From the NCBI GenBank assembly GCA_020161795.1, contig JAIUOR010000043.1:1-35035 (forward strand): a DNA stretch of 35,035 nucleotides. Direction: 5' to 3'. The notes below the pieces were generated by a model. The model worked only from the letters and a program-made list of their open reading frames with translations, had not been told where the DNA came from and made no database searches. Position 1 is the first letter of the stretch; each line of letters opens with the position of its first letter. Below are positions 1 to 35,035 of this stretch, piece after piece. The position numbers and the translations under genes were made by a program. Source of the stretch: Actinomycetota bacterium (GTDB lineage Bacteria > Actinomycetota > Actinomycetes > Propionibacteriales > Propionibacteriaceae).

Positions 1-20
1 GCCTGCCCTGAACCCGCCGC

Positions 21-41
21 AAAGCCCCCGAAACCAGGGGC
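21..41 (-). terminator. possible terminator after purQ
   Basis: Read on the minus strand, GCCCC and GGGGC form a 5-bp GC stem around an 8-9 nt loop, followed by TTT. It lies about 130 nt downstream of the purQ stop. The stem is short, so this is only suggestive; a longer transcript into purL outside the window is equally possible. The remainder of 1-174 shows no convincing gene. Confidence 0.35.
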
Positions 42-174
42 CAGAAGGCAGAAGCAGGGCAAGCCGGGACCCCGATCGAGCGATCCCAAGCCCGCTCAAC
101 CCGCCCAAAGCCAGGTAGCGCCAATGATCAGCGCTTCCTTAACGCCGTCCGCGGCTGGTGCCCCGCCGTGCTGG

Positions 175-858
175 TCAGGCCGTGACGGCGGAGAGGAACC
201 GCTGGACGCCGCTGAAGATGCGCAGCCCGTCGATGCTGGCGCCGGCCAGCGGGTCCACATTGTGTTCGGGGTGCGGCATCAGCCCGACCACGTTGCCACG
301 CGCGTTGGTGATGCCGGCGATGTCGTTCACCGAGCCGTTGGGGTTGCCGTCCAGGTAGCGGAAGATCACCTGGTTCTCGCCTTCCAGCCGGGCGATGGTC
401 TCGGCGTCGGCCTGGTAGTTGCCCTCGCCGTTCTTCAGCGCGATCACGATCTCGTCGCCGTCGACGAAATCGCAGGTCCACACCGTGTCGCGGGATTCCA
501 CCCGTAGCCGCTGGTCGCGGCAGATGAACGTCCGGCGGTCGTTACGGATCAGCGCGCCGGGCAGCAGATGCGCCTCGCACAGCACCTGGAAGCCGTTGCA
601 GATGCCCAGCACCGGCATGCCCTCGTTCGCCTTGCGGATCACCTCGTCCATCACGGGCGAGAAGCGGGCGATGGCGCCGCAACGCAGGTAGTCGCCATAG
701 GAGAAGCCGCCGGGCAGGATCACGGCGTCCACGCCGCTCAGGTCGTCGCTGCCGTGCCAGAGCGCCACCGGCTCGGCACCGCTGAGCCGGACGGCGCGGA
801 CGGCGTCCACATCGTCCAGCGTGCCCGGGAAGGTGACGACCCCGATGCGGGCGGTCAC
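175..858 (-). CDS. purQ: phosphoribosylformylglycinamidine synthase subunit PurQ
   Basis: PurQ is the glutaminase subunit of FGAM synthase. It releases ammonia from glutamine for PurL, with PurS bridging the two, in step 4 of IMP synthesis in the cytoplasm. The 227-residue protein is a full-length class I glutamine amidotransferase. The nucleophile elbow GICNGFQ carries Cys87, and the PHPEHN motif gives the partner His196 and Glu198. The N-terminal VVTFPGT and the [13 protein letters not shown] loop are typical of the family. It starts with GTG at 858, whose last two bases and the next A form the purS stop (GTGA), so it is translationally coupled to purS. purL is not in the window and probably follows beyond position 1. 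Identification is secure. Confidence 0.97.
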
Positions 859-1097
859 TCGTCCACCCGCACGTCGAAGGCCTCGATCACGGTATTGGCC
901 AGGATGGTCTCGGCTGCGTGCCGGATCTGGTCGAGCCGCTCCTCGGTGAGGTCGCCCTCGACTTCGATCTCGAAGCGCTTGCCCTGGCGGACCGACAGGC
1001 CGGCGAAGCCGAGCCGCGCCAGCGCCCCGGTCACCGCCTTGCCCTGGGGATCCAGGATCTCGGGCTTGGGCATCACGTCGACGATCACTCGTGCCAT
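855..1097 (-). CDS. purS: phosphoribosylformylglycinamidine synthase subunit PurS
   Basis: PurS is the small structural subunit that links PurQ and PurL in the three-protein FGAM synthase of actinobacteria and Firmicutes. The 80-residue product starts [20 protein letters not shown] and has the usual length and the conserved [10 protein letters not shown] strand. An upstream in-frame start would add 32 Gly/Ser/Arg-rich residues that do not look like PurS, so the ATG at 1097 is chosen. There is no clear Shine-Dalgarno; a TAGGAT hexamer lies 7 nt before the ATG, which fits a leaderless transcript, although AGGA could act as a weak ribosome site. Its TGA overlaps the purQ GTG. The gene is separated from purC by the secreted EEP gene. 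Confidence 0.94.
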
Positions 1098-1104
1098 GGC
1101 GATC

Positions 1105-1110
1105 ATCCTA
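1105..1110 (-). promoter_or_regulatory. putative -10 element of leaderless purS
   Basis: On the minus strand TAGGAT (matching TANNNT) ends 7 nt before the purS ATG, so transcription would start at or next to the A of the start codon. The same hexamer at the same distance precedes purD. No convincing -35 is visible. The alternative reading is a weak AGGA ribosome site. Confidence 0.45.
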
Positions 1111-1183
1111 GTGGGGGAACCTCCCGCCCCAGTGGGCGACCCTCGCGATGGACGTGTCCCGCGGGCCGGCTCACTGGGTGCAG

Positions 1184-1246
1184 TTTCTGCCACATACTCG
1201 GCCGCCGCGGCATATTTCGTCGCGGAGAGCCACTATCTGGCAGAAA
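1184..1246. repeat. nested inverted repeat between EEP gene and purS
   Basis: The arms TTTCTGCCACATA (1184-1196) and TATCTGGCAGAAA (1234-1246) pair over 13 bp with one mismatch. Inside lie CTC/GAG (1197-1199, 1227-1229) and CCGCG/CGCGG (1205-1209, 1221-1225). The element sits just after the EEP stop and about 90 nt upstream of purS on the minus strand. It could be a terminator for the EEP gene, a regulator site for purS, or a dispersed repeat. Part of one arm, read on the minus strand, resembles sequence at 6122-6135. Confidence 0.6.
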
Positions 1247-1268
1247 GTGCCCGGAAGGCGAGCGGGGA

Positions 1269-2348
1269 TCAGGGTAGTTGGATGGTTGCCCGGATCATGT
1301 TGTGGTCGGAGGGGATGACACCGGAGAACTTCTTGTTGCGCTTCAGGCTCATCACCACCTTGTACTCCAGCACCCGGACCTGCTCGTCGACGAAGATGTA
1401 GTCGAGGTGGGCGCCCAGGGCATAGCCCTTGCGCGCCGTCGGCTTGGCCTTGAAGTCGTTGAGGGTGTCGTACTTCACATTGGTCAGCTTCTCGGCGACG
1501 GCCTTCTTGGCCGACTTCTGCTTCTTGGTGTTGCCCAGCGGGTCGATCACCAGGCCCGAGTCGGTCAGCACGTCGTAGACGGGGTTGACGGCGGTCAGTT
1601 TGGTGGAGGAGAAGTCACCGCTGATCACGACCGGCAGCTGGCGCGTGTTCTCGGCCTTGATCTCGGCCAGGATCTTCTTGGCCTGCTTCTTGCGGAGCGC
1701 CCGCTTGGCCTTGCTCTGCCCCGGCTCGGTGTGGGCGGTGGCGAAGAAGAACTGCCGTCCGTCGGTCTTGTCGGCGAAGATCGCCCACGCCACGAACCGT
1801 GGCCCCGAGGTTGCCTTCTCCTTGTCGAGCTGCTTGGAGCCCTGGTCGAGCAAGGTGAGCCGGTTGGTGTTGTAGAGGATCCGGACGTCCGCGCTGGCAC
1901 CATTGTTCCGCTTGTCGCACTTCTTGTAGCTGGTGCTCTTCTTGCAGCCGTAGCGGTGGGTGTTGGTGAGTTCGTAGGGCGATCCGAGCCGCTTGGCGAG
2001 ATCCTCGAATTGCGAGGTCTTCTTGCCCTTCAGCAGGCCCGGGGATGCCTCCTGGACGCCGATGACGTCGACCGCCTCTGCCTTGATCTGCGCGATCACC
2101 TTCGAACGGCGGGTCTCCCACTTCTTCTCGCGGCCGTTGATGCGGCTGTTGCGCGAGCAGTTGGCGCACCTCAGGTTGAAGCTGCCCACCCGCAGGGGGG
2201 TGGCTGCCGGGAGCGCGGCGGGGGTGGCCGCCGCCGGTGCGGGGTTCGCCGGGGCCGGCGCGGCCACGGCCGCGGGCGCGAGCCCCAGTAAGGACAACGA
2301 GAGGGCCAGCGCGAGCGTGGCGGGCCAACGGCGGGGGGTGCGCGACAC
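1269..2348 (-). CDS. secreted endonuclease/exonuclease/phosphatase family protein
   Basis: This is a predicted extracellular metal-dependent phosphodiesterase or phosphomonoesterase of the DNase I-like EEP superfamily. The N-terminus (RTPRRW, then a hydrophobic stretch to about residue 30 ending AAVAAPAP) is a Sec signal peptide followed by an Ala/Pro linker. Superfamily motifs appear in order: VGSFNLRC, VIGVQEAS (metal-binding Glu), a GDFSS strand where GDFN is usual, LDYIFVD, and the terminal PSDHNMI (catalytic Asp-His). The chosen GTG at 2348 has AAGGG about 8 nt upstream; the in-frame GTG at 2363 has no ribosome site and would add 5 residues. It lies between purC and purS with its own upstream region. 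Lys is unusually frequent in the mature part. The substrate (DNA, phospholipid headgroup or nucleotide) cannot be told from sequence. Confidence 0.85.
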   Translation of the reverse strand: MSRTPRRWPATLALALSLSLLGLAPAAVAAPAPANPAPAAATPAALPAATPLRVGSFNLRCANCSRNSRINGREKKWETRRSKVIAQIKAEAVDVIGVQEASPGLLKGKKTSQFEDLAKRLGSPYELTNTHRYGCKKSTSYKKCDKRNNGASADVRILYNTNRLTLLDQGSKQLDKEKATSGPRFVAWAIFADKTDGRQFFFATAHTEPGQSKAKRALRKKQAKKILAEIKAENTRQLPVVISGDFSSTKLTAVNPVYDVLTDSGLVIDPLGNTKKQKSAKKAVAEKLTNVKYDTLNDFKAKPTARKGYALGAHLDYIFVDEQVRVLEYKVVMSLKRNKKFSGVIPSDHNMIRATIQLP

Positions 2349-2362
2349 GGAATCGCCCTTCA

Positions 2363-2451
2363 CTGAACTTTATTCAGCTGAATCTCAGCTAGCGTTCAGG
2401 ATCATACACAGTCCAGCGTCCAGCGCGTCCAATTCTGAGAATTCTCTGAAC
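2363..2451 (-). promoter_or_regulatory. promoter/operator region of the secreted EEP gene
   Basis: On the minus strand a good -10 TATGAT lies at 2406-2401, with TTGGAC 20 nt further upstream as a poor -35. The region is rich in GTTCAG/CTGAAC half-sites (2363-2368, 2394-2399, 2446-2451) and contains two perfect palindromes, TTCAGCTGAA (2373-2382) and GAGAATTCTC (2437-2446). It is more AT-rich than its surroundings. The half-sites suggest a regulator; which one is unknown. Confidence 0.5.
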
Positions 2452-2498
2452 GAGAGATTGCCGCCAGGGCTGCGCAGGGACGGAAGCGCCCACCCGGC

Positions 2499-3359
2499 TC
2501 ACCCTTCCAGGGGGTGGCCCACCAGGCGGGCGTAGGCCTCCAGGTAGCGCTGCCGGGTGGCCTCGACGACGTGCTCGGGCAATGGGGGCGGCGGGGTGTC
2601 GGAGGCTCGGTCCCAGCCTGAGTCGTGGGCCAACCAGTCGCGGACGAACTGCTTGTCGAAGCTCGGCAGCGAGCGTCCGGGCTGCCAGCCGGCGGCGTCC
2701 CAGAACCGGGAGGAGTCGGGGGTGAGCACCTCGTCGGCCAGGACGAGGGTGCCGTCCGGCCGCAGCCCGAACTCGAACTTGGTATCGGCCAGGATGATGC
2801 CGCGCTCGCGGGCGATCCGTTCGGCCCGGCGGTAGAGGGCCAATGTGGCGTCTCGCAGCCTCGTGGCACGTTCCTCGCCATGCAGCGCGACGATGGTGGC
2901 GAAGTCGACGTTCTCGTCGTGCTCCCCCAGCGGTGCCTTGATCGCCGGGGTGAAGATCGGCTCGGGTAGCCGGGAGCCGTCCTGCAGCCCATCCGGCAGG
3001 GCGATTCCGGTGACCGAGCCGGAAGCCCGGTACTCCTGCCAGCCCGAGCCGGTCAGGTAGCCGCGGGCCACGCACTCGACGGGCACCATCTCCAGCGGCT
3101 CGACCAGCACCGCCCGTCCGGCCACCTCGGGCGGGACGTCGGTGGAGAGCACGTGGTTGGGGATGAGGTCGTCCAACTGTGCGAACCACCACAGCGACAG
3201 CTGGGTGAGGACGCGCCCCTTGTCCGGGATCGGCGTGCTCAGCACGAAGTCGTAGGCCGAGATGGCGTCGGTCGCGACTAGCAGGATCCTCCCCTGCCCG
3301 GCGTCGTAGAGCCGGCGCACCTTTCCGGCATGGATCAGTGGCAGATCCAGGTCGCTCAC
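2499..3359 (-). CDS. purC: phosphoribosylaminoimidazole-succinocarboxamide synthase PurC
   Basis: SAICAR synthetase joins CAIR and aspartate using ATP in the cytoplasmic purine pathway. The 286-residue product starts VSDLDLPLIHAGKVRRLYDAG and carries the family ATP-binding start (GKVRRLYD), DAISAYDFVL, VECVARGYLTGSGW and ADTKFEFG. The length matches the longer SAICAR synthetases of actinobacteria and eukaryotes rather than the roughly 240-residue E. coli type. The start is the GTG at 3359, which overlaps the purB stop in a GTGA; the open frame continues far upstream but only as a shadow of purB. It is the last gene of the purD-purB-purC run. The product is consumed by PurB, encoded immediately upstream. 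Confidence 0.96.
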   Translation of the reverse strand: MSDLDLPLIHAGKVRRLYDAGQGRILLVATDAISAYDFVLSTPIPDKGRVLTQLSLWWFAQLDDLIPNHVLSTDVPPEVAGRAVLVEPLEMVPVECVARGYLTGSGWQEYRASGSVTGIALPDGLQDGSRLPEPIFTPAIKAPLGEHDENVDFATIVALHGEERATRLRDATLALYRRAERIARERGIILADTKFEFGLRPDGTLVLADEVLTPDSSRFWDAAGWQPGRSLPSFDKQFVRDWLAHDSGWDRASDTPPPPLPEHVVEATRQRYLEAYARLVGHPLEG

Positions 3360-4783
3360 AGCACGGCTCCCGGGGTGTAGGCAGCGGCTTCGCGGTGCTC
3401 CCGGGCCAGTGCGGCGACGGTGGCGGCGATGGCGTCCACCTGGTCGCGGGCGGAGCCGGTGAGTTCCAGGGGATCGGACGCGGCCGCGCGCACCTGGGCG
3501 ATGTCGAGGTCGAGGCGTGGGTCGGCGGCGAGCCGTTCGAACAGGTCGTTCTCGGCGGCGCCCGCGCGCATGGCGAGGGCGACGGCGACGGCGTGCTCCT
3601 TGATCGCCTCGTGGGCGGCCTCGCGTCCGACGCCGTGGCGGACGGCGGCCATCAGCACCTTCGTGGTCGAGAGGAACGGCAGGTACCGCTGCAGTTCGGC
3701 CTCGATCACCGCGGGGAAGGCGCCGAACTCGCCGAGGACGGTGAGGAAGGTCTCGAACAGTCCGTCCAGGGCGTAGCAGGCGTCCGGCAGCGCGACCCGG
3801 CGCACCACCGACTCGAAGACGTCGCCCTCGTTCCACTGGGCGCCGGCCAGTTCCGCGCCCATGGACGCGTACCCGCGCAGCACCACCGCGAAGCCGTTCA
3901 CCCGCTCGCAGGAGCGGGTGTTCATCTTGTGCGGCATGGCGGACGAACCGACCTGGCCCTCGGCGAAGCCCTCGGTGACCAGTTCCTGTCCGGCCATCAG
4001 CCGGATGGTATGCGCCAGGCTGGACGGCCCCGCCGCCACCTGGACGAAGGCCGACAGCACCTCGTGGTCGAGGGAACGCGGGTAGATCTGCCCGGTCGCG
4101 ATGAAGGCGCTGGCGAAGCCGAGGTGCTCGGCGACCCGTGACTCGAGGGCAGCGAGCTTGGCGGTGTCGCCGCCGAGCAGGTCGAGCATGTCCTGGGCGG
4201 TGCCCATCGGGCCCTTGATGCCGCGCAGCGGATAGCGTCCGATCAGCTCGTCGACGCGGCGGTAGGCGACCAGCACCTCGTCCGCCGCGGTGGCAAATCG
4301 CTTGCCCAGGGTGGTGACCTGGCCGGGGACGTTGTGCGAACGTCCGGCCATGGGCAGCTCGCGGTACTCGACCGCCAGTCGAGCCAGGTTCACCAGCACG
4401 GTGACGATCCGCTCCCGGACCAGCTTCAGCGAGGCCAGGATCTGCTGCTGCTCGACGTTCTCGGTGAGATCGCGGGAGGTCATCCCCTTGTGGATGTGCT
4501 CGTACCCGGCGAGGTCGCAGAACTCCTCGATCCGGGCCTTCACGTCGTGCCGGGTGATCCGCTCGCGGGCGTTGATCGAGTCGAGATCGACCCGGTCGAT
4601 GACCCGTTCGTAGGCGGCAATGACCGCGTCCGGGTCGTCCCCGCCGAAGTCAACCCCCAGGTCGCGCTGCGCCTTCAGCACGGCGATCCACAGCTGCCGT
4701 TCGGCGACGATCTTGTGCTCGGGCGACCAGATCTCCCGCATCGCCGGCGAGGCGTACCGGGTGGCCAGGACATTGGGGATCAT
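3356..4783 (-). CDS. purB: adenylosuccinate lyase PurB
   Basis: Adenylosuccinate lyase releases fumarate from SAICAR and from adenylosuccinate, so it acts in both IMP and AMP synthesis. The 475-residue protein belongs to the fumarase/aspartase superfamily. The signature GSSAMPHKMNTR lies around residues 279-290 and contains the mobile catalytic serine loop; AGRSHNVPGQ and HKGMTSRDLTENVEQQ are the other conserved substrate-binding segments. The ATG at 4783 is preceded by GGAGGAG at good spacing, and its ATGA overlaps the purD stop. The C-terminal GAAENDLFERLAADPRL is as in actinobacterial PurB. The assignment is certain and the operon position fits. Confidence 0.96.
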   Translation of the reverse strand: MIPNVLATRYASPAMREIWSPEHKIVAERQLWIAVLKAQRDLGVDFGGDDPDAVIAAYERVIDRVDLDSINARERITRHDVKARIEEFCDLAGYEHIHKGMTSRDLTENVEQQQILASLKLVRERIVTVLVNLARLAVEYRELPMAGRSHNVPGQVTTLGKRFATAADEVLVAYRRVDELIGRYPLRGIKGPMGTAQDMLDLLGGDTAKLAALESRVAEHLGFASAFIATGQIYPRSLDHEVLSAFVQVAAGPSSLAHTIRLMAGQELVTEGFAEGQVGSSAMPHKMNTRSCERVNGFAVVLRGYASMGAELAGAQWNEGDVFESVVRRVALPDACYALDGLFETFLTVLGEFGAFPAVIEAELQRYLPFLSTTKVLMAAVRHGVGREAAHEAIKEHAVAVALAMRAGAAENDLFERLAADPRLDLDIAQVRAAASDPLELTGSARDQVDAIAATVAALAREHREAAAYTPGAVL

Positions 4784-6024
4784 CGGAGCTCCTCCGCTGC
4801 TTTCGCTGCGATGTCGGTGCGGTGGAAGCCGCCGTCGAAGTGAATGCCGGCGGCAGTGGCGTAGGCGGCCTCGCGGGCCTCGGCGAGGGTGTCGCCGGTT
4901 CCCACCGCGGCCAGGACGCGACCGCCGGCCGTCACCAGCCGGCCCTCGGCGTCCAGCGCGGTTCCCGCGTGGAAGACGGTGCCGGTCTCGGTGCCGGTGA
5001 TCGCATCGCCCTTGCGCGGGGTGTCGGGGTAGCCCCCTGCCGCCAGGACCACGGCCACGGCTGCGCCGCTCCCCCATTCCAGCGGCGGTTCGTCGGCCAG
5101 GCCTCCGGTGGCGGCGGCCAGGAGGACGCGGCCCAGCGGGGTGCGCAGCCGGGTCAGCAGGGGCTGGGTCTCCGGGTCACCGAAGCGGGCGTTGAACTCC
5201 ACCACCCGGGTTCCACGCGAGGTGAGCGCCAGGCCGGCATAGAGCAGGCCCACGAACGGGGTGCCGCGGCGGCGCAGCTCGTCGACGGTGGGCTGGATGA
5301 CGGTCGTGACCACCTCGTCCACCAGGCCGGGCGGCGCCCAGGGCAAGGGCGTGTAGGCGCCCATCCCGCCGGTGTTCGGGCCGGTGTCACCGTCGCCCAC
5401 CCGCTTGAAATCCTGGGCAGGCTCGAAGGGCAGTACGTGGGTGCCGTCCGAGAACGCGAACAGGCTGACCTCCGGGCCGTCGAGGAACTCCTCGATCACC
5501 ACCTGCCGGCAGCCGGCGGCATGCCGGATCGCGGCGTCGCGGTCGTCGGTGACGATCACGCCCTTGCCGGCCGCCAGCCCGTCGTCCTTCACCACGTAGG
5601 GCGGGCCGAAGAAGTCGAGTGCGGCGACCACCTCGTCCATCGAAAGACAGAGCCGGGCCGCCGCGGTCGGGACGCCGGCCGCCTCCATGATCTCCTTGGC
5701 GAAGGCCTTCGACCCCTCCAGCCGGGCCGCCGCGGCCGACGGCCCGAAGACCGGGATGCCCGCCGCGCGGACGGCATCTGCCACGCCGGCCACCAGCGGC
5801 GCCTCCGGGCCGATCACGACCAGCCCCGCGCCGAGGGCCCGGGCGAGCGCGGCGACCGCCTGACCGTCGAGCGGATCCACCGGGTGATTGGTCCCGACCT
5901 GCGCGGTACCGGGATTGCCCGGCGCGATGTGGACCGCGCCGACCTCCGGATCGCGGCCCAGCGCCCACGCCAGGGCGTGCTCGCGTCCGCCATTGCCCAC
6001 CACCAACACCACCAGTCCGGTCAC
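4780..6024 (-). CDS. purD: phosphoribosylamine-glycine ligase PurD
   Basis: GAR synthetase ligates glycine to phosphoribosylamine using ATP, step 2 of purine synthesis. The 414-residue ATP-grasp enzyme begins with the Rossmann-like VVLVVGNGGREHALAWAL. GSKAFAKEIMEAAGVPTA leads into the ATP-grasp domain, followed by YVVKDDGLAAGKGVIV, the VIEEFLDGPEVS strand, GPNTGGMGAYTP, and EFNARFGDPETQ with the metal ligands. The GTG at 6024 is chosen because the family starts there. The in-frame extension to 6111 is Gly/Ala-rich and unlike PurD. A TAGGAT hexamer 7 nt upstream suggests a leaderless mRNA. It heads the coupled purD-purB-purC unit. Confidence 0.96.
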   Translation of the reverse strand: MTGLVVLVVGNGGREHALAWALGRDPEVGAVHIAPGNPGTAQVGTNHPVDPLDGQAVAALARALGAGLVVIGPEAPLVAGVADAVRAAGIPVFGPSAAAARLEGSKAFAKEIMEAAGVPTAAARLCLSMDEVVAALDFFGPPYVVKDDGLAAGKGVIVTDDRDAAIRHAAGCRQVVIEEFLDGPEVSLFAFSDGTHVLPFEPAQDFKRVGDGDTGPNTGGMGAYTPLPWAPPGLVDEVVTTVIQPTVDELRRRGTPFVGLLYAGLALTSRGTRVVEFNARFGDPETQPLLTRLRTPLGRVLLAAATGGLADEPPLEWGSGAAVAVVLAAGGYPDTPRKGDAITGTETGTVFHAGTALDAEGRLVTAGGRVLAAVGTGDTLAEAREAAYATAAGIHFDGGFHRTDIAAKAAEELR

Positions 6025-6031
6025 GCGCCCG

Positions 6032-6037
6032 ATCCTA
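6032..6037 (-). promoter_or_regulatory. putative -10 element of leaderless purD
   Basis: On the minus strand TAGGAT ends 7 nt before the purD GTG. It is the same hexamer and spacing as at purS, so the two purine units may be transcribed from similar leaderless promoters. No clear -35 is seen. Confidence 0.45.
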
Positions 6038-6103
6038 TCGGCGCGATTCGGGCCGCCCGCCCCCGCACCAACCCCCAAACCGCGACCGGCCCCCCAACAG
6101 AAT

Positions 6104-6160
6104 CCGGGCAATCCAGCGTCACTGCCTGGATAGTGCGGGCAGCCGGCCTCGATTGCCCGG
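6104..6160. repeat. inverted repeat between glucan operon and purD
   Basis: CCGGGCAATC (6104-6113) and GATTGCCCGG (6151-6160) form a perfect 10-bp inverted repeat with a 37-nt interior. ATCCAG/CTGGAT (6111-6116, 6126-6131) is a second, overlapping pair. It lies just past the GH81 stop, so it may end the glucan operon transcript; no T-run follows. It may also act on purD. Its interior resembles part of the element at 1184-1246. Confidence 0.5.
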
Positions 6161-6203
6161 TTTCTGCGGGTAGCCCGGCGGCTGGGCCACCGGGGAGCAG
6201 GCC

Positions 6204-8348
6204 TCAGACGGTGAGCGAATAGAGCCAGGCCAGCAGGTAGGTGCGGGTCATGCCGTCATCGACCACCGCGCCGTCGGCCAGGGCGAGCGCGCGGGCGGCG
6301 TCCTCGGGGCCGGCGAGGGCGGAGTACATCAGGATGTAGTCGCCAAAGGCCCGGTCGAAGCGGCCGCCGACCCCCTCGGCCACATTGGCCCGGATCCGTT
6401 CCGGATCACCGGCCAGGTAGGTCGAGGTCGGGCTCATCGGCAGCAGCAGGATGCCGAGCTTGGCCGCCGGCTCCGGGGAGAACCAGGTGGCGTAGTCCCG
6501 CTTGCCGCCCCAGTTCAGCACCGTGATCCCGTGGCCGTAGCCGGGGAACTGGCTCAGGTCGGGCTCCAGCCAGTAGGCGGCGCCGGAGTGCGCCTCCAGC
6601 GAGAGCATCCAGGCGGCGTGCGCCTCCAATGCCTGGTCGCCGATCGCCTGCGCCCACAGTTCCAGGCCGGCGTAGGCGTTCACCGCCTCGGAGACCGACT
6701 CCTGGTTGTTGCCGTCGGCGAACGGTGAGGTTCCCGACGCCCACGAATGCGATGCGTAGACGTCGAAGGCCCGCCGGTCGGGGAAGTGGCTCCCCCCAGC
6801 GCTACCGATGTCCGCGGCGAGCAGGTCGACGACCGGTGCATACCGCTCGACCACGGACGGATCGTGCTGCGCCATCACCGCCGCCGCGTACAGGAAGTAG
6901 CCGTAGTGGAAATGGTGGTCGTTGTACTCCTCGCTGCCGAAGGACGGCGTCAGCCCCACCACGCCCTTGCCCGCCGGGTCGTAGACGAAGCAGAACGCCT
7001 CCCGCTCGGCACAGCCCTGGGATTCGGTCCAGCGGGTCAGCGCCTCGTCCAGGACGGACGCCAGCCGCCCGGCCCGGTCGTCCAGCCCCAGTTGGTCGGC
7101 GACCATCAGCAGCATGGCCGTGCGCTGCAGCGCCTTGCCGCCGAAGTAGGTGTCGGCCGGCAGCTCGGGCAGCCCGGCCAGATCGGCATCCAACTGCTTG
7201 GTCAGTTCCGCCACCGCGGCCGTGTCCAGCCCGCTCAGCTCGAGCGCGGCCCGGGCCGGAGTGCGCGGAGTCCGCCAGGTGAGCTCCGGGCCGGCGCACA
7301 GTTCCAGCCTCCCGTAGATGGACGGGTAGCTGCCCAGGTCGCACACCTGATCGGAGGCCTGGTGCGGCAACCGGGCGATCGCGGTCTCACCGTCGGCGGC
7401 ATAGGCCAGGGTGGTGCTGACCTGATCCTCACCGACCTCGTACCGGACCTCGGAACCGGTCACCCGGTGGCGGGCGTCGCCGGCCAGTTCGGCGGGCTCG
7501 CGTCCCTCGGGCACTGGCCAGAACACCACCGAGCCCGCGGCCGCGACCTCGACCGAAGTCCCATCCAGGGTCGCGTCGGTGGTGGCCAGGGCGTAGCGGG
7601 CAGTGCCCAGCGTGGCGACGTACAGACCGTCGCCGGCCGGTTCGAAGCCCTCCGGGATCGTCAGGGTTGCGGCGCGGGCAGCCGACCAGGTGACGAACGG
7701 CGATCCCTGCGCGATCGTGGTCTGGCCGATCAGTGAGCCCTGCCCGTCCACCTGGTCGATCACCACCACGGACGGATCGTCGCTCGACACCAGCGCCCGC
7801 TCGGCTCCGACTCCCACCACCACGTCCGCGACGTACCCGCCGGCGATGGTGTCGGCCGTTGCGGTCACGACCGGCAGGCCGAGGCCGAACCCGTCCGGGG
7901 TCAGCGCGAAGCTGAGCGGCAGCGGGAACACCGGCTGCGGTTCATCGCCGAAGACCAGCCCCGAATACCACCGGTTGGTGGGCGGGGTCAGCCCAGCGGC
8001 CAGCCGGGTGGCCGGAAGCTCCTTGACCGTGCGCTGCGTGAGGCCGTCGACGAGCGGCCCGACGGTCTCGTCGCCCAGCACCGAGACCGCGGACGCCCGG
8101 CTCCCTCCCGGCAGCGGATGGCCAGGGCCGACGCAGCCGGTGACCAGCAGGCCCAGGAGGAGCGCAACCACCAGCCAGTGCCGGATCGGCGACCGGCGGG
8201 ACGGCCGGTTCCCACCCCGTCGACCACGACCAGCGCCACGCAATGGGGAGTGCCTGCCACCGGTTCCCCAACCGGGATCCCGCTGCCTGAGGTTCGGGCC
8301 TGCGCGGTCACGGGCTCGATACGCGGAATGAGGACGGAGGTGATTCAT
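6204..8348 (-). CDS. GH81 family endo-beta-1,3-glucanase lipoprotein
   Basis: This is a predicted surface-anchored glycoside hydrolase of family 81, a family of endo-beta-1,3-glucanases. The 714-residue product has a 57-residue Arg/Gly-rich N-terminus, one hydrophobic segment (about 57-71) and a lipobox VTGC with Cys72. The catalytic region carries family hallmarks: TNRWYSGL (124-131), PLSFALTPDGFGLGLP, the block YNDHHFHYGYF near residue 474, and NNQESVSEAVNAYAG near 546. The Asp of DHHFHYGY and the Glu of NQES are the acids usually assigned to GH81 catalysis. The ATG at 8348 overlaps the adaptor gene stop (ATGA). It is encoded with a glycosyltransferase, so a role in trimming or releasing the polymer made there is inferred. 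Pure nutrient degradation is the main alternative. Confidence 0.88.
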   Translation of the reverse strand: MNHLRPHSAYRARDRAGPNLRQRDPGWGTGGRHSPLRGAGRGRRGGNRPSRRSPIRHWLVVALLLGLLVTGCVGPGHPLPGGSRASAVSVLGDETVGPLVDGLTQRTVKELPATRLAAGLTPPTNRWYSGLVFGDEPQPVFPLPLSFALTPDGFGLGLPVVTATADTIAGGYVADVVVGVGAERALVSSDDPSVVVIDQVDGQGSLIGQTTIAQGSPFVTWSAARAATLTIPEGFEPAGDGLYVATLGTARYALATTDATLDGTSVEVAAAGSVVFWPVPEGREPAELAGDARHRVTGSEVRYEVGEDQVSTTLAYAADGETAIARLPHQASDQVCDLGSYPSIYGRLELCAGPELTWRTPRTPARAALELSGLDTAAVAELTKQLDADLAGLPELPADTYFGGKALQRTAMLLMVADQLGLDDRAGRLASVLDEALTRWTESQGCAEREAFCFVYDPAGKGVVGLTPSFGSEEYNDHHFHYGYFLYAAAVMAQHDPSVVERYAPVVDLLAADIGSAGGSHFPDRRAFDVYASHSWASGTSPFADGNNQESVSEAVNAYAGLELWAQAIGDQALEAHAAWMLSLEAHSGAAYWLEPDLSQFPGYGHGITVLNWGGKRDYATWFSPEPAAKLGILLLPMSPTSTYLAGDPERIRANVAEGVGGRFDRAFGDYILMYSALAGPEDAARALALADGAVVDDGMTRTYLLAWLYSLTV

Positions 8349-9079
8349 CGCAGTCCGATCTTGATGAGGAAGTCGGTGACCAGATCGCTCACCCCGGCCA
8401 ATGGGCCGGAGTCGACCAGGTCGACCGAGACGGTCACCGGGGCGCCGGGGTTGGTGAGCGATGCCGAAGCACCGACGAGTTCGGCCGAGGAGATCCGCAG
8501 CTTGCTGATCGTCCCGCTCTCGCCGGTCTCGGCGGTGATGGTCTCCACCGTGCCATCGAGGATCTCGCCGTCCGGCAGCAGGATCCTGGCGGCCGTGCCG
8601 GACACCACCCGCGCGTAGTCCCGCGGGAGTAGCCGGAAGGAGGCCGAGACCGATCGGTTGCCGGCCGCGGTGATCTCGGCCAGCCCGGCACCGGCCGGAA
8701 CCGAGTTGCCGACGCGCGCGTTCAACGCGCTGATCTCGCCGGCCACCACCGCGTAGTAGGTGATGGTGCCGCGCTTGGCGTCGATCGCGTAGGCGTCGGT
8801 GTCGTCGATCTCGAGACCGTTGGCCAGGTCCTCCTTGAGCTGCAGGCTCTGGACGGTGAACAGCCGCTGACCCGGCTGGACCTCCTCGCCCGGTTCGACG
8901 TACTGACCGATCACGGTGCCTGCGTGGTCGGCGCCGACGGTGTAGACGTCGGCGGTCACCTGGCCGGTGAAGCTGGTGATCCGGTTCTGGCGCTGGTTGA
9001 ACACCAGCGTGAGGGCGCCGACGAGCAGGACGACGCCGAGGACTCCGACGAACAGTCGCAGCCGGTTCTCCCAGGTCAT
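8345..9079 (-). CDS. membrane-anchored HlyD-like (barrel-sandwich) adaptor
   Basis: This 244-residue protein has one N-terminal membrane helix (about 8-27, VGVLGVVLLVGALTLVF) followed by an extracytoplasmic region. Two lipoyl/biotinyl-like half motifs are visible: VGADHAGTVIGQYVEPGEEV with QPGQRLFTV (48-76), and ITYYAVVAGEISALNARVGNSVPAGAGL (106-133). There is little sequence between them, so the long alpha-hairpin of true efflux adaptors is missing. A small beta region follows to the C-terminus. Adaptors of this shape accompany polysaccharide synthases such as those of the alginate (Alg44) type. It overlaps the glycosyltransferase stop upstream and the GH81 start downstream, each by 4 nt. 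It probably guides or couples the nascent glucan chain outside the membrane; this is inference. Confidence 0.75.
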   Translation of the reverse strand: MTWENRLRLFVGVLGVVLLVGALTLVFNQRQNRITSFTGQVTADVYTVGADHAGTVIGQYVEPGEEVQPGQRLFTVQSLQLKEDLANGLEIDDTDAYAIDAKRGTITYYAVVAGEISALNARVGNSVPAGAGLAEITAAGNRSVSASFRLLPRDYARVVSGTAARILLPDGEILDGTVETITAETGESGTISKLRISSAELVGASASLTNPGAPVTVSVDLVDSGPLAGVSDLVTDFLIKIGLR

Positions 9080-10818
9080 GACGGGTCTCCAATCAGTTGG
9101 GCAGCCGAGCGGGAAGCCAGGCTGCCGGCCACGGCGGGGACGAGATCGCGGGCGCGCTCGCGCACCACCTGGTCCAGCGGCGGTTCGATGACCGCCGGTT
9201 CCGCCTCAGGGGGCTCGGGCGATGCGGATGCCGTCCGTCCCTCACGAAGCGCCACCAGCAGAAGGACGCCGAGAGCCACGGTGTTGGTCAGGTTCCAGCC
9301 GGTGGCCAACGAGAGCTGGGCGTTGTTCAGGTCACGCCAGATCGCCACCACCGAGGTCAGCGCCAGGAACACGAACAGGTACACCTGGGGCCGGATGAAG
9401 TTGAACGGCGAGGTCCGGGTGCCCTGGGCTCCGGTGACGTGCCACTTCTGCTCCTTGCCCGAGAACGCGTTGATCAGCGCCTGGTGGTAGATCGGGAAGG
9501 AGGCGGTCGCCAGCATCAGCACCTCCCAGCGGAACGAGCCGAGGGTGTAGAAGGCCAGCAGGATCTGCATGAAGTAGAACCCGGCGTAGAACAGCAGCCA
9601 GCTGGCGAAGGTCGTCCCCAGCACCACCGGACGCAGGTCGAAGTAGATCTCCAGCGCCGGCACCAGCAGCAGCAACCCCGGGGCGATCCCGGTGAGGTAG
9701 TGGGTGGCGGTGACGAAGTACATCAGCCGCTGGTCGAGGGTGAGCGGGTGCTTGGGGTTCAGCGGGTTGTGGGTGAACAGGATCTCGAAGCCACCGGTCG
9801 CCCAGCGCAACTGCTGCTTGGTGTAGCCCTCAATCGTCTCCGGGGCGTCGCCCACGGCCAGCACGTCGGGGATGTAGATGCTGCGCCAGCCGCGCTCGTG
9901 CAGCATCAGGGAGGTCCACACGTCCTCGGACTTGGAGTCGGTGTAGATCCCGCCCACGTCGTCGATCGCGGCCCGCCGGAACACCACATTGGTGCCGACG
10001 CAGAAGGCGGCGTTGAAGTGGTTCCGTCCGGGCTGGACGAACTTGTAGAAGACGGTCTGCATGTAGCCCGCGCCGCGGGCGATCAGGCTGTGCAGGTTGC
10101 CGTAGCTCTGCGGGGTCTGGACGAAGGCGACGTTCGGGTCGATGAAGAAGGGAAGCGTCTGGTACAGGAACTCCGGCTCCGGCACGAAGTCGGCGTCGAA
10201 GATGCAGAAGTAGTCGCTCTTGACGACGCTCAGCGCGTGGTTGACATTGCCGGCCTTGGCGCCGCCGGAGGAGAGCCGGCGGATGTACTGGACGCCGATC
10301 CCGGCGGCCATCTCGCGCACCTCGTCGGAGCGGCCGTCGTCCAGGATCCACGTGGTGTGCTCGCCCCACAGGTCGCGGGCGGCGACGGCGGTGCGGCGGA
10401 TCACCTCGAGCGGCTCGCCGTAGCAGGTGATGAAGACGGCCACGCTGGCCGACCCGCCGTCCAGCCGCAGCGGCCAGTCGGGCTGCGGGCGGTGGCCGGC
10501 GGTCGGGGTGTGCTCCCCGAACAGCGAGCGCTGCGCGGCGTAGTAGGCCTCGTCGCGCGGCGACTTGGCGCCGGCCAGGATCGTCCACATCGCCAGCAGG
10601 GCGTGGACGATCAGGATCGCCTCGGCTCCGATCACCAGGACGTAGGGCAGCCAGTCACCCCGGTTGGCCGGGTTCAGTAGGAAGGTGGCGTAGGCGATGA
10701 TGCCGAGGGTCGCGATCAGCGACAACAGCACCATGACCGGTGAGTAGGGATTACGGGTGAGTTCTCGTCGGCGATCCGGGCTGGAACCGTCGACCTGGGC
10801 CAGATCATGGACTGGCAT
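9076..10818 (-). CDS. processive family 2 glycosyltransferase (cellulose/curdlan synthase-like)
   Basis: This is a predicted membrane-embedded polysaccharide synthase that polymerises a nucleotide sugar and exports the chain. The 580-residue protein has two N-terminal helices (about 27-48 and 56-82), then a GT2 domain with the processive signature: DDG (160-162), DAD (208-210), SED (297-299, in place of TED) and QQLRW (335-339). AFCVGTN (271-277) replaces the FFCGS-like acceptor motif. About five more helices follow between 365 and 525, then an acidic/Pro-rich 50-residue tail. No PilZ domain is present, unlike BcsA. The ATG at 10818 has GAGGAGA upstream; the frame stays open to 11175 but shows no family similarity there. 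It is the first gene of the three-gene glucan operon. The beta-1,3 linkage is inferred only from the GH81 partner. Confidence 0.88.
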   Translation of the reverse strand: MPVHDLAQVDGSSPDRRRELTRNPYSPVMVLLSLIATLGIIAYATFLLNPANRGDWLPYVLVIGAEAILIVHALLAMWTILAGAKSPRDEAYYAAQRSLFGEHTPTAGHRPQPDWPLRLDGGSASVAVFITCYGEPLEVIRRTAVAARDLWGEHTTWILDDGRSDEVREMAAGIGVQYIRRLSSGGAKAGNVNHALSVVKSDYFCIFDADFVPEPEFLYQTLPFFIDPNVAFVQTPQSYGNLHSLIARGAGYMQTVFYKFVQPGRNHFNAAFCVGTNVVFRRAAIDDVGGIYTDSKSEDVWTSLMLHERGWRSIYIPDVLAVGDAPETIEGYTKQQLRWATGGFEILFTHNPLNPKHPLTLDQRLMYFVTATHYLTGIAPGLLLLVPALEIYFDLRPVVLGTTFASWLLFYAGFYFMQILLAFYTLGSFRWEVLMLATASFPIYHQALINAFSGKEQKWHVTGAQGTRTSPFNFIRPQVYLFVFLALTSVVAIWRDLNNAQLSLATGWNLTNTVALGVLLLVALREGRTASASPEPPEAEPAVIEPPLDQVVRERARDLVPAVAGSLASRSAAQLIGDPS

Positions 10819-11261
10819 CTGCGTCTCCTCGTGCCGGGACGCGTGGGACGCCCGCAGGGGGAATCCCGGCGCGTCTCTGCTTTTCGGCGACGGGGACCGG
10901 AAACGGCAATGCTCCCGCATCGGACCCCGTCGTGGAGCCGTGCGACGTGCGCACGACCCGTTGAACGCAGCCCCCCATGGGGAGCCACCCGGCCACGTCA
11001 GTGGTCCGCACCGGCGAATCGCGACCCACCGGTGGTTCCACGGTAGGCGGCCGACGTTACGAACGGGAGAACAGAAGGCGGCAGAGGCCGGTAGGGTTGC
11101 CCCGCGGGCATCCGAATTGCCTAGCCGCGCGGCGATACCCAGCCTGCTCACGGGCCCGGGCTTCGGTGTCCACATGACGGGACGCGGCCGTCCTCAACAA
11201 TCTTTGCCCATTTATGTGGTAATTGCTGTGTTTGTGTGGCCTTCTGTCGTACTATTGCCGC
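10819..11261. other. 443-nt divergent spacer between glucan operon and fruR
   Basis: No gene is convincing here. The glycosyltransferase frame remains open back to 11175, but the 119 extra codons encode an Arg/Pro/Gly-rich sequence without domains and would bypass the strong GAGGAGA site. A perfect CCCCATGGGG palindrome lies at 10973-10982. The fruR side (11201-11261) is AT-rich, with repeated TGTG steps at 11215-11239. No confident promoter for the glucan operon was found, so its mRNA may have a long leader. Confidence 0.5.
11250..11255 (+). promoter_or_regulatory. putative -10 element of leaderless fruR-type gene
   Basis: TACTAT ends 6 nt before the ATG at 11262, with no Shine-Dalgarno between them, consistent with a leaderless mRNA. 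TGTGG steps 20 bp apart (11215-11219, 11235-11239) around TGTGTTTGTGTGG sit just upstream and may be an operator for the DeoR protein itself. Confidence 0.5.
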
Positions 11262-12050
11262 ATGCCCGACGCTGTGCTGGAAGACCGGCTACTACCCCAC
11301 GAACGACACCTGCGCATTCTCGAGCAGGCCCGGAGCCGATCCAAAGTCGAGGTCTCCGCGCTGGCCGAGGAACTCGAGGTGACCACCGAGACGATCCGGC
11401 GCGACCTGGCGATCCTCGAACGGCAGGGCCAGTTGCGCCGCGTCCATGGCGGGGCGGTGCACGTGCAGCGGCTGGGCTACGAGCCTTCGGTCGACACCCG
11501 CCGCGGTCAGCACGCCGCCCAGAAGTCACGGATCGGTCGCGCGGCCCGGGAGTTCCTGCCCGACGGCGGCTCGATCCTGATCGACGGCGGCACCACCACC
11601 CTCGAACTGGTTCGCCACCTTCCCTCCGACGCGCGGATCACCGCCATCACCAACTCGCTGCAGGCCGCGACGCTGCTGGCCGAACTCCCCCAGGTGGAAC
11701 TGCTGCTGCTCGGTGGCCGGCTGCGCGAGGTGACGGGCGCCGCGGTCGGCCCCTGGCCGGTCTCCGCGCTGGCCGAGTTGCGGGTGGACGTGGCCTTCAT
11801 GGGCACCAACGGCATCACCCCGGAGACCGGCCTCACCACCCCCGATCAGGCCGAGGCCGAAGTGAAGCGGGCGATGGTCGCGGCGGCCGGACGGGTGGTC
11901 TGCCTGGCGGACCACACCAAGGTCGGCCTCACCCAGCTGTGCCGTTTCGCCCGGCTGGGCGAAATCGACGCTATCGTCACCGACACCGGCCTCGAGGACA
12001 GCCTGGCCGACGAGTTGGCCACCGCCGGACCGGAGGTAATCCGAGCATGA
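11262..12050 (+). CDS. DeoR/GlpR family transcriptional regulator (FruR-like)
   Basis: This is a sugar-phosphate-responsive repressor. The 262-residue protein has an N-terminal winged helix (HERHLRILEQARSRSKVEVSALAEELEVTTETIRRDLAILERQGQLRRVHGGAV, about 10-65) containing the DeoR signature. A C-terminal ribose-phosphate-isomerase-like sensor domain follows, with DGGTTTLELV, ITNSLQ, LGGRLREVTG, GTNGITPETGLTTPDQAEAEVKRAM and DHTKVG. It is immediately followed by a PfkB kinase in a 4-nt ATGA overlap, the usual actinobacterial fruR-fruK pair, so fructose-1-phosphate is the likely effector. The ATG at 11262 is chosen because it follows a -10 hexamer by 6 nt. An earlier frame start at 11223 encodes a Cys/Leu-rich stub that would lie upstream of transcription. 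Confidence 0.88.
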   Translation: MPDAVLEDRLLPHERHLRILEQARSRSKVEVSALAEELEVTTETIRRDLAILERQGQLRRVHGGAVHVQRLGYEPSVDTRRGQHAAQKSRIGRAAREFLPDGGSILIDGGTTTLELVRHLPSDARITAITNSLQAATLLAELPQVELLLLGGRLREVTGAAVGPWPVSALAELRVDVAFMGTNGITPETGLTTPDQAEAEVKRAMVAAAGRVVCLADHTKVGLTQLCRFARLGEIDAIVTDTGLEDSLADELATAGPEVIRA

Positions 12051-12991
12051 TCGTCACCCTCACCCCCAATCCCAGCGTCGACCGGACGGTCACCATCGCC
12101 GCCTTCGAGCGCGGCGGCATCATGCGCGCCTTCGAGACCCGGGAGGATCCGGGCGGCAAGGGGCTCAACGTCAGCCGGGCGCTGGCGCTGCACGGCACTC
12201 CGACCACCGCCGTCCTGCCGGTCGGGGGCCTCTACGGACGGCTGATGCTCGACCTGCTGGCCCCGCTCGAGGTCGAGGTGCGGCCGGTCCGCATCGGAGC
12301 CGCCATCCGCGCCAACATCGCGATCGTGGAGCCGGACGGCACCACCAGCAAGGTCAACGAACAGGGCCCGCTCCTCTCCCCCGCCGAACTGGCCGAGTTG
12401 CGTGCCACCGTCCGCGTGGCCAGCGCCGACGCCGGCTGGGTGGTGTGCTGCGGCTCGCTGCCGCCGGAGGTGCCCGACGACTTCTACGCCGAGCTGGTTC
12501 GCAATTGCCGCGCGGACGGGCTCAAGGTCGCGGTGGACTCCTCCGGCGCGCCGCTGATCGCCGCCCTCGCGGCCCATCCCGACCTCATCAAGCCCAATCG
12601 GGTCGAACTCGCCGAGGCGGTCGGACGAGAGTTGCCCACGGTGGGCGCGGTGGTGACCGCCGCGCAGGAACTGGTCGCCCAGGGTGTCGGCGCGGTGGTG
12701 ATCAGCCTCGGACGCGACGGGGCGCTGCTCGTCGACGCCGACCAGGTCATCCAGGCCACGGCGCACGTCACCCATCCGGTGTCCACCGTGGGGGCGGGCG
12801 ATTCCCTGCTGGCCGGCTACCTGCACGCGATCTCCACCGGGGCCGACGGCGCGACGGCGCTGCGCACGGCCGTCGCCTTCGGTGCCGCCGCGGTCGCCCT
12901 ACCGGGTAGCGAGATGCCAGGCCCCGAGCAGGTGGCGGCCGCCTCCGTCCGGTTCGTCGAGCCCGACCCGGATCGCCCCCTGGACGACTGA
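12047..12991 (+). CDS. fruK: 1-phosphofructokinase family hexose kinase (PfkB)
   Basis: This is predicted to phosphorylate fructose-1-phosphate (or tagatose-6-phosphate) to the bisphosphate using ATP. The 314-residue PfkB-family protein starts MIVTLTPNPSVDRTV and carries REDPGGKGLNVSRALALHG (substrate-binding GGKG), VDSSGAPL, KPNRVELAEAVG and the C-terminal signature THPVSTVGAGDSLLAGYLHA with the catalytic Asp in GAGD. GGAGG lies about 10 nt before the ATG, which overlaps the regulator stop. The fructose PTS gene (fruA) that commonly follows is absent; instead a convergent aldolase ends 5 nt away. The product would be a substrate of that aldolase. The fruK assignment is probable; tagatose-6-phosphate kinase is the alternative. 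Confidence 0.85.
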   Translation: MIVTLTPNPSVDRTVTIAAFERGGIMRAFETREDPGGKGLNVSRALALHGTPTTAVLPVGGLYGRLMLDLLAPLEVEVRPVRIGAAIRANIAIVEPDGTTSKVNEQGPLLSPAELAELRATVRVASADAGWVVCCGSLPPEVPDDFYAELVRNCRADGLKVAVDSSGAPLIAALAAHPDLIKPNRVELAEAVGRELPTVGAVVTAAQELVAQGVGAVVISLGRDGALLVDADQVIQATAHVTHPVSTVGAGDSLLAGYLHAISTGADGATALRTAVAFGAAAVALPGSEMPGPEQVAAASVRFVEPDPDRPLDD

Positions 12992-12996
12992 TCGGC

Positions 12997-13917
12997 TCAG
13001 TAGTCGAGCACCTCGGCGGCCGTCCAGCTCGGCGCGCGCAGGCCCGCCGGCCGATAGCCGTAATGCTGCGCTCCGCCGGCCGAGCCGCATACCTCGGCCT
13101 TGTGCCGGACCACCTGCCGCATCGCGTCCAGCGCGGGTGGGTAGATGTCGTGGGGTTCTCGCTGCTTCGGATCGGTGAGCACCTCGCGGAGCGCGACGAA
13201 GTAGGCCGACTTCATGTCTGCCGAGATGTTCACCTTCGCGATGCCGCGCCGCACCGCCTCCGACACTTCGGCATCACGGGCGCCCGATCCCCCGTGGAGC
13301 ACGAGCGGCACGTCGACCGCCTCCCGGATCTGCGACACCAGGTCGAGCTTGAGCTCGGGCTCCACGCCCGGAGGGTAGACCCCGTGCGCCGTTCCCACCG
13401 CGATCGCGAGGTAGTCGACATCGGTGGCGGCCACGAACGCCGCCGCCTCCTCGGGAGTGGTGTAGGAGAAGTCCTTCATCTCCGCGGCGCTCTTGGGGTC
13501 GCGCGGGCCGATGGTCCCGATCTCCGCCTCGACCGAGACCCCGACGCTGTGGGCAGCCTCCACCACCTTGCGCGTCAGCGCCACGTTCTGCTCGTACGGA
13601 AGGAGCGAGCCGTCGATCATGACCGACGAGAACCCGAGCCGGATGGCGCCCACCACCTGGGCGAAGGTCGAGCCGTGATCGAGTTGGATGGCGACCGGCA
13701 CCGAGGCTCCCGCCGCGAGTTCGCGCGCGGACGACAGGAACGCGTCCCCCACCAGCGCCCACTCGGCGGGGTGGATGGAGACGATCACGGGTGATTCGGC
13801 GGCCTCACACTCGGCCACCAGGGCGGCGAGCATGCCGTAATCGGAGATATTGAAGGCCGGAACCGCGAACCCGTGCCGGTAGGCCGTCCCGACGACCTCG
13901 GCGCCACTCATCAACAT
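12997..13917 (-). CDS. class II ketose-bisphosphate aldolase (copy 1)
   Basis: This is a zinc-dependent aldolase that splits fructose- or tagatose-bisphosphate, or a related ketose phosphate, into dihydroxyacetone phosphate and an aldehyde. The 306-residue protein shows FAVPAFNISDYGMLAALV, the catalytic QLDHGS (Asp, then zinc His), GFSSVMIDGS, EAEIGTIG, GTAHGVYPPG and LHGGSGA (zinc His residues), and KVNISADMKSA. It resembles the KbaY/GatY-like class IIA form. The ATG at 13917 follows GAGAGG by about 9 nt. It is the last gene of the binding protein-permease-permease unit, 40 nt after the second permease gene, and convergent with fruK. The true substrate cannot be settled from sequence. Confidence 0.87.
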   Translation of the reverse strand: MLMSGAEVVGTAYRHGFAVPAFNISDYGMLAALVAECEAAESPVIVSIHPAEWALVGDAFLSSARELAAGASVPVAIQLDHGSTFAQVVGAIRLGFSSVMIDGSLLPYEQNVALTRKVVEAAHSVGVSVEAEIGTIGPRDPKSAAEMKDFSYTTPEEAAAFVAATDVDYLAIAVGTAHGVYPPGVEPELKLDLVSQIREAVDVPLVLHGGSGARDAEVSEAVRRGIAKVNISADMKSAYFVALREVLTDPKQREPHDIYPPALDAMRQVVRHKAEVCGSAGGAQHYGYRPAGLRAPSWTAAEVLDY

Positions 13918-13957
13918 GAAAATGTACCTCTCGCTACGCTAACAACAACGGAATCCA

Positions 13958-14815
13958 TCAACTCTTCACCGCGCCGGCGGTCATACCACTCACGAACTGC
14001 CGCTGGAAGAGGAGGAACAGGATCAGCACGGGAATACTGCCCAGCACGCTCATCGCCATCATTTCGCTCCATTCGAAGGAATGCTCGCCCATGAGCAACT
14101 GGATTCCAACGGGAACAGTTCGGTTCGCTCGATTCTGCGTCAGCGTGAGCGCAAAGAGATATTCGTTCCAGGCCACCATGAAGGTGTAGGCGCCGACCGA
14201 GACTATGCCCGGGCGAGCCACCGGTACCAACACCTGCCAGAGGGCGCGGAAACTGCCGCCGCCGTCGATCTCCACCGCTTCGTCGAGCTCACGGGGAATG
14301 GTGTTGAAGTAGCCGGTCATCATCAGGATCGCGTAGGGAATCGTCGCCACCATGTAGGTGAACACCAGCGCCCACAGCGTGTCGTAGAGCCGCAGCCAGA
14401 CCACCAGGCCGAAGTACGGGATCAGCAGCGTGATGGGTGGCACCGCCTGGATGGAGATGATGACCGCGTTCAGGGAGCGCTTGAACGGGAAGTCGAACCG
14501 GCTGAGCGCGAAACCCGCCATGATGCCCGCGAAGAGGGTGAGCAGCACCACGCCGCCGGCGACAACGTAGCTGTTGATGAAGAAGCGCACCTTGCCGGGA
14601 TCGGTGAGGATCTTCACGTAGGCGTCCAGCGTGAACGTCTCCGGAATGAAGGTCGGCGGGTAGGCGAAGATCTCCGTGTTCGGCTTGAACGAGTTGATGA
14701 GCATCCACAGCGCGGGCCCACCGGCGAACAGCGCGCCCGCCGTCAGCCCGAGCAACAGCCCGATCCGCAGAAGGAGGCGTCGCCGAGGAACGTTCTGACT
14801 GACCTGGAGTGTCAT
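13958..14815 (-). CDS. carbohydrate ABC transporter permease (MalG family)
   Basis: This is the second membrane subunit of an ABC sugar importer. The 285-residue protein has six predicted helices, beginning LLLRIGLLLGLTAGALFAGGPALWMLINSF. The EAA loop RELDEAVEIDGGGSFRALWQ contacts the ATPase. The periplasmic FAYPPTFIPETFTLDAY segment and the C-terminal LFLLFQRQFVSGMTAGAVKS are typical of MalG/CUT1 permeases. The ATG at 14815 lies one nucleotide after the upstream permease stop and has GAAGGGA before it. An alternative ATG at 14845 would overlap the upstream gene. No ATPase is encoded in the cluster, so a shared MsmX-like ATPase elsewhere is expected. Confidence 0.9.
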   Translation of the reverse strand: MTLQVSQNVPRRRLLLRIGLLLGLTAGALFAGGPALWMLINSFKPNTEIFAYPPTFIPETFTLDAYVKILTDPGKVRFFINSYVVAGGVVLLTLFAGIMAGFALSRFDFPFKRSLNAVIISIQAVPPITLLIPYFGLVVWLRLYDTLWALVFTYMVATIPYAILMMTGYFNTIPRELDEAVEIDGGGSFRALWQVLVPVARPGIVSVGAYTFMVAWNEYLFALTLTQNRANRTVPVGIQLLMGEHSFEWSEMMAMSVLGSIPVLILFLLFQRQFVSGMTAGAVKS

Positions 14816-14816
14816 G

Positions 14817-15758
14817 TCAATCCCTTCCCTTCTGCTGGCGGACATAGGCCAGGGCCACGATCATCGAGACGACGAACAGCACCACGCCGCTCGCCGCGGC
14901 CACCGAGAACTGGTGCTTGGAGAACGCGAGTTTGTAGGTGTAGGTCGCGATGGTCTCGGTTGCGTTCAGCGGCCCACCGCCGGTTGCCAGCCAGACGATG
15001 GAGAAATGCTGGATGTTCCAGATGAAATCCAGCATGGCCATGGCGACGATAATGGGCTTGAGTTGCGGAAGGGTGATGTGGAAGAACCGATTCCAGGGGC
15101 CGGCTCCGTCTATCTGAGCCGCCTCGTACAGCTCACCGGGAATGCCCTGGAGGCCCGCCAGCAGGCTCACCATGAAGAACGGATAGCCAGCCCACACATT
15201 GATGAAGATCACCGTGAACAACGCCAGGCTGGGATTCGAGAACCATTCGACGCGGTCACCGAGGATATTGAATGTCCGCAGCAGATAGTTGACCACGCCG
15301 CTGGGGTTCAGCAACAACTGCCAGAGGATCACGACGATGGAGGCGGTGAACACCCAGGGCACGATGAACGCCGCCCGGAAGAGAGCCGAAAGCCAGCGCG
15401 GGACGAGGCCGCTGTTCAGCATCAACGCGAAGACCATGCCGAGAATCAGATGGAAGGCCACCGAGGCCACCGTGAAGATCAGCGTGTTGCCGATCGCCTT
15501 GCGGAACACCGGGTCCGACAACAGCTGAACGAAGTTGTCCAGGCCGACGAACTCCGAATCCTTCACCATCACGACGTTGCTGAGCATCGAGTAGATGAAG
15601 ACCATGACGACCGGGGTCGCCATCATCACCGCCATCACCAGGATGGTCGGGGACATGTACGAGTAGGCAGCCAGGTTGCCTCTGAGCCGGGGCGACAGCC
15701 GTCGCTTCGGCTTGTTCGGCGCGAGCTCTGCACTCGGGCGAGCGTTGCTTACTTGCAT
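14817..15758 (-). CDS. carbohydrate ABC transporter permease (MalF family)
   Basis: This is the first membrane subunit of the same CUT1-type sugar importer. The 313-residue protein has a basic N-terminal tail (about 30 residues), six predicted helices starting SYMSPTILVMAVMMATPVVMVFIYSML, and the EAA loop GELYEAAQIDGAGPWNRFFHITLP. The ATG at 15758 has GAGG at good spacing. It is preceded by a 92-nt gap containing a perfect 13-bp stem-loop that separates it from the binding-protein gene. The partner permease follows after 1 nt. Substrate specificity is not determined by the permeases. Confidence 0.9.
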   Translation of the reverse strand: MQVSNARPSAELAPNKPKRRLSPRLRGNLAAYSYMSPTILVMAVMMATPVVMVFIYSMLSNVVMVKDSEFVGLDNFVQLLSDPVFRKAIGNTLIFTVASVAFHLILGMVFALMLNSGLVPRWLSALFRAAFIVPWVFTASIVVILWQLLLNPSGVVNYLLRTFNILGDRVEWFSNPSLALFTVIFINVWAGYPFFMVSLLAGLQGIPGELYEAAQIDGAGPWNRFFHITLPQLKPIIVAMAMLDFIWNIQHFSIVWLATGGGPLNATETIATYTYKLAFSKHQFSVAAASGVVLFVVSMIVALAYVRQQKGRD

Positions 15759-15796
15759 CGGAGCCTCACAGGTGGCCGGTCACTTTGGAAGAGCCA

Positions 15797-15830
15797 GCCG
15801 TGGCGCGGCATCCAGGCGCCGCGCCACGGC
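15797..15830. terminator. strong intergenic stem-loop in the ABC operon
   Basis: GCCGTGGCGCGGC (15797-15809) and GCCGCGCCACGGC (15818-15830) form a perfect 13-bp GC-rich stem with an 8-nt loop, placed between the binding-protein stop and the first permease start. There is no T-run, so a partial terminator or a 3' mRNA stabiliser that leaves the binding protein more abundant than the permeases is more likely than complete termination. Confidence 0.75.
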
Positions 15831-15850
15831 AGACTCGTACTATCGATCAA

Positions 15851-17140
15851 TCACCCAAGCACGCCGGACCAGTACTCCTGGAGCGATGCCTGCGTCTGCT
15901 CCACTGTGGCCTCACCCTGGAGCAGCCGCACCAGGTTCTCATTGAGGTTCCGGTTCAGATCGAGCGCCTGCGGAAGGCCCTCGAGTTCGGTGACGAACTC
16001 GCTCTCCTGGTACACCTTGAAGGCCAGTTCGTACAGCGGATCGCCGTCGACGTACCCCGGAACCGAGTCCACACTGCCCGGGAAGCCGGTCGCCGCGGTC
16101 GCCAGTTCGGAGTTGATGTCGGTCGACATGACGTACTGGATCAGCTTCCAGGCCTCGGCCTTGTGCTCGCTGTTCTCGGCGATGCCCATGCCCCAGCTGG
16201 CGCCGGCGAGGCCGCGCTTGCCGGTGAACCCGTCCTCGGTCGGAACGAAGCCGATCGTGAAGTTGAGGTCGGGGTTCGACTCGCGGATCCCACCGATGTG
16301 GGCCAGCGAACCGTTCATCATGGCGTTCCGGCCGGCCGTGAACTCCTCGACCTTCTGCTGCTCGGCCTGCGTGAACGCGCCGGGCGTGATGAAGCCGCCG
16401 TCGTACTGCGCCTTCAGGAACTCAAGCCACTTGGCGATCTCCGGGGTCTGGAAGTTGGGCTTGCGGTCCTTCAGGAACCGGCCGCCCGACGCCCACAGCC
16501 AGGCCTGCGAATCGAATCCCGCCGGGGACTGGACGTTGATCGGCAGCGACCAGGCGAAGATGTTCTTGTCCGGGTCGGTGACCGCCTTGGCCGCGGCCTC
16601 GAACTCCGACCGGGTGTCCGGCAGTTCCGTGACTCCCGCGGCGTTCAGCAGATCGCTGTTGTAGTACATGGGGTAGGCGAAGTTGAGCGCCCGCACCATG
16701 TAGGTCGCTCCGTCGATCTGGTCATTGCTGACCAGCTGGGCCGGGTCGAAGCCCGCATCGTCCATGAGGGTGCTCAGGTTGGTGATCGCCCCCTGGGTCT
16801 TCAGGTCGTAGACGCTGGCGCCGTTGATCGCGACGATGTCGGCGAGCGTGCCCGCGGCCGCCGCAGCGGTCTGCAGATCGACGGTGGCCGAGTAGGGGTT
16901 GGAGATCAGGTTGACCTTGATCCCGGGGTTCGCCTCCTCGAAGCGATCCATCAGCCCCCGCATCATGCCCGGGGGCAGTTCCACCTCCCACCACTGGCTG
17001 AAGTCGAGCGTGATCTCCTCGCCTCCGCCCGGGGTCTGACCCGGGGTGCTGGCGTCCCCGCCGGAGCCGGACGAGCAACCCGCCAAAGCGAGGGTTGCCG
17101 CCAGCCCGAAAGCGGCGACTTTGGCAAGCATGCGCTGCAT
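15851..17140 (-). CDS. extracellular solute-binding lipoprotein of sugar ABC importer
   Basis: This lipid-anchored family 1 binding protein delivers a sugar to the permeases encoded downstream. The 429-residue precursor has a signal peptide MQRMLAKVAAFGLAATLALAGC with lipobox LAGC (Cys22), then a Gly/Ser/Thr linker. The mature part shows ITLDFSQWWEVELPPGMMRGLMDRFEEANPGIKVNL, a typical start of CUT1 binding proteins, and later GASWGMGIAENSEHKAEAWKLIQYVMS, the usual C-lobe helix. The ATG at 17140 is preceded by GAGGAGGAG. It is first in the operon, downstream of a large palindromic operator candidate. The ligand is unknown; the gene context favours a monosaccharide or polyol. Confidence 0.92.
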   Translation of the reverse strand: MQRMLAKVAAFGLAATLALAGCSSGSGGDASTPGQTPGGGEEITLDFSQWWEVELPPGMMRGLMDRFEEANPGIKVNLISNPYSATVDLQTAAAAAGTLADIVAINGASVYDLKTQGAITNLSTLMDDAGFDPAQLVSNDQIDGATYMVRALNFAYPMYYNSDLLNAAGVTELPDTRSEFEAAAKAVTDPDKNIFAWSLPINVQSPAGFDSQAWLWASGGRFLKDRKPNFQTPEIAKWLEFLKAQYDGGFITPGAFTQAEQQKVEEFTAGRNAMMNGSLAHIGGIRESNPDLNFTIGFVPTEDGFTGKRGLAGASWGMGIAENSEHKAEAWKLIQYVMSTDINSELATAATGFPGSVDSVPGYVDGDPLYELAFKVYQESEFVTELEGLPQALDLNRNLNENLVRLLQGEATVEQTQASLQEYWSGVLG

Positions 17141-17227
17141 GATTCATCTCCTCCTCGAGAACGGAAAGCCGTGTCATCGCGCAAGCATCTGAGCCCACGA
17201 GATCCGATCCATGGCCTGTTCAGACCC

Positions 17228-17273
17228 TATACGATAGATAACGAAAGCGGCAAGCTTCGTATCCATATCGTTA
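17228..17273. promoter_or_regulatory. operator-like palindrome upstream of the sugar ABC operon
   Basis: The left arm TATACGATAGATAACGAA (17228-17245) and the reverse complement of the right arm (17256-17273), TAACGATATGGATACGAA, match closely with two one-base shifts. Each arm thus holds two ACGA half-sites, and the centre is AGCGGCAAGC. It lies about 90 nt upstream of the binding-protein ATG in an AT-rich island. The DeoR-family protein encoded next to it is the natural candidate to bind; this is inference. Confidence 0.6.
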
Positions 17274-17495
17274 CGGGATGCTCGGGGACGCAGCCGGACA
17301 GCCGGCCCCGGCCCGTCGATGGCGTCCGGAGAAGCGCCGGCCGGACCCACGTAGACCAGCCGTCACATCCCCACGTTGAGCCGGCACTACACCTCGCTCG
17401 GATTGCCTGCCCACAAGGAACCCCGGCCGTCACCCGAAGCCGGCCTGATCGCGGAACCGATCCGCCCACGGACAACGAGGAACCGGGCTTGGAGG

Positions 17496-17518
17496 CCTCG
17501 AGCCGATCGGACTCGAGG
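17496..17518 (-). terminator. possible terminator after the second DeoR gene
   Basis: CCTCGAG and CTCGAGG form a perfect 7-bp stem with a 9-nt loop, 8 nt after the DeoR stop at 17526. No T-run follows. The rest of the 385-nt gap between the DeoR gene and the binding-protein gene (17141-17525) holds the palindrome at 17228-17273 and no recognisable gene. Confidence 0.4.
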
Positions 17519-17525
17519 GCGGCGC

Positions 17526-18302
17526 TCAGACGACGATGAGCTCGGCGCCGGTGGCGCGGATGGCCGCGCGGAGTTCCTCGGGCATGCCGTCGTCGGTGAC
17601 AACCGTGTTGAAGTCCGCGACGTTCATGACCTTGTGCCGGTCGTAGCTCGCCCACTTCGAGGAATCCGCGAGCAGCACCCGGCGGCGGGCCACCGCGGCG
17701 AGCGTCCGCTTGGATTCCGCGATGTCCAGCGATCCCTCGACGACGTCCTGATCGGAGTCGATGGCACCGGCCCCGAGGAAGGCAACGTGCCCGATCTCCC
17801 CCTCGATCCCCTGCTGGCGCGGCGACCCGACCGTCGCCATGATGCGGGAGACCGTGCGCCCCCCGAGAAGACGCACCTGTATGCCGTCGACATCCATCAG
17901 CGCGAGGGCGATGTTGATGCCGGGGGTGAACACCACGAGGTCGTTGCTGGCGGACAGCAGACGCGCCAGTTCGAAGACCGTCGAGCCCGAATCCAGAACC
18001 ACCGTCATCCCGTCGGTGACCATCCTGGCCGCTGCCGCGGCGATGCGCTGCTTCGCCTCCACGTTCTGGCTCGACCGGGCGTCGAATCCCATGAGCGGCG
18101 TCTCGGACATCGTCACCCCGCCGTGCACCCGGGCGACCCGGCCCTGCTTCTCCAGAGCGTCGAAGTCCCCCCGGATCGTCACGTCGGAGACCCCGAGCAT
18201 GGCCGCCAGATCGCGGGTGAGCACCGTGCCTTGCTCGAAGACCGCCGTCAGGATGGCGGCACGACGCTGGGATGCATGCACGCCCGACATGCTACTCAAC
18301 AT
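17526..18302 (-). CDS. DeoR/GlpR family transcriptional regulator
   Basis: This is a predicted repressor of the neighbouring sugar genes, sensing a phosphorylated sugar. The 258-residue protein has an N-terminal winged helix (RRAAILTAVFEQGTVLTRDLAAMLGVSDVTIRGDFDALEKQGRVARVHGG) and a C-terminal sensor domain with LDSGSTVFELARLL, FTPGINIA, LGGRTVSRIM, FLGAGAIDSDQDVVEGSLDIAESKRTLAAVA and ADSSKWASYDRHKV. The ATG at 18302 follows AGGCGGG; an internal ATG four codons later is possible. It lies between the FGGY kinase (113 nt upstream) and the binding-protein operon (385 nt downstream), all on the minus strand. It is clearly distinct from the FruR-like protein at 11262. Its ligand is unknown. Confidence 0.88.
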   Translation of the reverse strand: MLSSMSGVHASQRRAAILTAVFEQGTVLTRDLAAMLGVSDVTIRGDFDALEKQGRVARVHGGVTMSETPLMGFDARSSQNVEAKQRIAAAAARMVTDGMTVVLDSGSTVFELARLLSASNDLVVFTPGINIALALMDVDGIQVRLLGGRTVSRIMATVGSPRQQGIEGEIGHVAFLGAGAIDSDQDVVEGSLDIAESKRTLAAVARRRVLLADSSKWASYDRHKVMNVADFNTVVTDDGMPEELRAAIRATGAELIVV

Positions 18303-18415
18303 GACCCGCCTGGTGCGGAAGATATGCGCGCCGATTACGCAGGATGCTCACTTCCGCTCGCGCCCGGGACCGGGCCGGAAGGCCTGGACGATCCGCTGCC
18401 GGACGGACAGGAGTC

Positions 18416-19852
18416 TCACTCCGCTGCTGCGTCGGAGAGCCGTCGGCCGGCCCGATCCATGTCGGCCGTCGAACCCGGTGACACCCGGATCCGCTCCGCG
18501 CCGGGCATCAGACTCGGCTCCGTCCACCAGCCGCAGGCCGTTCCCACCATCGCCGCGCAGCCCCGGGTGGCGGTCTCCTGAACCACCGAGACCTCGATCG
18601 GCCGCGTCGCCAGGGCAGCCTTGCCCGCGCGCCAGCGAGGCGAGCGCAGGCCGCCCCCGGTCAGCACCCTGACCCCCTGGGCCCCGGTGACCTCGCGCAC
18701 CAGGGCCTCGCCACGTTGGGCCAGCAGAACATAGAGATCGACGAGTTCGCCCCACATGGCAGCGTCGTAGTCGACGTCGAGCGGTCGGCCCGCCTCCAGG
18801 CGCAGGGACATCTCGTCCTTCATGCGCAGCGGGACGGCGGGAGCGGGTGCCAGGCGGTCGAGTTCCTCGCGGGTGACCTCCGCCCGGTCGAGGAAGGCCC
18901 GCATGGCCAGCCCGGGGCGCATGCGCTCCCAGACGACCAGGAGGTCACCCGTCGGGGGCCACATCTCGACGCTCACGTAGGGATCGCTCGCGAGCAGGTC
19001 GGCCACCCTCGAACGCACCTCCGCGGGACCGGCCTGCTGCATCACGGCGATGATGGCCTCGCCGGTGCCCATCGAGTCGGCGACCTCGTCCGAGGTGATG
19101 CCCGCCCCCACCGCGGCCACCGGATGGTCGTGGCCGGCGATCATCACCGGCGCTCCCTCGGCTATCCCCAGCCGGGCCGCGAGGTCACCCGTTGCCGGGC
19201 TCCAGGCCCCCGGGTGCCGTACCGGTGGGGGGACGACGCGCGCCAGCCCGGCCGCCGCCCACACCTGGTGGAGATAGCTCCGGTCATGGATGTCGTAGAC
19301 ACCGCCGGTCGTCGCCAGCCCGGCCTCGTTCCAGACCTCTCCGGTCAGCTGCCACGCCAGCGCGCCACAGATACCGAGGAAGGTGCCTTCCGGGACGGTC
19401 ACCCCCGAACGGGCCAGGTGGCCGAGCTTGGCGACGGTGGAGGCGATCCGGAGGTGACCCCCGGTGCGCTCCCGCAGCTCGGACGGGCGCCACCTGCGTT
19501 CGAGGTCCTCGACGACCTCCGCCCCACGCGAGTCGTACCAGGACGGAAAGGCGAGGTCGGCCAGGGCGCCCGCCGACAGCACGGTTCCGACCTCGCCCAT
19601 GGAGGTCATGGCGACGCCGACAGCGCTGCGATTCGGCCACCGCAGGGCGGCGATCGCGCGCTGGGCGGCGTCGAGCATGCCGCCGACCAGGAAGTCGTCC
19701 CCCTCCGGGCCTGAGAACAGCGGCGTCGGGAGGGCGGTGCTGGCCACGAGCGCACCATCGCGACCGTAGGCGGCGGCCTTGATCCGGGAGCTTCCGAAGT
19801 CCACGCCAACGACCACCTGCTCACCCGAATCGCGGCCCGGAGAGCTAGTCAT
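18416..19852 (-). CDS. FGGY-family carbohydrate kinase
   Basis: This is predicted to phosphorylate a ketose or polyol with ATP in the cytoplasm after ABC import. The 478-residue protein has the N-terminal ATPase strand VVVGVDFGSSRIKAAAYGRDG, an SWYDSRG segment of the sugar site, EVWNEAGLATTGGVYDI, IAGHDHPVAAVGAG, the phosphate loop DSMGTGEAI, and the C-terminal adenosine motif VLTGGGLRSPRWRAGKAAL. The length matches the family. The ATG at 19852 is chosen because the family starts just after it; no Shine-Dalgarno is evident and an upstream ATG at 19888 is possible. It is divergent from the aldolase at 19983 and upstream of the DeoR gene. The substrate cannot be assigned; xylulose-, ribulose- and fructose-type substrates are all possible. 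Confidence 0.87.
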   Translation of the reverse strand: MTSSPGRDSGEQVVVGVDFGSSRIKAAAYGRDGALVASTALPTPLFSGPEGDDFLVGGMLDAAQRAIAALRWPNRSAVGVAMTSMGEVGTVLSAGALADLAFPSWYDSRGAEVVEDLERRWRPSELRERTGGHLRIASTVAKLGHLARSGVTVPEGTFLGICGALAWQLTGEVWNEAGLATTGGVYDIHDRSYLHQVWAAAGLARVVPPPVRHPGAWSPATGDLAARLGIAEGAPVMIAGHDHPVAAVGAGITSDEVADSMGTGEAIIAVMQQAGPAEVRSRVADLLASDPYVSVEMWPPTGDLLVVWERMRPGLAMRAFLDRAEVTREELDRLAPAPAVPLRMKDEMSLRLEAGRPLDVDYDAAMWGELVDLYVLLAQRGEALVREVTGAQGVRVLTGGGLRSPRWRAGKAALATRPIEVSVVQETATRGCAAMVGTACGWWTEPSLMPGAERIRVSPGSTADMDRAGRRLSDAAAE

Positions 19853-19982
19853 GGCAGTTAAACGAAATGAAACCAAACCCATTACCATGCATTCTGTTAT
19901 GATACCTCACGTGCGTCGGCCATACACCAGGGCCAGGGAGGGCGCCTGCCTTCACCCGCACCAGTACCAGAAAGGCAGCCTC
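19853..19982. promoter_or_regulatory. divergent promoter region, FGGY kinase / aldolase
   Basis: This AT-rich 130-nt spacer separates divergent genes. On the plus strand TGTTATGAT (19895-19903) is a good extended -10 for the aldolase gene, giving a leader of about 70 nt. TTAAACGAAATGAAACC (19858-19874), close to the kinase start, repeats an ACGAAA step also seen in the palindrome at 17228-17273 and may be a second site for the same DeoR regulator. No clear -35 is seen. Confidence 0.5.
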
Positions 19983-20987
19983 ATGACACTGTGCACTCTC
20001 CGCGAGGTGCTCGATCACGCCCGGCGCGGCGGCTACGGCGTCGGCGCATTCAACGTGACCGACATCGAACAGGTCGAGGCAGTCCTTGACGCGGCACGGC
20101 GCACGCAGTCCCCGGTCATCGTCCAGACGATCGCCGGTGCCTCCGCCTTCGCCTCCGACGAGCTGTACTGGGATCTGCTGCTGCGCACGGTCGACCACTA
20201 CCCGGACGTCCCCGTGGTGGTGCACCTGGACCACGGGCCGGACGCCGAGACCTGCCTGCGCGCGATCGAGGCGGGATTCTCCAGCGTCATGATCGACGGC
20301 AGCCTCGATCCGGTCACCCACCAGCCGACCACCTTCGACGAGAACATCGCGGTCACCCGCCAGGTGGTGGAGTACGCGCACGCCCGGGGAGTCTCGGTCG
20401 AGGGCGAACTGGGCACCATCGGCGGTTCGAAGGACGGCGCCACCCACGCCGAGATCATCCTGGCCGACCCCGACGAGGCGGCGGAGTTCGTCGCGCGCAC
20501 CGGCGTCGATGCGCTGGCCGTGGCGATCGGCACCTCGCACGGGGCCTACAAGTTCACCAGCCCGCCGGATTCCACCGTCCTGCACATGGATCTCATCGTC
20601 GAGATCGCCGAACGCATCCCGGACACCCACCTGGTGATGCACGGCTCGTCCTCGCTCCCCGCGCACCTGCGCGAGATCATCAACGCGCACGGCGGCAACC
20701 TCCCGGAATCCTGGGGTGTGCCCGAGGACGAGAAGGCGCGCTCGACCAAGCTGGGCGTGACCAAGATCAACCAGGGCATGGATTCCCACATGGCCTACGC
20801 GGCGGCCATGCGCGCGGCGCTGGCCTCGGATCCGCTGGCCGCCGACCCCGCGCCGGCCGCGAGCGCCGGACGGGCGGCGATGTCGGAGATCATCGCCGAG
20901 CGAATGGAGGTCTTCGGGCAGGCCGGTCGAGCCCGGGACTACACCGCCACCGCCTTCCGGTCCCCGGCTGCCGGCACCATCGCCTGA
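19983..20987 (+). CDS. class II fructose-bisphosphate aldolase (copy 2)
   Basis: This is a zinc-dependent ketose-bisphosphate aldolase. The 334-residue protein starts MTLCTLREVLDHARRGGYGVGAFNV and shows VHLDHGPD (catalytic Asp and zinc His), GFSSVMIDGSLDP, EGELGTIGGSKDG, GTSHGAYKF and MHGSSS (zinc His residues), and KLGVTKINQGMDSHMAYA. The insertion INAHGGNLPESWGVPEDEKAR resembles the class IIB (Calvin-cycle subtype) form, unlike the shorter copy at 12997-13917. The ATG at 19983 has AAAGG upstream. It is divergent from the FGGY kinase and ends before a strong bidirectional terminator. Having two different class II aldolases 6 kb apart suggests different substrates. Confidence 0.88.
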   Translation: MTLCTLREVLDHARRGGYGVGAFNVTDIEQVEAVLDAARRTQSPVIVQTIAGASAFASDELYWDLLLRTVDHYPDVPVVVHLDHGPDAETCLRAIEAGFSSVMIDGSLDPVTHQPTTFDENIAVTRQVVEYAHARGVSVEGELGTIGGSKDGATHAEIILADPDEAAEFVARTGVDALAVAIGTSHGAYKFTSPPDSTVLHMDLIVEIAERIPDTHLVMHGSSSLPAHLREIINAHGGNLPESWGVPEDEKARSTKLGVTKINQGMDSHMAYAAAMRAALASDPLAADPAPAASAGRAAMSEIIAERMEVFGQAGRARDYTATAFRSPAAGTIA

Positions 20988-21040
20988 GTCGCCCACCGCG
21001 ACAGGCACCCCGCCACCGGCGTGATGGTCGGGCTGAGCGC

Positions 21041-21080
21041 CAGGAGGCCCCGTCACCGCGATCGGTGGCGGGGCCTCCTG
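21041..21080. terminator. bidirectional terminator between aldolase and MDR dehydrogenase genes
   Basis: CAGGAGGCCCCGTCACC (21041-21057) pairs with GGTGGCGGGGCCTCCTG (21064-21080) over 17 bp with one wobble pair and a 6-nt loop. It sits between two convergent genes, where a shared terminator is expected. There is little T-tract, as is common at high GC. Confidence 0.8.
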
Positions 21081-21091
21081 CCTCCCACTGG

Positions 21092-22135
21092 CTACGGCTC
21101 GACGGTCACCTTGATCGCCTTGCCGGCAGCCACGATCTCGAAGGCCTCCAGCGCGCGCTCCAGCGGCAGGTGGACGGTGATCAGGTCCTTCACCGGCACC
21201 ACCCCGGAGGCGATGTACTCCAGCGCCTGGCGGTTGTGTTCGGGAGCTGAGCCGTTGGCGCCGTGGATGTGCAACTGGCGGTAGTGCACCAGGTTGGAAT
21301 CGCAGCTGATGGTCGGATTGGTCTTCGGCAGGCCGCCGAAGAACGAGATCCGCCCATTCCGGGCAGCCATCGCGATCGCCTGTTCCTGGGTGACGTTGGC
21401 GGCCGTCGCCGTGATCACCACGTCGGCGCCCCGGCCATCGGTCAGTCGCATCACCTCGGCCACAACATCGGTCGTGGCCGCGTTGATGGTCACCTCCGGC
21501 TGCACGGCAGCCGCCGACATCTCCAGCCGTTCGGCGTTGACGTCGACCAGGATGATCCGCCCGGCACCGTGGACGCCTCGGGCGATCCGGGTGTGGATGC
21601 ACCCGATCGGCCCCGCGCCGAAGATCACCACGGTGTCCCCCGCCTCGATCCCGAGCAACTGCTGGGCATTGATCGCGCAGGCGAAGGGCTCGGCGGCCGA
21701 CGCCTCGTCGAAGCCGACGCCTTCGGGAATCCGGTTGAGCCCGTCCACCTTCAGCACCGCGTGCGGGACGACCATGTACTCCGCGAACCCGCCGTCGTAC
21801 TGGTAGCCCATCGAGGTCTGGTTGGCGCAGACCGCCATCCAGCCCTTGCGGCACTCGTGACACTCCCCGCAGGGGATGGCGGCGATCACCTGCGCCCGGT
21901 CGCCCACCGACCAGCCGGCCACGTTCGCGCCGACCTCGGCCACCTCGCCGGCCACCTCGTGACCCAGCACCCGGGGTGGGGTGAGGTTCTGGTGACCGTT
22001 GTGGAAGAGCTTCACGTCCGTGCCGCAGGTGGAGCAGTTGCGGACGCGAAGCAGCACCTCGTCGTCGGTGATCTCGGGGATCGGGGCGTCCTCGATCCGG
22101 ACGTCGCCGGGAGCGTAGAACCGCAGAACCTTCAT
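21092..22135 (-). CDS. zinc-dependent MDR polyol(-phosphate) dehydrogenase
   Basis: This medium-chain NAD(P)-dependent dehydrogenase probably oxidises a polyol or polyol phosphate to a ketose. The 347-residue protein has the catalytic zinc ligands Cys37 (STCGTD), His59-Glu60 (LGHEVAGEV) and Glu149 (AAEPFAC). The structural zinc lobe has Cys89, 92, 95 and 103 (PCGECHECRKGWMAVC), and the Rossmann motif GAGPIG is at 173-178. It is closest in pattern to sorbitol, threonine and galactitol-1-phosphate dehydrogenases. The ATG lies 1 nt after the EIIA stop, with GGGGAGGG before it, so it is the last gene of the PTS operon. It stands where a mannitol-1-phosphate dehydrogenase (MtlD, an unrelated family) would be expected. 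Confidence 0.87.
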   Translation of the reverse strand: MKVLRFYAPGDVRIEDAPIPEITDDEVLLRVRNCSTCGTDVKLFHNGHQNLTPPRVLGHEVAGEVAEVGANVAGWSVGDRAQVIAAIPCGECHECRKGWMAVCANQTSMGYQYDGGFAEYMVVPHAVLKVDGLNRIPEGVGFDEASAAEPFACAINAQQLLGIEAGDTVVIFGAGPIGCIHTRIARGVHGAGRIILVDVNAERLEMSAAAVQPEVTINAATTDVVAEVMRLTDGRGADVVITATAANVTQEQAIAMAARNGRISFFGGLPKTNPTISCDSNLVHYRQLHIHGANGSAPEHNRQALEYIASGVVPVKDLITVHLPLERALEAFEIVAAGKAIKVTVEP

Positions 22136-22136
22136 C

Positions 22137-22580
22137 TCAGCCCTCCCCGCCCGGATTCAGCAGCCGGAGCACCTCGTCCACCGAACCGGTGGTACGCAGG
22201 CGTTCGGCGGCATCGGCTTCCATCAGCTGTTCGGCCAGCGCCGCCAGGATCTCCAGGTGGTCGTCGGCCGCCGAGGCGATCGGGATGCAGACCTTGACCT
22301 CATTGCCATCCCAGTCGATGCCGTCCGGGAACTGCAGGAACCCCAGCGCGGGCGCCTTGATGAAACCGCGCGACTCGTTGGTGCCGTGCGGGATCGCCAC
22401 CCCCTCGCCGACATAGGTCGACACCTGCAGTTCCCGGGCGAACATGCCGTCGATGTACTCCGGGGCCACCGCCCCGGCCTCGATCAGCACCTGGCCGCAC
22501 AGCCGGATGGCTTCGTCCTTGGCGACGGATGCCAGCCCGAGGCGCACCGAGCCCGGCGCGAGGATCGAGTCGTGGGACAT
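22137..22580 (-). CDS. mtlF: PTS mannitol-type EIIA component
   Basis: This cytoplasmic EIIA transfers phosphate from HPr to the EIIB domain encoded upstream. The 147-residue protein matches MtlF in length and has the active-site block YVGEGVAIPHGTNES with His65, preceded by EYIDGMFARE and followed by FPDGIDWDGNEVKVCIPIA and DDHLEILAALAEQLME. The ATG at 22580 has GGAG 7 nt upstream; an in-frame ATG at 22607 lies almost at the upstream stop and lacks a ribosome site. It is 28 nt downstream of the EIICB gene and 1 nt from the dehydrogenase gene, so one operon is clear. A fructose-family EIIA is the nearest alternative. Confidence 0.9.
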   Translation of the reverse strand: MSHDSILAPGSVRLGLASVAKDEAIRLCGQVLIEAGAVAPEYIDGMFARELQVSTYVGEGVAIPHGTNESRGFIKAPALGFLQFPDGIDWDGNEVKVCIPIASAADDHLEILAALAEQLMEADAAERLRTTGSVDEVLRLLNPGGEG

Positions 22581-22608
22581 CTGTGTTCTCCGTTCTGGGT
22601 CAGTCACG

Positions 22609-24132
22609 TCAGCTGTTCACCGGCGCGCCGTTGGCCTGCCTGATCATCTCGACCACTTCGTCATACTTCGGGCTGCCGATGAAATTGTCCACCGCGACGT
22701 GCACCGCCGAGGGGGTCGGCTGGCTGGCCCGGTCGAGCAGATCCTTGTGGGTCACCACCACGTCGAAGGTGTCCTCGAGGTTGGCGATGGCCTTGTTCAC
22801 CACCGTGACGTCGGCGTAGCCGGCATCCTTGATCTTCTTGCGCAGCACCGAGGCGCCCATGGCGGACGAGCCCATGCCGGCATCGCAGGCGAAGACGATG
22901 GAGGTGATCGGACCGCTCGCGGCACCGGCTGACAGCAGGCCCGACAGCGCGTCGGAGCTCTTGCCCTTGTTCGCCTCGGTCTGGCTGATCGCGGCGCTGA
23001 ACTTCTCATCGTTGGCCGCCTCGGCAGCGAGGTCGCGCTTGCGCGACGCCCGCAGGATGACGGCGGCGATCAGGAAGCTCACCGCGGCCGACAGGACGAC
23101 GGACGCCAGCACGGCGAAGTAGGCTCCCGGCGCAATCTGGGCGACCACCGCGAGGATGCTCCCCGGAGCCGCCGGCGCCCGGAGCGCGCCGCCCAGCAAC
23201 ATGTTGGTGGTGACGCCGGTCATGCCGCCGCCGATCAGGGCCAGGATGAGGGCCGGCTTCATCAGCGCGTAGGGGAAGTAGACCTCGTGGATGCCACCGA
23301 TGAACTGGATGAACGCGGCGCCCGGGGCCGATGCCCTGGCGGCGCCGATCCCGAAGACGGTGAAGGCCAGCAGCAGGCCGACACCCGGGCCGGGGTTGGC
23401 CTCCAGCAGGAACAGGATCGACTTGCCGGTCGCCGATGCCTCCTGGGTGCCCAGCGGGGTCAGCACGCCGTGGTTGATGGCGTTGTTGAGGAAGAAGACC
23501 TTGGCCGGCTCGATGATGATGCTCGCGACCGGCAGCAGGTGGCTGTCGACCAGGAACTGCACCGCGGAGCTCAGCACGTTCATGATGCCGTTCACGATCC
23601 AGGCCAGCGGGTAGAACCCGATGATCGCCAGCACGAAGCCCCAGATGCCGGCCGAGAACATGTTGACCAGCATCTCCAGGCCGGCCTTGATCTTGTCCTC
23701 CCACAGCCGGTCGAGCCACCTCATGCTGTACGCCGCGAGCGGAGCCATGATCATCGCGCCGATGAACATGTGCACCTGGCCGAGTTCCTTGCTGCCGGCC
23801 GGCAGGGACGCGTTGAACTGCGCGATGAGCAGGTCGGAGCCGGCGATCACGCCGAAGGTGCCGATCGCCGCCACGACAGCGCCCCGCACGCCGTAGACCA
23901 TGTGCCCGCCGGTGTAGGCGATCAGGATCGGGAGCAGGTAGTGAATGAACGGACCCACGATCGTCGCGAGGTCCGCGTTGGGGGTGAAGCCATCACCGAT
24001 GAAGAACATCGTGAAGATGCCCCACGCGATGAGCGCAGGGAGGTTGGGCATGATCATGCCCGACAAGAAGGTGCCGAACTTCTGTACCGCTACTCGGGCC
24101 GAACCCTTCGGCGCCGTGACTTCCGTAGTCAT
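22609..24132 (-). CDS. mtlA: PTS mannitol transporter subunit IICB
   Basis: This membrane permease imports and phosphorylates a hexitol, most likely mannitol. The 507-residue protein has an N-terminal EIIC domain (about 15-360) with several helices, the mannitol-type motifs NNAINHGV (216-223), LLEANPGPG (242-250) and GGIHEVYFPY (279-288). A charged linker and a C-terminal EIIB domain follow, with the phosphocysteine at 416 in VFACDAGMGSSAMGA. The EIIA domain is separate (mtlF), as in many Gram-positives. The ATG at 24132 is preceded by AGGGGA. It is the first gene of the operon, behind a good promoter. Mannitol is the likely substrate, although the dehydrogenase in the operon leaves another polyol open. 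Confidence 0.93.
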   Translation of the reverse strand: MTTEVTAPKGSARVAVQKFGTFLSGMIMPNLPALIAWGIFTMFFIGDGFTPNADLATIVGPFIHYLLPILIAYTGGHMVYGVRGAVVAAIGTFGVIAGSDLLIAQFNASLPAGSKELGQVHMFIGAMIMAPLAAYSMRWLDRLWEDKIKAGLEMLVNMFSAGIWGFVLAIIGFYPLAWIVNGIMNVLSSAVQFLVDSHLLPVASIIIEPAKVFFLNNAINHGVLTPLGTQEASATGKSILFLLEANPGPGVGLLLAFTVFGIGAARASAPGAAFIQFIGGIHEVYFPYALMKPALILALIGGGMTGVTTNMLLGGALRAPAAPGSILAVVAQIAPGAYFAVLASVVLSAAVSFLIAAVILRASRKRDLAAEAANDEKFSAAISQTEANKGKSSDALSGLLSAGAASGPITSIVFACDAGMGSSAMGASVLRKKIKDAGYADVTVVNKAIANLEDTFDVVVTHKDLLDRASQPTPSAVHVAVDNFIGSPKYDEVVEMIRQANGAPVNS

Positions 24133-24196
24133 GTGAATCCCCTAGACGTCGTTGCCAACTGGGAACTCCGGGCGGTCGCTCGGAGTGCTAACCAGG

Positions 24197-24225
24197 ATAA
24201 AACCACTGATTCAGACACATGTCAA
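24197..24225 (-). promoter_or_regulatory. promoter of the mannitol PTS operon
   Basis: On the minus strand TTGACA (24225-24220), a perfect -35, is followed after 17 nt by TTTTAT (24202-24197), giving a leader of about 60 nt to mtlA. Just upstream the T-rich TGTTGTTTTGTC and the overlapping ACATGT may be regulator sites, and a GCCCGAACGGGC palindrome (24247-24258) could terminate the DUF2500 gene. No regulator gene lies in this operon. Confidence 0.65.
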
Positions 24226-24364
24226 GACAAAACAACATCACTACAGGCCCGAACGGGCGCCCGAGGCAACACTCAGCTCGCGCCGCAGCGCTCCGCGCCG
24301 CGATGGGACGTGCGGAGTCCACTCGAAGTGGATGGAGCCACGGACGCCGTCCGGGCTGGACGGC

Positions 24365-24745
24365 TCAGCGCATCAGTTCCCGGCTGAAACCGAGGAAGCG
24401 GCTGCCCTTCATGCTGACGGTGCCCTGGTCGCCGTTGACCAGCAATCCGTAGTCGGTGGCGGGAACCTGCAACTCGAAGCGCTCGCCGGTGGGCTGCTCG
24501 AAGGTGACGAAATGCTCCTCGCGGATCGGGAAGTCATCCCCGCCGGAGACCTGGATCCGTTTGTCAGCGACCCGGGCGATCGCGGTCACCTCGGGGGCGA
24601 CGCTGTCCTGCCGGCGCTGGGACGCGGCCCGGATCACCTGATAGACGATCACGCCGACGACCGCCACGATGAAAAGCCCGACGAATCCTGCGAACAGGCT
24701 GAACATCGTGTCGAACCCGCTGAACATGTCCCCTGGAGCACCCAT
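24365..24745 (-). CDS. DUF2500 domain-containing membrane protein
   Basis: This is a small membrane protein of unknown function. The 126-residue product has one N-terminal hydrophobic helix (about 13-36, LFAGFVGLFIVAVVGVIVYQVI) with a short extracellular start. Then comes a soluble domain with the DUF2500 pattern: EVTAIARVADKRIQVSG, EEHFVTFEQPTGERFELQVPATDYGLLVNGDQGTVSMKGSRFLGFSR. The ATG at 24745 is chosen because it follows a TACGCT hexamer by 6 nt, fitting a leaderless mRNA; an earlier ATG at 24784 would start upstream of that hexamer. It lies 49 nt after the CPBP protease stop on the same strand. Nothing else indicates its role. Confidence 0.75.
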   Translation of the reverse strand: MGAPGDMFSGFDTMFSLFAGFVGLFIVAVVGVIVYQVIRAASQRRQDSVAPEVTAIARVADKRIQVSGGDDFPIREEHFVTFEQPTGERFELQVPATDYGLLVNGDQGTVSMKGSRFLGFSRELMR

Positions 24746-24751
24746 GCGCTC

Positions 24752-24757
24752 AGCGTA
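24752..24757 (-). promoter_or_regulatory. putative -10 element of leaderless DUF2500 gene
   Basis: On the minus strand TACGCT ends 6 nt before the ATG at 24745, with no purine-rich ribosome site between. It matches the spacing seen at several other genes here. Confidence 0.35.
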
Positions 24758-24794
24758 GCCGCCTCCCCCGGGAGCGGCCGGCAACCACTCGGGC

Positions 24795-25568
24795 TCAGAG
24801 CCAGTCGACCAGGGGGGCGATCAGCGCGTAGCCGACGAAGGCCGCGATGTCGAGCAGGATGTGGGCCACCACCAGCGGCCCCACCCGCCTGAACCGGAGG
24901 TAGAGCAGGCCGAACACCAGTCCCATGGCGAGGTTTCCGAAGAAGCCGCCGAAGCCCTGGTAGAGGTGATAGCCGGCGCGGATCACCGCGCTGCTGACGA
25001 TGATCACCCACGGCTTCCAGTTCAGGCAGGCCGCTCGCGAGAAGAAGAAGCCGAGCATGACGACCTCTTCGAGAATGCCGTTCATCGCTGCCAGGCCGAT
25101 CAGGACGGGCACCGTCCACCAGTTCGCGGCGAGGTTGGCCGGGGAGACCTGGGTGTTGAAGCCCATCGTCCAGGCCAGATAGTAGAAGGCCAGGCCGGGG
25201 ATCCCGATCGCCGCGAAGATCGCCGCCCCCCAACCCAGGTCGAACCACGGCCGGCGCAGGTCGAAGCCGATCTGGCGGCGCTGCCCGGCCAGGTGCAGCA
25301 GGTAGAGCGCCAGCATCGCCGGAACCAGCGGGAACACGATGCCCGCGATCTGATAGGTCAGGTCGAGCCACGGCTGGTCCGGCGTGATCGACGGGTTCAT
25401 CGTGGTGGTCTGCTGGTTGAGCGGCACCTCGTAGGTGAGCTTGCGGATCAGCGACAGGAGCGAATAGACCGCGGACTGGCCCAGCGAGACGCCGAGTACC
25501 AGCAGGATGTCGATGCCCGGGCGCTGCCGGCCGGGTATCGTGCCGGCCAGGCCGTCGGCACCGGTCAC
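24795..25568 (-). CDS. CPBP family intramembrane metalloprotease
   Basis: This is a predicted membrane protease of the CAAX/bacteriocin-processing (Abi) family. The 257-residue protein has about seven hydrophobic segments. The three active-site motifs are visible: ILEEVVMLGFFF (Glu-Glu; the usual Arg of EExxxR is Leu), SAVIRAGYHLYQG (His) and VAHILLDIAAFVGY (His and Asp). The GTG at 25568 overlaps the stop of the TIM-barrel gene (GTGA), so the two are translationally coupled. Members are usually linked to prenyl-protein-like processing, bacteriocin immunity or membrane stress; no bacteriocin gene is seen nearby. Confidence 0.85.
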   Translation of the reverse strand: MTGADGLAGTIPGRQRPGIDILLVLGVSLGQSAVYSLLSLIRKLTYEVPLNQQTTTMNPSITPDQPWLDLTYQIAGIVFPLVPAMLALYLLHLAGQRRQIGFDLRRPWFDLGWGAAIFAAIGIPGLAFYYLAWTMGFNTQVSPANLAANWWTVPVLIGLAAMNGILEEVVMLGFFFSRAACLNWKPWVIIVSSAVIRAGYHLYQGFGGFFGNLAMGLVFGLLYLRFRRVGPLVVAHILLDIAAFVGYALIAPLVDWL

Positions 25569-26389
25569 AGCTTGTCCTCCTGCGGCAGGCGGGAATGGGT
25601 CCGCGTGAACTCCAGCGCGTCCGCCAACTGCTGCAGGCGGGCGCCGGGATTGTCGCTGCCGTTCGTCTTCACCTCGAGCACGATCTGCCCGGTGAACTGG
25701 CGGCGGGCCAGCTCGGCGAGCACCTCGTCGGCACGCTGGTTCCCCTGCCCCGGCAGCAGGTGCTGGTCGGAGGCCCCGTCCTGACCGTCGGTGAGATGGA
25801 CGTGGGCGAGCCGGTCGCCCCAGGCCTCGACCAGATCGAGCGACTGCTGCCGCGCCGTGGCGGCGTGGGAGAGGTCCAGGGTGAGATGGTCGATGTCGAG
25901 CTCGGACGGATCCCAGCTGGGCCCGTAGCCCCGCACCTCGGTGGTGCGCGGGCCTCGCCACGGGAACATGTTCTCCACGGCGAAGATCAGGCCCGTGGCA
26001 TGGCTCAGCTGCCGGATCCCGGTGGTGAAGGAGGCCGCGTAGCTGCGCTGCCACCGAAACGGCGGGTGGACGACCACCACGGACGCCCCCAGCCGGTTCG
26101 CCGCAGCCGCTGAGCGCTCCAGCTTCTCCCACGGATCCGTGCCCCAGGTGCGCTGGGTCAACAGCAGGGTGGGCGCGTGGATGGAGGCGATCGGAACCTC
26201 GTAGTAGTCGCGCAGCCGCTGCAGCGCGTCGACATCGCGGGAGGTGGCGTCCATCCCCACCATGACCTCGATCGCGTCGTAGCCGAGTTCCCGGGCTATC
26301 GCGAAGGCCCGCGAACTGGATTCGGGGTACACCGAGGAGGTCGACAGCGAGATCAGTGGGTTCCGAGGCGGATGCGTCACGGCGTCCAT
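25565..26389 (-). CDS. sugar phosphate isomerase/epimerase family TIM-barrel protein
   Basis: This is a member of the AP endonuclease 2-like TIM-barrel superfamily, which holds sugar isomerases, epimerases and endonuclease IV. The 274-residue protein shows ISLSTSSVYPE, ELGYDAIEVMVG, VVVVHPPFRWQR, FAVENMFPWRG, LTLDLSHAATAR, LAHVHLTDGQ and IVLEVKT. These supply the His, Glu, Asp-His, His and Glu metal ligands of the fold. No catalytic specificity can be read. The start is either ATG 26389 or GTG 26380; a TACGAT hexamer overlapping the ATG would favour the GTG as a leaderless start. It is divergent from the VOC gene and coupled to the CPBP protease gene. Confidence 0.8.
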   Translation of the reverse strand: MDAVTHPPRNPLISLSTSSVYPESSSRAFAIARELGYDAIEVMVGMDATSRDVDALQRLRDYYEVPIASIHAPTLLLTQRTWGTDPWEKLERSAAAANRLGASVVVVHPPFRWQRSYAASFTTGIRQLSHATGLIFAVENMFPWRGPRTTEVRGYGPSWDPSELDIDHLTLDLSHAATARQQSLDLVEAWGDRLAHVHLTDGQDGASDQHLLPGQGNQRADEVLAELARRQFTGQIVLEVKTNGSDNPGARLQQLADALEFTRTHSRLPQEDKL

Positions 26390-26476
26390 CGTAAACACCC
26401 TCACCAGCAACCGCCGGACAAGGCCATTTCCACCGCCGATTTCGTGGATTCCGGCTCGGGTGGCGACAATGGGGCC

Positions 26477-27112
26477 ATGCATGTCGATCACGTGACGTTC
26501 GCAGTCGGCCCCGCCGGCCTGATCGCAGAATCGCAGCGACTGGGCGACCTGCTGGGCGAGAAGTTCAAGGACGGCGGCTTTCACCCCCGCTTCGGCACCC
26601 GCAATCACATCCTGCCGCTGGCCGGCGACCGCTACATCGAGGTGGTGGAGGTGCTGGAGCACCCGGCGGCCGAGAAGGCACCCTTCGGTCAGGCCGTGCG
26701 GGCCCGCTCGGAGATGGGCGGCGGTTGGCTGGGCTGGGTGATCTCCGTCGACGATCTGGCACCGTACGAGGAGCGGCTCGACCGCCAGTCGGTGCTGGGG
26801 ATGCGGCACTTCCCCGACGGGCGCAGGCTGGAATGGGAGCAGATCGGCGTCAAGGGTCTGCTGGCCGATCCGCAGTTGCCGTTCTTCATCCACTGGCTCT
26901 CCGAGCATGAGCTGCAGCCGAAGGCCCTGGAGGGCCACATCGAGCTGGTCGAACTCGAGATCGCCGGCACCCGCGGCCGGGTCGAGGACTGGCTCGGCAC
27001 CGATATCGGCGAGAGCTTCGACGACGTCGCCATCAGCTTCACCTCCCCCAACGGACAGCCCGGCCTGAGCGCGGCCACCTTCCAGACTCCCAACGGGCTG
27101 GTCCGGATCTAG
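26477..27112 (+). CDS. VOC/glyoxalase-like domain protein
   Basis: This 211-residue protein begins MHVDHVTFAVGP, the usual start of a glyoxalase-like (PF13468 type) beta-alpha-beta module. DGGFHPRFGTRNHILPL and DRYIEVVEVLEHP follow, with repeat-like second-half strands HIELVELEIAG and SFTSPNGQPGL. His and Glu residues at these positions could bind a metal, but no substrate is known for this subgroup. The ATG at 26477 is preceded by TGGGG; the open frame upstream is a shadow of the divergent gene. It ends 37 nt before radA on the same strand. The function is unassigned. Confidence 0.75.
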   Translation: MHVDHVTFAVGPAGLIAESQRLGDLLGEKFKDGGFHPRFGTRNHILPLAGDRYIEVVEVLEHPAAEKAPFGQAVRARSEMGGGWLGWVISVDDLAPYEERLDRQSVLGMRHFPDGRRLEWEQIGVKGLLADPQLPFFIHWLSEHELQPKALEGHIELVELEIAGTRGRVEDWLGTDIGESFDDVAISFTSPNGQPGLSAATFQTPNGLVRI

Positions 27113-27136
27113 CAGCGGACTGTCAGCCCCGGCGGT

Positions 27137-27142
27137 TAGCGT
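27137..27142 (+). promoter_or_regulatory. putative -10 element of leaderless radA
   Basis: TAGCGT ends 7 nt before the radA ATG, and the intervening TGCCGCC has no ribosome-site character, so a leaderless transcript is likely. No clear -35 is seen. Confidence 0.5.
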
Positions 27143-27149
27143 TGCCGCC

Positions 27150-28565
27150 ATGGCGAAGAACAGCAGTGCGTACCGGTGCTCCGAATGCGGCTGGACGACC
27201 CTCCGCTGGGTCGGCCGATGCGGCGAATGCCAGGCCTGGGGCAGCGTCTCGGAGGCCCTGGCGCCCACCGCCCGGGTGACCGCGAGCGCGCCGGCCGCAC
27301 GCGCCGTTCCGATCAGCCAGGTTGACGCCTCCAGTACCGCCGGCATCCCGACCGGCATCGGCGAACTCGACCGCGTGCTGGGCACGGGGCTGACTCCCGG
27401 CGCTGTGGTGCTGCTGGCCGGCGAGCCCGGCGTCGGCAAGTCCACCCTCCTGCTGGAGGTTGCCGCCCGCTGGGCCGGGGCCGGCCGTTCCACGCTCTAC
27501 GTCACGGCCGAGGAGTCGGCCGCCCAGGTACGGCAACGTGCCCAGCGCACCGGCGCGGTCACCGACGGGCTGTACCTGGCCGCCGAATCCGACCTGGCCA
27601 CCGTGCTGGGTCATATCGAGGAACTCCGGCCCGAGCTGCTGGTGCTCGACTCCGTGCAGACCGTCGGCCTGGCCGGCGTCGAGGGAGTGCCAGGCGGGGT
27701 CACCCAGGTACGCGAGGTCACCGGCGCGCTGATCCGGGTGGCCAAGCAGCGCGCCATGCCGGTGGTGCTGATCGGCCATGTCACCAAGGACGGCAATGTC
27801 GCCGGGCCACGCACCCTGGAGCATCTGGTGGATGTTGTGCTCTCCTTCGAGGGCGACCGGCACAGCGGGTTCCGGATGATCCGCGCCAGCAAGAACCGGT
27901 ACGGCCCGGCTGACGAGGTGGGCTGCTTCGAGATGAACGCCACCGGCATCCGGGAGGTTCCCGACCCGTCCGGGCTGTTCGTCTCCCGGCATACCGAGCC
28001 GGTCGCCGGCACCTGCCTGGGAATCTCGCTGGACGGCCGGCGCCCGCTGCTCACCGAGGTGCAGGCCCTGGTGGCTCCCAGCGGCGCCCCGGTGCCGCGC
28101 CGGGTGACCCACGGGATCGAGGCCGGCCGGGTCGCCATGATCCTCGCCGTCCTGCAGCGCAAGGCCGGCCTGAAGCTGCACAACCGGGAGGTCTACGTCT
28201 CCACCGTGGGCGGGGCCCGGGTGAGCGATCCGGCCACCGACCTGGCGGTGGCGGTGGCGATCGCCTCGGCCTGCGTGGAGCGTGCCTTCGACCGTCCCGT
28301 CATCGCACTGGGCGAGGTGGGCCTGTCGGGTGAGTTGCGGCGGGTGCCCGCGCTGGATCGAAGGCTGGCCGAGGCCGCCAGGCTGGGCTTCGAGGTGGCG
28401 CTGGTTCCGGCCGGCAGCGGCCAGCGCACGCCGGGCCTGCGCGTGGTCGAGGCGGCGACCGTCGCCGATGCCCTCGGCCTGCTGCAGCTGCGGCGCGCCG
28501 TGCAGCACACCACGACCCGGCTGGATCCCAGCCGTCCCCACCTGAGGGTCGTCGAAGAAGCCTGA
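27150..28565 (+). CDS. radA: DNA repair protein RadA
   Basis: RadA is a RecA-related helicase that extends branches during recombination repair. The 471-residue protein has the N-terminal zinc finger (Cys10, 13, 24, 27; YRCSECGW and GRCGECQAWG), a RecA-like ATPase with Walker A GEPGVGKST (91-99) and Walker B LLVLDSVQT, and the RadA-specific KNRYG motif near 248. A C-terminal Lon-protease-like domain (about 290-450; AVAVAIASA, ALGEVGLSGELRRV) lacks protease activity in this family. The length is normal. disA follows 59 nt downstream on the same strand, the classic actinobacterial and Firmicute pairing, where RadA modulates DisA. Confidence 0.97.
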   Translation: MAKNSSAYRCSECGWTTLRWVGRCGECQAWGSVSEALAPTARVTASAPAARAVPISQVDASSTAGIPTGIGELDRVLGTGLTPGAVVLLAGEPGVGKSTLLLEVAARWAGAGRSTLYVTAEESAAQVRQRAQRTGAVTDGLYLAAESDLATVLGHIEELRPELLVLDSVQTVGLAGVEGVPGGVTQVREVTGALIRVAKQRAMPVVLIGHVTKDGNVAGPRTLEHLVDVVLSFEGDRHSGFRMIRASKNRYGPADEVGCFEMNATGIREVPDPSGLFVSRHTEPVAGTCLGISLDGRRPLLTEVQALVAPSGAPVPRRVTHGIEAGRVAMILAVLQRKAGLKLHNREVYVSTVGGARVSDPATDLAVAVAIASACVERAFDRPVIALGEVGLSGELRRVPALDRRLAEAARLGFEVALVPAGSGQRTPGLRVVEAATVADALGLLQLRRAVQHTTTRLDPSRPHLRVVEEA

Positions 28566-28624
28566 GCCAGGCTGCTCCGGATCCGCCGGCGTTGCATCTA
28601 TGCTGACGGCGACGAGAGGGAGCC

Positions 28625-29686
28625 ATGGATCGACCCACCCGGCAGCGGCTGCTCACCCAGCTGGCCCTGCTCAGCCCAGGCACCGCGCTGCGCGACGGCC
28701 TGGACCGGATCGTCCACGGCGGTACCGGCGCGCTGATCGTCCTGGGCCGCAACGCGGCCGTCGACGCGCTGGTGACCGGCGGGTTCGCGATCGACGAGCC
28801 GCTCACCGCGCCCGGGCTGCGTGAACTGGCCAAGATGGACGGGGCGATCCTGCTCGACACCGGTCTGGAGCGCATCGTCCATGCCGGCGCCCACCTGATG
28901 CCGGATGCCGGCATCCCGACCACCGAGCACGGCACCCGGCACCGGACCGCCGACCGGGTCGCCCGGCAGGCCGGCGTCCCGGTCGTCACCGTGTCTGCGT
29001 CGATGTCGTCGATCTCCCTCTTCCTCGACACCGTCAACTATTCGCTGCAGCGGCCCGAGCAGCTGCTGTCGGAGGCCAACCAGGCGCTGGCGACGCTGGC
29101 CCGCTACCGCGATCGGCTCACCGAGGCCGCCCGCCGGCTCACCGCGCTGGAAGTGCAGGATGCGGTGACGGTGGAGGACGTGGCCATCCTCGCCCGCCGG
29201 ATCGAACTGGTCCGCCGGCTCGCCACCGAGACCGACGACATCCTGATCGAACTGGGCACCGACGGCCGGCTGGTCGCCCTTCAGCTGCACGAGCTGACCG
29301 CCGGGGTCGAGGAGATCGCCGCACCGCTCTCCCGGGACTACGGCACCGGGGAATCCCGGCTGCGGCTGGAGGAGCTCTGCGACCTCACCGCCGACGAACT
29401 GCTGGACGCCGCGCTGGTGGCCCGCCGGATCCACCTCGTGCCCGGCACCCTGGACGCCCGCCTGCCCACCCGTGGCTATCGCCAGCTGGCCCAGATCGGG
29501 CGGCTGCCCTCCGGGCTGGCCGAACGCCTGGTCGAGCATTTCGGATCGCTGCAGTCGCTGCTGGGCGCCTCCAGCGCCGATCTGATGAACGTCGACGGAG
29601 TGGACTACCCGGTCGTCCGGTTGCTCCGCGACGGGCTGACCCGGCTCACCGAATCCAGCTACGCCGATCGGCTGCCCTCGTCCTGA
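28625..29686 (+). CDS. disA: DNA integrity scanning diadenylate cyclase DisA
   Basis: DisA makes the second messenger c-di-AMP from two ATP and scans DNA for branched structures. The 353-residue protein has the N-terminal DAC domain with the catalytic DGA (72-74) and GTRHR (103-107) motifs. A central helical spine (about 145-290) follows, and then a C-terminal helix-hairpin-helix DNA-binding region (GYRQLAQIGRLPSGLAERLVEHFGS). The ATG at 28625 has GAGGGAG upstream, and a TATGCT -10 candidate at 28599-28604 gives a short leader. It ends 6 nt from the convergent membrane-protein gene. No c-di-AMP phosphodiesterase or riboswitch was recognised in the window. Confidence 0.97.
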   Translation: MDRPTRQRLLTQLALLSPGTALRDGLDRIVHGGTGALIVLGRNAAVDALVTGGFAIDEPLTAPGLRELAKMDGAILLDTGLERIVHAGAHLMPDAGIPTTEHGTRHRTADRVARQAGVPVVTVSASMSSISLFLDTVNYSLQRPEQLLSEANQALATLARYRDRLTEAARRLTALEVQDAVTVEDVAILARRIELVRRLATETDDILIELGTDGRLVALQLHELTAGVEEIAAPLSRDYGTGESRLRLEELCDLTADELLDAALVARRIHLVPGTLDARLPTRGYRQLAQIGRLPSGLAERLVEHFGSLQSLLGASSADLMNVDGVDYPVVRLLRDGLTRLTESSYADRLPSS

Positions 29687-29692
29687 GGCTCG

Positions 29693-30328
29693 TCACTTCA
29701 CCAGCTGCATGACCTGTTTGGCGGTGGTCTGGCCGCCCAGGGCCACCTCGGCCACATAGGTGCCGGGCTTCAGCTTGTCCTTGTCGAGCTTGCAGCCCTC
29801 GCCGGAGCGTCGCAGCGGCCACACCAGCTGGAACTCGTGGGTCGCGCCGGGTTTGAGGGTGACCTTGTCGGCGGGCAGCCAGTCGTCGCAGTGGGCGGTG
29901 CTCCAGATCCGGTCCTTGCCCGAAACGACCTTCAGTTGGAAGGTCTTCGGCGACACGGTCAGGATGCAGGCCTGCTGCCCGCCGTTGACCAGCGAGAGCG
30001 TGAAGGTCTGCTTGGTGCTCACCTTGACCTTCTGGAAGCCGGCCACGTCGAGTTTCATGACCCCCGGATCGCAGGCGACCGGGCCGGTCGGAGTCGGGCT
30101 GGGTTTGGGGGTGGCCGCGGGAGACGTGGCGGGGGTGGAAGCCGGGGCGCTCGGGGGCGGTGTCGGCGGCGGTGAACTGGCCGGAACCGCGCTGATCGTC
30201 TGCAGCTGCGGCCAGACCCACCACCACCCCACCGCGCCGAGGGCGAGCAGGACGATCAGCACCAGGAATCGGCGGGTCCAGTAGACCCGCGGCTCTTCCG
30301 GACCGACCGGGTGGAGCAGAGATCCCAT
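29693..30328 (-). CDS. proline-rich single-pass membrane protein, unknown function
   Basis: This 211-residue protein has a short cytoplasmic start (MGSLLHPVGPEEPRVYWTRR), one membrane helix (about 21-41, FLVLIVLLALGAVGWWWVW), a Pro/Ala/Ser/Thr-rich stalk (about 47-80) and a C-terminal extracellular domain of about 120 residues. The domain holds four Cys (VACDPG, QACILT, AHCDD, EGCKLD) that could form two disulfides, and its beta-strand pattern is reminiscent of DUF4232-like or immunoglobulin-like secreted domains. The ATG at 30328 follows a TAGCCT hexamer by 7 nt, while the ATG at 30355 lies upstream of it. It is divergent from mutY and convergent with disA. No catalytic motif is seen. Confidence 0.75.
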   Translation of the reverse strand: MGSLLHPVGPEEPRVYWTRRFLVLIVLLALGAVGWWWVWPQLQTISAVPASSPPPTPPPSAPASTPATSPAATPKPSPTPTGPVACDPGVMKLDVAGFQKVKVSTKQTFTLSLVNGGQQACILTVSPKTFQLKVVSGKDRIWSTAHCDDWLPADKVTLKPGATHEFQLVWPLRRSGEGCKLDKDKLKPGTYVAEVALGGQTTAKQVMQLVK

Positions 30329-30335
30329 GGCAGGC

Positions 30336-30341
30336 AGGCTA
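30336..30341 (-). promoter_or_regulatory. putative -10 element of the leaderless membrane-protein gene
   Basis: On the minus strand TAGCCT ends 7 nt before the ATG at 30328, in the 71-nt spacer shared with divergent mutY, whose own hexamer is at 30388-30393. No Shine-Dalgarno is present. Confidence 0.4.
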
Positions 30342-30387
30342 GCCCGGCGAAGCACCGCTGCCGCGCACCCACGCCGGGCGAGCGGGC

Positions 30388-30393
30388 TATGGT
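30388..30393 (+). promoter_or_regulatory. putative -10 element of leaderless mutY
   Basis: TATGGT ends 6 nt before the mutY GTG at 30400 and no ribosome site lies between, consistent with a leaderless mRNA. Confidence 0.45.
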
Positions 30394-30399
30394 GACCCG

Positions 30400-31269
30400 G
30401 TGCAGCGTCCCGAGATCGTCCAGCAGGTGATCGCCTGGTACGACGCGCATGCCCGCGACCTGCCGTGGCGGGCGGTGGACGCGACGCCCTGGGGCGTTCT
30501 GGTGAGCGAGTTCATGCTGCAGCAGACCCCGGTGGCCCGGGTGCTGGAACCCTGGCGCCAGTGGATGAGCCGCTGGCCCACCCCGGCCGCACTGGCCGGC
30601 GCCGAGCCCGGTGAGGCGGTGCGCGCCTGGGGCCGGCTGGGCTACCCCCGCCGCGCGCTACGCCTCCATGCCGCGGCCCAGGCGATCGTGAGCGACCACG
30701 GTGGCGAGGTGCCGTCCGATCCGGAGGCGCTGCGGGCACTGCCGGGTGTCGGGGAGTACACCGCCGCGGCGATCGCCAGTTTCGCCTTCGGCCAACGACA
30801 TGCCGTGCTCGACACCAATGTCCGCCGGGTGCTGGCCCGGCTGGAGCTGGGCGAGGCCGGCCCCGCGAACAGCCTCACCCGGGCCGAGCGGGAGCGCGCT
30901 CAGCGCTGGCTGCCGGACGATCCGGCGACCGCCGCCCGCTGGGCGGTGGCCGCCATGGAACTCGGCGTCCAGCTCTGCACGGCGACCGCGCCCGACTGCG
31001 CCGCCTGCCCGGTGGCTCGTCACTGCCGCTGGCTGGCCGCCGGGCGTCCGGCCGGAACCGCCCCGCGCCGGGTCCAGCCCTACGCCGGAACCGACCGGCA
31101 GGCCCGGGGTGCGCTGCTGGCGGTGCTGCGCGAGACGGACGCCGCGGTCGCCCGCACGAGGCTGCTGTCGGCCTGGCGGACAGATCCCGAGCAGGCCGCG
31201 CGCGCTTTGGAGTCGTTGCTGGCCGACGGGCTGATCCGCCAGCCGGAACCCGATGAGTACGCGCTGTAG
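30400..31269 (+). CDS. mutY: A/G-specific adenine glycosylase MutY
   Basis: MutY removes adenine mispaired with 8-oxoguanine. The 289-residue protein has the catalytic Glu37 (SEFMLQQTPVARV), the helix-hairpin-helix LPGVGEYTAAAI (114-125), catalytic Asp138 (VLDTNVRRV), and the [4Fe-4S] ligands Cys193, 200, 203 and 209 in the expected C-x6-C-x2-C-x5-C spacing. The C-terminal part after residue 215 is only about 75 residues, so the full MutT-like 8-oxoguanine domain of the E. coli enzyme is reduced, as is usual in actinobacteria. The start is GTG 30400, where the family N-terminus begins. It is divergent from the proline-rich membrane-protein gene. Confidence 0.95.
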   Translation: MQRPEIVQQVIAWYDAHARDLPWRAVDATPWGVLVSEFMLQQTPVARVLEPWRQWMSRWPTPAALAGAEPGEAVRAWGRLGYPRRALRLHAAAQAIVSDHGGEVPSDPEALRALPGVGEYTAAAIASFAFGQRHAVLDTNVRRVLARLELGEAGPANSLTRAERERAQRWLPDDPATAARWAVAAMELGVQLCTATAPDCAACPVARHCRWLAAGRPAGTAPRRVQPYAGTDRQARGALLAVLRETDAAVARTRLLSAWRTDPEQAARALESLLADGLIRQPEPDEYAL

Positions 31270-31372
31270 CGAACAGCACCCAACCCGACCGGAGGCCGCG
31301 GAGCGGGGTGGGATCGCCGAATCACGTAGCGCGGGAAGTCTGGAATAGCCTTGGGCTGACGTGAGGAGCAGG

Positions 31373-32356
31373 GTGGATCAGATCTCGAAGGCCGGCCGGT
31401 ATGCCGGTGGGGCGCCGGTGGCTGAAGCGGTCAGGTCGGGTTTCGTCGAGAGCCGCCACCACGGCTCGGTGGCGATCCTCGACGGCACCGGCAGTCTCGT
31501 GGCGAGCGCGGGCGATCCTCACGGCGTGGTCTTCCCGCGCTCCTCGAACAAGCTCATGCAGGCGGCCGCCATGCTGCGGGCCGGCTTCGCGCCGTCGGAC
31601 GACGCCGAGCTGGCGCTCGCCGCGGCCAGCCATCACGGCGAGCCGATGCACGTCGCAGGAGTGCTCGCGATGCTCGACCGCGCCGGGCTGGACGTGGCGG
31701 CGCTGGCCTGCCCCGCCGACCTGCCGCTGAACGAGGACGCGCGCCGCCAGGTGGCCTCACCGGCCCCGGTGTTCATGAACTGCTCGGGCAAGCACGCCGG
31801 CATGCTGCTCACCTGCCTGGCCGCCGGCTGGCCCATCGCGGACTACGTCGATCCCGCCCACCCGCTGCAGCAGGCGATCCGGTGGGAGGTCGAGCGGCTC
31901 AGTGGCGAACGGGTGACCGCAACCGGCGTGGACGGGTGCGGTGCCCCGGTGCTGGCGCTCTCGTTGACCGGCCTGGCCCGCGCCTTCTGGAACGCCGTCT
32001 CGGCCCCAGCGGGGACGCCGGAGCGTCGGGTGGCGGATGCGATGCGCGCCCACCCGGAATTGATGTCCGGGACCGGCGCGGCGGACGCCGGCCTGATGCG
32101 GGCGGTGCCCGGGCTGCTGAGCAAGTCCGGCGCCGAGGGAGTGGTCGCCGTCGCCGTTCCGGGAGTCGGCGCGATCGCGACGAAAGTGGACGACGGGGCT
32201 GCTCGCGCCCGGCTACCCGTGACGGTCGCTGCCCTGCGCCACCTCGGGCTGGCGGGCGAGGAGTTGACCGCCGTGGCCGACACCCCGCTGCTGGGCGGCG
32301 GCCGGCCGGTGGGTGAGGTTCGGGCAGTCGCCGCGTTTGTTCCCGCGAGCGGGTAG
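31373..32356 (+). CDS. asparaginase (PF06089, thermolabile L-asparaginase II type)
   Basis: This is predicted to hydrolyse L-asparagine. It belongs to the family of the Rhizobium etli inducible asparaginase, unrelated to AnsA/AnsB. The 327-residue protein has SGFVESRHHGSVAILD, the SxxK-type SSNKLMQA, the ASHHGEP block, FMNCSGKHAGML with the zinc-binding Cys and nearby Lys, and GVDGCGAPV with the second metal Cys, then AMRAHPELMSG and SKSGAEGV. The GTG at 31373 has AGGAG about 4 nt upstream. An in-frame GTG at 31361 would add 4 residues and follows a TAGCCT hexamer by 9 nt. It stands alone between mutY and the next membrane-protein gene, whose own TAGCCT overlaps the asparaginase stop. Confidence 0.87.
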   Translation: MDQISKAGRYAGGAPVAEAVRSGFVESRHHGSVAILDGTGSLVASAGDPHGVVFPRSSNKLMQAAAMLRAGFAPSDDAELALAAASHHGEPMHVAGVLAMLDRAGLDVAALACPADLPLNEDARRQVASPAPVFMNCSGKHAGMLLTCLAAGWPIADYVDPAHPLQQAIRWEVERLSGERVTATGVDGCGAPVLALSLTGLARAFWNAVSAPAGTPERRVADAMRAHPELMSGTGAADAGLMRAVPGLLSKSGAEGVVAVAVPGVGAIATKVDDGAARARLPVTVAALRHLGLAGEELTAVADTPLLGGGRPVGEVRAVAAFVPASG

Positions 32357-32391
32357 CCTCGAAGCACACGCACGCCCAGCCGAGAGTAGCG

Positions 32392-33069
32392 ATGACCAAC
32401 CCGTACGATCCAGACCACAGCGCCTCGAGTTCGCCGGCCGACGAGACCATCCCGCTGGTCCCCGACTCGGGATACACCAATCCGGCCAGTCCGTGGTCCG
32501 CCGGCTACGAGGCGACGGCGATCGACCCGCTCAATGACGCCGCTCGGCAGCCCACGCGATCGCCCTACGCCGATCCCGCCGGCTACGGTTCGTCCGCCCC
32601 CGGCCCGCTCAGCCCGGGAGCGGCGGGTGCCTACACCAATCCCACCCTTCCGCGGCCTCAGCCCGTCCCGCCGCGGCCCTCGCAGCTGCCGCCGACCGCA
32701 CCGGTCTACGAACAGCCCCCGGCGGCCTACGGGTACGGCCCCTACGAGCCCGCCCGGGATCCGGCGCGCGCCCAGCTGACCCCGGCCTACAATCCCGGCT
32801 ATCCGGCCGTGCCCCAGCAGATCGAGCACCCGAATGTGGTCCCTGCCCTGATCCTGGCCGTCCTCGGCTTCGTCGTCGGGGTCACCTTTCCGATCGCCTG
32901 GTACCTCGGGGCGAAAGGCAATGCCGACATCAAGCGCGAGCCGTACCGCTACCGCCCCAGCGGGGTGATGACCTTCAGCATGGTGCTGGGGATCATCGGC
33001 ACGATCCTGATGGCGCTCGGCATCCTCTCCGTCGTGCTGCTCGTGGTGCTGGCCATCGCCCTGGCCTGA
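32392..33069 (+). CDS. proline/tyrosine-rich two-helix membrane protein (DUF4190-like)
   Basis: This 225-residue protein has a disordered N-terminal cytoplasmic region (about 1-145) rich in Pro, Ala, Tyr and Ser, with repeated YTNP (GYTNPAS, AYTNPTL). A compact C-terminal unit of two membrane helices follows (VVPALILAVLGFVVGVTFPIAWYLGAK and MTFSMVLGIIGTILMALGILSVVLLVVLAIALA) joined by a basic loop (GNADIKREPYRYRP). This layout is that of actinobacterial DUF4190-like proteins. The ATG at 32392 has GAGAG upstream; TAGCCT at 32354-32359 is a -10 candidate that overlaps the asparaginase stop. It is followed by a strong terminator. The function is unknown. Confidence 0.78.
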   Translation: MTNPYDPDHSASSSPADETIPLVPDSGYTNPASPWSAGYEATAIDPLNDAARQPTRSPYADPAGYGSSAPGPLSPGAAGAYTNPTLPRPQPVPPRPSQLPPTAPVYEQPPAAYGYGPYEPARDPARAQLTPAYNPGYPAVPQQIEHPNVVPALILAVLGFVVGVTFPIAWYLGAKGNADIKREPYRYRPSGVMTFSMVLGIIGTILMALGILSVVLLVVLAIALA

Positions 33070-33097
33070 GCCGGCGTCGAATCTCCCGGATACGCGA

Positions 33098-33130
33098 AAA
33101 GGTCCGGCACCACTGCGGTGCCGGACCTTT
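33098..33130. terminator. bidirectional terminator between membrane-protein gene and clpC
   Basis: AAAGGTCCGGCACC (33098-33111) and GGTGCCGGACCTTT (33117-33130) form a perfect 14-bp stem with a 5-nt loop. GCG/CGC extends it beyond a one-base bulge. A-rich and T-rich flanks at either end make it a good intrinsic terminator for both convergent genes. Confidence 0.88.
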
Positions 33131-33141
33131 CGCTTGGTACG

Positions 33142-35035
<1,894 letters not shown>

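Follow-up and report, generated by a model that had tools for sequence, protein, structure and literature searches.

The crdASC system of Agrobacterium and the bgsBA system of rhizobia both combine a family 2 glycosyltransferase (GT2) synthase with a HlyD-type protein. The Bcs systems and the clostridial Ccs system carry a GT2 core and a cognate glycosidase (BcsZ, CcsZ) in one operon (PMC7710045). CrdS is described as having no PilZ domain, and the gating motif FxVTxK as fully conserved across BcsA, CrdS and BgsA (PMC6821405). Descriptions of Cellulomonas curdlan go back to a 1990 patent and continue in papers of 2002-2011 (cited in PMC3544764 and PMC10819609). Cellulomonas flavigena is reported as a producer (PMC3544764, PMC3035266) and C. 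gelida as curdlan-negative (PMC3035266). As to its genes, the two Cellulomonas genome papers indicate, in their relevant passages, only 15-23 GT2s per genome or two weak CrdS homologues.

The window, by which we mean the whole stretch of DNA analysed, is 35,035 nt of contig JAIUOR010000043.1 from an Actinomycetota bacterium of the Propionibacteriaceae (assembly GCA_020161795.1). Three reading frames, all open, lie on its minus strand in the order GT2, adaptor, GH81. Their features are:

9076..10818, minus strand: processive-type GT2 synthase of 580 aa with a BcsA-like core; no PilZ found (Pfam)
10186..10344, minus strand: donor-side motifs LDDG, AKAGN and FDADF of the synthase
9802..9816, minus strand: acceptor motif QQLRW of the synthase
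9430..9444, minus strand: gating-loop motif WHVTG, residues 459-463, at the FxVTxK site of BcsA, CrdS and BgsA
9076..9079, minus strand: ATGA, 4-nt overlap of GT2 and adaptor genes
8345..9079, minus strand: HlyD/membrane-fusion-type adaptor, 244 aa, with one N-terminal membrane-type helix, a beta-rich body and a C-terminal helix
8345..8348, minus strand: ATGA, 4-nt overlap of adaptor and GH81 genes
6204..8348, minus strand: GH81 endo-beta-1,3-glucanase-type enzyme with lipobox, 714 aa counted from the overlapping ATG
8133..8150, minus strand: lipobox LLVTGC, residues 67-72
6900..6923, minus strand: NDHHFHYG, GH81 D477 motif, aligned to BH0236
6687..6713, minus strand: GNNQESVSE, GH81 E550 and E554 region, aligned to BH0236

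An earlier note on this DNA proposed a three-gene operon joined by 4-nt overlaps. Both ATGA junctions are present, the second being less certain because translation from the overlapping ATG puts about 55 mostly Arg-rich residues ahead of the hydrophobic signal and lipobox, and because the gene caller favours a later start at 8171. In the same-genus relative L033 the GH81 signal peptide starts exactly at this overlap. With a rough automatic choice of starts, the exact 4-nt overlap is found in 40 of 54 relatives for GT2 and adaptor and in 22 of 48 for adaptor and GH81.

The synthase exceeds the Pfam cut-offs of several GT2 models and of Cellulose_synt and carries the D, D, D, QxxRW signature of processive beta-glycan synthases, which bears out its earlier description as a processive GT2. 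The closest solved structures are cellulose synthases, and its score in the CelA equivalog model, 241.7 bits, is far below the cut-off of 699.1. Q..RW is kept in the GT2s of all 54 relatives. FxVTxK occurs in none of the 54 in the alignment; WxVTG stands in its place, as W.(V/A)TG in 53 and as WTSTG in the remaining one (L054). Since the gating loop is altered and the Pfam scan found no PilZ domain in the GT2, control of the synthase is probably not by PilZ/c-di-GMP gating as in BcsA. The long helices in the model of the relative L061, judged by their lengths, fit a GT domain flanked by a pair of membrane helices at the N-terminus and by several at the C-terminus. The reading frame running through GT2 and adaptor in L061 is not claimed as a natural fusion, because the segment between the two parts is rich in Arg and Pro and resembles an out-of-frame tail, and because the genes are separate in the relative L060. 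It served only for folding both parts together (pTM 0.67), and no contact between them was deduced.

The adaptor scores 42.3 bits with Pfam HlyD_3 (cut-off 22.2), and its AlphaFold model (mean pLDDT 87, pTM 0.67) matches ZneB, EmrA, MacA, BesA and MexA in Foldseek. These matches place it among proteins with a HlyD/membrane fusion barrel-sandwich domain and, with the one N-terminal helix, agree with the single-pass barrel-sandwich adaptor first proposed. The predicted model has no long alpha-hairpin. Our CrdS reference, L237, was recognised by W344, F262, W422 and W521 (residues from PMC6821405) and by the gene in the place of crdA, which measures 1455 bp (crdA is given as 1458 bp; PMC10819609). 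The protein at that position scores 24.3 bits with HlyD_3, barely above the cut-off of 22.2, and the BgsB-type protein is clearly HlyD_3. Because both score, a GT2 with a HlyD-type adaptor appears to be a shared plan. In profile comparison the adaptor aligns with the N-terminal part of the BgsB-type protein (probability 92.9, E 3.7e-7, 93 columns), the remainder being unmatched; it has no direct profile match to the CrdA-position protein and none to the CrdC-position protein. Over this N-terminal part the adaptor resembles the BgsB type. The earlier note held that the expected partners were missing. This stands for BcsB, absent from the three operon genes by Pfam, and not for the CrdA type, as the CrdA-position protein and the BgsB type are HlyD-like too. 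Within the operon nothing corresponding to the CrdC-position protein was found.

The window operon differs from crdASC in the size of the adaptor (244 aa vs 484 aa for the CrdA-position protein), in the gating motif WxVTG and in a third gene that encodes GH81 and is not CrdC-like; the product that we propose for it is of the curdlan kind as well. From their place on pSymB and the HlyD-GT2 plan, we take L225 and L226 to be BgsA. In L226, unlike the window, the adaptor gene comes first, the adaptor has 410 aa, and no GH81 is annotated beside bgsBA. Compared with Bcs and Ccs, the window operon has no PilZ, BcsB or CcsB, and GH81 replaces GH8 or GH5.

GH81 endo-beta-1,3-glucanases (BH0236, 6fop) act on consecutive 1,3 links and share with the window enzyme a C-terminal catalytic domain with conserved D/E/E. 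They are usually secreted and degradative, whereas the window enzyme has a lipobox and is co-encoded with a synthase. Membership in the family is shown by Glyco_hydro81C (Pfam; E 6.4e-58, 197.1 bits, cut-off 25.6) together with the catalytic D/E/E; the lipobox makes it probably a lipoprotein, as had been thought. The GH81 N-terminal model is below threshold in the window enzyme (14.6 vs 25.6 bits). A search of the window's own genome and controls with this model, PF03639, gave no match, a result of little weight since PF17652 detects the GH81 gene in the same genome. D477, presumably the catalytic acid, is kept in 49 of 49 sequences (window included) and in 93 of 93 readable loci, and E550, in the region that we take to be the catalytic base, in 49 of 49 and in 90 of 91. 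L166 is without the base residue. The motif table leaves out L031, L048, L053, L059, L066 and L093 (≤550 residues as automatically read) and L069. The GH81 gene is split over two frames in L048, L055 and L063 and truncated by the contig end in L053. These cases and L166 count against the reading that we prefer.

The order GT2-adaptor-GH81 is found in all 55 usable loci of relatives (54 genomes) and in 79 of 80 named loci, the last being cut by the contig end; the two sets overlap in some genomes. Conservation of GH81 beside GT2 and adaptor is as the earlier reading anticipated. The named loci were inspected from 297 GT2 relatives found by the scan, and two of them have a tandem GT2-adaptor copy. 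In the family to which the window belongs, 147 genomes were sampled: GH81 accompanies GT2 in 38 of 38 and is found in one of 109 without GT2, an exception cut by the contig end. Fisher's p of 1.7e-34 for this co-occurrence is only indicative because the sampled species are not independent. Pairwise distances of the three proteins correlate (r 0.74-0.84, 48 rows). Flanking genes were rejected as parts of the system: of the eight nearest, homologues stand no more than six genes from the operon in just 11 of 55 loci, usually a single gene per locus, and two pur genes only in L033. Set aside as paralogues were G114, G413, G396, G348, G197 and G213 (34-39% identity) and the Cellulomonas sequences G706 and G720 (30-37%). 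G078, whose GT2 runs into the contig end, was excluded from the neighbourhood counts; G315, G323 and G325 were found and excluded from the neighbourhood set. Among the papers listed by full-text searches, no title or abstract opening describes such an operon. We know of, and found, no member of this type whose product has been shown, a point against the reading that we prefer.

Phylogenetic reconstruction places the window-type GT2s in a clade of their own (second tree), with actinobacterial BcsA-like proteins of unknown product as sister clade. A single clade is rejected with CrdS (AU p 1.03e-5), with BgsA (p 5.0e-5) and with BcsA (p 2e-4), and identity between CrdS and the window GT2 is 24.7%. 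Thus the GT2 falls outside any clade of known other product, consistent with the earlier note. Its position outside the CrdS clade also counts against the reading that we prefer. The second tree and alignment are without four rows present in the first tree, of which the Enterococcus GT2 and L079 show FxVTxK and the GH26-linked GT2 and L099 are unreadable by the motif pattern.

The unit is present in C. flavigena, C. fimi and C. gilvus, and in C. flavigena both 4-nt overlaps are found in the gene calls. In Cellulomonas GH81 occurs in 51 of 51 genomes with the GT2 vs 4 of 30 without it; these four count against the preferred reading. Nine of the 51 have a second GH81 domain about 2.7 kb from that of the operon, encoded by the next gene in all three loci read and with fn3 and CBM6 in the single one scanned. 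C. fimi and C. gilvus have two GH81 matches each despite their reported lack of growth on curdlan (PMC3544764), which also counts against it. Native C. flavigena curdlan is reported as unstained by aniline blue before alkali treatment (PMC10819609), so this dye alone is a poor test.

These results suggest that the operon likely encodes an actinobacterial synthase for a curdlan-like beta-1,3-glucan, descended independently of CrdS, together with the glucanase that belongs to it. We infer the polymer and its linkage from the hydrolase, a deduction for which CcsZ is a precedent (PMC7710045). The GT2 would polymerise glucose from UDP-glucose, as its homology and motifs suggest, and would thread the glucan chain through a membrane channel of its own. 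Where this channel opens to the outside, the one-helix adaptor, with its predicted HlyD-type fold, may guide or stabilise the emerging chain; there being no outer membrane, it would need neither hairpin nor porin. The membrane-tethered GH81, whose family and catalytic residues are clear, may trim, free or recycle the chain at the cell surface.

A mixed-linkage (1,3;1,4)-beta-glucan as made with rhizobial BgsBA, of which GH81 would cut only the 1,3 stretches, is unlikely. The adaptor profile does match the BgsB-type N-terminal part and not the CrdA-position protein directly, and alphaproteobacterial plasmid HlyD-GT2 pairs can carry a GH8 hydrolase. However, common clade membership with BgsA is rejected, and the hydrolase here is GH81 and not the GH8 of two BgsA-like clusters.

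In Cellulomonas, curdlan could instead be made by a second GT2 (L214-L216), the window-type unit making another beta-glucan. PMC3544764 names two GT2s per cellulomonad, with 35-39% identity to CrdS, and by our estimate the two best GT2 genes of each genome fall about where its gene numbers would lie. In the midpoint-rooted tree the second GT2 falls on the side of CrdS, BgsA and BcsA (99/96); in C. flavigena it lies near 2.926 Mb. Its neighbours are a STAS-type gene and, in loci that were scanned, regulators of the HATPase and SpoIIE types. Neither adaptor nor GH81 adjoins it in the three loci read, whereas the window-type unit is accompanied by the two of them at every locus with enough room. 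We regard this gene as quite an improbable source of the curdlan, though its existence counts against the preferred reading. A 1,4-glucan resembling cellulose, or another beta-glycan, with GH81 used for attack on fungal walls or for feeding, would suit the closest solved structures and the BcsA-like sister clade. It is hard to reconcile with the CelA score, the rarity of GH81 without GT2 and the near-perfect linkage and membrane tether, which point to a part of the synthase unit, and we consider it very improbable.

The preferred reading, of a curdlan-like synthase with its glucanase, makes the unit a candidate set of curdlan genes for Gram-positive bacteria, common to many soil actinobacteria including a curdlan producer, and narrows the search in Cellulomonas to a single operon whose hydrolase fits the polymer. 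The co-encoded GH81 offers a natural explanation for re-use of the polymer, called unclear in PMC3544764. There is perhaps an even chance that the wider picture holds, in which Actinobacteria evolved beta-1,3-glucan synthesis apart from CrdS, through a distinct GT2 clade with a rebuilt gating loop (WxVTG, no PilZ), an adaptor lacking the hairpin and a GH81 that is obligate. The unit would then be the curdlan locus of Cellulomonas and would have escaped notice in Microbacterium, Curtobacterium, Demequina, Microlunatus and many more, and GH81 would make the polymer releasable or recyclable and not a permanent coat. If the preferred reading is right, synthesis specific for 1,3 links has arisen in another GT2 lineage as well, so that linkage-determining residues could be told apart from ancestry, and beta-1,3-glucan coats would be predicted in many soil and plant actinobacteria.

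The GT2 synthase, the HlyD-type adaptor and the GH81 glucanase are encoded as one unit on the minus strand of the window, and their order is conserved wherever the contig let the window-type GT2 (here called the orthologue) be followed to its neighbours. The open reading frames are:

10818-9076, minus strand, GT2, 580 aa
9079-8345, minus strand, adaptor, 244 aa
8348-6204, minus strand, GH81, 714 aa

Both junctions read ATGA, so the 4-nt overlaps reported in the earlier note are real at the letter level. The GT2 has the motifs LDDG, AKAGN, DAD, QTPQ, SED and QQLRW; against solved structures it matches cellulose synthases (E 9.4e-50). Its score misses the CelA equivalog cut-off widely, and a domain search of the protein found no PilZ. 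The GH81 protein matches solved GH81 enzymes (6fop, E 2.4e-57), possesses a lipobox, and retains an aspartate and two glutamates aligned to the catalytic residues of BH0236. The only doubtful feature is its start codon, because starting at the overlapping ATG adds a long basic leader. A search of the window's own genome at E 1e-5 gives a single GT2 place, and that genome has one GH81. Directly downstream of the operon is purD (4783-6024), whose neighbours are a run of genes that by eye resemble purine synthesis. The region adjoining the other end (11262-24132) is a sugar-use region, with a DeoR regulator, a PfkB kinase, a sugar-binding protein, an FGGY kinase and PTS genes; it recurs little beside the operon in other genomes.

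Orthologues are present in 38 of 147 genomes sampled from the window's family, the window included. A GT2 search at E 1e-60 matched 39 of these genomes, 38 with orthologues of 56-100% identity and one (G114) with a 36% paralogue. Samples of the order and class gave orthologues in further families. The system is patchy, since a phylum-wide sample of 246 genomes, searched at E 1e-100, yielded no orthologue except that of the window. Neighbourhoods were taken for 55 further orthologue-bearing genomes; G078, whose contig ends within its GT2, was excluded, and three more orthologue genomes lie outside the count. Adaptor and then GH81 follow the GT2 in 54/54 genomes (55 loci, one genome being represented twice), which bears out the conserved neighbourhood that the earlier note had named as a check. 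At 11/55 loci some of the eight window flank genes have a homologue (E 1e-10) no more than six genes away from the operon; these are mostly single genes from large families, and two pur genes are common to the window and its same-genus relative L033 only.

A named scan returned 297 GT2 relatives, and neighbourhoods were read for the best 80 of these. They include Microbacterium, Curtobacterium, Frigoribacterium, Demequina, Cellulomonas, Cellulosimicrobium, Oerskovia, Cryobacterium, Microlunatus and others, as well as one MAG labelled Acidobacteria. The plain triple is found in 77 of the 80, one locus stops at a contig edge, and two Demequina loci (L119, L137) read GT2-adaptor-GT2-adaptor-GH81. 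The two sets share members (for example, locus L163 and genome G135). A Cellulomonas locus (L221, genome G760) also has a tandem GT2-adaptor pair before one GH81. Because tandem copies precede a single GH81 at these three loci, the arrangement suggests that each GT2 is paired with an adaptor in function and that one hydrolase serves two synthases. Another Cellulomonas genome (G703; L219, L220) has two complete units, far apart. Stops or frame breaks in the GT2 or GH81, due either to decay or to assembly error, or contig ends, were seen at L218 (G770), L224 (G742), L048, L053, L055 and L063; in L224, from Cellulomonas, the GT2 is split over two frames. The GH81 of some relatives is in two frames or cut, through assembly or decay.

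GH81 also tracks the GT2 across whole genomes. It is present in 38/38 GT2-bearing family genomes versus 1/109 others, the lone exception being G100, where the match begins at contig base 14. In Cellulomonas the orthologue is present in 51/81 genomes, and 51/51 of these have GH81. Four of the remaining 30 have GH81 without this GT2, which counts against the proposal that the operon makes and cuts a curdlan-like glucan. Fisher tests that ignore kinship give p 1.7e-34 for the family and 2.4e-17 for Cellulomonas. At least 9/51 Cellulomonas have a second GH81 domain about 2.7 kb from that of the operon, and drafts may conceal others. At the three loci read (L240-L242) this second, larger GH81 is the next gene after the operon and is followed on the opposite strand by a LacI-like regulator (by eye); the one protein scanned has fn3 and CBM6 domains.

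References L225 and L226 are presumably BgsA, from their place on pSymB and their HlyD-GT2 plan; their records are silent on it. The CrdS reference, L237, is from an Agrobacterium plasmid. Its W344, F262, W422 and W521 all agree with the AtumCrdS residues given in PMC6821405, and the gene upstream of it, at 1455 bp, is close to the 1458 bp of crdA in PMC10819609. In a midpoint-rooted GT2 tree of 35 rows with long branches, the 15 orthologues form one clade (support 100/100) whose sister is a group of actinobacterial BcsA-like proteins (99/96). Trees placing them in one clade with CrdS (p 1.0e-5), BgsA (p 5.0e-5) or BcsA (p 2.1e-4) were rejected; holding them with the second Cellulomonas GT2 gave p 0.017. 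The motif FxVTxK, fully conserved in BcsA, CrdS and BgsA according to PMC6821405, is present in 20/20 aligned non-orthologue rows (four rows left out) and in 0/54 orthologues. W.(V/A)TG replaces it in 53/54 orthologues and WTSTG in one.

All 11 Cellulomonas loci read have the triple, those of C. flavigena, C. fimi and C. gilvus included, and in C. flavigena the gene calls give both 4-nt overlaps. PMC3544764 reports abundant curdlan from C. flavigena, a small amount from C. fimi and other species, and two GT2s per sequenced cellulomonad with 35-39% identity to CrdS. We estimate from gene order that the window-type GT2 and a second, BcsA-like GT2 are the two gene numbers listed there for each species. 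Cellulomonas curdlan could be the product of the second GT2, with the window-type unit making some other beta-glucan; we consider this quite improbable. At the three loci read (L214-L216) neither adaptor nor GH81 lies beside the second GT2. A STAS protein does in all three (by Pfam in C. flavigena, otherwise by eye). The surroundings of the C. flavigena gene also include HATPase and SpoIIE/MASE1 genes; this synthase is perhaps under partner-switching control. A mixed-linkage glucan is an unlikely product of the window-type unit. No product chemistry for this GT2 clade turned up in the papers searched. CcsZ is a precedent for deducing a polymer from its cognate hydrolase (PMC7710045). Further observations count against a curdlan-like polymer cut by GH81: C. 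fimi and C. gilvus are reported not to grow on curdlan, the GH81 of one relative (L166) lacks the catalytic base, and other relatives have the split or cut GH81 genes noted above. Re-use of curdlan by C. flavigena is described as unclear in PMC3544764, the source also of the growth result.

The window adaptor is HlyD_3 by Pfam. A structure model (mean pLDDT 87, pTM 0.67) gives it a single membrane-type helix, a body rich in beta strands and a helix at the C-terminus, and matches periplasmic adaptors such as ZneB, MacA, MexA and BesA. The earlier note's view that a CrdA-type partner is lacking needs correction, as the protein in the CrdA position of L237 is also HlyD_3 (just above cut-off) and the BgsB-type protein is clearly so. 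The adaptor profile matched about 93 residues at the N-terminal end of the BgsB-type protein (E 3.7e-7) and gave no match to the L237 protein. Given these domains and the BgsB match, a GT2 with an HlyD-type adaptor appears by sequence to be the plan common to the window unit, Crd and Bgs, from which the window unit differs in its short, hairpin-less adaptor and its GH81. Two alphaproteobacterial plasmids (L234, 379-4626; L238, 1275-5644) have a GH8 - HlyD adaptor - GT2 row, the same plan with a different hydrolase. A Sinorhizobium plasmid cluster of GT2, GH26 and DUF995 genes (L231, 3740-7198) has another synthase and a hydrolase of a different family.

In the proposed curdlan-like system, the GT2 would use UDP-glucose as donor and form 1,3 linkages, and the chain would move from the GT2 channel on to the adaptor. 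GH81 at the membrane would then trim or recycle it. Tethering of GH81 recurs: among 49 N-termini inspected by eye, most have a lipobox and others a membrane-type helix. An adaptor that is short and hairpin-less would suit a cell without an outer membrane.
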